Shown here piece after piece: positions 1 through 64,000 of a stretch of 64,000 bases of DNA. Below the pieces are notes generated by a model that saw only the letters and a list, made by a program, of their open reading frames with translations, searched no databases and was not told the DNA's origin. Numbering within the stretch: the stretch's first letter is position 1; every line of letters starts with the position of its first letter. The stretch is taken from contig OY821747.1 of NCBI GenBank assembly GCA_963682055.1, positions 25,604,126-25,668,125 on the forward strand, given 5' to 3'. The position numbers and the translations under genes are program-made. Origin of the DNA: Primula veris. Lineage: Eukaryota; Streptophyta; Magnoliopsida; Ericales; Primulaceae.

Positions 1-1364
1 CTATATATCTACATGCAATTTTGACCGGCAAATATCTCGTTCTTAAATTATTGAAATATATATTTTTAAAAGTTGTTCATATAGTTTAACATGTGAACTA
101 TGTGATTAACTTTTGAAAAATTCGATTTCGACAATTTAGATACGAGTTATTTGTCGATCAAAATTACACATAAATACATATATAGAGCCCCAATATTTTG
201 GGACGGAGTAGTTAGGATTTCTTACATATTTTCTTTAAATATTCTTCTAATCAGCTCATTATGATTATGAAGAGAATTAATATTATTTTTTGTCTAGACA
301 ATAAGCGGAGCAATTAGCTAACCTAATGGTTTAGCTAATGGTTTGTGTCGTACGAACAAGCCCTTGGTGGATTGTTCAATCATTCCCTCAAACGACGCTA
401 GCTGTTCATGCAGCCAATGACCAGTTTATTGCAATAATACGAATGACTAAATCCGCTTTTCTCTTTGTATCTTGCAACGCCACTGTTGGTCATGAACAAT
501 TGCGAGAGCTAGCACTAGTAATTAAGAGCGGAAGTTGAGTTTTGACATATTATATGATTATGGTAAAAGACAAGGGCCTTTTTTTCTTCTAAGTTTATGT
601 TTAAAGTGTGGTAAATCATAGACTTTTTTAATAACCTCAAATGCAGGACTTTATTACTCCATGTTTCAAATTTATAACTATGAGCATTACATGCTTTGAA
701 ATCTTATATTGTATATAATAGGACCTACAAAATACATTCAATATAAGGGCGGTTGTTTAACTAAAAAAAAAAATTGCAAGGTGAAGATTCCATCCTAAAA
801 AATATAGGGGTAAGTATATTTACCACACTCATAGATATCGAAATTTAAATATAACAAAATATAGTATGGTCATGAGTGTAAGAGTAGTGTATGTATTATT
901 ACCTAAAATATAGTGAACACTGAGCAGTGACAATGCGACTCAATCGTGTTATTTTGTGGAGAAAAATCCACTATATAGTGTACAAACTATAACCGGTAGA
1001 AATATAGTCTTTCTAAACTCTGCGTGTAGCATCCCAGACCTGATGGGTGTCACACGACCGATTAACACGTATAGCGACACGTGCAACACGAAGCCTAACT
1101 TAATCGAAGCATGTTTCAATACAAGTTTATCAATAAAATATACTTAAAATCCTATAAAAATCTTACAAATATAAGGTCGAGAATTCAAAACTCAATAACT
1201 TTAAACTTTACAACTTAATCAAGACATAACGCAGCAGAATACTAATATACAAATCTAATCTAAGAGGTCTGTCTCGTCCCGACTAACTTGATCTCAACTT
1301 TAAATAACTGAATGGCTGAAAATGTTTTAAAAACGAGAGATAAGTTAAACGATTTTAGTGAGTG

Positions 1365-1690
1365 ATAAAATTCGTTGCATAAAGTTCATTTTTCGTTGTT
1401 AAAATGGATCGGCAATAAATTATTGTCGATGTTATACCGTTGCGGATGCCCCGTTACCGAAAGGTTCTCGCAACAGATAGAAGAATCGTTGCTAAAAAAT
1501 ATTTTTTGCAACGAAAAATTTCGTTGCATTTTGAAATAATATTGTTGCCAAATGAAAACAAGTTGTTGTCGATACTTTAATATTTTTGTTGTTAAAAGTT
1601 AAAATTCCGTTGTTGATTTTTTACTAAGTTGTTGCATTAGAGAAATAAAGTGTTGCCGGATGTGAAAAAAATTCATTGTAGTTTGAATAT
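1365..1690. mobile_element. possible CACTA transposon end (subterminal repeat cluster)
   Basis: Short motifs such as CGTTGC, GTTGTTG and TTGTTGCC recur about every 20-40 bases, the arrangement typical of CACTA-superfamily subterminal repeats. The cluster ends with ATTGTAGT near 1675, close to the TAGTG terminus of CACTA elements but with a changed last base. No transposase or second end was found, so this would be a decayed fragment. Local low-complexity expansion is the alternative. Confidence 0.3.
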
Positions 1691-2067
1691 TGTTTGTTGC
1701 TGATTCAGCAAATACATAATTAATTTTTGTTGTAAAAGAAAATAAATGGTTATAAAATTTAAATTCAATTTTATTCATATATAATACATATATATAAGTT
1801 AAATTAAATTTCAATTGTTATAATCATTTAACACACAATTACTAAAATATTCATCGTACACATTTATCAATATAAAATGAGACATATTCATAAAAAGGGT
1901 AATCACTACGAACATTCTCCGATCATAGAACATATATGTACATAGAGAGAAAGAAAAAACATCAATTATAACATGCTCTACTGATTATAATGAAAATGAA
2001 GCATAAACAACTTAAAGGCGAATTGGATAACAGATTTGATCTCACCAAATTAAACTCCTTTATTTTT

Positions 2068-2251
2068 TGGACTCACCAAATTAAACTTCTTTCTTTTAAA
2101 ACCTTATACACAAACCATATGATCTCTTTTCTTTATTCGTTTCTTCTTTGTTAAACTGATGTGGACTCACCAAATTAAACTTCTTTCTTTTAAAACCTTA
2201 TACACAAACCATATGATCTCTTTTCTTTATTCGTTTCTTCTTTGTTAAACT
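2068..2251. repeat. 90-bp direct duplication, 94-bp period
   Basis: The segment 2068-2157 recurs without change at 2162-2251, separated by four bases. A shorter partial copy of its first 15 bases lies just upstream at 2040. The perfect identity indicates a recent duplication. Confidence 0.9.
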
Positions 2252-2595
2252 CCTATAACCCATAATGAAAAACGATCCCAGAAATATATTCCATTTTATT
2301 GGCACTGTCTTTAACCCGTTTCTCTAACCTTCCTTTATTTCTTACTCTTATAACATGAACATCCTTAAATTTATATCCTTCCTTAGCAAACAAACAATAC
2401 ATAAAGATATAATATATAGCTGCGCATAAGTATATATACAGAGGGTTATTATAAATGCTAGTATTAACTTTGTATATTTTCTGTGTATATATAGTCTGTC
2501 CATGTAAAGTGGGTAATACAAGTACACCTAGTTCCATAAATAACCTGTTTATGAGTAAATATATAAACAATGAATATAAAAGGTTATATTATTTC

Positions 2596-2627
<32 letters not shown>

Positions 2628-4474
2628 GGTTATACCAAATAAAACTTGAATATTTATAAGTGAATACTATAAACTATCCATGTTAGGCTTACACGTTACA
2701 TATTTGTCATGAACTCTTAACCGACAAGTTCAACCTTATTACTAAGGTATATTTTATTTTTGAATACATAATTAACATAATCATTAACTCCGACGTAACG
2801 TCCTTATCTTTTAATTCTCTACATTTCAATATACAAATTAATAAACCATGTTAGAAAACCTTGAATGACAGTGGCCGTTTTCTACCCTTTAAATACCATT
2901 CATAAATGATGTTGATTATTCGTACAAAACTCTTACGTTTTATAATTCACATATGAATCTAACATAAATTCACATACAATCAAAGCACCGTGGCCATTAC
3001 AACTTTTATAACCTACACCATAATAAACTTTCTATTAATAATTGTGGCATTCTAATACATTCTTATTTGATTAATAAAATATTAATTATGATCATAATAA
3101 CTAGTTAGCAAACAACCAGCCAACCTATCAAATCACAGTAAAATTTTAAAAGAACGATAAAATTATTAATAAGTAAATAAAAATAAAATAGGGAATTTTA
3201 CACTCCGACTCGGCACACCATGAATGTTTTTTGTTAAGAACCGGTTATAAAGTGGTATAACCTGTTAAACGTGATGTTAGATCACGTGGATTTACATTAA
3301 GATATGGATATCAAAGTGTGCATAACTGTTACAGAAAATACACATAATTTCTGTAGCTGTTACAATTTGTCGGTCAAAAACAAAACTTTGTTTTAGGATG
3401 TCAATTTTTTTTTTGTACGGGTCTTATATACGCGAGACGGAGTTGCATAATTTTTTAAAGTGAATCAAATGTAGGGTTTGTAATCCCTCTCTATAAGAAA
3501 TACATATATAAATTGTACCCGTTGTAGGGGTACCGGAGACGTAGCCATTTGTTAGGTGAAATTCGTTACCAAATCCGTGTTTTCTCATTTTTCATGTTTT
3601 TATTCCCGTGAATTGTTTATTTTATTCTTGCTTACGCGTTATTGAGTTTCCTCGCGTATTGAACATATCTAAATCCCCTACAAATTACTCATTGATATAT
3701 AGCTTGGCTATGACCAAACCCTTAGGGAGTCCAAATCTTCTATCTCATTTCTCTACCCCTTTCTGTGCCCACTTGTTTACTTTATCCAAAAAAAAATTCT
3801 AAAAAACTTGAAAAAAATTATACAATTACTATAATACATGTATCAATACATTCCATTAATTATTTTTAAAAGAAAATCCATACAAAATTTGTTTTGGAAT
3901 AAATGTATAAATTAGTGTAAATTAAACATTGAATATTAAAAAAATTGTCTAAAACAATATTATGTTCAAATTTTTTAAAATTTGAATACAATATAATATA
4001 AAAGTTTATAAAATTGCTGTATAAGTTAAGAAAATTTAAAATTTGAGTAAAAATAAATAAGGGAACACGAAAAAAGGATAGACAATAAAAGGTATAAGAT
4101 TTGGACTCCAAGTTAGGTGACATGCACATAAAAAAGATATTTGTTGTATTTGTGTTAAGAGTACTTGTGCTTCTAAAAAGTAACAAAATTATATACTTCC
4201 CTAATGAAATAGATAATCATGAAAGTTAATACTACTAAGCTAATAGTATCTCTCTTAGTGCGTCATCATAATGATTTTGTTTCGTGAAATTACCTTCTAA
4301 AATACATTATTATTATTATTTTAAATTTTAGTTAGAAACCGCTAAGCTACCTGATGACATTAAGCATAAACAAGCCATGAAGTTGGCACCAGATTTAATT
4401 TTAAAAGTATATTCTAATGCCGGCAAATGTTACTGTCGATGTGATCAAATTTTAAAGCCGGCCATCTCTACACC

Positions 4475-4483
4475 ATATATATA
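4475..4483 (+). promoter_or_regulatory. TATA box of the ADH-like gene
   Basis: TATATATAG lies about 45 bases upstream of the ATG at 4527, a suitable distance for a short 5' UTR. It is the only strong TATA motif in the 150 bases before the start. Confidence 0.5.
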
Positions 4484-4526
4484 GACATATGTACAGAGAT
4501 ATATAGAGAGACGTGTTGGTTACGAT

Positions 4527-9476
<4,950 letters not shown>

Positions 9477-11149
9477 GCTATTTACTGTAATGTAATCCGG
9501 TGTGTCTTCTTAATGCGGTAGCTCTCAATAATGTGTATTTTTATGTACCATCACGAGCCTTTGTTGACTCAAAAAGATAAGGCTATATATAAAAGGCAAG
9601 TGCACGGTTCTAAAAATTGTAATCCTAATCATTCTCTCGTTTATCGACTGAAATCAGAAAAAAAATGTTTACATTTAGTATTGCTATACTATTTATGCAT
9701 CTTTAGAGTCACATCAAATCAAGTTCAAAAGAAAGTAACACAATGTGAATTGAACAATGCATTCTTAACAAGGAATACAATTCCAATAATTTTAGCGAGA
9801 TATGTAGTGATGTAGACACAGAACAGATATATTTCGGAAATTTTCATATTATGAACGTTCATAGTACCATATAGGAAGATTTGTGGTCAAACTACATGGC
9901 AACATATTTTTCCATGTTTTTCCGAATGGAACAATACATATTCCTTCTTTCATTCCACTTAAAACAATTTCATGTAACTACTACATAAACTCTTTTTTTT
10001 TTTTATATTGGCATATACCACACGCTTCTGATAAAAGTAGGGGATCATAGAGATGTACATCGACTGATAAACATCGAGGAAGTCATGCAGTGAGTAATTA
10101 GCATTTCAATATTTAGTTATTCCTGTCACATTACTATGCCAGCAATTCTGCATCTTGGCCAATAATATAATCTGGGAATGACTAGGTTCATTCATCTTAC
10201 AACTTCTGGTTTCTATCACGAAAGAGAGAACAATATAATTAACTTATAAGCTGGTCAGATTCTTTTCAAATGAAAAAAGCCTGAACTCGGAAACTGCAAA
10301 GAAACAATGACGATTCTGTATTTCAAAACACGGTCTCAACGTTAAATAGTAAAGACCACTTTAGGTGAAGACCGCTTAGTTTGAAGTGTGATTCTACAGC
10401 TTTTGATCAGCACGGTTATATGAAAAATTAAGCAAAATATACTACTATATGATAACAGTTGGAATCACCAATGCAGTCGTTTCTCATTCCACCTAAACAA
10501 GTATGCTTCTGGGAGAAAATAAGCAAGCATTGTTGCATGGGAATATTAAGAGAAACAAATTCTTTTGATATTTATATATAAGAAAATGCGGTTTCCACCT
10601 TTTCTTTTTGTCCTTTTTGAGGTTCACATAAAAAGGGAAACTATGCTTTGTGATGCTAAACTTCCTTCAAATCTTCACTTCGCATTCTAGGCAGGACATG
10701 TAATTTACTAATGATTCTAAGAATTGTGATTTCAAAATGCGGCCGAAAATTTTGCACCTGTACAATCGATCAATTTTTATACAATAACTGAATTAAGTAT
10801 CAAGTGTAACACAAACAGAAAGTTTGCAACTTTGCATATAAATTCTCATCGACTAGAGTGAAAGGCGATCAGATAAAAGTCGAGAATGATACTTGTGCAA
10901 TTTACCAAAGCGAAATTTCACCGTTTATTTACAGAAAGCATGCTTAACAAAAGATACAAATGTTCAATGGATAAGCCAAGAATTCAAGAATGGCAATCCT
11001 ATCAATGTGTACAAATTCATAGTGAATATCTTCCCCCCGAGCAAGAATCAAAGAATATCAACGTAATGGTGTTTTTTACTGCAGATTTTAAGCAAAAAGC
11101 TGGCTTTCTTATGCCGAGAACAATACTGCGCTTATCCACCATAATAATT
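9477..11149. other. convergent intergenic region between the ADH-like and TBC genes
   Basis: The two genes are transcribed towards each other and their 3' UTRs must end here. I see no additional gene. The ORF over 10886-11275 is composed of MITE-like and low-complexity sequence. Confidence 0.6.
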
Positions 11150-11265
11150 TTACCTTTTCCAGAGAAGACACCAAAGATCCCAGCTTTAAAGCTAACCAAC
11201 CAAATGTACTGCAATTTACAAGCTAAAAGAAATAAGCTTAAAAGCTGCAATCAAACAGGATCCAC
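11150..11265. mobile_element. MITE-like element (GTTTGGTTGCAGC family), 3' of the TBC gene
   Basis: Landmarks appear in reverse order: AGCTAACCAACCAAATGTAC, then AAGCTTAAAAGCTGCAATCA at the end. It lies about 60 bases beyond the TBC stop codon, so it may be part of that gene's 3' UTR. Confidence 0.5.
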
Positions 11266-11324
11266 GTATGTTTGACAAGAGGGCCCAATCCTAAAGTACT
11301 AAACACCTTACGCATTTCAGCTTG

Positions 11325-14300
11325 CTATTGTTTTTGCTTCAGTTTTGCTTCTGTTGGCTTCACATTTTTCTTGTCATATTCTAACTTCAGCTCTTCCAAA
11401 CGCTTAGAGACCTGTTTTAAAATTAAATGCAGAAGAATTTTAATTACTAAAAGTGATATAAAATTACAGTAATTTTTACCGAAGTTTTGACTAGTTAGGT
11501 GTGCAGAAAGAAGAAGAAAGCACAAAAGAACCTTGATTGAGTAAGCCATTGGTAATAAAGTGTCTGGGTTCATTGCATCATCAGGGAAGTTACGTAAAGC
11601 ATGAATCAGCTTCTCAAAGGGTAGCTTAACCTGGTTTCAAGAAAGTCAAACTTTAAGCCAAACAAAAAAAAAGGAAATATTTGATCTTTAAGATACAGCT
11701 GAAATATGTCGCCTTTATATACTTACCAAGTCATCATGGCAGTATTTGAGCAGAGCCAGACCAACTTTGAATACAATTTTCACACCCTAATATATAACAC
11801 AACCAAGTCATTTTCCACTAAAGGGTACCAGAATAATGATTTTGAGAGTTTAGCACAGTTTTATAAATCAGGCATATTGTCGTATTACGATTTTGTACAC
11901 TGTCCTACTGAAAATTGCAATTAGTTGCCTAACATCTTTGCTTTTGTACACTACATAGAAAAAGGAACATAGACTGGGGATCAAAATAGAAAAGTCGTGA
12001 CTGTACGTGTACTAAAGTGGAGAAACATTACCCTGGTGTATTAATTGCAAGATTTTTTTTTTACATTGCTGTACACAATCGAAATCTGATGATACGTTAG
12101 TGTATGACACACAAAAACAAATTATGCAGAAACGCATCATGTAGAAGAATATTGAAATAGTCCCCTTTTGATGACTGACCTCGTGCAGAAATACATCCCA
12201 TATACGAAGAGCTAAATGGAATGGAAAAGAGTAGGCAAAGACGGTTATGAACCATTGACTCCCATACATGCTAGGATTTATCATTTCATTGGAAAAATGT
12301 TCTCCAAGCTTTGGCAACTGCTCTTTTACTAAACTCTCAAATTGGGAAAGATATTGTTGCACCAGAGGTAACCCTACCTATTTAAAATTAAGGGGAAAAG
12401 ACAGTTCTTAGATAATTAGTGATATCAGAACCAGATATTATTGCATAATCCAACCCAAAGCCTTTTAATAGCAATTGAGAGGTTACTTTGGTGTAGACTA
12501 ATTTCTTCTCAAATATTATATTAACTTATTTGCTTTGCTGTTCCTAGATATAGGAACACATTTAAAATCTAAAAAGAGTTTTTCATTTTACACTGATTCT
12601 TCTTTACTTAAAGCTATTGAAAGATTATTTTTTAGTAGAATTATTTCCTGTCGTCTGTTTAACACTAATTTCTCTGTTGGTTATAGTTCTTAATGCATGT
12701 AAAATATTCTAGTACAACAAAATGATTTATATCGACCCAAATACAGATTAATAAAGGACCTCTATATATTTTGGTTCAAGCTTGAAATTATCAAAGGCAC
12801 TAAAAGTTAGACTAAGCTCTTTTAAGCCCTTTTCATTGTAGCAGCTTCCAAGCTCCATTTTTTCAAAAAAAATTTGCTTAAAATTGGGATTACGTTTGGC
12901 TGACCAGCTTAAAAGCTGAGCTTTCCAGGTTCTTTCTGGACTGAATAAGCTAGAAGCTTTAAGCTTGATTAATGCAGTTTTTTTTTCCTGAAACCTAAAA
13001 AGATACAGCTTATTACTTAAAAACTGCAACCAAACACGCCCTTGATTATTTCAGAGTTCGAGGCCTATATTAACTTTTACAGGCCAAAACGCACACGATA
13101 AGCAAGTAGTGTATCAATTATCTATCTTTTTATACATGTGAATATAGTCACACATACACTCAAGCAAAAGAAATTACCAGATATAAACCTTCCATGGGAG
13201 AATGGACAGCGCCTTTTAATAATGCAACTAACAACCAAAATGCATCTTCTTCGCTCATATAAAGAAGTAACAAACCAGCCACAAATCCCATTCCCTGAAA
13301 TTAAAATCAATTACGTCAGTAATATACAAAATGCTATACCGAGGAGTTGTATATAGCTCAGGTACAAACCTGAACATACCCAACATCTCTATCGTATACG
13401 GAATAAGCCTTGAGAACATTGTAGAGTGACCTTTGACCAGGTCCATGTCTTTGTTGGAAGAAGACGTGAGATGGGAAGGTCCGTGATATATCTCGAATTA
13501 TATCTAATTCTGACGCAGACGTCTCGTATATTACTAGTTGCTGGACACAAAAAAACCAGTTACAAATATTCACGATAACTGCATAAGAAAATGAAGCAGA
13601 GGCTAAATCATTAATAAAAACATGCATAAAGTAGTAAAAGCTACTGTACCGAGCATATTAAGACCTAATTCTGTTTGTGTACCAACTCAAATCAAATACT
13701 ATTGTAGTATATCATGATAGCTCGGTAATTTTTTCTTCAGAACACATAAATGTGACTATTTGGGAATGGTTATGTTACCAAATTAGTAGTACGAATGACT
13801 GCTAATAAGTCACACACTATCCAATGTCATTTACTCATGAACAATAATAACAATTTCAATTGATCTTACTAATGACAATACATAAATTACTCCTTGATGG
13901 AGATAAAAAGTTTATATTCATCACACTATTATTCATGATAATTGTATGAAAGATAGGGAAAAAAGACAACAATAAAACGGATACATACATAAGTAGTAAG
14001 CTATTGTTTCGAGCATACAAAAGCCTTGTTTGGTGGCATTTTTTAAGCTTAAAATCTTTTGCTTAAAAGCTAGACTGCATTTGGTTGAACAACTTAAAAC
14101 TAAGCTTTCCTGGTTTTTCAGCCAGGAGAAGTTAAAATCTTTAAGCTGGATGAAGGCATATTTTTTCTTGACCTCAAAACATCAATGTTATTTGCTTAAA
14201 GGCTGCAGCCAAACAAACCCAAAGGCTACCATTCAGGTAAGGAAAACCCCTGATTGTATCCAAGTGCTCAACTGTGAATCTAATCAATGTCTGTTATTTA

Positions 14301-15419
14301 AACTACCCCAACTGTTACTTCCTTTAAAGGAATAATTATATGATTATTTAAAAGTAACCCCACAATGAAGATAAAAGATATGTACGTTCAGCATCATGAT
14401 AACTTGGTAAATTTATCAATTGTAGCAGAAAACAAAAATAAATTATGGATGAAGCATATCTATGTTCAATATTATGATAACTCGGTTGTATATTTTTTGT
14501 AGCAAAAATATAAGAATAGAGAATTACCTCATAAACCCCAGGATTCATTAGCAATAGGTCTCGGCTACCAGAGATTAACTGCCAAACAAGACCTCTAAGG
14601 CAATCGGGAATTCCTTTTCTTATGCGTCTTTTTACAACATTTGGTTTTCTCCTAACGTAATGCTTCCAGTCACTCCCTCCAACCCCAATCATCTTTCTCC
14701 ATTTTCTTATCCTTCTCTCCTCCCTGAAAACATAAGTATTCTTGAAGACATACAACTCTACTCAGACAAAAGCTACAAATTTAGGATAATCGCCATTTGT
14801 AATAGCATAGCTGCTTATAAACTCGGTAACCATGTTTATGACTTAAATTTTGCTGAGAACGTATGTTGCGATGCGCGATGAATAATGATTACAAATTATG
14901 AGAAATCGCGGTTTTTTTTTATAATAAAACCTAATATATGACTGCTTAGAATCATGATTTAGAGTCCTTGTGTTAGAAACAACTCAGATCTATCTACAAA
15001 TAGTTTGCGATGGACAAACTTTTCGGTATTATCGAAATGGAAAAGTGATTGTTAGAAGTCAACACAATTTCTTGTATCTTTCAATGATTTTTCGAAACGT
15101 AATCTTAGTAATTTGCAGTTCATATATTGATTAACTACTAAAGTAAGCTGCCGAGTGCATCGATATTAGATCATTTTCTGTAACCAAGATTTCTCATGCA
15201 AAATGGATCTTGTTTCTATCCAATATTTAGCAAGTAACCAGTTTACAAATCTTTGGTTTTTAGATCCTATATTACATACCTTTCCTGCTCAAAGACTGAT
15301 CTGCCCTTGGTTATATTATCATGAGAATTAGTAAACTCTTGCTTCACAAATCCAAATCTATCAACTTTTACAATCCCTGCTGCTCCTGGTTCACATTCGT
15401 CATCTTTTTTACTATCCAT
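11325..15419 (-). CDS. TBC-domain Rab GTPase-activating protein, 355 aa (PAM1-like)
   Basis: Eight coding exons in transcript order: 15419-15280, 14723-14528, 13540-13370, 13294-13178, 12377-12180, 11786-11727, 11630-11532, 11411-11325. The sum is 1068 nt including TAG, with frame kept at every junction. TBC proteins speed GTP hydrolysis on Rab GTPases and so control vesicle traffic. The motifs are intact: RKGIPDCLRGLVW opens the domain, IIRDISRTFP carries the catalytic arginine finger (Arg132), and GYVQG carries the glutamine finger (Gln169). Conserved later blocks include SMYGSQWFITVF and LALRIWDVFL. The N-terminal VDRFGFVKQE and the short lysine-rich tail resemble the Arabidopsis group that includes plant adhesion molecule 1. 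I chose the ATG at 15419 because it opens the exon that splices in frame to ERRIRKWRKM. A 5' UTR intron further upstream is likely but I could not place it. Confidence 0.93.
12815..13043. mobile_element. MITE-like element (GTTTGGTTGCAGC family), TBC intron
   Basis: Blocks include ACGTTTGGCTGACCAGCTTA, CTGGACTGAATAAGCTAGAA and the terminal AAACTGCAACCAAACACG. It lies wholly in the intron between the exons at 13178 and 12377. Confidence 0.6.
14026..14222. mobile_element. MITE-like element (GTTTGGTTGCAGC family), best-preserved copy
   Basis: It starts GCCTTGTTTGGTGGCATTTT and ends AGGCTGCAGCCAAACAAAC, about 197 bp, with roughly inverted ends. Internal landmarks are CTGCATTTGGTTGAACAAC and TTTAAGCTGGATGAAGG. 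There is no coding capacity. The size, inverted ends and copy number suggest a non-autonomous DNA transposon. The superfamily is not certain. Confidence 0.65.
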
Positions 15420-16690
15420 TTACTCTTTTACAGTTTTTCTATACCTCAAAAGGCAATATACAAAATCCTGTTTTCGATGGCATCGCTATCTATTTTCCTG
15501 GTTACAAGGACTTAAATCTGCATGAGGATTAATGAAATAATCATTTGAATTGCTTATTATTTAAAAATAATGGCAGAATGCACATTCGGAAGGAACAAAA
15601 AGGAATTAAACAAACAGTAATGATAGCTAGTACCTTGCCCACCATTAAATATAGGTTAATGATTTTATAATAAGCCTAATTCATGGATAATCCAAAATAT
15701 CAGGAAACAAAGGGGAGGAAATTATAATAATATATGACAGCTGATTAATCAAGGTTTTTTGGCTAACTTTGATATGTTCCAAAAGTTGGGATGTTCTCAC
15801 TCTAGAAAGTTCAATAGCTGAAAGAAGCACCCATTACAGGCAAATACAAGAAGATCTATGAGGACAAATTTCAGTCCATTTTTTTTTATCAATACCCTTG
15901 CTTAAAAGGGCAAAAAATAAGCTTAGGCTGCTCATCTAGCTCAATCAAACAAAAAAAAAAGAGAAAAAGATGTTAAAACAGAAACTTAAATAAATTAGCA
16001 AATCAAATTTCACCAAAAATTTGATATTTCTTGACTCGTGGCAGAAAGCAAGTAAAAGACATTTAAATGGACGAATTAGACCCAATTCTTTTTTATTTTT
16101 CCAATACCCATTGCTGCAAAATGGCAACGATCAAGTCTAAGTTACTACACTCAACAAAACACTAGTAATAATAAAAATAACAAAAAGAAGGATTTCAATT
16201 AATCCAGCATATATATTTCCATCCAGAACTTGATCTTTCTCGAAACCAGTTGACCAGAAATGGTCAAAGGATCAAACAAAATAAGCAAAACATTAGGAAG
16301 AAAAAAGAGCAGAATAAAATAATACTATAACAAAACTAGAGGATAAAACTTAAGAAAAACAGATTTTTATTGAATATAAATCATTGAAATTGGTATATCT
16401 ATTAGTCCCATCTCCTTTCTCTTTTACGGGCTCAACGTCATTAATTTATTTAGAACTGGCTCAAGCCGAGAGTCTACCTTTACTTCTTAGCAAAACCCCT
16501 ACTCTCTCTATAGTGATGCAAGTCCCTACTCTAAGAAAACTTGAATGAGAGAAATTTCTTCTCATATTTTTAGAACCCATATGCGTAACTTATACGAGTC
16601 TCAGATCTAAACAAATGGCAATATTAAGCTTAGTTTTTGAAAAGCACACTGAAACATAAGCTAATCACAATATAGAAAACTACAAGCAAC
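15420..16690. other. probable 5' leader/intron and promoter region of the TBC gene
   Basis: No ORF here resembles a known protein. A long 5' UTR intron is plausible because a pyrimidine-rich leader-like stretch (read on the minus strand) occurs only near 18690-18720. The sequence is AT-rich with A-runs. Confidence 0.4.
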
Positions 16691-17294
16691 CTATGTTGCA
16701 CGGATACGGATACGGGTATCGTATCCGATACGGATACGCGGATACAGATTTTTTGAAAATTTAGGATACGATACGGCTAGGATACGGCAACTATAATTAT
16801 AATAAAAATTATATATATATATATCTACAAAATATACTGCTACAAATTAATTTTCACTTATCAAATATTATCTCGAAATACAATTCCCCAAAAAATGTTC
16901 TATAATATGTAAGTACTTATGTATATTTGTACTTTCTTATAAATAACAAAGATATACTTTATACTAATATAATAGCATGTATGACCCATTACTTTAATGA
17001 GCTTATGATACTTTGCCTTAAAATTATAAATAAGTATAAATTTTCAATCCCACCGTATCTTGAAACCTATCGGTGAAGCATCTGTGAAGTATCATTGAAG
17101 TATTGGATATGTCAAACTTTTGAAAAGTCTAGGATACGGCATTTGAAGTATCCGATACGAGTATCAGATTGGTCACACCTTTGAAAAGTCAAGCATACGG
17201 CATTTGGAATATCGGATACGGTATCGGAGTATCAGGGGAGTATCGTATCCGATACGGCAATTTTAAAAAAAATTGGAGTATCCGTGCTACATAG
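16691..17294. mobile_element. 604-bp hAT-like MITE rich in GGATACG motifs
   Basis: Its ends are CTATGTTGCACGGATAC and, inverted, CTATGTAGCACGGATAC: one mismatch in 17. It is flanked by a perfect 8-bp direct repeat CAAGCAAC at 16683-16690 and 17295-17302; this length is the signature of hAT transposition. Both subterminal regions are packed with GGATACG/CGTATCC repeats, while the middle is AT-rich and non-coding. It is a non-autonomous element. Confidence 0.85.
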
Positions 17295-17328
17295 CAAGCA
17301 ACTAAATCAACTCTTCCGGACACCCCAC

Positions 17329-17329
<1 letters not shown>

Positions 17330-17364
<35 letters not shown>
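17330..17364. repeat. 35-base poly-C tract
   Basis: An uninterrupted run of 35 C residues lies just beyond the hAT-like MITE. Such runs are unstable and prone to sequencing error, so the length is uncertain. Confidence 0.85.
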
Positions 17365-17367
<3 letters not shown>

Positions 17368-17907
17368 CCAAAATAAAATAAAAAAATAGAAGACACATTA
17401 TTCCATTACAGTGGAGGGATTATATGATGCAGGAGGGCAACCAGATGATAAAAAAAAAAAAAACTGACCGCTGTCGCAAGCATCAAGGAAAAACTAAAAT
17501 GTTTTATAGGTTAATGCCGGTACATATTAAAATATGATCTCTACTTTAATGTTTTTCATAGGTAAAAATGGTTAGTGTTGTTGGCATTGTTGCAACTGGT
17601 ATAGATACACATGTGTAGGATTCTAACAGGATTGGTTTAATCGTCTCTCGTTACCCTTCTCTCTCTATGATTATATGCCTAAATCGTGACGGGAAACACA
17701 TTCCTGTCGTGACAGGTACGCGTTGCCAGAATTTCCGAGAAATGAAAAGCAGATTCGCATTTTCACTTCAGAAAGTGACATCAAAATCCTATCTTTATAA
17801 CTTTCACCAAAAATCATGAATGCAGCAGAATCTGGCCCGATCTAATCACGGAATAATCACTACATGAATTTCAGCCCATCCAGAGCGAATACCGTTCTGT
17901 AGACAGT

Positions 17908-18290
17908 AATTACGCACAAACAACATAGACAAAGTTTACTTGTTTACATACACCTGCATTAGCACATTCTTTTCCATAGCCAGTGCAAAAAAAAATGATC
18001 AACCAAGTAACTACCAAGGTGAAATGGGTAAAGAAAAAAAACAGAACTTTGATTGATCTAACAGTAACATATTGAATTCACCCACAAATTTATTAAAACT
18101 AAAATAATACATTTACATCCGTAAACCGTAATTAAGCGAAACCAACATAGAAATAGTTATTTGTTTAATTTAACCCTCATTAATACTTTATTTTCCACAC
18201 CAAGAGCAAAAAAAATAAAAAAATTATATCCAATTACTACCAAGGTGAAAACAAATTAAAGAACAGAAAAAAAAAACTTCGGTTGATCTA
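17908..18290. repeat. diverged tandem duplication, ~220-bp period
   Basis: The segment starting GTAATTACGCACAAACAACA at 17908 is repeated with divergence from about 18128. Shared blocks include ACTACCAAGGTGAAA and TTGATCTA. Further shorter units (about 100 bp, with TTCTTTTT and AAACCCAGTTC) follow at 18350-18600. Confidence 0.6.
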
Positions 18291-18299
18291 TAAATAATC

Positions 18300-20925
18300 T
18301 CAGAAATGATTAAAGACCCTACAAAAAGCTAAATTCTTAGTTCAATCACTTCGGAAAACAAATGAGCACAAAAAAAAGCAGAAAAATTAAAAAATTATTC
18401 TTTTTCAAAACCCAGTTCAGAAAAAAAAAGGCCCAAAAATCACAATTCAATTGCTTAAGAAAACAAATGGGCACAAAAAAAAAACAGAAAAATTAAAAAT
18501 TTATTCTTTTTAAAACCCAGTTCCAAAACATAGCCAAAGATCACACCAAGTTAATATTACAATTCAATTACTCAAAGATAACAAATGGACACACAAAAAA
18601 GAGCAGAAATTTAACATATTGCATAATTTGAACAAAATGGTTATTAAAGAATTAAAAAGATATTAAATAAAGGCTAAAAGGGCATTAAAAGGAAAATTAA
18701 GAGAGAGAAAGGGAACCTGGAAAGTGAGCAGGCAATTATGATATTTTAAAAAAAAAAAATGGGTTTATTTATTTATTTGGGAATATAAAGATAGAAGCTT
18801 TGGACCCCAAAATTTACAGTGAGGAAGTGTAATAATTATAACAAAGTGCATATTTTAAGGAATATAAAGATAGAAATTTTGTTTTTATTCTTTTTTCTTA
18901 AACCAATCAATTAAAATATTATTGAAAATAAAGAACACGCTTTCTTTTTTAGCTGATAAGTTTTTCTCTCTTTTTTCTTAAATAAGAAAGTTTTTCTTTG
19001 AGATTTAACTAATTTTGTTGACCAAAAATAAAATAAAACTTTGTCACTTTTTTTTTATTCCTAGTGCAGAATTCTCCATGGATATATTTTGTTCACTTAA
19101 AACTGGGAAAAAGGTTGATAAATTTTAAGTTTCTTAAGTGTATGTAAAAATATTAATAACTCAAGAAACCATATTTACTTTGTTTGGTTAAAAATGTAAA
19201 ATAAAATAAAAACTCAAATTTAAAGTGTAAATTTACTTTGCTTTTTACAACCAAGAGCAAACACAAATCTATTTTGTTAAGCAAGGCCTTTATTTTTGTA
19301 TGATTTTTTTTTTGTTTTAAGGCAAATATTGTATTCTTTTTGCTCGGATTGTCCATCTATTTTTTTCCATCTAATTAATGTTTATATTCACAAATTATTT
19401 GTTTCAAAAATAGTTACTAGAAAACTCATTTACAAAGCTTTTAAAATACGCAATTTTTGTTTCTTGTTTCTTTAGGCCTGATTCCCGTTATCTTGGGATT
19501 TTGTTGTTGTTATTATATTTCAAGTTCCGGTTTTCCGTATTGGTTCCGTCTTCCATTGCTAACTATTGTTTGGAATAATAGAGTAATTCAAATTTATTTC
19601 TCTTTCACTAAAATTTAATAGTGCCTGCTTGTATATTCTTTTTGATTTTGTTTGCCTAAAACTCCATAATATACTTGAGGTTGGACAGTATCCTATTGTC
19701 GACATGTTCATATAGTATATTGGTAAAACCGTAAAAGTTACACACGGATATATTTCAATAGTAAGTTCTTGAAATTTACATATGGTAGGAAAGGCCTATT
19801 CCTAAATTTGTTTTTTATATCATAAAATACTATAGAGTTCTAGTGGAAAACAAAACTAAAGAGGTATCAAATATCATTGGAGCATTTTCTAGTTAATTCA
19901 CATACTCATCTACATAATAAATGGTATAAATCGTACTCCAAAATGAGAGTCGAGGCAAAAATGAAGCGAGAATTTTCTTCGGACTTTAGGAAATACTTGA
20001 AAAATTGGTACAAGTATGCGTCTTGAAATTTTATTAAGTATGGTTTTCCAAAAGAAATTAGGTCTTCGAGACCGGGAGGTTTATTATTATTTGTGAACTT
20101 GTGGTTCTAAAAGTTTCTTTTCGAAACCATTTGCATATTTTCCACAAAGTTTCTTTTTTAAAATGATCACATAAACTTAATTACCGAATCGCACGGCGTT
20201 AACGGCGAGTCACATCGACTCACAATATGCTCAAACAGCTCAACTAAGGAATCTGAATACATATTGGTCCTTAGTGTGCATATATATATCCTCTTCTTTT
20301 TATTGACTTACGATCGAATCGCAACAGAAGTATACTTTTTGTTGTGTTTTTGCTTGGTCTATACACATAAGACAACGAATCCGTCACAGAACTAACCAAA
20401 AGATGGCGGAGAAATTTTTTAAAACCTTTGTTCTTGCAACAATATTCTCGAAAAGTATCTCTTAACGTGTAAAATAATTTAAATATACATATGTGCTTAT
20501 CTGTGTACTTCTTCAAAGAGAAAGAATAAATACTTGGTCCCATTTTTATATCAATAAAGTGTTGGTTTGATTAAAAAAAAATTATATATATATATATATA
20601 TATATGAATACTTTTCATTATTTAGAGTTAGAAGTAGAACTGCATTTTATATTTTACTCACATTTAATTTGTTCTTATGAAATAATTACTTACTCAATTT
20701 GCAAACTTATGAATTATATCCGACTTCGTTAACAAAGAAAATGAAAATTGGGTAAGGCACTATTTGTAATACTGAATCATTATGATATATAATAAATATT
20801 CGATGTAATTATCTTGGATATAAAAATTGCTAAGAAAGCATTTTTCTCGTATAATATGTATATGATGTATCTTTTGCCTGTGGGGTTTTTATTAAAAAAA
20901 CTACATATGCAGTATATGTAGGTAG
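18300..20925. other. AT-rich intergenic region
   Basis: It holds A-rich short repeats to 18600, AT-rich sequence and a TA microsatellite near 20583-20605. No supported gene is present; the longest ORFs are below 95 codons and low in complexity. Confidence 0.6.
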
Positions 20926-21854
20926 CGTCTTTATACGGTCAGCATAATCTGAATACAGTCTGAAACTCGTATTTTGAAAAACAAAGTCATAGTTGCAAAT
21001 TTAAACCCGTAGTTCTAAAATCAAGCTAGTACGAGGCTTGAATTTTCTTAAAAAGTTGAGTTTTTTGAATTTACTATTTAAATTATGATTAGTATTGTTG
21101 CTGTAGTTGTGCTATTTTTAATATTTTGTTACTGAACTTGCCAGTTGTCGCATTTGCTAAAAGAATAAAAAGAAAATTATTAAATATTTGGTTGCTTAAT
21201 GCGATACTTCTACTGATTATTTGAGAACATGAAAACAATTTATCAATAAGTTGAAAGTTTCCGCAACCGATCACAAATAAGGTTTGCTTATTTCTTCAAA
21301 TTCTACGGCCAAATAAAACTAAGTGAATCTTTTATAGTTTCCAACGTACTTTGACCACTTGATCAATTTTTAACGGTAATTTAAACTACATACATTTCGT
21401 TTTAACTAAAGTAATTTCAATATCAATAGTCATACTCCATCCAGCTTGAAATATTGTCCTAAGAGCCAGATTTTGAAAAATCCGAGCCATCGGATCAAAA
21501 TTTCAAAGCCGTCAAATGTGTACTCTCAAACAAATTTGTGAAAATGCATTTATTTGTTCAAACTTTATATCATACTGCTCAATATAGAAATCATGCATAT
21601 GTAACAAACTAGTACATAATAGCATATATTTATTGAGTAATTTCAATGCATATGTAACTGAAATAATTTCAGCACATAATATCATAATTTAAATAGTTAA
21701 CCCAGATCAGTCAACTTTTTTAGAAAAGTCAAGTTTCGTATTTCAGAAGTACGAGAATGATTTCAGAACTATGAGTTTAACTTCGGAATTACGACTTTAT
21801 TTTTCAAATACGAGTTTCAGACTGAATTCAGATTATACTGAACGTATAAAGACG
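20926..21854. mobile_element. 0.93-kb element with ~140-bp inverted arms (MULE-like)
   Basis: The left arm 20926-21060 and right arm 21711-21854 are inverted copies. For example, CGTCTTTATACGGTCAGCAT on the left pairs with the reverse complement of the right end at 21835-21854, and CAGTCTGAAACTCGTATTT is shared. The interior is AT-rich and non-coding. Long inverted arms suggest a Mutator-like non-autonomous element, but I could not find a target-site duplication. Confidence 0.6.
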
Positions 21855-22134
21855 ATGTTATCTGTTTAAAGTGATAAGGTTCAAGTTAAGGTTTTTACGT
21901 AGTACGTGGTAAATAAATAGTATATATAAGTCATGTTTGTTTGTAGGATAACATAAATAACTAAATAAGTATTATTTATAACTAGTATTTATAAAGACGA
22001 TGTTATCTGTTTGAAGTGATAAGGTTCAAGTTAAGGTTTTTACGTAGTACGTGGTAAATAAATAGTATATATAAGTCATGTTTGTTTGTAGGATAACATA
22101 AATAACTAAATAAGTATTATTTATAACTAGTATT
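21845..22134. repeat. 145-bp near-perfect tandem duplication
   Basis: The unit starting TATAAAGACGATGTTATCTG recurs 145 bases later with one visible change (TTTAAAGTG versus TTTGAAGTG). The first copy begins inside the right arm of the inverted element, so the duplication came after that insertion. Confidence 0.9.
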
Positions 22135-22452
22135 TATACCCAAAATGCAATATAATTAGTCATATATCCCCTATATCCAACTTTGTTAACAAAGAAAATA
22201 AAAATTGGCTAAAATTGTGTATAGCCAGATGGCCCAGATCCAATATTACTTACAACACAAAATTTTCATATTATAAATTGTACCAACTGCTACATTCTGA
22301 ATTTACCATAAACAAGATGCAATACATAGGATAAAAAAAAGTGATCAAGAAGAGAAAAACCCTAGAAAGCTTCTGATTATTTATCTACAGTCTTCATATA
22401 TACGATGAAGCCTAAGGTTGCTGTTACGTTATCGTCGCCTTCTTTTTTTAAC

Positions 22453-25400
22453 TCAAAGATGGAGAGCAGCTTTAAGCCTCCTCACCAGCTCTTCCCTGTA
22501 ACCACAATGAAAACATAAATGACCGCAAATTTGATAAATAAGTTTGAACCAAAGCTGTTAGTTTAGGAAAAGAAATTGGACAATGCAGAATAAAAAAAAA
22601 GGAAAACGTCAATAAGTTTGGTAATTGAAAAGGAAACTTATAGGGAAACAGATAAAAAAAACTTTTCTCCGATGCAACGAACGCGTTAAAGAATGTACCT
22701 TTAGCTATACAGCTTATATATTCTAGACATTTGGTAACTACTAGTTACGCTCTTGTATATTCTCATAATAAATATAAGAACTATATAATCGTAGTTCACT
22801 TATCTTATTAGGATAGTATCCTCAAATTTCTCATACTTTTATTTGGTTTCCGTTTGCCATTGTTATAAAGTACCCTTAAGAGCTTCCTACAGGTTTACAC
22901 CATCATTCCCTAATGTTGCGCTCGGTGCTAGGAATCCTTTGTAATAAAATATGACGGAAAAGACAATGTTGTTCTTAAATCCATGCTTTTGTCATGAAGA
23001 AATTTTCTTATCGTTCATTTCTTTTTAAATGATCCTTGCCAGCATACGCACAGATACAGAATAAAACTTGTTTCCGCACGAAATGCATTTCTGACAAAAT
23101 AGTAGTATCTATGGCAACTACGCATAAACCAACAGAGTTGGGAAATTTTATGAAACAAAAGGTTTACCTGAGAAGTTCGGTATCAATGGTGGATGTTGAT
23201 AAGAACCCTCGATTCTCTTCAGCTCGTCTGAGAAGATAAGGTAAAACCTTATCCACGGGGCCAAACGGCATATATTTACTAACTTGAAAACCTGCATTGC
23301 GCAATCCAAATGAGAGGGCATCCGCCATTCCGTACAGCTGTGCAAATTGTAGTTTAGAATTGTCCTTTCCGATGTTTAAATCCCGAGCCTGAGCTGCCGC
23401 TTTGTTCCCTGTTATAATTGCATAGTCACTTATTTTAGTTTTTTTAGATAATATCATAATTTAGAACTGTTATGTTCTCTAGCTGATTAGGGTTTTTGAG
23501 ACTAAGACTAAGCAAGAAAATTTACATTAAGGGCCTGCTTGATTGAAGCTTTTAAGCAGAGAAGTTGAGTTTTTATGTTTAGAAAAGGGCTATATGGCAA
23601 TGTTTAATTGCAACTTTTCAGCTCGGTATTTTTTATTTGTACTAATTAAAAGCTTGAATGCATTTGGTTTATCAGCATAAAGTTAAGTTTACAGGTTTTT
23701 GTCCTGAAAAGCTAGAATCTTCAAGCTGGATATCTAGTTTACCCTTTTTTTCATGACAAAATGCAAAAAAAAAAATATAGTACTTCAAGCTGGTCAACCA
23801 AATGCAGTTCAGACTTTTAGCAAAAAGCCACACACATATAAATGAGGCCTTAATGTTACAAAACATGTCCAACTCTCTTCTGAAATGAATAATGGGTTTT
23901 TTATCTTCTCTTACTATTCTTATTACACAGCTCTTATAGAAACATACCAAGAAGTAACTCTATTGATTTCCCAAGATAATGTGCATAACGTAGTAGTTTT
24001 GAATTTTTTAGATTATCAGAACTGACTCGCACGGTAAGAGAAACCAATAGAAACTTGAACGCAATGAAGGAACACTGTTAATTTTGAAATAACATGCACA
24101 TATCTTTCTACAAATTTTGAAATTAGATTATCTTTTAACTTTTTACTTGTTATCCCAATTCTTATGATAATTGTCCAGTACTTGCAATAGTTTCCTATTT
24201 GTAAGTATGAATCTATCATGACAAAGCAGTCCTAATATTCTTGAATGCAAAATTTACCTGAGTCTATATTATGGGTTGCTAGAACAACCGCACCTTTTCC
24301 ACTGGCTACCTTCTCAATCATGAAAGAGGCACAACCATTAAAACACGCATGAGTTTGATCAATGGTACCATGTATCGGCGACTCGACACCCAAAGAATCA
24401 GCTAACTTTTTCTCACTAGACATATAAGCCCCCCTCACCAATTTGAACCCCATTGGTACTCCCATTTTCTCAGCAGAAATCTGCGCTTCGTACAGTCTCT
24501 CTCTTGCATCTCTCAGATAAGTTTGAATGGTATTATAAATTATAGGGTTATCGTCTTTATTGTACTTGATTGCTGCTGAGTATGTAAAGTAATCAATTGC
24601 GGGTTGCACGTATGTATCCTCTGCATCAACGCATAGAGGGACATTAGCTTCTACGCAACTTTGACAAAGTTTTAGAAGCCTCTCATAGCCTAAATTGAGC
24701 TGAATTTCTTCTTCTTGGGTTAGGGGGTCTGGTTTTGTTTGTGTATGGTAAAGAGGGCTAGAATCGGTGAAAATTGGGAGAGATTCGTGTTTCCATGGGA
24801 GTTTAGAAGATGGGTTATTCTGTTCCCATCTCAGCAAATTACTCGCTCGTTCAAGTAGCCTAAGTGGGCAGATTGCGGAGATCTTCACGATCACAAAGCT
24901 GACCTGTTCATGAAAATACCAATCTGGCCTCAAACACAGTTAAACAGGAAAAGAAAATAGAATTTATACAAGATCTTTAGCTAGTTGGAGCACACCAATT
25001 AACAAGGTTTAATACCATGTCCCTTGAAAATGTAGTGCCTTTTTTTACCTGGTTTCCATGCTAGTTTTTAGTTATAATGAGCATTTCTCTGGAACCACTG
25101 TCACACACACAAACAAAGGAAAAGAACAAAACACAGAACCCGTATAATATGCAAACAATCACTCATATCAAAGGGTACCTCAACACTCGACGATAATTGC
25201 AACACGCACCATTATATATAACACGAGAGGATCGATTTTAGTTACCATTTTATCAACTTACTCCCTCAAATCAGATCAACAAAGATTGTCCAGAATTTTC
25301 CATCCTTTCCCTAACGGGATCAACAAAGACGAGCTTGGTTTTGCATCCTTTCTTCTTGTTCATCGGGAGTTTGTCCAAAAAGATGTGGAATTCCGTGTAA

Positions 25401-27349
25401 GATTCTTGTGTTAACCATCCGTTTGCTTAGATTTGTTATCAACAACGCATCATTATTCGCTTTCTCACATCATTTTTTCTCTTCTCCTTTCCATCTCAGC
25501 TTGCATATACAACATCCAAACATCTAATTACAAAACAAGCATTCAGACTTTGGTTGCAATTTTTAAGCTTGGTTTTTCCCCCCTGATAAGTTGGTTATAT
25601 TTTAAGCTTGAGAAACCTTAAGATTTAATGTTGAAGGAGCTCAACTTTGTATAATGTTTTATACCGCGAAAGCACAAATAAAAAAATTCCACAAGAGTTT
25701 TTGTAGCATAAAAAGCGTGAACTTTTTGTTCTTTTCGCCATGAGATTTTTTTCCTAAACGAGTCAACAGACTCAACACGACTTTTTGAGTTTTGAAGCGA
25801 TATTTTCAAAATAAAGGCTTTCTCATCATAAAATAAATAAGCTTATTGGCGAGTAAAATGGTTGAGACCTAGTATAACCGCTTTACACCGGGGTTCAAAT
25901 CTTGGCACACAAAAAAAAAAGGTTTCTTATTATAAAAAGCAAAAAACTTTTTGGCTTAAAAACTGCAACCAAACAATCCCTTAATATCAAACCTTCTCAT
26001 CCTCACTCGAGCACAAACACAAAGATCTCAATGCACACAAAAAACAAAAACAAAAAATATAAACAACAATCTAAAACAAGTAAATAACATCGCGATGAGG
26101 CAAAAGAGAACAATACCGATGAAGATTCGAGGGACTTTGCGGCTTCAACGGTCTTCAAAAACCCGTCCAAGTTCCGATCACACGCCACGTCATCATCAAC
26201 GTGCTCCACGCCGTACACCAGCATCCCCTTCATCCCTAGCTCCGACGACATCATCGCCGCCCTCTCTGCCGCGGCACCGGCACTCTCGCCGGCGCAGAAG
26301 TGGTCAAAGAACGTGTGCCTTATCGCCGACAAGATCATATCTCTGGCGAGCGGCGCCGTCATGATCCGCGAGCTCATCACCGCCACGCCGAGATCGACCA
26401 CCGGAGGAAAGGCGGCGAGGCGGAGGTTGGCAGAGGATCGCAGAAGCTTCTCGGTTGATACGCCGGAAAATAACCGCTCCGGATTGGAGAGATCGATCAG
26501 TGATGGCCCCGAGCCAGCGTAGGGGCCGGATTCTGATTTGCATTAAAAAAAGTTAAAATATTAAATTTTAAAATTAAAAAAAATCCAGATTTAATCCGAT
26601 ACACTTTTCTTTTAAAGCATGTGCAAACAATAATTACTATATAACTATTTAAAGTGTCGGACTTAGACTATGTTTGGTAACATATTTTTTTGGTCCAAAA
26701 TCAGATTTTAAAAATCTGTTTAAAAAAAAAAAAAATCTGTTTTCTTTAATAAGCTATAACTTATGACGATAAAACTTTTAAATCCGGATAGAGCACAGTA
26801 AAAAAACAATTAGTATTTCAACATTTCTATACAATGCCAAATTTATTAGTATAGAATCTCATCCTCTTGCATTTAAAATATCCTCGTTCCGTCGCTACAG
26901 ATGACCTTTATTTTAAACATATGTACAACAAAATTACGAAATTTTGGCAAAAAAACAATGAAAATTTAAAACTGGTCCCGATATGGTCCATGGTTTAACA
27001 AAGAAAATGTTTACATATCTTTGGTACACTTTCTTAAGTATATGTTAGCTATATTATAACGAGAGTGGACCGTTGTTTTGTGACGTATGCATTAAGAAAA
27101 ATTATTATGTATAAGAAAATAGCGTAATTGTGTACCAGGTTTTGGTCCACACGAGGTATCTATAACCAGCGGATTAATTTCTAGGCCGATGTTTGTAGAG
27201 GGGGAAAGAGAAGATTCGGCCACGGAAGAAGGAGGGAAAGCGGAAGAATGGTCAGCAGCAAAAGGGGCGGCAGAGTTAAGAGGGCGACGGATAAAATGGT
27301 TTCTCAATGGCTTCAAGAGTTTCGGTCCGACGATAGAGCGGTTTGCCAT
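22453..27349 (-). CDS. ProDH: proline dehydrogenase, mitochondrial, 519 aa
   Basis: Five exons in transcript order: 27349-27136, 26532-26117, 24903-24258, 23408-23168, 22495-22453. The sum is 1560 nt including TGA. The enzyme oxidises proline to pyrroline-5-carboxylate with FAD on the inner mitochondrial membrane, the first step of proline breakdown. The basic N-terminus (MANRSIVGPKLLKPLRNHFI) fits a mitochondrial presequence. Conserved blocks follow in order: FDHFCAGESA, KGMLVYGVEHVDDD, VPLCVDAEDTYVQPAIDY, YNTIQTYLRDARERL, GFKLVRGAYMSSEKK, VVLATHNIDSG, FAQLYGMADALSFGL and YMPFGPVDKVLPYLLRRAEE. The last includes the arginine pair that binds substrate. Exon 3 has two nearby acceptors; the outer one is the only one that keeps frame. 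All catalytic blocks are intact. The length is slightly above Arabidopsis ProDH, mostly in the variable region between presequence and barrel. Confidence 0.95.
23531..23850. mobile_element. MITE-like elements (GTTTGGTTGCAGC family), ProDH intron 3
   Basis: Contains GGGCCTGCTTGATTGAAGC, GAATGCATTTGGTTTATCAG and TCTTCAAGCTGGATATC. The span is longer than one unit, so two overlapping or nested copies are likely. Confidence 0.5.
25530..25980. mobile_element. MITE-like element (GTTTGGTTGCAGC family) in ProDH intron 2, apparently interrupted
   Basis: Family sequence (GGTTGCAATTTTTAAGCTTG) appears near 25550 and the terminal AAAACTGCAACCAAACAATC near 25975. The SINE-like sequence at 25848-25920 lies between them, which suggests nesting. 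Confidence 0.4.
25848..25920 (+). mobile_element. tRNA-derived SINE-like sequence
   Basis: A box A-like stretch around GGCGAGTAAAATGG and a box B-like GGGGTTCAAATCTTGG are spaced as in tRNA-type pol III promoters. A run of A follows after CACAC. It lies in ProDH intron 2. It does not fold into a credible tRNA as far as I can see, so a SINE fragment fits better than a tRNA gene. Confidence 0.45.
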
Positions 27350-27450
27350 GAAACGGTGAGATTTCTCTCTCTATATGTATATAGATATGTGTGTATGTAT
27401 ATGAAAGTTAGTTAGGCAAGGTGGGAGAGTTAGTTATGGGGGTGAGTGGG

Positions 27451-27458
27451 TATTTATA
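27451..27458 (-). promoter_or_regulatory. TATA box of proline dehydrogenase
   Basis: TATAAATA on the minus strand lies about 100 bases upstream of the ATG at 27349. A pyrimidine-rich leader with CTCTCT runs follows. The spacing fits a normal plant core promoter. Confidence 0.65.
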
Positions 27459-29839
27459 AGGGATTTTATTTATTTATTTTTGAAACATAAAAGGGATAAT
27501 GTTGTTGGCTATTTTTAATGCATGTAAAATGGGAATCTTTAGGTTATTAGTGATGTTTGGTGAATCTTGTTGTGGAAGTGTTCACCGGATTAATGTTTGA
27601 CCAAATCCAAATTAGTTTTCTACTTTTGTTAGATAAACTAAGAGAAAAACTTGTGTGAACTTGGCTCATTTCCTCATTTTAAAATTTAGTGTGTTAAACC
27701 AATAGATTTTATAAGTTCTATTTTTTATTTGATTTAAGGGTAACTATCGCATGTGTTTTAAAACTGTGAAAACTTAACTAAAGCGTTTTTTTGTAATATC
27801 TCCGCTAAAATCGTGAACAAACATAAGTTTTTATTGGTCTAGAGTTCTCCATTGTTTTGTGTTTTAATCAAATTTTTTAAAAGGCATAAGACGCTTTCTA
27901 AGCATAAATAGGTTTATTAGCGTCTAATTACCGCTATAAGTATTTACGACTTACATTTGTTAATAAGTCAGGTTTTACTTATTTTAATTTATAAGTGACT
28001 TGAATGCTTGAGTTTGTTTGTAAAATTTATACTTTTTTATGTGAAAAAAAAAAAGTAATAAAAACTTGCATACTTATAATTTCCCTGCTTTTGAGCTTGT
28101 TTAGCTTTTTCGACATAAAATCTAGCTTATAAAAGCTAACAACCCACTCATAGCTTTTTTTTAATTAAAATATATATAAAAAATAAAAAAAATTGTGAGA
28201 GACTTACAAATAGCTACATATCTATCAACTTAATTACAAAAAACTCATCTATGTTATGTGTACTTCTTTACAATGATTTATAATTAGGTACATGTCATAA
28301 AAAAACAACAAAATATAAAAAAAAAAAATTGAAAAAATTGAAAACAAAACGTGTACATAGTATCAAACAGGATTAGACATGATTAAAAATGATTATATAT
28401 GATTAAAAATGATTAGATAAGATTATACAGGATCAAAACAGGATTAGACATACAAGATTGAACAATATTAGACAGGATCAGACATGATCACACATATTTT
28501 TTTTATAAAAATAATATTTTTTAAATTTTGGTATTTAATTTTTAAATATTGTTTTTCATTTTTTTTGTATTTTTTGAATTTTTTAATGACATATGTAAAT
28601 ATTGTAAATAAGTTCACAAAATATGTATTTTTTTTTAAAACAGTTATCAAGTTCAAAATAACCGAGTTTTTTGTAAATAAGTTTTTAAATATATACTAAA
28701 TTATCATTTTCCTAAAAACGGATGCTAAACAGGACTTAACGAAAAGAAGTAAGCTGATTGGATGAATTAAGTTGTTTTTAATGTGTTTCTAATGTAGGAA
28801 ATTAATTTTGAATTAGTGTCGATAAAATTTAGCTGTTCACGCGCTACTTAAATTAATGTAATAGTTTGTGCCTTTGTGGCACTATGAGTGGCTTAGAAAT
28901 GGAGAGTGGTATTTACTCCCCTAATAGGAGGGTGTAATAAAAATACTATTTATAAAAATAAATAAAAAAATAAGGAGATTAAATAAAATTAGACTAATTC
29001 TAATTACAAGCGACACGTACGAAATGACATAGACCGTATATTCACCACCGTACATATTACACGAAAACAGGGATTTTTAAGGAAAATATGACACGTCAAA
29101 AATGCCACATACAATAACTTGTTATGAATAATAAATTAATTAATGACTCAGACATGACTGGTATAGTGGTATTATTTATTCGGTTTGGCTAACAACATTG
29201 TTTAAACCTAACAATTAATATAGTTTACTGTAATAGTATTTAAAAGTGATATATTTTATGATTTAGTAAAGTAAAAATTATTTTTTCAACACAATAAAAC
29301 CCAAATAAAAACATGTAATGTTAGTTGAAATTATCATAAAATTAAATACTAATTAAATAAAAAAATTAATTTTTTAACACAATAAAACTCAAATAAAAAT
29401 ATAGAAGTTCAGTTGAAACTATCATAAAATTTTAAAAAAATCATTCCTAAGGATATTTAGAATTGAAGTATGTAAATAAATGAAATAAAATATTGATACA
29501 TTCATTTTCTTAACAAATGATTCACTACATATTTACATACATTCACTCCAAATATTCCTCGAAAAAGTAGTTACATATATAATTACAAATATTAAATAAT
29601 TATATTAGTTGTTAAATGTGTTACCTTAATTAGTTTTTTTATCTAGTGTCTTGAGACACTTGTTAGCTTTACCCTTATTTATTAATCTCATCTAAACATA
29701 TTTTAGCTTGTAAATTAATTATTGAGCGAGGATAACATCTACTAGAAATGAGCAAATGACAGTAATTTAGTAAAGGTGATTCTTGTATGCATGTCATAAG
29801 TAACAGTTGGGTCTTAACAGAACTTTTCTTTTCAATATT
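27459..29839. other. ProDH upstream region and AT-rich intergenic DNA
   Basis: No gene is supported. There is a degenerate GATTAAAAATGATTAGACA-type repeat at about 28372-28492 and a diverged ~88-bp duplication at 29276-29433 (AACACAATAAAACCCAAATA in both copies). Two ACTCAT hexamers, the core of the known proline-response element of ProDH promoters, occur at 28146 and 28243, about 0.8-0.9 kb upstream of the start. Confidence 0.5.
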
Positions 29840-29844
29840 GTCAC
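29840..29844. repeat. target-site duplication GTCAC, left copy
   Basis: Matches the GTCAC at 47075-47079 exactly. Five bases is the usual duplication for gypsy integrases. Confidence 0.95.
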
Positions 29845-30412
29845 TGATAAAACCATAACTTTGGTCGGTCACGTTAGACTTTTCAACAATGATATAATGG
29901 TAAATCAACCGTGAATAAAGGATACTTCCTGATCTTTATTATTGCTCGGATTATTGTCCTTGTTCGGACTATTACATTTGCTCGGATTAGTATTTCGGTT
30001 TTACAATTGTGCTCGATATGACTATTTAATCTCTCGTCTTGATCTTTCTCCCCTTTTATTCGGTGCTCGGCTGTCTTTTCTCGGTTTATTTCTCGAAGTG
30101 ATATGCTTTGGTTAGTTTCTCTCTTTTCTTAACTTCTGTCTATATTTTTTGGATAGATTTTCTGGTCCTTTTCTAGGAGGGGTAGTTGGCTATTTATAGG
30201 CAACTGCGCCTTCTAGGATATTGACAAATGTCTTCATCTCAGGGATTTTTCAGACATGGGTCCCCCTTTGATTGGGCTTGGGCTTTTAATAGTAAAACCT
30301 CAATTCCTATAAAAAGTATGGGATGACCCATTTAAGCATTGGATACCCATTTATAAGGTGGGTTGATTATTACCCAAATAGAATATTCGGGTCTGATTTT
30401 TATGTTCTATCA
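29845..30412 (-). repeat. 3' LTR of the gypsy element, 568 bp
   Basis: It runs TGATA...TATCA and differs from the 5' LTR at seven positions, six of them transitions. In element orientation it has TATAAATAG at 30198-30190 and AATAAA at 29940-29935, the expected order of U3 promoter and R/U5 polyadenylation signal. Confidence 0.97.
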
Positions 30413-30432
30413 AGTGCTCCCTGACTTCCTCG
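30413..30432 (-). other. weak polypurine tract candidate
   Basis: Read in element orientation, the bases just before the 3' LTR are GAGGAAGTCAGGGAGCACT. They are purine-rich but interrupted, and the last three are not purine-rich. This is the expected place for the plus-strand primer. Confidence 0.35.
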
Positions 30433-30596
30433 GCGTGGTTTCCATGTCGGGGGAGTCATGTTCGGTTTGTCGAGAACGTTACTTCGGTCTTGTTTTTCCC
30501 AATGCTTCATCGAGAAACGCAATAGACTCGTGACGGTTCCCAGGGGGGGCACATTTAATGTTTCCTATCCTAATATCTTTCTTCGAGGAAAACTTC

Positions 30597-30604
30597 TATA
30601 AAGG
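30597..30604 (+). promoter_or_regulatory. TATA box of antisense mini-gene A
   Basis: TATAAAGG lies 60 bases before the ATG of ORF A. It is inside the retrotransposon but points against gag-pol. Confidence 0.55.
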
Positions 30605-30656
30605 GGTGTGCTCCCTCCATAATTAGGCATTTTCCTACTAATTTGCCTGTGACATA

Positions 30657-30977
30657 ATGGCTTCTTCTGGTTCTACTGGTGAGAGCTCCTTTAATTATAT
30701 TTCATATTTAGAAACGGAAATTAAGAAATCTCGTACCGCGAATAAGAAACTCGTGGCCAAGGTTTCAGACTACAAGAAAAGGTTGTCTGACATGGATTCT
30801 GATCATCATGTGACGATGGCCGATCGGGATTGGGCCTACGAGCATATAAAGAAGTTCGAGGCTAATCTGGCTAAGCAGAAGGCAACAAAAAGGGCCTATA
30901 AGCTTGCCTTCAAGGAGTTGCATGCTCGGTCTAAACCGAGTTCGGATGACGATGAAGAAGTCTCTTCCTCGAAATAA
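30657..30977 (+). CDS. antisense ORF A, coiled-coil protein, 106 aa
   Basis: Unknown function. It starts MASSGSTGES, then has a Lys/Glu/Asp-rich helical region with heptad-like spacing (residues 20-90) and an acidic-serine tail SSDDDEEVSSSK. The C-terminal block KRAYKLAFKELHARSK is shared with ORF B, so the two are paralogues. A TATA box is 60 bases upstream and AATAAA is about 80 bases beyond the stop (31057-31062), which makes a compact unit of its own. It is encoded on the strand opposite to gag-pol, just inside the 3' LTR. Translation is inferred from ORF integrity and paralogy only. Confidence 0.6.
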   Translation: MASSGSTGESSFNYISYLETEIKKSRTANKKLVAKVSDYKKRLSDMDSDHHVTMADRDWAYEHIKKFEANLAKQKATKRAYKLAFKELHARSKPSSDDDEEVSSSK

Positions 30978-31056
30978 TTAGTCTTTTGTAATTTCTGTCG
31001 TAATTTCTCTTGAATGGGGAGTCTTCTCCTCAGTTGTAATCGAAGTTTTTGAAATT

Positions 31057-31062
31057 AATAAA
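31057..31062 (+). terminator. AATAAA polyadenylation signal after ORF A
   Basis: AATAAA about 80 bases after the ORF A stop, in a U-rich setting followed by TTTTCCTTTCC. The position is typical of plant near-upstream elements. Confidence 0.45.
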
Positions 31063-31223
31063 ATATTTTCCTTTCCTTGTTCTTGTCTGTTTATCTTCTT
31101 GATGTCTTTTTGGATGACTTTAATTGGATTTGGAACTGTGGTTAATTCGCCGTAAATGCTCTTGGGAAGTTCAAGAGGTTGTATTTATTCGAGATGACCT
31201 TTGATCTACTCCTTGTTTCTTCT

Positions 31224-31230
31224 TATAAAA
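31224..31230 (+). promoter_or_regulatory. TATA box of antisense mini-gene B
   Basis: TATAAAA followed by GGGG, 57 bases before the ATG of ORF B. The surrounding CTTATAAAAGGGG resembles the CTATAAAGGGG before ORF A. Confidence 0.55.
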
Positions 31231-31280
31231 GGGGACTGTCCCAGTATTCTTTATGCAGTTCATTCTTTATTAACGAACAA

Positions 31281-31619
31281 ATGGCTTCTTCTCTTGAAAA
31301 CTATGGTGACAACCTTCCTGAATACGTTGCCCGTCTGGAAGAGGAAGTTCAGAAGGTGCGTTATCTCGAGAAGAGGGTTGCCCGGCTGTCGGTGGAAGCT
31401 CGTCAGGCCGCCGAACTAGACGAGCGATTGGATGCCCTAGAGAAGGAGCACCAGAGGTCTTTGCTCGACAGTATTCGTGCTCGTGCCCGGATCAAAGAGC
31501 TCGAGGCCTCCAGAGATAGGCAGCTTGCTTCCAAGAGGGCTTACAAATTGGCCCTTAAGGAAGTGTATGCTCGGTCGAAAAGGAAGCCGAATGACGAAGC
31601 GGGCCCTTCTATGAAATGA
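31281..31619 (+). CDS. antisense ORF B, coiled-coil protein, 112 aa
   Basis: Unknown function; paralogue of ORF A. I start it at MASSLENYGD because that ATG follows the TATA box by 57 bases and matches the MASS start of ORF A; the frame is open further upstream. Residues 15-85 are rich in Leu/Glu/Arg with coiled-coil spacing (RLEEEVQKVRYLEKRVARL). The block KRAYKLALKEVYARSK aligns with ORF A without gaps. The stop is followed by AATAAA at 31681-31686. Third-position changes between A and B in the shared block (e.g. TATAAG/TACAAA for YK) suggest the protein has been kept under selection. Confidence 0.6.
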   Translation: MASSLENYGDNLPEYVARLEEEVQKVRYLEKRVARLSVEARQAAELDERLDALEKEHQRSLLDSIRARARIKELEASRDRQLASKRAYKLALKEVYARSKRKPNDEAGPSMK

Positions 31620-31680
31620 TTTTATTGTTTTCATTGTATTTCCTCTTTGTGCTTCTTCTGTAACGAAGTATCAACCAATC

Positions 31681-31686
31681 AATAAA
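31681..31686 (+). terminator. AATAAA polyadenylation signal after ORF B
   Basis: AATAAA 62 bases after the stop codon of ORF B, followed by a T-rich stretch. Confidence 0.45.
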
Positions 31687-31689
31687 GAT

Positions 31690-32253
31690 TTCTTTTTCTT
31701 GTTTATATCTGAATTACTTTCCCAATGCAATTTATTTTGACTGCGCACGCTTGTGGCCTCATTAATGCTTTTCTTGGGCCTTGCGTTTGATCTTATCCAT
31801 TGGACCTTCTTACTCTTTATATCTAGGGACCAATAGGATTTCTTGAGCCTTGTGCATAAAAAATCTTATTCACCAGAGTTTTCTTTAGCTTTGTGCAAAA
31901 GATCTGGGATATTTATTTGAACCGCTGCCCTTCCCAAAAATGACGCGTGTTTTGCTGCCATTATTACTTACCCCCTTTAAATATTGGTAAGAATCCAAGC
32001 GTTTTGTGAACAAGAGTGGCTTTTAATTACTCACGCTTTTTTAGAACCTTTGGGGAATCCAAACGTTCTTTCTTGAACAGACATCTTTTAATTGCCATCG
32101 CTTCTTAGTACCCATTGGCGAACGGTTGCGACTCTCAATACCAGCCCTCATCTAATTGATCTATAAATACCTGCTTACAGCATGGTTACATCCACAATTC
32201 TTATCATATTATTTTCCCCCATATATAGACCCTCATCTTATAATTTCCCTAAG
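31690..32253 (+). promoter_or_regulatory. upstream region of antisense mini-gene C
   Basis: No ORF of note. TATAAATAC occurs at 32162-32170 and TATATAGAC at about 32222, 92 and 32 bases before the ORF C start. TGACGCGT near 31941 resembles bZIP-type sites. Confidence 0.35.
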
Positions 32254-32547
32254 ATGTCTGGTCCTTTCACCCAATCAGCATTAGCTTTGCAAGTGGAGGC
32301 CTTTGAAGCCTCCTATAACCATGTACAAAGGCTGTTGAGGGATGCCGAGGAGGAATTGAAGGTGATGCGTTATCACCATACCGAGATGGTTCGGGAATTA
32401 ACTTGGCTAAGATCCGAACCGGCTTACTGCCGACGTGCTCGTCAGGCTCTAGTCGAAGAGAATGAGATGCTAAGGGGGAACCCGACACTGAGGGACAGGG
32501 ATGTCTCTGCCGGGCCCTCTCATCGATACCGATCGACTTCCCCCTAA
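32254..32547 (+). CDS. antisense ORF C, coiled-coil protein, 97 aa
   Basis: Unknown function. It starts MSGPFTQSAL, has a Glu/Arg/Leu-rich helical region (residues 20-75, e.g. VQRLLRDAEEELKVM) and ends in a Ser/Arg-rich tail SAGPSHRYRSTSP. The MSGP start is shared with ORF D. An upstream in-frame ATG at 32182 exists, but MSGP is favoured by that match and by position after the second TATA-like motif. A ~500-base pyrimidine tract follows the stop. Evidence for translation is circumstantial. Confidence 0.5.
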   Translation: MSGPFTQSALALQVEAFEASYNHVQRLLRDAEEELKVMRYHHTEMVRELTWLRSEPAYCRRARQALVEENEMLRGNPTLRDRDVSAGPSHRYRSTSP

Positions 32548-33050
32548 CCTTCCCCCTTCTTTTTTTTATTTTTCTCTGCTTTTCCCCATCTTTTCCCATC
32601 TCTTTCTTTTTCTTCTTTTTATTTCTCAGTTTCCATCATTTCTTCCTCTTCCTCTCTTGTGTTTTTTTTTTTTTTTATACTCTGTTCTCTCGTACTTTTT
32701 ATTCTTTTATTTTCCCCTTTCTTTTTTGTTTCATTGACTTCCTTTTTAGTTGTCTGTCTCCTTCATTTCTTTATCTTCTTCTCATCTGTTTTTCTTCTGT
32801 GCCTCCTCTTTCTTTTTCTTCATCTTCTCTCCCATCACTCTTTTTCTTTTTTCTTTTTTTTTTTGCACCACTACGATGTAACAATCAGCCCTGTGATCCA
32901 AAGGGTTTTGTGTTACATTTAGGGTTGGTCATTTTTCTTTTTGACTCTTCTTTCTTATCACTTCTTCTTTTCTTGCACTCTTCTTCTTTTCCTCTTCTTG
33001 CTTTTCCTTTCTCTTTCTTCTTACTTTTTCTTTTTGGCGTCTCCTGCTCA
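32545..33050. repeat. ~500-bp polypyrimidine (plus) / polypurine (minus) tract
   Basis: The plus strand is almost only C and T in long blocks such as TTCTTTTTCTTCTTTTTA. In the sense orientation of the retrotransposon it is a giant purine-rich stretch. ORFs in it are composition artefacts (strings of F, L and S). Confidence 0.85.
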
Positions 33051-33097
33051 CTTGGTCAGCTGATATAGTTGATCCTTTGCCTGATCTTCTGTACTAG

Positions 33098-33262
33098 CTC
33101 TTCTCGGATGTAATAGATCTTTTCGGATGTAATAGGTTTTCTTTTCGGATGTAATAGGTTTTCTTTTCGGATGTAATAGGTTTTTATCTCGGATGTAATA
33201 GACCTTGATGTAACAGACCTCGATGTAATATTGTCTTTTGATGTAATGAACAATGATGTATT
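33098..33262. repeat. short tandem repeat with GGATGTAATAG motif
   Basis: About eight copies of a GATGTAAT core recur, the first four with a ~26-base period (CTTTTCGGATGTAATAGGT) and later ones degenerate. Both minus-strand ORFs over this stretch are repeat artefacts. It lies in the 3' region of ORF C. Confidence 0.75.
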
Positions 33263-33394
33263 CCATCTTCATTAATGAAAAGTATTTTTGCCCTTTTATT
33301 TTTGCATTTCTTTTTATATTGTACCTGTGGTTTGTTGTTTGTCTGGAATCTAGATCTTTGAATATCTCGTCTTTATTTCTTCTGCACTGTAGTC

Positions 33395-33540
33395 TCAGAT
33401 GTCAGTAGATGTCCCCATCACTGTCAAGCATATGTGCATGCTCCCTAGTAGGTCAGGAAATGTGCATGCCCCCAAGCATGTCAGGAAATATGCAATTTCC
33501 CAAGCAAGGTCATAAAATATCATACTCTCCGTTCTATAAG
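33395..33540 (+). promoter_or_regulatory. promoter-like region of antisense mini-gene D
   Basis: Three imperfect repeats of AGGTCAGGAAATGTGCATG-like sequence, containing RY-type TGCATGC cores, lie just before TATAAG at 33535-33540. ORF D begins about 100 bases later. The order of repeated upstream motif, TATA and leader looks like a compact plant promoter. Confidence 0.4.
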
Positions 33541-33637
33541 TACTTCTCTTTTCTTTGGTAGTTTATCATCTCTTTTTTCTTTTTGCTTCTCTCTTCCTCA
33601 GCCCTTTATTTTCTTCCGTACTAAACAATTTCTCAGA

Positions 33638-34117
33638 ATGTCTGGACCTGTGGTGAGATATCATGCTCAGATGAAGGGTTTGGACACTGAGGTATCTCGG
33701 GTCCGCCGTCGGATGGCAAGGCTTGAGAAAGAGTATGGCGTTTTGGCCTTGAGCTTGTTCGGCTCTTATCCCGAAGAGACGGTGAAGTGGACCAAGATCT
33801 CGGCACTGAGTCGCCAGCTCGATCACTTGTTGCTACAGAGAAACCATCTGGCCAACTCCTGGTATGATGCCGAGGAAATTTGGGACCATTCTCAAGATGA
33901 GTTTGACAACTCTCCTCAAGGCCTAGCTAGCATAATGGTAAAGAATGCTCGGCTCGTGGAGCGCGTCAGGGTTCTTACTACGGAAAACAACAGCCTCTCC
34001 TCGGAGAATGACAATTTGGTCGCCATGAACGATTCCTACCAAGCTCGGTTGGATTGTTCTGCTCGTTTTGCTTTCTCTCGGTCTGGCAGTTCGGTTTTTC
34101 CACCCATTGATCCTTAG
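33638..34117 (+). CDS. antisense ORF D, coiled-coil protein, 159 aa
   Basis: Unknown function. It starts MSGPVVRYHAQMKGLDTE, followed by a strongly charged coiled coil (VSRVRRRMARLEKEYG) and a second one near residues 105-140 (NARLVERVRVLTTENNSL), and ends FSRSGSSVFPPIDP. It is the largest of the single-exon antisense mini-ORFs. A TATA box lies at 33535. I find no AATAAA directly after the stop. Confidence 0.55.
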   Translation: MSGPVVRYHAQMKGLDTEVSRVRRRMARLEKEYGVLALSLFGSYPEETVKWTKISALSRQLDHLLLQRNHLANSWYDAEEIWDHSQDEFDNSPQGLASIMVKNARLVERVRVLTTENNSLSSENDNLVAMNDSYQARLDCSARFAFSRSGSSVFPPIDP

Positions 34118-34260
34118 ATTGGGCTGGTTTTCTTATGTATTTCCCCTTTTGCCATTTGTGTTTTATTTTCTGTATTTGATGAATCAGTTGTATCTTCTCG
34201 TATCTCGTGCCTGTCTTGTGAGCCATTGTAACGCTTCGTACTTTGTGCCTTTTGATTTTC

Positions 34261-34268
34261 TATAAATG
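34261..34268 (+). promoter_or_regulatory. TATA box of antisense mini-gene E
   Basis: TATAAATG, 89 bases before the ATG of ORF E, followed by CTCCCT, a sequence also found after the TATA box of ORF A. Confidence 0.5.
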
Positions 34269-34349
34269 CTCCCTATTGCCTGTATCTCGTTACAAATTCT
34301 TCCTCTCTCTCTTGTTTTATAATTTGCTTCTAACTTGCTTTTGCGTGAG

Positions 34350-34712
34350 ATGGATCCCATCACTAGGTCTACCTCCAAAAAGAAAGCCCTTATGGAAGAG
34401 GAGCCTACTTTTTTGCTACCTCGTCCCCCTGGCTTTGGGGAGGAGGATTTGACTCCTCTTCAACTAAAAGAAATTGAGATGTCATGGCTGAAACATGATC
34501 TCATGTGTGCTCGGACTGAAGCGAGGAGGTTTAAACAATATTGGGACGAGGAGGGCACTGCTCGTTTCAAGGCCGAGCAAAAATGCGAGTCTCAGTCTTA
34601 CGCCTTGAAACAGGCTGAGATGGCGATTTCTCGTTTGGTTAGGGAGAAGGAGCGTCTGGAGGAACTTTTGGCGAAGAGGGATGTTGCTATGGGGGATAGT
34701 TCGAAAAAGTAG
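34350..34712 (+). CDS. antisense ORF E, coiled-coil protein, 120 aa
   Basis: Unknown function. It starts MDPITRSTSKKKALMEEE, contains a proline-rich patch (LLPRPPGFGEEDLTPLQL) and then a long charged helix rich in Lys/Glu/Arg/Ala to the end (QAEMAISRLVREKERLEELL). It ends GDSSKK. A TATA box is 89 bases upstream and AATAAA is 56 bases after the stop (34768-34773), so this is the most complete promoter-ORF-signal unit of the cassette. Confidence 0.6.
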   Translation: MDPITRSTSKKKALMEEEPTFLLPRPPGFGEEDLTPLQLKEIEMSWLKHDLMCARTEARRFKQYWDEEGTARFKAEQKCESQSYALKQAEMAISRLVREKERLEELLAKRDVAMGDSSKK

Positions 34713-34767
34713 GATGGGTGTATTTTCTTTTTCTGTTGTATTGTTTGTGTTTCCCCCTTTGTGGATG

Positions 34768-34773
34768 AATAAA
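34768..34773 (+). terminator. AATAAA polyadenylation signal after ORF E
   Basis: AATAAA 56 bases after the stop, followed by CTTGTC and T-rich sequence. Confidence 0.45.
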
Positions 34774-34779
34774 ACTTGT

Positions 34780-35413
34780 CTTGCACTTGATTCTGTCCTA
34801 TTTTATTTCCTGTTTGCTTCTCTTTTATGTTTCTGAGCATACACCGAACAATATGCCCGGTTATCCCCCCGGAGAGTGTTGTTAGACTTGATGCTCCCTG
34901 CCATCAAGCTAGAAACGGTCTTCGTCCACCTTGTTCGGTGTGCCCTTTTGGTAAGGATTGGTTGGGAGTCGAGGAACTTTAATCGGGGGATATTCTCGGT
35001 GTGATAGTAGTGGTAGCGTATGTGGGAAGCTTTTCGTGGTAGGGTCCACTGGCCGTTTATTTAGGTCTAATGATATGAACTGCCTTGGGTAGTGGGATAC
35101 GCGCTGACGTGGTGAAATCTGGAGCGTTTATATGTTAAAAAGAGCAGCGGTTGTTGACTTTTGTATGGTTGGAAAAAAAGGTAAACCTCTGTTACACGAA
35201 AGGACGGTTATTATTTTATTCTTTTTGTGACTCCACTCCTTTCTATTGTGCCAAGTAATCCTGTTTTATTTTTATCACAGAATTTGCTGAAGAAAATATC
35301 GCTTTCTCTAAAGCATATTCTGCCCGCCAAAAAGGAAAAGAGTGCGGCCGCTTGATCTAGGGTTTCGTGGTTTTGTTGGAAGACTTGCTGTTGTTCGCGC
35401 TTGCTTGCTCATA
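34780..35413 (+). promoter_or_regulatory. upstream region of the multi-exon antisense gene
   Basis: No convincing ORF. It has a GCTGACGTGG element near 35103 that resembles bZIP (as-1/G-box-like) sites. No clear TATA box is seen; TTTATATG near 35128 is weak. Confidence 0.3.
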
Positions 35414-37859
35414 ATGATTACTGTAAGTGATTTTTCGTTCTCCCCCCTTCCCTCTTTTAGGAGTTGTATTTGATTTGTCGTTGTGGTCATAGGTGTGTCG
35501 TTGGTATATGGTTCAGGTTATCTATATATGTCTGATGATTTTTATGTATCTGGTTAATGTGTGTGTGTGTGGGGGGGGGGGGGGGGGGGGTGGTGGCGCT
35601 CGTTATATTGATGTGGTTCTTGTTTGTGTATTTGGTTAGTATATTGATGGACTTTTGATGATGTTTGGATAGGAAATTATGAGCCAAAGTGTGGCCCAAA
35701 TTGGCACATTCGTAGAAAAGGATTTTAAGGAGCTTGCCGGAATACCTGACAACATACATATCCGGCTTCCTATTTCTGACGAGGAGGTGCTGGGATTTGT
35801 TCCTGCCGGCGAGGTGGTTGTGCGCTCTTCGGCATTCTTCACTGGGGGTCTTCGACTGCCCTTTACAAACTGGGTGGCTTCGTTCTTTGAGGCCGTCCAG
35901 ATTGCTCCGGCCCAACTGACCCTAAATGGTTACCGTACTCTGAATGGTATCCAAAGGTTATCGGAGCTGTCCGGAATACCGATTGAACTGAAGGATGTCT
36001 TCGGAGTCTATAGTTTGAGCTTTGAGCGTCGCAGCTCGTATCTGAAAACCTTGCGTTCCTTTTGCCGGCTCGTTATCGGTTTGCCGGATACCAACAAAGA
36101 GTGCAATCTTGGTATTGTTATTGCGTCTGGTGAATGGGCTTGTCCGGGACACCAGATTCCTAGGCCGGCTACCAATGCTCCCACTATGCCAGACCTCGGA
36201 GCTCCCAATGTAGAGGCTCTGTTAGCTCTTTGGAAATGGTGGGGGCCGGGACCGACGCCAGATCCGGCGAGTCGTAGTGCCCCGATGCTGCTCGGGTACC
36301 CGATGGGGTCGGTGACCAAGGGGAATCCTGCGCCCGAAATCCCCAAAGAGCCCGAAGAAGAGTTCTTGAAAGTGGTCCGGGCTCGAAGTGCTGCTCGGCT
36401 CGGGAAGAAGCTCGTTCGGTCTAAGCGTCATGCGTCTGACCCTGTTGGTGGAGTAACGAAGAGGGCCAGGGGAACCGATACATCGGTTACCGAGGAGGCT
36501 GATATCGTTGGCTCGGGCGAGGGGACGGTGGCTGCCGCCGAAGGGGATACCGCCGAGGATGCCTCTGCGCCGGGCGAGGTATGTGTATATGTATTATGAT
36601 TTTCTTGTCTTTTGGTTGTTTGTCATTTTGTTCGCTAGTGCTTTGCTTTATTAGTCATCTTGTTTCAGCTACTGACTTCTCCATTGGTTACCCTCGCTCT
36701 TGCCCGGTCTATGGGTATTATTGTGTTTCAGGGGTCGATCGACGATGTATTCGGACATATGAACCTCTTGACTAACATGGGAGAGGGTACGATGACTTTG
36801 CCTGTCATCTCGCCTATCCCCACTGAGGGTCCGATAGATTTGCCCGTTTGCTCGCCCCTCCGTACTGAGGAAGAGATCGAGCATAGGGCCCCTGAGATTG
36901 ATCAGTTGGAGGAGGACGTGGGGGTGGAAATGGAAGGCAGCGAAGAGAATGCCGGGGATGTTGTGACGGGTGTCGAGGATGAGGCTCTCGACGGATCCGA
37001 GAAGGTGTTGGTTGACGGGGTTGTAATGACCCGTTACATTGACCGATGTAGGGGTGAACTGCTGGAGCAACCGCGAACCTTGAAGATGGGGTATACGGCT
37101 CTAAAACCCCTTGTGTTCAAGGATGCAGAAAGACTATCTGCCCAACCTACAATGTCGGTTATAGAGCAGGCCCACGCGGATGCGCTGAGGGTACGTGGGG
37201 CTCGTATTTCGCTATATAGGTCTGGTACTTGTATTTTATTTGGAATCTAATGTGTTGAAGTGCAGATTGCTGTGAGTACCGTGGCGCTACGGGATCAGCT
37301 GGGAGCTCTAGGGGCTGAGAAAGAGAAGCTGGTGGCCGAGAAGGAGAAATTGGTCGCCGAGAAGAAAACCCTGGGCGAGAATTATGACAAGCTGTCGGTG
37401 GACTTTCTGCACCTGACCGAGGATGTCGAGAAATGGAAGGCGGAAAAGGAGAGCATGGTCGTTAAGTACGGCGAACTAGAGGAGGAGAACTTGCTCCTGG
37501 CAGAGGACGTGGAAGCCGAAAAGGCTAAGGTGTCTGCCCTGAAAACGGCACATGCGGAGGAGCGGACAAAGTTAGCGATGATGGCCAACTTCTCTGTATA
37601 TTGCGCTCATGTGCGGGCGCTCAATTTCGTGAATGTTCCTTTGTCGGATAGGGCGTGGTCGGAGTTGGTGTATCCGTGTCCGCATGGTGCACCGCCGAAA
37701 CCCTTGGACTGGGCGAATCTTCGTGAAGAAGAGCTTCCTCGGCTACCGGGACAGACAATTTCGACAGCGCTGCGTCCTCGCTCTATGTCGGCCCCGTCCA
37801 CTCCTCGACCGGATGCTACTGTTGTTCCCCCACCAGTATCTCCTCAGGTGGAACCTTGA
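35414..37859 (+). CDS. multi-exon antisense gene, PF04195-like 'putative gypsy-type transposon' protein, ~655 aa
   Basis: Exons: 35414-35422 (a nine-base first coding exon, ATGATTACT), 35673-36578, 36732-37190, 37266-37859. All have GT-AG borders and keep frame; translation could instead begin at ATG 35679. The first large exon has the layout of the plant family PF04195: GEVVVRSSAFFTGGLRLPFT, then FEAVQIAPAQLTLNGYRTL and LKDVFGVYSLS. The middle is acidic and disordered. The last exon is a long coiled coil with tandem KLVAEKE repeats and ends with a proline/serine tail. Such proteins are known as antisense extra ORFs in Tat-type retrotransposons; their role is not established. An intronic GT run followed by 20 G (35571-35590) is present. 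Introns show it is written to be spliced in this orientation, not as part of the genomic RNA. Confidence 0.65.
35571..35590. repeat. 20-base poly-G tract after a GT microsatellite
   Basis: A (GT)n stretch passes into 20 consecutive G residues within the first intron of the antisense gene. The length may be unreliable. Confidence 0.85.
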
Positions 37860-38058
37860 CTATCTTTCTAGCAGTATGTATTTTTTTTTTTTTTTTGGTC
37901 TCTTGTGTATCTAGAAACAGATTCTTTTGGGGAAGTGATAATATAGGTGCTGTGGTTTCTTTCTGTTGGGCTTTCTTGGGTTAATTTTTTTTGATGGTCG
38001 TCATATTTTGAAGGATGTGAAAACAAAATATTGTCAGGTACCAAATAACCCCCTTGCC

Positions 38059-38631
38059 ATGGTGGTCTGGACCTCGCCTAGTCGTAGTGTAGGTGACGTA
38101 ATGGAAGATTTGGAAAGATCTAACGCGTCCCTGACCGCGAAATTGACTTGTGCTTATCAGGAAATCGAGGGTCTGAATATTCATATTTCCAACTTGGCGA
38201 TCCGGTTACGTGATTTGGGAGAGAAATTTAGTAAAAAGACCGCCCATTATACGGCAAATAAGGGTAAAGCAAATGAACTTCTCGGTGCCCTACGACGTTC
38301 TCGTGATGAAGCCCGAGGTCGTGTGACGAGCTTGAGCTTGGTCCTTGGGGCCGTTTTCGAGGACGCGGATCTGCTGCTATCCTTTGCCAAAGCGTATTGG
38401 GCCCGAGCTCGCGCCTTAGAGGTGCTGGAGCATATAAAATGAATGAGTGGTGTGTCCCGGGCAGAGCGCATGGTGGATGCGAAGGCCGGGGTAACTGAAA
38501 CCACTGTTGCCTTGAACCGAATCGAGGCGGTCATTCGTGAGCGTTTGGGGATGCAAATTAATTCATTGCGAGATATTCATTTTGCCGATGTAGTAGAGAC
38601 TTCGGCGTCTGTTGAGGGGTTGTCGGATTAA
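38059..38631 (+). CDS. antisense ORF F, coiled-coil protein, split by an in-frame TGA
   Basis: The frame 38059-38442 (127 aa, MVVWTSPSRSVGDV...) stops at TGA, and the next codon is an in-frame ATG that opens a further 62 codons (38443-38631). The second part continues the same helical character (IEAVIRERLGMQINSL). Either this is one ORF of 190 codons with a nonsense change or readthrough stop, or two abutting ORFs. The sequence CAG just before 38040 could be a splice acceptor, making it a downstream exon of the preceding gene. No recognised domain. Confidence 0.45.
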
Positions 38632-38681
38632 TGAAGTAGCTTGTTTTGTCGTTTTCTTTGTAGCTTGTATAAAAAATTCTC

Positions 38682-38741
38682 TCTTTTTTTTTTTTTTTTT
38701 TTTTTATTCATCTCTTCTCGTTCTTCTCCCCCCCCCCCCCC
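38682..38741. repeat. T- and C-homopolymer tracts
   Basis: About 24 T, then a short spacer and 14 C, then 11 T and ATATAG. This looks like an extended polypyrimidine tract before a splice acceptor at about 38759 that would lead into ORF G. Confidence 0.7.
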
Positions 38742-38770
38742 TTTTTTTTTTTATATAGGCACATGCTACT

Positions 38771-39409
38771 ATGTCGCACCAGGCTGGTTCTCCATGCCTA
38801 GTTAACCCGGGGTTAGGACCTACTGGTGCTGCCCGGGACGAGGTCTCATCTGGTGCGGCTAGTGAGGTGCCTGACAGGTGGCCCTACATTGTTTTGATGA
38901 GCAAAAATGTCAAATTGACCGACCAATGTGCTCGACTGCGGACCAAGCTAAAAACCCAGGCGGCCTCTTTTCGAGAATACGTTCGCCGTGCCGAGCATGC
39001 TGTTGAGGTTCAGGAGCGTCGTTTGGATCGATATTGGCGTGAAAAGGACGAGTACTTCGGCAAATTAAAGTTGCTTGTGACCAAGGCCAACGTGTTGGTG
39101 AAGTATTTCCGTTTGTCCCGTGCCAGATACGATGCTTCCGCAGCTATGATCGAAGCTCGCCGTAACCTCTCCTTTGACGATGATCGCCGTAAAGCGGCCT
39201 CGGATGCTCACGAGTTCGCGAAAGAAGCCGAGTTCAACGCGCGGCTTCAGACACTGACTTGTGTTGGGGCTCATACGACCAATTTTGATGCCCTCATTTC
39301 TGAGGAGCGTTTTGATGGTGATGAGTCTGATGGGTACACAACGACGGATGACGAAGAGATTGAGCTCGGTCAATTACCGTCGTGCTCCTCCTGCAGTAGC
39401 TCTTCTTAA
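38771..39409 (+). CDS. antisense ORF G, coiled-coil protein with Ser/Cys-rich tail, 212 aa
   Basis: Unknown function. It starts MSHQAGSPCLVNPGLGPTG. Residues 45-160 form charged helices (DQCARLRTKLKTQAASFREY; RRLDRYWREKDEYFGKLKLL). An acidic segment (GYTTTDDEEIELGQ) and the tail CSSCSSSS follow. A likely splice acceptor (TTTTTATATAG) is 12 bases upstream of the ATG, so it could be the last exon of a longer transcript. It is the antisense ORF nearest to the convergence point with gag-pol. Confidence 0.5.
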   Translation: MSHQAGSPCLVNPGLGPTGAARDEVSSGAASEVPDRWPYIVLMSKNVKLTDQCARLRTKLKTQAASFREYVRRAEHAVEVQERRLDRYWREKDEYFGKLKLLVTKANVLVKYFRLSRARYDASAAMIEARRNLSFDDDRRKAASDAHEFAKEAEFNARLQTLTCVGAHTTNFDALISEERFDGDESDGYTTTDDEEIELGQLPSCSSCSSSS

Positions 39410-39705
39410 ATGAATCTCTTTAGTGTCGATGATCTTCTTGTTGCCTCCGTAATGCGGGCGAGGACTATTTATGTTATTTCTTTATTCCTGTTTTGTACCT
39501 TTCCATTGCCGTATTGCTATTTAATTGATTGGATCGATTTTTCCTTGCTAAATCATTTGTTATTTCGTTATTCCTGTTTTGGAGATGCTTCTTGTTGATA
39601 TTTTGTTGTTTAGATTGATTCTCCTTCATTGTTTTAGCCAATTTATATTGCATCGCCGCCGTAATATGGACCTGAATAATTCCTTGCATTGTACCTGCAT
39701 ATAAA

Positions 39706-40409
39706 TTTCATAGTATTCCTAGGCGTTCCTTCGGTAACACGCCATGTTGGGAATTTCATAGTATTCCTAGGCACTTCGGCCATGTTGGGAATTTCATAGT
39801 ATTCCTAGGCGTTCCTTCGGTAACACGCCATTTACGGAATTTCATAGTATTCCTAGGCACTTCGGCCATGTTGAGAATTTCATAGTATTCCTAGACGTTC
39901 CTTCGGTAACACGCCATTTACGGAATTTCATAGTATTTCTAGGCACTTCGGTCATGTTGAGAATTTCATAGTATTCCTAGACGTTCCTTCGGTAACACGC
40001 CATTTACGGAATTTCATAGTATTCCTAGGCACTTCGGCCATGTTGAGAATTTCATAGTATTCCTAGACGTTCCTTCGGTAACACGCCATTTACGGAATTT
40101 CATAGTATTCCTAGGCACTTCGGCCATGTTGAGAATTTCATAGTATTCCTAGACGTTCCTTCGGTAACACGCCATTTACGGAATTTCATAGTATTTCTAG
40201 GCACTTCGGCCATGTTGAGAATTTCATAGTATTCCTAGACGTTCCTTCGGTAACACGCCATTTACGGAATTTCATAGTATTTCTAGGCACTTCGGCCATC
40301 TTGAGAATTTCATAGTATTCCTAGACGTTCCTTCGGTAACACGCCATTTACGGAATTTCATAGTATTCCTAGGCACTTCGGCCATGTTGGGAATTTCATA
40401 GTATTAGTA
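39706..40409. repeat. compound tandem repeat, ~87-bp unit, about eight copies
   Basis: Two sub-units alternate. Both open with GGAATTTCATAGTATTCCTA. The longer (~48 bp) continues GGCGTTCCTTCGGTAACACG and the shorter (~39 bp) GGCACTTCGGCCATGTTGA. Eight of each are visible, with few changes. The array lies exactly between the stop of the last antisense ORF and the gag-pol stop, that is, in the 3' untranslated region of the retrotransposon. Confidence 0.92.
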
Positions 40410-40541
40410 GACAGCATAATAATATATTTTATTCATTCAAAAGAAGAAAGATAATGCCATTAAGCAAGAAGGGTAAGGTAGCACTTGTACTTGTATTCGG
40501 AGCATTGCCTATACGTAGTACTTCTTTAAGTTAGCCACATT

Positions 40542-43500
40542 CTAAGAATTCTTTTCCCCTCGGCTGTTGGCGAACAGGACGCTTTTGATTTTGTAAGAGA
40601 CTGGACTTGTTTGCTTGACGATTTCGTATGGGCCTTCCCAGGTAGGGCTTAGTTTGCCATGTATTTCGTTGCGGGTATAGACCGTCACTCGTCGCAGCAC
40701 CAGTTCTCCTACCATGAATTCTTTAGACCCTTTTACTCTCTTGTCATAGGTTTGCTTCACGCTTTGTTGGTACTTAGCTAGGGTAAGGGCCGCTATCTCT
40801 CGTTTCTCGTCTATCATGTCGAGCTCTTCTCTCATTCTTTGTTCATTATTTCCCTGCTCGACCAACGTCGTTCGGAGCGTGGGTAGCCCGATCTCTGTCG
40901 GTATGATGGCCTCAACACCGTATGCTAAGCTAAACGGGGTTTCCTTGGTGCCCGTCTTGGGTGTAGTTCGGCACGACCATAAAACGTTGAGTAGCTGCTC
41001 GGGCCACCTCCCCTTTGCCTGTTCAAGGGTGGTCTTGATGCCGTCAAATATTGTTCGGTTTGACACTTCGGCTTGCCCGTTCCCTTGTGGGTATGTCGGC
41101 GTCGAATAGAATTTTCGGATACCGAGTTCCTCGTACCACAGCTGTAAATTGGCATCTTTGAACTGGGTTCCGTTGTCGGCGACTATAGCGTACGGTATAC
41201 CGAACCTAGTTATGATGTATTCCCAAATGAATTGTTTGACGTTGCTGGCTTTGATTTCTCGGAGGGGTTTAGCTTCCACCCATTTGGTGAAATAATCAGT
41301 CGCAACGATCAGATATTCCACATTCCCAGGTGCTCTTGGGAGTTTACCGACCAAATCAATTGCCCATTGAGCGAACGGCCATGGTGCTGATACCGGGGTC
41401 ATCATAGATGAAGGGAGCCGTGGTATCTTGGCGAATCGTTGGCACTTGTCGCATCGTTGGACGTATGCATCGGCGTCTCGCTTGATATAGGGCCACCAAT
41501 ATCCTTGGGTCACTGCCTTGTTTGCAAGGGATCGCCCTTTGATGTGTGCTCCGCAAGATCCTTCGTGGATTTCCTCCAAGACCGGCAGTTGTAGCTCGGT
41601 CGGGACGCACAGTAGATGTGGTCCCCGGTAACTGGATTTGTATAGTTTATCGTCCTCGGATAGCCAGAAGCGAGGAGCTTTTCTTGTAATTTTCAGCGCT
41701 TTTATCTTGTCGACCGGAAGCGTTCCACTTCGCAGATAATGGGTCATGTCCTCCATCCATCCTAGTTCGTACTGTATCGATGTCACCCGGTTTACCCTTT
41801 TTATTATGCTCGGGGTCGGCAGTAGTTCCACTGTGATCGACCGGGTGTCGGTCAATGTTAATGTCAAGGCTAGGGTGGCCAATGCATCGGCATGTGCATT
41901 CTCGGTGCGATTGATTCTTACTAACTCGCACTGTTCGAAGGTTGCCATCAAGCTTTGGACTTTCTCTTGGTAGAGGATCATTCTATCATCTTTCGCTTGG
42001 TACTCGCTGATGGCTTGATTGACGATGAGCATGGAGTCTGAGCTTGCAATTAAGTGGGAGCATCCGAGGGACCGGGCAATAAGCATGCCATTTATCATGG
42101 CCTCGTATTCTGCCTCATTGTTGGTAGCTCGGAAGCCCAGTTTTATGCTTTTTTCGATGATTGCTCCCTCTCTAGACTTTAGGACGATCCCTGCTCCTGA
42201 TCTGTCCTTGGTGGTTGATCCGTCGACATGTATCTGCCAGTGTGATTGTGGAGAGAGTGCCAAAGGCTCGTCATAGCCTTCGGTGAATTCTGCGATGAAA
42301 TCGGCCAGGACTTGTCCCTTTATGGCATGGCGGGGTGCGAACTCGATATGAAATTGGGATAGCTCGACCCCCCAGGCGACAACTCGGCCGCTAATGTCCG
42401 TCCGTCGAAGTGACTCTTTAATATGAAATTTTGTGTATACCCGGACCTGATGAGCTATGAAATAGTGTGGCAACTTCCTGGTTGCGACGACCAATGCCAG
42501 GCACAGCTTTTCCAAGGGTAGATAACGTGTTTCGGCTTCGACCAGAGTCTTGCTGACAAAGTAGATCGGAAATTGTTCGCGACCTTCTTCTCTTAGGATG
42601 ACCGCGCTCACAGCTGTAGCGGAAACTGCTAGGTAGCATGACAGAATGTCTCCTCTGTTCGGCCTTACTAGCAGTGGCAATGTCCTCAAGTACTCTTTGA
42701 GATTGTTGAATGAATCTTCACATTCCGGGTCCCAGACGAATTTTCTATCCTTCTTGAGTGATTCGAAAAATGGCCGTCCCTTATCTGCGGATCGGCTAAT
42801 GAACCTGCTCAGCGCGGCCATCATTCCCGTGAGCTCTTGTACCTGTTTCTTATTCTTGGGCGCTGCTAGGTTTCGTAGAGCCGTTATTTGATCGGGATTA
42901 GCCTCTATTCCTCGTCGGCTAACCATATGCCCCAAGAATTTCCCTTTGCTGATGCCAAATGCACACTTGCTCGCATTGAGTTTCAGTTTGTGCTCGCCCA
43001 GCGTTCGGAAAACGTCCCTGATATCTTGAAGGTGGGATGTGGCTCTTTCGCTCTTGACGACCATGTCGTCTATGTATACCTCCATCGTCTTCCCTATATG
43101 ATCTCGACATACTCTTGTTATCATCCTTTGGTATGTTGCTCCCGCATTGCGTAGGCCGAACGGCATTACCGTATAGCAATAATTTCCCAAAGGTGATATA
43201 AACGAAGTCTTTTCTTGATCTTCGCGGGCGAGGGGAATTTGATGGTATCCTGAATATGCGTCAAGGAAGGTCATCCGTTCTGCCCCCGCAGTTGCGTCCA
43301 CCAGTTGATCAATCCTCGGAAGGGGAAAGTGGTCCCTCGGGCAGGCTTTGTTGAGGTTTGTGAAGTCTATACATACTCTCTCCTTCCCGTTCTTCTTAGG
43401 GACGACAACCGGGTTGGACAACCATTTTGGATAGTAAACCTCTCTTATGGCTCCAGCCTCCAATAACTTTTGTACTTCAGCGATTATAGCTGCTCTGTGC

Positions 43501-46427
43501 TGTACAGACACTTTCCTGCTCCTCTGTGCTATCGGCTTGTACTCGGTGTTTACACTTAGGTGGTGGCATGCCGTATTGGGGTCTAGGCCCGGCATATCCT
43601 TAGGACTCCAGGCGAATTTATCAGTGTTGTTGAGAAGGAATGCTTTCAACTCCTCGGATTCCCGTTTTGGAAGGTTGTCGCCGAGGAGGAAGTAATGCTC
43701 CTCGTCCATACCTGGTATATACACCTTCCTGAGTGTCTCTCGTACTTGTTCTTCGACAACCCTTTCGGCTTTGGATATTTGGTTGATCAGCTTCTTGGTG
43801 CTGGTGGGTTGTTCCACCATGCTTCGTTGTTTTTGGAGAGTCGCGGTGATTTCCTCGCAGCGTCTTGAATCCTCTTGACATCCTCTGGCTGTCTCGATCT
43901 CTCCCCTGTCATTTGGGTATTTGACCTTTTGGTGATAGGTCGAGGGTATGGCCTTCATGGCATGTAACCAAGGTCGGCCCAATATTGCATTGTGACCGGA
44001 GTGGTCATTAACCACTAAGAACTCCACGGGAACCGACACGGACCCGGTTGTGACACTGAGGACGATCTTACCCAACGGTTTAGTCGTTTCGGAGATGAAT
44101 CCGATCAGTGTGACGTCAGTAGGCCGTAGATCTTGCAGCTTGAGTTCCATTTTGTCGAAGAGCTCCCTGTACATGATATCACAAGAGGCTCCTTGGTCGA
44201 CAAGTACCCTGCCGACCGTGTCTAGGCCAATTTGAACTCGGAGGTTAATGGCGTCTCCATGGGGGTAAATCACCCCTTCTTCGTCAAGATCCGAGAAAGA
44301 AATGGGCGGAAGTCGTCGTTGTGTGCATTGTCGTTTAAAGCTCGACGCCTGTGATGCCTTGGATACTTGGCCAAAGTGGGCCAACTGCCGTTGTCGCGAT
44401 CGTTCCCCGCCTGGACCCTTGGGTCTTGTCATATGAACGACGTTGATCGTTTTGCCTTGCCGGTTGTCGGATCCTTCGATGGCCAGTTGTTTGCCTTTAT
44501 TCCCAGCTCCTTTGATGAACTTGGCTAGGTATCCTGCATCGCCCCACTGGTTCATTCTCCATCGCAGGTTACGGCAATGCTCAGTGAGATGGCCGTGATC
44601 CTCGTGATATGCGCAGAAGAGTTTGGAATCTCTCTGATTGGGGGGAGAGATGATCGGTTGTGGTCGGGAATACCAACTTTCCCTGCATATATCCTTGAGG
44701 ATATCTTCAGCAGATAGGTTGAAAGTGTATCGCAGCTCGACCGGTCCGAAAGTGTTTCGGTGTTCCCTCTCTTGGGGCCGAACTTGTTGAAATGGCTTGG
44801 GTGGCATCGGGTAGGTGAGCTGGAGCGGTTTATGTTCGTTGGTCGGTGTTGGGTATGCGATCTGGAGCGGTTTGGGCTCTAGTGCTCGTGGTCGCTCTAC
44901 CCTGCTATGGACCTCGGGCTCTTTGCCCTTTCTGGTCGGTTGGAATGCTTCTTCCTGGTTATTCCTAACTCTTTTGCGACCCACCTGTGCCTCGCGGACC
45001 GACTCTCTTCTCGGTAGAGTTCGGTTGAGGAAACGCAGTTCGTCGTTTTTATCGGTGAGGTGGGTACAATAGGCTAGCAGGGAATCAGTGGTCGGGAAGT
45101 TTTTGCCTATGAACTTCCTTCTCGCCCAATAGCAATTAGGGATGGAATTGATAAAGTTTTGGATGGCTATATTATTGGCATATCGTGGAATCTGGTTTGC
45201 TACGTCGATAAAACGTATGCAGTAATCGTTGAGCCTTTCATTTGGCATCATCGCCATTTTAAGAAGGGTTTCGATACTAACCTTCTTTTTCCGATGAGCA
45301 GCGTATCGGGTGGAGTATGCTCTTAGCAATTCTGCCCAGTTTCTAATGGAGCCGCGTGGTAAGTTATGATACCATGACGAAGCCTCTTGACCCAAGCTGT
45401 TTTTGAAAAATTTGCACATCAGTGCATGGTCATCACTCCACAGTTCCATCTTCGTCTTGTAGTGCCTCAGATGGTCGATAGGGCAACTCTTCCCATCATA
45501 GAGCCTGAATTCGGGGATGACGAATCCCATAGGATTGCGGTACCGCGTGATCTGTTCAGCACATGGGGTTTCTTGGCATACGTTCCAAGCCTGTTGGAAC
45601 GCGTCATCCGTGACTTGGTAGGGGGGAGGGTATCCTCCCTGATGTGGTGATGGGCCATATCCTTCCCCGATCCTGTATTCGGGATATCTACCGTCCTTCG
45701 TGTTTGTGTGGACACGTTCCATATGAGTGTTCGGATGGACGATAGTTATTGGGACATTGCCCCCTTGGTGGGGGACTCTTGTATCGGGTCGCCGACCCGC
45801 TGCCTCTAGGGCGGCCCTGTAGGCAGAATCTTCCACTTCATGGCGTGGGTCCTTGTCGGGTTGGATAACTGGCAATACGATGCCGGCCGCTGTCATGGCC
45901 GTCATGCATGCCGCCAGCTGAGCTTGTAGCTGGGCGTAGTTCCTTTCATCGGCTAACGGAACAACATGTTGTACCTCCACCGTGGGTGGTGTAATCATCC
46001 TCGGAGAATTAGTCGGTAGTCGGGGCGACTGTCCGAGTACATGATCCTCGGGCATGCCAAACTGATGAGCTTCGTCCGTTTGTAAACGAGCACCGGAGTT
46101 GACCGAGGCTGTAGGCAAAGGGACTCTTGAGCTCGGCCCTGCTTGGGACCCGGTTAAGCGTCTTCGTGCACGCCTTAATACGGGCACGTCTTGTTCGTCC
46201 TCCGAGGACGAAAGGTGTTCGTCGACAATCCCTTCGATGAAATGTCGGGGTGGTTCGACCGGTTGTTCTTGGTTGACGTAGGAGGTTGTTGGTTGGTTTC
46301 CGGATTGGATAGCTTCATATCTGTCGCGGATAGCGAGTAGATCGTCGAGGTCTTGTTGGCTAATTTGCGTGTTTTGGTTATTGGTTTCTACTATCTCGGG
46401 ATGGGTTTCCTCTACATTGGTAACCAT
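40542..46427 (-). CDS. gag-pol polyprotein of Tat-type Ty3/gypsy element, 1961 aa
   Basis: One uninterrupted frame. Domains in order: disordered N-terminus; retrotransposon gag about 300-470; zinc-binding CAYHEDHGHLTEHC at 605-618; aspartic protease around Asp744 (VDQGASCDIMY); reverse transcriptase about 990-1175 with Asp1056 and YIDD at 1118-1121; gypsy RNase H about 1260-1340; archaeal-type RNase H about 1396-1520 with Asp1402, Glu1440, Asp1464 and Asp1514; integrase with an HHCC zinc finger near 1620-1663 and DD35E residues Asp1691, Asp1751 and Glu1787. It makes the capsid and enzymes for reverse transcription and integration. The first RNase H lacks its aspartates (LAVSATAVSAV, VYTKFH), so the second probably supplies the activity. 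There is no frameshift or stop between gag and pol. Several plus-strand ORFs over this gene are shadows. Confidence 0.97.
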   Translation of the reverse strand: MVTNVEETHPEIVETNNQNTQISQQDLDDLLAIRDRYEAIQSGNQPTTSYVNQEQPVEPPRHFIEGIVDEHLSSSEDEQDVPVLRRARRRLTGSQAGPSSRVPLPTASVNSGARLQTDEAHQFGMPEDHVLGQSPRLPTNSPRMITPPTVEVQHVVPLADERNYAQLQAQLAACMTAMTAAGIVLPVIQPDKDPRHEVEDSAYRAALEAAGRRPDTRVPHQGGNVPITIVHPNTHMERVHTNTKDGRYPEYRIGEGYGPSPHQGGYPPPYQVTDDAFQQAWNVCQETPCAEQITRYRNPMGFVIPEFRLYDGKSCPIDHLRHYKTKMELWSDDHALMCKFFKNSLGQEASSWYHNLPRGSIRNWAELLRAYSTRYAAHRKKKVSIETLLKMAMMPNERLNDYCIRFIDVANQIPRYANNIAIQNFINSIPNCYWARRKFIGKNFPTTDSLLAYCTHLTDKNDELRFLNRTLPRRESVREAQVGRKRVRNNQEEAFQPTRKGKEPEVHSRVERPRALEPKPLQIAYPTPTNEHKPLQLTYPMPPKPFQQVRPQEREHRNTFGPVELRYTFNLSAEDILKDICRESWYSRPQPIISPPNQRDSKLFCAYHEDHGHLTEHCRNLRWRMNQWGDAGYLAKFIKGAGNKGKQLAIEGSDNRQGKTINVVHMTRPKGPGGERSRQRQLAHFGQVSKASQASSFKRQCTQRRLPPISFSDLDEEGVIYPHGDAINLRVQIGLDTVGRVLVDQGASCDIMYRELFDKMELKLQDLRPTDVTLIGFISETTKPLGKIVLSVTTGSVSVPVEFLVVNDHSGHNAILGRPWLHAMKAIPSTYHQKVKYPNDRGEIETARGCQEDSRRCEEITATLQKQRSMVEQPTSTKKLINQISKAERVVEEQVRETLRKVYIPGMDEEHYFLLGDNLPKRESEELKAFLLNNTDKFAWSPKDMPGLDPNTACHHLSVNTEYKPIAQRSRKVSVQHRAAIIAEVQKLLEAGAIREVYYPKWLSNPVVVPKKNGKERVCIDFTNLNKACPRDHFPLPRIDQLVDATAGAERMTFLDAYSGYHQIPLAREDQEKTSFISPLGNYCYTVMPFGLRNAGATYQRMITRVCRDHIGKTMEVYIDDMVVKSERATSHLQDIRDVFRTLGEHKLKLNASKCAFGISKGKFLGHMVSRRGIEANPDQITALRNLAAPKNKKQVQELTGMMAALSRFISRSADKGRPFFESLKKDRKFVWDPECEDSFNNLKEYLRTLPLLVRPNRGDILSCYLAVSATAVSAVILREEGREQFPIYFVSKTLVEAETRYLPLEKLCLALVVATRKLPHYFIAHQVRVYTKFHIKESLRRTDISGRVVAWGVELSQFHIEFAPRHAIKGQVLADFIAEFTEGYDEPLALSPQSHWQIHVDGSTTKDRSGAGIVLKSREGAIIEKSIKLGFRATNNEAEYEAMINGMLIARSLGCSHLIASSDSMLIVNQAISEYQAKDDRMILYQEKVQSLMATFEQCELVRINRTENAHADALATLALTLTLTDTRSITVELLPTPSIIKRVNRVTSIQYELGWMEDMTHYLRSGTLPVDKIKALKITRKAPRFWLSEDDKLYKSSYRGPHLLCVPTELQLPVLEEIHEGSCGAHIKGRSLANKAVTQGYWWPYIKRDADAYVQRCDKCQRFAKIPRLPSSMMTPVSAPWPFAQWAIDLVGKLPRAPGNVEYLIVATDYFTKWVEAKPLREIKASNVKQFIWEYIITRFGIPYAIVADNGTQFKDANLQLWYEELGIRKFYSTPTYPQGNGQAEVSNRTIFDGIKTTLEQAKGRWPEQLLNVLWSCRTTPKTGTKETPFSLAYGVEAIIPTEIGLPTLRTTLVEQGNNEQRMREELDMIDEKREIAALTLAKYQQSVKQTYDKRVKGSKEFMVGELVLRRVTVYTRNEIHGKLSPTWEGPYEIVKQTSPVSYKIKSVLFANSRGEKNS

Positions 46428-46486
46428 TGTCGCTCGTCTGGCAGAGTATTGGTATTCGAATTCTAAACTAGTTGGGAACTAGATGA

Positions 46487-46504
46487 TTCCCACAGACGGC
46501 GCCA
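46487..46504 (-). other. primer-binding site
   Basis: Two bases inside the 5' LTR the element reads TGGCGCCGTCTGTGGGAA. The first nine bases match the complement of the 3' end of plant tRNA-Asp (CGGCGCCA), after which the match is poor. Position and TGG start are right for a minus-strand primer site. Confidence 0.75.
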
Positions 46505-46506
46505 TT

Positions 46507-47074
46507 TGATAAAGCCATAACTTTGGTCGGTCGCGTTAGGCTTTTCAACAATGATATAATGGTAAATCAACCGTGAATAAAGGATACTTCCTGATCTTTA
46601 TTATTGCTCGGATTATTGTCCTTGTTCGGACTATTACATTTGCTCGGATTAGTATTTCGGTTTTACAATTGTGCTCGATATGACTATTTAATCTCTCGTC
46701 TTGATCTTTCTCCCCTTTTATTCGGTGCTCGGCTGTCTTTTCTCGGTTTATTTCTCGAAGTGATATGCTTTGGTTAGTTTCTCTCTTTTCTTAACTTCTC
46801 TCTATATTTTTTGGATAGATTTTCTGGTCCTTTTCTAGGAGGGGTAGTTGGCTATTTATAGGCAACTGCGCCTTCTAGGATATTGACAAATGTCTTCATC
46901 CCAGGGATTTTTCAGACATGGGTCCCCCTTTGATTGGGCTTGGGCTTTTAATAGTAAAACCTCAATTCCTATAAAAAGTATGGGACGACCCATTTAAGCA
47001 TTGGATACCCATTTATAAGGTGGGTTAATTATTACCCAAATAGAATATTCGGGTCTGATTTTTATGTTCTATCA
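46507..47074 (-). repeat. 5' LTR of the gypsy element, 568 bp
   Basis: It runs TGATA...TATCA. In element orientation, TATAAATAG (46860-46852) drives the genomic RNA and AATAAA lies at 46602-46597. It is 98.8% identical to the 3' LTR. Confidence 0.97.
46852..46860 (-). promoter_or_regulatory. LTR TATA box
   Basis: TATAAATAG on the minus strand, about 215 bases into the 5' LTR. It is identical in the 3' LTR (30198-30190). Confidence 0.65.
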
Positions 47075-47079
47075 GTCAC
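47075..47079. repeat. target-site duplication GTCAC, right copy
   Basis: Exact copy of 29840-29844. Confidence 0.95.
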
Positions 47080-47399
47080 GTTAATAAAGCTTCTCCATTC
47101 AAAAATTCAGATGATATAATAAATGACTCAATAATGACTAGTTTTAATTTCATCTATGAGAGCTAGTAATAGTATTATCTACTTACTCGAAGATAACTTC
47201 GTACTACTATAAAGAATAAATGACAGTGAGGGGTAATTTAGGATAGAACTTTCTTAACCACAAAAAAAATAAAATTGATAGGTTTTTACATGTACCAAAT
47301 ACGGAGTATTTGTCTTTATCTTTAACAATTATCTGTTCTTACTAACATACATCAATTGAGTCAAACTAGGAGCTAATTTCACCACTAAACTAGTGCTAT

Positions 47400-47735
47400 T
47401 ACGCTGATAAAATGGCATTTTGTGGATGGAAATTAAAGTGGACTCATTTGGCTTAAAAACTTCTGACCTTTTCATGCCACAAAATCCCAAAAATAGAGCT
47501 TTAAAGCTACCCAACCAAATGTGTTGCAAATGTTTAGCATTTAAATCCAGTAGTGTCGTGGAACGGTTTTTCTCGTAATTATAGGGTTGTTTAAATGTCA
47601 AATTTTATATAAAAAAAGTAATATACATGATAAGATCGGGTTTTTCTCAATATAGGATGTTTGAGTCCCTTTCTGCCCACTAATAGCTTATCATTGATCA
47701 AATTAGTTTAAAAGTTGCAACCAAACAAGTTCTTA
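47400..47735. mobile_element. MITE-like element(s) (GTTTGGTTGCAGC family)
   Basis: Contains GCTTTAAAGCTACCCAACCAAATGTGTTGC and, later, AGTTTAAAAGTTGCAACCAAACAAG, the family's end. The span suggests two partial copies. It lies upstream of the DUF1262 gene. Confidence 0.45.
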
Positions 47736-47984
47736 GAAACCACCCTATCCGACTCATAATCACTAAACTGACTTTTGTTGGCTACATAATATTTTGCCTC
47801 TTACACCAACGGTGCCATACGGAAACAGAAACTAGGCAAGTGCGTATTCAGTAAATTTGAAAGGAAAAAAAAAGGTAAAAAGTAAGCGGGAACAATTTTG
47901 GCCCGATAAATATATATGTCCAATCTTTTAATATTTTTGGTTGCTCCTAAAATACAAAACAATAAAATTAAAATAATATTTTCG

Positions 47985-48065
47985 TTAAAGAGTATCGAAC
48001 TCATGACCAACCATTTGAAATCATAATGCACAACCAATATGCCGATGTAACAAAATATAAATGAA
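47985..48065 (-). mobile_element. tRNA-derived SINE-like fragment
   Basis: On the minus strand a box A-like TATTGGTTGTGCATTATG is followed after about 25 bases by a box B-like GAGTTCGATACTC. The spacing is typical of tRNA-type internal promoters. No tRNA fold was apparent. Confidence 0.35.
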
Positions 48066-48408
48066 CAGTTACTTGATATTATTTCGTACAAAATTACTTA
48101 ATATATTAGAAATATGTTGACGTATTGATCATAAAAAAAAAATCCGAATACTTGCGGGAGGCCCAAACCTTACTAAACTTGGGCAGGGCGGACCTGGTGG
48201 GAACAATGCTTGAAATTTTAGACTAGGAAACAACTGTGATTTATGAGACCATGGATTTGCTCAAACAACCATACTGGTTTATAAAGGGCCTCAACAGGCA
48301 CTAAAAGAAGTGGAAAATGAGATAGGTCTGTGCTTTTCTCTTTGTATCTTTTCTAGCTTTACATTAGTGGCATGTTTGTACCAACTTTATCATTTTCCAT
48401 CACACAAC

Positions 48409-48417
48409 TATATAAAA
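48409..48417 (+). promoter_or_regulatory. TATA box of the DUF1262 gene
   Basis: TATATAAAA lies about 130 bases before the ATG at 48542, within the usual range for plant promoters. Confidence 0.6.
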
Positions 48418-48541
48418 CATTGCCATGCATCTTTTATTAAAGATTATCCACCATAGTAGCTTAACAATAAAGAAACAATCATACAAAACTTCCATTATTT
48501 CATTTACAACTCTTTTACCCCTAAGCTTGTGAGTTGTGAAT

Positions 48542-50737
48542 ATGTATGCAACAAGGCCTTTGTCTCTTTACCGAAATTTCACCGGAGCTTATTCGGAAAA
48601 GCCACCAGTTGCTCCATATTCGGGATATTTAGTCGTTACAGATGAAGAAGCAGAAGATCAAGAACTTTTTTGTTTTGGAATGTTTCGCAAAGAGAGAGTC
48701 ACAAAGTTGCCGTTTCCTCAAGATAAAGTTTTAAAGATTGTTAATATATCGGACCATGAAAAGGCTTATACCACGAAGGTGTGGTTAATTCCGGTTTTGG
48801 ATCAGCCAATTTCGTTAAACCGGTATTATGTTATCAAGGCTTCTGGCAGATATAAAGGGTATGCTCACTCGCTTTTGCCTCTGTCAGAAACTCGTTTAGG
48901 GCTCATATGACTGCATTTCTTAGGGAACTAGCTGATTTATTTCAGACTAAGAGAAGCTTGGTTATTTGCTTAAAGTTCTAGTTTTGCATTGCAGGTTAGA
49001 AAAATAGAAATACTATATGTTTTAGCTGTTCATCTACAACTTACAAGTAATAAGTAGGAAAACAAAGTTGAAAAGCTGCTAGAAAAGAACCCCAAAGTAA
49101 GCATAGTAGAGTCGTAGACTATGGACAAGCCAAGAACTATAGCAGAGTTAAAGTGTGTACGGATATGACGAAGCCTTATTTGGTTTCATAATTTCATCAA
49201 ATAAGCTAAGAATCTGAATTATTGCTTAAAGAGGTATTGCATTTGATTTACCAGCTTAAAAGCTGCATTTTTGCTGGATTTTTTTACCTAAATAAGCTAG
49301 AATATTAAGCTGGACGAGCATAGGTTTTTCCTGAACCGCAAATGGTCCAGCTTATTTAAAGTTCAAACAATTCCTTACCGTAGCAATTTTTGGACATTAT
49401 TTTTCCTAAATGTTAAATCACAGAATTGTCATTTACTTGCTGTTTCAGATAGCTTCTTATCTACTATTTTGACTAGAGATTTTTTAGCTAAACTGAGTTA
49501 ATTAGGTCCTTAAATTCACATACAATAGACTTCTATGCATAATTACAGTAAATCTCGACATGTGGTGTAATTTCAGTACATTTTTCAGTCAAGTATGAGT
49601 AGCATAGCTTAAACGCCAAGTTATTTGATCAAAAAGTTCATAAGCTTTCAAGAACTTAATATAAATTCTGTACAAGGTTGGTTCTGGATGTTCGGCATTT
49701 TAATTTCATCTGTCAAAAGATGGACTCTAAACTTTGTTTACGACTATTCCTCTGAGCCGAATTTCGGACATTGTCTCAACACATACCAATAAAGAACTCC
49801 ACTAGAGTTCTATTGTTTTCCAAACAAGCAGAATTGACAAATTACGTATTTGGTGAAAAGATCGTTGAATTTTAACATTCTGATGATAAATGCAGTTTTT
49901 TTCTTTTCTTTTTTTTGCAGATTAGCGTGCACATGTTCACAAGAGAACGACATTGCTGGTTGTTGCTTTAGTGATACTATAACAGATATAAGACCAACAC
50001 CGTTCAATCATAGAGACATTTACCAACAATTTGAAATTCGCCATTACTACAAAGACGGATTCTATGCTAAACCTGTAGCTGGTGATGGCTTTGCCCCAAA
50101 ATTTCTTCGAAGAAAAGGATGGAAAGTCTACACTTCCACATCGTTACAATTAAAAGAAGTTCATGGCCTAAATCTCTCTCCCAAAACCCAACTCCCGGAT
50201 TGTAAATTTCCTATCTATTATAAATGTTCCCCTCCCCTTATTCTTGCAAAATGGTATTGCCCATTTATTTTTGTAAAGGAAAAAATCAGCATGTTACATC
50301 AAGTTCAGAAAACACTGGTGTATGAAATGACACTTCAACAATGGTGGGAGGAGATATACACGTGCGAGGACCTAGGCAATGGTGATGCTTACGTGCACGT
50401 AGAGGCGAATGTAGTAAGAGAAAAGGTGTTGGTATATGGCAATGAAGGTGTTAGAGATGAAAACCATTGTTTTGACGATGGGTTCTTTTGGTTCAAAGGG
50501 GTTGGTGTAGGTTTAAGCTTGGCCATTGTTGAGAAGATTAGGTGGATAGAGGAGAAAAGGGGTTGGATTGGAGGTGAAAGAGAGAAGGTAGAGAAGTTGG
50601 AGGAGGTTAAGGGTGAGTGGAAAAGGTTTGGTTGCTATGTGTTGGTGGAGAGTTTTGTGTTGAAGAGAATGGATGGGGTTGTGTTAGTAAGTTGGAAATT
50701 TAGGCACACTAATAAGACTAAGTGCAAATGGGAATGA
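48542..50737 (+). CDS. DUF1262 family protein, 377 aa, function unknown
   Basis: Two exons, 48542-48858 and 49921-50737, joined in frame (RYKG|LACTCSQEND). The family is plant-specific and its members in Arabidopsis are mostly uncharacterised. Recognisable blocks: the start MYATRPLSLYR, SGYLVVTDEEAED, CFGMFRKERVTKLPFPQ, IPVLDQPISLNRYYVI, CCFSDTITDIRP, RDIYQQFEIR and PKFLRRKGWKVYTS. The C-terminal half is less conserved and rich in Lys/Glu/Trp. I reject the GTG codon six bases upstream as start because MYATRPLS is the family's usual N-terminus. The intron holds a MITE-like insertion at 49175-49375. No signal peptide or membrane segment is evident. Confidence 0.9.
49175..49375. mobile_element. 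MITE-like element (GTTTGGTTGCAGC family), DUF1262 intron
   Basis: Begins GCCTTATTTGGTTTCATAA. Internal landmarks are TTGCATTTGATTTACCAGC, ATTAAGCTGGACGAGCATAG and a closing AGTTCAAACAATTCC. The order is the same as in the copy at 14026. Confidence 0.6.
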
Positions 50738-50767
50738 GTATGACTAAGTGTAAATGGGAATGAGCAA
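50716..50767. repeat. 26-bp tandem duplication across the DUF1262 stop
   Basis: GACTAAGTGCAAATGGGAATGAG, including the TGA stop, is repeated from 50742 with one change (TGC to TGT). The coding frame ends at the first copy. Confidence 0.9.
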
Positions 50768-50850
50768 GTTGGTTGGCTCAATTGTTAAGACTCTAATATA
50801 TCACCATCATCACTAGGGTTCGACCTCTAGTGCCCACAAAGTGGGGGGAA
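50766..50850 (+). mobile_element. tRNA-derived SINE-like sequence
   Basis: Box A-like TGGCTCAATTGTTAAGA and box B-like GGGTTCGACCTCTAG are about 36 bases apart, as in SINEs derived from tRNA. It lies just 3' of the DUF1262 gene and may be part of its 3' UTR. Confidence 0.5.
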
Positions 50851-53128
50851 ATCGCAAATGGGAAATAGTAAGGTTATATTGTACTACTACTTGTTAGTTA
50901 GTAGTTTGTACTTGAATCAAACTATAGTTTATTTTTAGTACTTTCTCTTGAATGCTAGAGTTGTGTGCATATTAATGTCTGTAGAGTATGACTGTATGAG
51001 TATCATACTGTTAAATCATTGTTGTCTTTCTTTTTTTCCACCTCAAAAAGGTGCTGATTATGTAGTAGTTGATGTTCATACTACTTTGTTTGTTTTACCC
51101 TTAATTTGGTTATTTAGCAGGTACCATCTTGATCTAGTATTTGAAAGAAGAATAAGAAACACATCTTAATACGTGGGAGCTCGTTCTGCTGATATCATAA
51201 ATTTTCAGATGCCAACTCGGCAACGATACATTTAGCGAATTTGAACAGATATCACAAATTAATTATATGCGCACACGGCAAACCTCTTGTCGAGAGTAAT
51301 GAGGAAAAGATACATAGTAAGTAGTATACCGAGCATGTGCATATCAAACACCCGTCATGACATACTAAGGTTTGAAATTGTGGACCTTGTCCTTGAGTGT
51401 ATATTATATTCGTCCCTCGAAGAAAGTTTGGTTTCCCATATTTAAGACTTTTGTATTACAATATTATGATAAGGTTCAATACATGAATTTCAACCTTTCA
51501 AATCAATTATCGCACCGCAGCTGTGGACAAACATGCCTCAGCTAAGAACGCTTAGGGATAACGTAATGTGCCATATACCCGGTATACAGAGTCCGAGTCT
51601 TATAAATGAATATGTGTGCATAGATTTTGTTCCTCTCTAATAAGATTTAAAAAAACCATTTCAGACATAAATGCCACTCGACTTTGCTAGTGATGATAAT
51701 AACAACATGGGAGAGTGACTATTAAGTCTGGTCTAAAAGCACCAAAATCATGACAAATTATTTAGTCACGTGAGGACGGTCCTTCGATACTTTCATCGAG
51801 TGACACTCGTATTTTTAGTTTTACCTTCTATTAATTAATGTTCCAATGATTTTATCTCACTTTATATAACCTATGTGGATAATATATACATTAACACTCG
51901 TTAAATTCAATGTAAACTTATATTTCGCTCTAACATTTTTACTCTTTTTTAAAGTTACTACACTACTTGAAGAACTATCTTTAATGACAAATGGTGATAC
52001 GATAATTTCATATACATTCAAAAAATTACAATTTTTTTTATCTCTTTTTTATTTTCCATCCGTTTATTAGAACATTTCATTTTTTTAATATCTCGAAGCC
52101 AGTTATTTTAAGGAGAAAAAAATATATAATAGATAGATACTACAAAAAAACGTTTGGAAGACAAAAGTTAGAAATCTAAACAATAAATTTAGGGACCAAT
52201 TTTTTTTTGTCCCTAAAGCCGAAGATGAAAAATATAAAAAAAAAGTACTCTGTGAAAACAATCAAGTACCAACATAAGAGGATTATTTTTGTCTAAAAAT
52301 ATATTTAGAGACATAATTCCACCAGTTTTGAGGCGGAAGAACTTGCTCAAATTTCATAATTTATAGACTATAATTTTTTTATGTATGTATATATAACTTT
52401 ATGGTTATTTTCTAAATTAAAATATACAGTACATAATTTTGTTGCATATATAATTATTGTAATAAATAGAAAAATATGTAATATTAAATTTGAGATTATT
52501 TGATAAATGATTAAATAAAAACCGGATTAATTTAAATGGGAAGTAATTAAATTTAAGAGCTATAATACTATTTCTACTTTTGTGAATTTAGACAATTTTT
52601 TTGTAACTTTACTAGGGTGTCTTGACAACTTTCGTTTAGCCATTGTTTCTTGTTTTTCGTTATTAACTAAATAAATAAATATTTAAGGACATGTTTTAAT
52701 TTTTAAGTGGAGAAAAATGAATATTTATGTGTGTAAAAAAAATTGGTCAAATTTAGAGTTATCGTGACTAAGTGATAAGAATTGAGAAATTTATTATCTA
52801 ATTAGTGATGTATTAATGAGTATGTGAGTGAGATGACCCCACAAAGAAAGAGAGAGTGTGAAATAGGCGGTGACACATGTGTAAAAAACAAATGATATGC
52901 CTAAAACTTACAAATGTTATATTATGAATGGCAAAGTTCAATAAAATATTAACCAACTCGAATACAATCTGCTTGGTATGGTTTGAGTTGAGTTGAAGAT
53001 TGAAACTATGTCACATCTGTGTAACCCGAATTGTATCTCCCAGATTCCAACTTAAACCAACTCGATATATAATTTACATAATATAAAGTAGTTAAGGCAA
53101 AAAAATTATAATGGAAAAAAAGTTGTTT
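50851..53128. other. AT-rich intergenic region
   Basis: No gene is supported. Around 52138-52330 there is an ACTACAAAAAAACG start and a GGGACCAAT/TTTTTGTCCCT inverted motif, weakly reminiscent of CACTA subterminal sequence. Confidence 0.55.
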
Positions 53129-53133
53129 ATTAC

Positions 53134-54691
53134 TGTTGACACGTAAAATTTACGGTCATTAAAAATACGCTACGTGTCTTTTAAACAAAATTAAAAATGA
53201 TTACTAATTCTAAATTTAAATAGAAAATAAGTTATTAGTAATTTAAAAGAAAAGAAATTATAATTTATTGTCACATAAAATTAAGATAGTAAATTAAAAT
53301 AAAATAAAAGTATTTATTTTGCTAAAACTCATTTAGTATGGAGCAAACAAAGAGTTTCTTAAAATTATAGAACTCATTAAAATGTTTTCAAAACACAAAT
53401 ACTAAATTTAAATCAAATGACAAGTGTTGGTTCTATATGATAATGGACCAAAACTTAGGGAGGTGCCCTTGCAATTAAAATCAATTAAAAGATCACCTCA
53501 AAAGCTATAAATAGAGGGGTGGGGGTGTCATACAATCAACACATCAAAAAAGTCTTGAAGACTAGAGAGAGAGAAGCTCCTCCACAGACGCCAGGTAATC
53601 AGCTCCGCTCCTCCACGGCCGCCAGGAAATTAGCTCCGCTCCTCCACAAACGTCAGGGGATCAACTCCTAGGGGAAGCTCTGCACACTCCGGCCTCAACG
53701 AACGCCTTCAAAGTCTGCAACAAATCTGCATTCGATCTTCAAGAACGTCTAAAAGCAGCAAGCAAGACGTTTTTACGGATAAAAATATTCAAGTTCTTCC
53801 CCAAATCTGAAGAACTTCTACAACAAATCTGCCTTCGATCTTCAGGAACGACTAAAAGCAATAAGCAAGACGTTTCAGCAAAATCAAAGTCTTCAAAGTT
53901 CTTCACTAAATCTAAAGAAGCTCTGCACACTCCGGCCTCAACGAACGCCTTCAAAGTCTGCAACAAATCTGCAATAAACTTGGCATTCGATTTTCAAGAA
54001 CGTCTAAAAGCAGCAAGCAAGGCGTTTCTACGGATCAAAATCTTCAAACTTCTTCCCCAAATCTGAAGAACTCATACAACAAATCGGCATTCAATCTTCA
54101 GGAATGACTACAAGCAATTAGCAAAGACGTTTCTGCAAATCAAAGTCTTCAAAGTTCTTCAACAAATCTGAAGAACTCCACCCAAGAAATCTACAACAAA
54201 TCGGCATTCGATCTTCAGGAACGACTACAAGCAATTAGCAAAGATGTTTCTGCAAATCAAAGTCTTCAAAGTTCTTCAACAAATCTGAAGAACTCCACCC
54301 AAGAAATCTACAACAAACCGGCATTCGATCTTCAGGAACGACTACACAAAGGCAAAAACACGTTTCTCTAGATCGAAATCTCCAAGTTCTTCACCAAATC
54401 TGAAAAGCGTCAAGATCATCAACGAAATCTACAAAACTACAAAGTTCTTCATCAAATCTGAAGAATTCTACTCGAGTTCAGCAAATTCAACAAAATTCAT
54501 CAGAGAGTCTACAACAGCATTTTGAGCCATCACAAATTGTTCGAAGAGGAGAATCAAAGGACTTTCATTTCTATATTTGCTTTTAGAAATTATAAGAGAT
54601 TGTACCCGTAAATTAATTGATAAATAAAATTTACTTTGCTTCGCATTCATTTTTCCTGTCTTCAGCACTTGGTGAAAATTTGTGTGAAACA
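53134..54691 (+). mobile_element. 1558-bp solo LTR with internal tandem repeats
   Basis: It begins TGTTGACACG and ends GTGTGAAACA (TGTT...AACA inverted ends). It is flanked by the exact 5-bp duplication ATTAC at 53129-53133 and 54692-54696. Inside are a TATA box (CTATAAATAGAGGGG near 53508) and AATAAA near 54625, as expected for a plus-orientation LTR. Between them are about three ~30-bp CTCCTCCAC-type units and about six diverged ~105-117-bp units with ATCTTCAGGAACGACTA. No internal domain remains, so it arose by recombination between two LTRs. Its parent family is not identified. Confidence 0.88.
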
Positions 54692-54696
54692 ATTAC

Positions 54697-55240
54697 CCTA
54701 TACTATTAATTTTTATTAATTAGTAACCAACTTTTATGCTTTACCAATTTGAACCCTCATGTTTATTTTCGTTCAATTAAGGGTGTGAAAGTATAAAACA
54801 ACGAAATTACAGTTAATATATATCACATTTCACATTTGTAGATAAATTATTAACGTATGTTAACACAATTACACCCTCTATATATGATAGGTGACATAAC
54901 GCTAGTGCAATTACGATATTTTGTAAACACGAGTCCCCTACTTCCAACGAAAATCAGTAAGTTTGGACCTAAATTAGAAAATCTTAAAAATTGATACTAA
55001 ATTAATAAAATTCAATAGTACAGTGGCACTAAATATTTTTTCCACAATTAAAATTAACTGTGACATACATATTTTTTTGGTACATAAATATACATATATA
55101 TATATACACACACACATACTGTATCTCTATTTCTATATATCTCATCATCCCGTTTAAGAAAAGTTTATATCTCTCTTCATCCCGTTTTAAGGTTTGTTCT
55201 CTTTTTTTATTTTATAATTTCCATAATATTATTCTGGTTT
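54697..55240. other. AT-rich spacer
   Basis: No ORF or RNA gene is seen. A TA/CA microsatellite lies at about 55087-55115. Confidence 0.6.
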
Positions 55241-57530
55241 TTTAATGGGAAATTATAACTTCTGGGTATCAATCAAAATTGAATTTAAAGTTGGAAAAAC
55301 TAAGTTAGGGTTGCTTTTTATCCAATACCCTGTTAATCTTTTAATATTCTGATTGTTGGGTTCGATCTTATTTTTATTTTTATTGTTATTCTTTAGTCAT
55401 GTAATAATATTCCTAGCTTATTATATTGTGATTATGTGTTAGTATTAATTAATAGTAATACAACAATATCTTAAGGGACCGTTTGGCAGCAGCTTTTTTG
55501 GTTCAAAATGTGCTTAAAATAGTTGCAGTTTTGTGACTTGTAACTTATTATAAGTGACTTGTAACTTGTTTTTACTTCTAAGTCATTTTTTACTTATTCT
55601 TAGGAACAAATTTTATTAGAAAACTGCTAAAAAGGCATCGCATTCTTCGCTTTTATGCGTTTGAGATTTTCTGACCAAAATGCTAGCTAGGGTTGCTTTT
55701 TATCCAATACCCAGTTAATCTTTTAGTATTCTGATTGTTGGGTTCGATCTTATTTTTATTATTATTATTATTGTTTTCCTCAGTCATGTACTAATATTCC
55801 CAGCTTATTATTTTGTGATTGTGTACTATTATAATTCATAGTACAGCTTAAGTGCCCGTTTGGCAGCAGCTTTTTGGGTTCAAAAGCTGCTTTTATATAG
55901 TTGCAGTGTTGTGTTTGTCATTACCATAACTTATTTTTACTTGTAAGTCATTTATTACTTATTATAACTTACGAACAAATTTTATTAGAAACTACTAAAC
56001 AGGCATCGCATTCCTTACTTTTTTGCGGTTTGAGATTTCTTGACCAAAATGCTAGCTTAAAACTGCAAATATTTGATTTTGATGTTTGTCGCTTGTGCTT
56101 ATTCTTCGTTTAAAATATACTATATTCTTTAAGGTGTGTGCACTTCTGTCTTTCTTTTAAAAAAAACCATAATATTATTGTCGTTTTTTAATGGGAAAAG
56201 ATAAATTCTGGGTATCAATCAAAATTGGATTTTAAGTTGAAAATTTAAGCTAGGGTTGCTTTTTATCCAATACCCAGTTAATCTTTTATTATTCTGATTG
56301 TAGGGTTCGATCTTATTTTTATTATTATTGTTTTCTTCAGTCATGTACTAATATTCTCAGCCTATTATTTTGTGATTGTGCATTATTATAATTTATACAA
56401 CAATATCTTAAGGGACTGTTTGGCAGAAGCTTTTTTGTTTCAAAAGCTGCTTTAAAATAGTTTCAGTGTTGTGTTTTGTCATCACCATATCCTTTTTACT
56501 TTTAAGTGACTTGTAACTTATTTTTACTTGTAAGTCATTTTTTACTTATTCTAACTTAAAAACAAATTTTATTAGATAACTGCTAAAAAGGCATCGCATT
56601 CCTCGCTTTTATGCGTTTGTGACTTTTTTTGACCAAAAGGCTAGGATTTTTAAAGCTAAATCTAGCAAACGAAACGTCCATAGCTTTTTTTAGGAAAAAA
56701 CTTAAAGAAAATAGGAAAAAGAGCAGTTGCCAAACAGGCTTTAAGTAAGGCACTCAAAACAACAACTCGCTTATTTTCTTATCAAATTAAATTACTTCTA
56801 GTAGCTGCTTTAAAATAATTGCAGTGTTGTGTTTGCATCATCATTTTTTTTTTACTTTTAAGTGAATGATAACTTATTATTACTTGCAAGTCATTTTTTA
56901 CTTATTCTAACTTACGAACAAATTTTATTAGAAAACTGCTAAAAAGGTATCGCATTACTCGTTTTTCTGCGTTTGAGATTTTTGGACCGAAAAGCTATCT
57001 TTTTGGAAGCTAAAAAGGCTAGCAAACGAGACGTCCACACCTATTTTTTTAGGGAAAAACTTAAAGAAGATAGGGAAAAGAGCAGTTGCCAAACAGGCTG
57101 TAAGTAAGGCACTCGAAACAACAACTCGCTTATTTTCTTATCGAATTAAATTACTTTTAGTAGCTGCTTTAAAATAGTTGCAGTGTTGTGTTTGCATCAC
57201 CATATTTTTTTTACTTTTAAGTGAATGATAACTTATTATTACTTGCAAGTCATTTTTTACTTATTCTAACTTACGAACAAATTTTATTAGAAAACTGCTA
57301 AAAAGGTATCGCATTACTCGTTTTTCTGCGTTTGAGATTTTTGGACCGAAAAGCTATCCTTTTGGAAGCTAAAAAGGCTAGCAAACGAGACGTTCACACC
57401 TATTTTTTAGGGAAAAACTTAAAGAAGATAGGGAAAAAAAAAAAGCAGTTGCAAAACAGGCTCTAAGTAAAGCATTCGAAACAACAACTCGCTTATTTTC
57501 TAATCGAATGAAATTACTTCTTGTAGCTTT
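55241..57530. repeat. array of ~360-560-bp tandem units derived from one sequence
   Basis: AGGGTTGCTTTTTATCCAAT starts near-identical stretches at about 55309, 55690 and 56253. ACAACTCGCTTATTTTCTTA recurs at about 56762, 57121 and 57484 (period about 360). All units share ACTTATTCTAACTTACGAAC, a GCATCGCATT motif and GTTTGGCAGCAGCTTTTTTG or its inverse TTGCCAAACAGGC. These ends suggest that a transposon-like sequence was amplified in tandem. There is no coding capacity. Confidence 0.8.
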
Positions 57531-59542
57531 AAGCTTAGAATACATTACAACCAGACGAGCCCTCTTGAGGTGGTAGGTATTATTTGTTCCACAAATGGTT
57601 CTGTCATGCCGGACTCGTTTAATCAAATAAAATTATAAAAAAATGATTTATTCTGTTGTTGTATAATTTGTAAAAAAAAAATTGAACCCATTTTTCTCTT
57701 GAGTCTCAAATAAACCTACTTAGTTTATTAAAAACTGCAGCCAATTGTACCCCAAGTGAGTAGCTTAAGATGGGAAGCTTAGGTTGGATATTTGGTAATA
57801 AGCATGTTTACTTCAATCATGTATATGCTCAGCTCATTTTTCCATTCTGTATTATTATTATACAAAAGCAGCAGCACCTTAAAAAAAAAAGCATTCAAGA
57901 CATCCGCTTGCTTATTTTTTTGACCAAATTAAAATACTTATAGTAGCTTCTTTAAGCTTAAATTTAGTAGTTACAAGTTAATACCAGTGTTTTAGAAAGA
58001 AAAAACTTCGCTAAAACGTTTTTGCAAGAGCTACACTAGACGCGTAAAAAAAGCGGGAGGGCGAGCTTTTCTGCTTTCGAAAGCTTGGATTTGGGCTTTT
58101 TCGCTTCAAAGCTAGCTTTTTGAAGGCAGTGGTTAAAACCAAATGAAACCTCTTAAGGTGATAGTTATAGTTGGTTTCGTATATGGGTCTGGTGTATCGG
58201 ACCCATAATAAAAAATAATATAAAAATTATTCTTTTTTTTGGATACGGGGAGCTTGCCCTTGTAGTAGAGTTCACGGGTGGGTAGCCCAGCCGCCCAGGT
58301 CATGTGACCAAGTTTTTCTCTTGGTCTCAAACAACCCAACTTATTTGCTTTTAAACTGCAGTCAAATGTACCCTAAGTGAGTAGCTTAAAATGGGAAGCA
58401 TAGGTTAAATACATGCCAATGAGGGTATTTTTCGTGGTATAAGGAGGGGAATGATACTTATGTTTAAGATGAAAGGCATTGTATTCATACATATGAGGAT
58501 TGAGGAATGATTTGTTTTGTTTAGAGGAATGTGTGTGCTTGACAATAAAATCAAATTTAATTCCTTTCGAAAACTTGTTTTCTTCTTAATAGCTACTTAG
58601 GAACTTTTAGAAGCTTGCTATGAAAAGAACTTATATGATTGTTTGTAGATTAAATAATTGTGTGGTTACTTTTCACTAGTTCTGGACATCTCTAGTTGAA
58701 GTCTGATATGCTACTCTCGTCATCCTCTTTTAAAGTGTATTATAATCTAATTAGGAGTTTGTACATTTAACCAAACGAATTTGTTTAACATGTTAAATAG
58801 GGTGTATATTTAGTTTGTTATTATGAAAATATGATTATATATAATAGTCATTAACGAGTAACCTTACTATTCTCGTTTAACATTACCCTCTATTTCATGT
58901 TCATCAGAGTAGTTTTATGTTTATATGATTCACTCATTTCTAGTTTTCCTAATAAGTCATTGTTTTTTATGTCTGTTTTATAAATGATAGCTACTAATGG
59001 TAATTAAAATTGGCAAAATGTTAAAAGTTCTATATATACATGAGAATAAGCATGGTGGTGCAAAACCATAGATATACCATTCACTTAGGAAAACATTTTT
59101 TTGGCTTTTTAGTTTTTACTATGAGCAATGAATATATTAAAGAGATTCAGATCTTGTGAATAGTAAAAATGATTTTTTCATGTTGGAGCTATATGTGGAG
59201 ATGCAAGTGCATATAACTTCAGGCTTACACATAACGAGAATTGGTTTGTTTGATCTCGATGTTGTTTCATTCTCTGTTCTTCTGGGGTTAATTGTCAATT
59301 GTCAATTGTCATCCATCTTCCTTTATGTGTTCTCTATCTCCTCTCAAGTTTACCTTCAAATTGCTGCCTTCGTATGTGACCGATGATATATTTCATATCT
59401 CATTACGTGTATTCATTTTGCATCCTAGTTGCATATATATCCTTCTTTTGGCTTCTCTGGTCTAGAGGACCACTAGAACCAATGTGTGGAGCTTATTGAT
59501 GTTGCAAGATGGTTCATCTGTAAATATATATGTTTCTACTAA
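57531..59542. other. intergenic region upstream of the FLX-like gene
   Basis: It holds fragments of AGCTTTTAAGC-type MITE sequence (57720-58130) and AT-rich DNA. The promoter and any non-coding first exon of the FLX-like gene should lie here but I could not place them. Confidence 0.45.
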
Positions 59543-59748
59543 AGCCGTGTTTGGCTGTTTCAGCTTTTAAGCTTTTATTTTGTTGCTTAGAAGATAGACT
59601 GCATTAGGTTGACCAGCTTAATACCAAGTTTGTTTGTGTAATACTTATTAGCCTGAAAGGGATAAACTCTTTTAACTGGAGGAAATCCTTCTTTCTGGAC
59701 CTAAAAAACATAGCTTATCTACTTATAAGCTACTGCCGAAAGAGTCCT
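59543..59748. mobile_element. MITE-like element (GTTTGGTTGCAGC family), 5' of the FLX-like gene
   Basis: Starts GCCGTGTTTGGCTGTTTCAG and ends CTTATAAGCTACTGCCGAAA. Internal landmarks are GACTGCATTAGGTTGACCAG and AACTGGAGGAAATCC. It is probably in the 5' UTR intron of the FLX-like gene. Confidence 0.6.
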
Positions 59749-59789
59749 AATTGAAACTATTACTTGTAGGTTTAATTTAGGAGCTTAAA

Positions 59790-62700
59790 ATGGGAAGCAG
59801 AGGCCGAATGCCACCACCTCCTCCTCATATGCGCCACCCTCTTTCAGGTCCCGGAATGGGTCACCCCGACGCATTTAGTCCAGGAATGCGACCAGGTGCA
59901 TTCCCTCCTTTTGACATGCCACCTCATCCAGAAATTTTGGAACAAAAGCTCTCGGCTCAGCACAATGAGATGCAGAAACTTTTGAACGAGAATCAAAGGC
60001 TTGCCAGGTAATGTAGAACTAGCGATGAGAGAGAAAAGGAGAGAGAAGAGATTTAATATCAGTAAATCTCTATTACTATATTTATAAATGAGAACTGAAT
60101 TGACAATCCTCAGACATACTTATTTGTAGGCATGAAAAAGGACGAAGTGCATCCGATCCTTCCGATAGTTACAGTTATGCACTTTCCAACGATGTAACCG
60201 TTCATTTTTAACCGTTGTATCAATTCAATGAAATTAAAAAAATGGTATACATACAATTACCCTCCAATACAAGGAAATATGTCACTTTAGAAAGGGATGT
60301 CCGCTTTTGATAATTGGTACACGAACTTATCAAGTTAAACAATTCAGACACCTATATCAAACATTAGTTAACTGACCTATCAAAGTTCACAATTTTGCCG
60401 CCAATCTATTAATCAAGCAAATAGTACATCAACCTAACAGAATTTAGGAGTTCTTCAAAGTTTCAATACTCAGGTCAGTTTACGAAGTTGTTAGATTATG
60501 TGTACAGTAATGCATAGTAATAAGACAATCTGAAAAGCATGATCTTGCAGTTGGTATTGGGAAAATTATAGTTTACTACACCAACCTATTGGTGGTTAAG
60601 ATTCTGCAAACTTACTTTACAAGATTAATAATTTACATACTCACCACCTATAACAGATTCATCAATCAACACACTCCAGTTAACTTATGTTAACTTTTTA
60701 ACAGAAGTTTGGTCACTTGTGATCACGTGACCATTTCCAGTTACGATTTAAGGGTAAAACAGACATCGCACATGACCAAAAATCTGTTAAAAGGTTAACA
60801 TAAGTTAACTGGAGTCTGTTGATTGATGAATCTATTATAGGTGAGTATGTAAATTGTTAATCTTGTAAGGTGAGCAGGCAGATTCTTAACCACCAATAGG
60901 TTGGTGTGGTAAACAATATTTTTTTGAGTTGAATTTTAATGTTGGTTTAATAATTGTTCAATTTTGTGTAATTTGGTGTCCAGGTTATGTAACCTAGCAG
61001 TGGAATTCACTATGCCATAGTCTAGTGAATTTGATATTATGTGTAATTATATTAATGAAAAATAATATTATAGATATAGTATGACTAATTCTCCTATTTT
61101 CCACTTCTGCCAGGACCCATGGGACTTTGAGACAAGAACTTGCTGCAGCTCAACACGAGCTTCAAATGTTACATTCCCAGATAGGGGCGGTGAAAAGCGA
61201 GAGAGAGCATCAAATTAGAGGACTAATGGATAAAATTGCAAGAATGGAATCTGATTTAAAAGCCTCTGAACCACTCAAGTCCGAGCTGGACAAGGCCCGG
61301 GCAGAAGCCCAGGGCATGGTTGTTGCTCGACAAGAACTTATAAATAAGGCTCAAAAATTGGAACATGATATTAAGAGAGCTCATGCCGATGCACAGATTT
61401 TACCTGCGCTGTTAAATGAACTCGAAGGCGTTAGACAGGAGTTTCATCATTGCAGGTTCATTTTAAATAATTCAGTATCATTTTCATCTGTAAACAAGAT
61501 AATCTTTATCATCATCCACAGGGCAGTTCATTACTATAGGCCTTTTATTTTGGGTTTTAACTTTTCAGTTACGTACTATTTACTAGACTGACTTAAAGTT
61601 AAGGGGATAATCTTGTTTTCTTATTAGTCATGTATACTGCGGAGTTCATAAAATCCAAATTTGGAATAAGTTCGATGAGGGGGCCTCTTCCCTCGCTTTC
61701 CGGGGTGTCGCATTGTGTAAATAATCTTACTATCTTCTATTGTCAATTAAATATGATTGAAGTTGAGAAAGAACTCTCTGGACTTCTTGCTAAACAAGAA
61801 TTCTAAATTGTGATTTTTGCTACATTTCCATTGCATTTTTCTTTTAAGATGGTCTTTACTTTCCTGTGAAGTGCATCTCGTTTATAAAATACACAAAAAG
61901 GGTGTATCACAATATCATTGTTTCTGTATTAAGTTTTTGATATTAACTTATCACAAGTTGCACGATAAATTGCAAAGTCTTGTCTTTGATGAAATAAAAT
62001 ATGATCTAGATTGCTTCGTAGTTTTTATTCTGTTCATTACTTAGTTCTTTGAAAAAGGTTAGCGGAGAGGGGGGAAATACTAGTGCACATAGGATCTCTT
62101 TTGACTGGTTGCTAAATTAGTATTCGAAACTGTAATTTTTGCTGTTTGCCCTTGAAAATTTTCTACTTTTTAAAGTTAATAAATGATCTAAATGTGGTGA
62201 AGTGCATCGTGTCTATGAGTAATGAAATGATAGTTCCTAGTTTATGGTGAGATGCACATGTAAGGAAAGATTGGCTTGGAGATTCATTTTTAGATTAAGC
62301 TAGTGGTATTACCTTATCACGAGTTACTGATAAGCTCGTGTTTGATGAAGTATGGGCACGATCTAGACTTTTTTACTAGTTTTGTTGTCTTGATTTAGAA
62401 AGGGTAGGGGGATAGGGAGAGAATATTAGTTATTGTGACATTTCATTTGCTATTTGCTGTTACAAGCTTGACATATTTAATTCTACTTTTGGTATAGGGC
62501 AACATATGAATATGAAAAGAAACTGTACAGTGACCACTTAGAGTCACTTCAGGCGATGGAGAAGAATTATGCAAATATGTTTAAGGAGGTCGAAAAACTT
62601 CAAACAGAGCTCAACAATACTGCCTCTGCTGAGAGACGAACTGGTACATTGTTTGAACTTGAATAGTATTTTCCCTACAGTCTGGGTGTCTTGGCTTCTC

Positions 62701-64000
62701 AATGTGTTTAAAAATAAGACTTTAAATTTTTTATTTTGTTCCTGATGTGTAGGTGGACCTTATGGTGGAACAGAGATTTCTGGTCAATATACTTCAGGAC
62801 AGAAACCAGCCGAGGATAATCATGGAGTTCTACAGGTTTCAGATCTTAATTTCTTATTTTGCAATTATTAACACAATGTTGCACTTCCTTATGCATAATA
62901 GTAGTTTTCTAATAATAGAAACCGGTTCGGAGAAGGTTGTTTTGTATGAGTATGTACCAATTGCAGGCAGCTTGGACCTACTTAAAGTAGGGGTTTTCTT
63001 TAGCAGTTTGAGCTAATGGAAATTCTGTAGCTTCCTCTGATAATATTTATGAATTTACTAATTAGTAATTACCCAGAAACTACGAAATACTTGCCTCCAT
63101 AAAACAGAGGGGAAGAAAAAAGAACAAGATATTGAGGTGCTTGTTATGACCATGAACATTCATTTTACACCTCTTTTAAGGCCTTCTTTGCTTCTTTACC
63201 CCTGCTTTATCATACGTTCTTTACAAAACTAGACAAAAACAGATAAGACAAACAAGATAGTTGTACTTTTTGTGTTGTGGGTTATCCCAATTCCTGGTAC
63301 CTTATGAATTGTTCAATTTAAACTTACAGAAATTGAATATCAGTGTTCATGAAATCATTTTCTAGAGGTGAACACAGTTTTATATTGCTTTTTTTTTGGA
63401 AATTTCTATGCAACATTGATGAAAGTGTACCTTAACAAAGTGAACAAAGCCGTTGAAGATACATTATTAGGTAAAATTTTCAAAATGTGTTCTACCTAGC
63501 TAGGTATGCATCAAGTAGTTTATAATACTTGACGTGGTAAACTAGACATCAAACCTGTAATTCAAGATGGTATCTTTTAAATTTTGTATTCTTTCTGCTC
63601 TGTGCTCATATCTCTATTTTTTTTTGTATTTTTTGCTTTTTGTTGCCTTTTATTGATCAATAAATTTGAAATTTCAGGGGCAGAATATCCATTCTGTCGG
63701 TTCCAGCGTTGTTGTTTCAGCCGGAGCTCCTACTGCTCAAGCTGGTACTCAACAAGTGCCTATGCCCCCCAAAGCTGGTTATCCGTCTTTCGACCCCCAA
63801 ACAGGTCACTACTATGATCCTCACAGACCTTACGCCTATGGTGCACCACCGGTACAACCAGGGTTTGATCCACAAAGAGCAGCTGCTAATTATGGATATG
63901 AGGCTCAGTGGGCTGCTGGTAACCCTCTTGGCCAGGTGGCGCCTTCTGCCAACGCGGCTTACCCATCGGCGATGGCTCCAAACCGTGCAGGGACAGGGTA
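59790..64000 (+). CDS. FLX-like protein (FLOWERING LOCUS C EXPRESSOR-like), 3' end beyond window
   Basis: Exons: 59790-60007, 61114-61455, 62498-62643, 62753-62835 and 63678 onward, cut by the window edge. About 370 residues are visible, all in frame. FLX and its relatives are plant coiled-coil proteins; FLX itself works with FRIGIDA in activating FLC, while the FLX-like members are less well known. The N-terminus is Gly/Pro/His-rich (MGSRGRMPPPPPHMRHPL). Long coiled coils follow (HPEILEQKLSAQHNEM; TLRQELAAAQHELQML; HLESLQAMEKNYANMFKE), then GGPYGG and a Pro/Gly/Tyr-rich tail (FDPQTGHYYDPHRPYAYG). The tail makes FLX-like 2 or 3 more likely than FLX. An acceptor TTTAATTTAG lies 10 bases before the ATG, so a 5' UTR intron is likely. 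Confidence 0.92.
60571..60914. mobile_element. foldback element in intron 1 of the FLX-like gene
   Basis: About 130-bp arms are inverted copies. Left GTTTACTACACCAACCTATT matches the complement of right AATAGGTTGGTGTGGTAAAC with one mismatch, and CTCCAGTTAACTTATGTTAA matches inward. The non-coding core is about 80 bp. The RNA would form a long hairpin. No clear target duplication was found. Confidence 0.75.
61613..62420. repeat. diverged ~330-bp duplication in FLX-like intron 2
   Basis: A segment around 61868-62080 (GTGAAGTGCATC, CTTATCACAAGTT, GTTTGATGAA-like, ATGATCTAGA, then a GGGGG block) is matched in order by 62198-62425. The divergence is high, so the duplication is old. Confidence 0.5.

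Follow-up and report, generated by a model that had tools for sequence, protein, structure and literature searches.

Five candidate antisense genes next to the 3' LTR of a probable Retand-type retrotransposon in Primula veris

The DNA analysed here, referred to throughout as the window, is a 64-kb stretch of the Primula veris genome that contains a long retrotransposon. Between pol and the 3' LTR of this element lies a region whose main open reading frames are read from the strand opposite to gag-pol. The original prediction described five small ORFs in this region, A to E, as separate antisense transcription units, each with a promoter of its own. Are they indeed genes, or are they parts of one longer antisense unit, secondary features of a functional antisense RNA, or sequence that the element merely carries along? 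With a probability that we put at about 0.6, the best explanation is a Retand-type element that possesses the usual antisense gene of the Transposase_28 type (TRP28) and, in addition, a block of five self-contained antisense genes. Most likely, A to E are genuine genes, each transcribed separately and encoding a small helical protein.

The element and its lineage

The element spans positions 29845-47074 of the window on the minus strand (17.2 kb). Its two minus-strand LTRs, the 3' LTR at 29845-30412 and the 5' LTR at 46507-47074, are each 568 bp long and differ by 7 mismatches over 568 sites, and a target site duplication, GTCAC, flanks the element at either end. gag-pol is a single intact ORF of 1961 aa (40542-46427, minus strand). 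The element is a young plant retrotransposon. The Pfam domains of gag-pol comprise gag, protease, RT, RNase H, an extra RNase H (RVT_3) and integrase; the paired LTRs, the target site duplication and the order gag-PR-RT-RH-INT are those of Ty3/gypsy elements.

Ogre and Retand elements are described as having in common an extra RNase H that lies between the regular RNase H domain and integrase (PMC6317226). Here, RVT_3 occupies residues 1401-1519 of gag-pol, between RT_RNaseH, which ends at 1359, and the integrase zinc-binding domain, which starts at 1608, a position that places the element in the Tat clade (Ogre or Retand). Ogre elements typically possess an additional ORF upstream of gag. No such ORF is present before gag in this element, as just 79 nt separate the gag ATG (46427) from the 5' LTR (46507). 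Because there is no space for an ORF before gag, because the element includes a Transposase_28-like gene in antisense, and because a tandem array of an 86-bp unit (8.2 copies, 39704-40412) adjoins pol, Retand is the best fit, and the element is probably a Tat element of the Retand type.

In its dimensions, the element departs from those in the survey of Retand elements by Vicient (2025), where the region between pol and the 3' LTR ranges from 2,933 to 6,566 bp and the internal region reaches at most 12,869 bp (PMC11963269). The corresponding values here, 10.1 kb and 16.1 kb, both lie beyond the ranges reported in that source. The block of ORFs A to E accounts for 4.4 kb beside the 3' LTR (30413 to about 34790), and subtracting it leaves about 5.75 kb between pol and the 3' LTR, which is a usual size.

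No further copy of the element or of its ORFs was found in the 64-kb window by blastn (E 1e-3) or tblastn (E 0.01). Scans of IMG/VR with pol and TRP28 exon 1, and of GTDB with ORF B, returned pattern matches and zero confirmed relatives from collections that are poor in plants and may omit the window's own genome. When ten stop-to-stop frames around the element were scanned, four passed the Pfam cut-off; fragments of host genes near the element, at 6416-6808, 12012-12377, 24235-24939 and 48533-48910, correspond to ADH_N, RabGAP-TBC, proline dehydrogenase (E 4e-39) and DUF1262. Elsewhere in the window, a 359-bp unit occurs in three tandem copies with 90% matches (56445-57528), and tandem repeats of 31 bp and 117 bp (53576-54459) overlap a stop-free stretch of 155 codons (53599-54066).

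Signals around the antisense reading frames

All five small ORFs lie on the plus strand at the predicted positions, opposite to gag-pol, and the distances to their candidate signals are as originally claimed: a TATA motif 57-103 nt before each ATG, and AATAAA 56-80 nt after the stop codons of A, B and E. Nearest to the 3' LTR, ORF A (30657-30977, 106 aa) has its TATA box (CTATAAAGG) at 30597-30602, 60 nt before the ATG, and AATAAA at 31057-31062, 80 nt past the stop. ORF B (31281-31619, 112 aa), a paralog of ORF A with which it has the motif KRAYKLAxKExxARSK in common, follows a TATA box (TTATAAAAGG) at 31224-31229, 57 nt before its ATG, and is itself followed after 62 nt by AATAAA at 31681-31686. 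The TATA box of ORF C (32254-32547, 97 aa) lies 92 nt before the ATG, at 32162-32167 (CTATAAATA), and a second TATA-like site, TATATA, is found 32 nt before it; an ATG further upstream, at 32182, precedes the start site that the TATA box predicts. For ORF D (33638-34117, 159 aa), the box is the TATA-like TATAAG (CTATAAGTA) at 33535-33540, 103 nt upstream. Finally, ORF E (34350-34712, 120 aa) is preceded by 89 nt by the TATA box CTATAAATG (34261-34266), and AATAAA stands at 34768-34773, 56 nt past its stop. Within 260 nt downstream of ORF C, ORF D, TRP28, ORF F or ORF G, AATAAA is absent. The long T-rich stretch past ORF C, possibly a long 3' UTR, contains a 22-bp tandem repeat (TCTTTTCGGATGTAATAGGTTT, about 4.8 copies, 33099-33201).

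The number of antisense frames exceeds what chance predicts. Ten plus-strand ORFs of at least 95 aa occur in 30414-39617, whereas 300 simulations with an order-2 Markov model yielded 2.4 on average and never more than 7. Three of the ten are fragments of the TRP28 gene, and ORFs B and C are counted among them from upstream ATGs; on the minus strand, there are two versus a simulated mean of 2.2. The initial statement that every substantial ORF of the region runs opposite to gag-pol holds for A to G and TRP28, but it overlooks three sense-strand ORFs of 90-110 aa, whose number is about that predicted by chance.

The placement of the TATA motifs is similarly distinctive. A TATA-like site is present 40-110 nt upstream of all five ORF starts, a distance range that was picked post hoc; when five spacer positions were drawn at random 20,000 times, this outcome never occurred. 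Five of the six plus-strand matches to YTATAAR in the 9.2-kb cassette are the boxes of A to E, this form of the motif having been fixed only once the five boxes had been inspected. When TATAAA, TATAAG and TATATA are pooled, each strand contains 13, and 6 of the 13 on the plus strand precede A to E; since such motifs are equally numerous on both strands, it is their placement, and not their abundance, that constitutes the signal. The three plus-strand AATAAA hexamers of the cassette all stand behind the stops of A, B and E, for which the simulated chance is 2e-5, calculated with a window of 50-90 nt that was also defined post hoc. On the minus strand, which is that of the genomic RNA, 30413-39617 contains 21 AATAAA against the three on the plus strand, and full-length RNA must therefore read through many canonical poly(A) hexamers.

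If transcription is assumed to start 32 or 40 nt past the TATA box, the first ATG encountered is the ORF start in all five cases; with a start at 25 nt, this is true of four of the five, ORF B being the exception. The ORFs also differ in composition from their surroundings, with a GC content of 0.44-0.53 versus 0.34-0.42 in the T-rich spacers. Relative to composition shuffles, their codon usage tends toward that of gag-pol (z 2.3-3.0, versus -0.0, 1.7 and 0.5 for the three sense-strand ORFs), by a measure that is weak frame by frame, as for A, D and E another frame outscores frame 0. ORFs F and G, with z values of 1.4 and 1.8, do no better than one of the sense-strand ORFs (1.7).

No promoter module common to A to E was detected: when their upstream regions were compared two by two, all 10 alignments scored no better than shuffles, and nothing beyond the TATA motif recurs. 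One candidate for a recurrent signal was the 8-mer TGCTCCCT, which has five plus-strand copies, one at the junction with the 3' LTR and two beside TATA boxes, and itself averages 0.4 copies per simulated cassette. It was rejected because the best 8-mer of a simulated cassette averages 4.6 copies and attains up to 7 (200 simulations).

Beyond ORF E lies the TRP28 gene (35679-37859, plus strand, 650 aa), for which three exons are predicted at 35679-36578, 36732-37190 and 37266-37859. Their joins are GT-AG and keep the frame, and a further intron in the 5' UTR is possible at about 35423-35672. The match to PF04195 (Transposase_28; E 0.0036, 17.9 bits, positions 2-58 of 69) falls below the Pfam cut-off of 26.2 bits. 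ORF F is at 38059-38442 on the plus strand, within a region (38038-38634) that opens at an AG acceptor, in the same frame as TRP28 exon 3; it is interrupted by an in-frame stop at 38440-38442 and then continues for 62 more codons. Because of this acceptor and of the open codons past the stop, ORF F may be an exon, either an alternative last one or a broken one, rather than a gene. The frame of ORF G (38771-39409, plus strand, 212 aa) likewise opens at an AG acceptor-like site. Both ORFs are found where they had been placed, with the status of ORF F as a gene now in doubt.

These features of TRP28, F and G raise the possibility that A to E are in turn exons or cistrons of one long antisense unit that also includes those three. 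TRP28 looks spliced, and the AG sites at which F and G open would suit such an arrangement; for ORF F, it is likely. Yet each of A to E has a TATA box, a first ATG and a stop codon, and in A, B and E an AATAAA precedes the next unit, so that for the row as a whole a single unit is quite improbable.

Conservation, relatives and predicted proteins

A separate line of evidence that A to E are genes comes from the similarity of ORFs A and B. Their local alignment scores 149, versus a maximum of 54 among shuffles, and lies 18-19 SD above these. Over 105 codons, the two differ at synonymous sites with pS 0.69 and at nonsynonymous sites with pN 0.40; in the conserved C-terminal block of 30 codons, the values are 0.79 and 0.22. 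Neutral simulation to the same pN produces a mean pS of 0.51 and attains the observed 0.69 in 1% of 300 runs, and for the C-terminal block, which was selected post hoc, the simulated mean is 0.32 and the observed 0.79 was reached in 0 of 500 runs. In the N-terminal part, the excess of changes at third positions is not significant (p 0.075). From this comparison, A and B are old paralogs, with synonymous sites near saturation and a conserved C-terminus; their split is much older than the present insertion, and both proteins were kept. A descent of A to E from TRP28, F or G was also considered and rejected, as only A-B stood out among 28 pairs (19 SD), followed by B-TRP28 at 3.8 SD.

Protein searches yielded six relatives, on contigs of 0.7-5.4 kb that may come from one plant or several. 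ORF A matches P0004 at 101 of 106 residues, ORF B is 97% identical to P0001, and ORF D is 97% identical to P0003 and 81% identical to P0006, with 31 differences over 159 aa and no gap. The first exon of TRP28 is identical to P0002 at 291 of 302 residues, and ORF G to P0005 at 210 of 212. For ORFs C, E and F, no match was found by a composite search of seven ORFs among the 7995 candidates scored, which were those sharing most words; in a control with the same rows reordered, 5%-mutated copies of all seven ORFs were detected. As 21% of neutral simulations, with indels ignored, reach 30 changes without a stop, the pair of D and P0006 does not by itself prove selection.

The conservation of A and B bears on whether the block is a passenger, that is, sequence taken up from the host or elsewhere and carried along by one family, with ORFs that are intact only because the element is young. 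With LTRs that differ at just 7 of 568 sites, little decay is to be expected, and the protein searches gave close relatives only; furthermore, the proteins of extra ORFs are described as highly heterogeneous and their function has been questioned (PMC6317226). Nevertheless, the split between A and B long predates the insertion, and both are intact, as are the relatives of A, B and D, which were found by a search that can return intact frames only. We thus regard a passenger block as unlikely.

The same data weigh against a second alternative, in which it is the antisense RNA itself that functions, by base-pairing to the genomic RNA in its 3' portion and tuning silencing or copy number, while the ORFs are secondary. 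Antisense RNA and siRNA have been raised as a possible role of such transcription (PMC7264820), and the TATA boxes are compatible with either view. Against this alternative stand the conservation of the A/B protein while synonymous sites are near saturation, the position of the ORF start at the first ATG past the predicted start site, and the ungapped relative of ORF D with 81% identity. An RNA function in place of a protein function is unlikely, while effects of antisense RNA may coexist with a function of the proteins.

The original prediction also held that all five proteins look coiled-coil, and the support for this is moderate. When heptads are scored by a home-made method, each of A to E has a best window that outscores between 92% (B) and 99.5% (D) of its own shuffles. 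For ORF D alone, there is a structural model, based on an alignment of three sequences, that contains three long helices (residues 4-40, 45-91 and 94-148) at a mean pLDDT of 74. Searched with Foldseek, this model had no match at E 0.001 or below (best 0.033), and the matches listed include designed three-helix bundles and other long-helix proteins; against PDB sequences, ORF D gave four weak matches, the best at E 0.08. For the first exon of TRP28, a model from two sequences had a pLDDT of 29 and was not usable, and a search of PDB sequences gave zero matches at E 1.

Together, the placement of the signals, the ORF statistics, the A/B paralogy and the close relatives of A, B and D favor the view of A to E as separate antisense units with their own promoters, as first proposed. 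Each unit would consist of its own TATA promoter, a short leader and one ORF of 97-159 codons, with a canonical poly(A) signal in three of the five. Host RNA polymerase II would produce short mRNAs that run antisense to the LTR transcript, and small helical, probably oligomerising accessory proteins could thereby be made independently of gag-pol and without splicing of the genomic RNA. We infer both the transcription of A to E and the assembly of their products as coiled coils. As to their function, the best guess, by analogy with gene23 of Grande, would be that they assist the element beside the TRP28 protein in a nuclear or regulatory role.

Comparison with known antisense genes of retroelements

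Much of this arrangement is expected in a Retand element, namely the antisense orientation, TRP28, a second larger antisense ORF and the 86-bp array. TRP28 is already known as an antisense ORF of Retand elements, and the survey by Vicient reports 104 antisense ORFs of at least 600 bp in 63 clusters, which means that several per element were already known (PMC11963269); the earlier statement that single antisense ORFs are known was thus too narrow. The unusual part is the 4.4-kb block with five antisense ORFs of 97-159 aa, which are additional to those of the survey and fall under its 600-bp cut-off (PMC11963269).

We found no description of a row of small antisense genes in a plant LTR element in our searches of open-access papers, and the assertion that such a row is not a standard description is borne out to that extent. 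There is a concrete blind spot, as the cut-offs given in the two surveys considered here, 600 bp (PMC11963269) and 250 codons (PMC6317226), both exceed 97-159 codons, and rows of the size of A to E would be passed over. According to these sources, ORFs under 200-250 codons are omitted, with the exception of TRP28 in one of them (PMC11963269, PMC6317226).

If A to E are real genes, a single LTR retrotransposon would run about eight genes (gag-pol, TRP28, G and A to E) from two strands and separate promoters, which would narrow the gap in gene economy between plant retroelements and complex retroviruses and would provide compact targets for studying the role of antisense accessory proteins. A more far-reaching and tentative reading, to which we give less than even odds, is that of a multi-gene antisense accessory regulon, with five tiny monocistronic genes under their own promoters, interacting helical proteins and long-term purifying selection, that grew in part by duplication within retroelements, as for A and B. 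Were this so, its layout would make the element a counterpart, in plants, of complex retroviruses, and other plant LTR elements would contain comparable rows of mini-genes that lie hidden under the cut-offs of past surveys.

Among the closest known systems is gene23 of maize Grande, which is antisense and transcribed from its own promoter (Gomez-Orte 2013, as cited in PMC7264820). Like gene23, the candidates described here would be antisense accessory genes between pol and the 3' LTR; unlike Grande, with its one gene, this element would have five small ones beside a TRP28-like gene (PMC7264820). Antisense ORFs downstream of pol also occur in PvRetro13, RIRE2 and the Retand element of Silene, and some of these ORFs have SMC or Transposase_28 domains; a row of separate small units, as proposed here, is not described for them in the parts of that source consulted (PMC7264820). 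A more distant parallel is provided by HBZ of HTLV-1 and other antisense retroviral genes, which are alike in principle, in that an accessory protein arises from the antisense strand (PMC11963269, PMC7264820). The antisense promoter of HBZ, however, lies in the 3' LTR (PMC7264820), whereas the TATA boxes of A to E are internal to the element.
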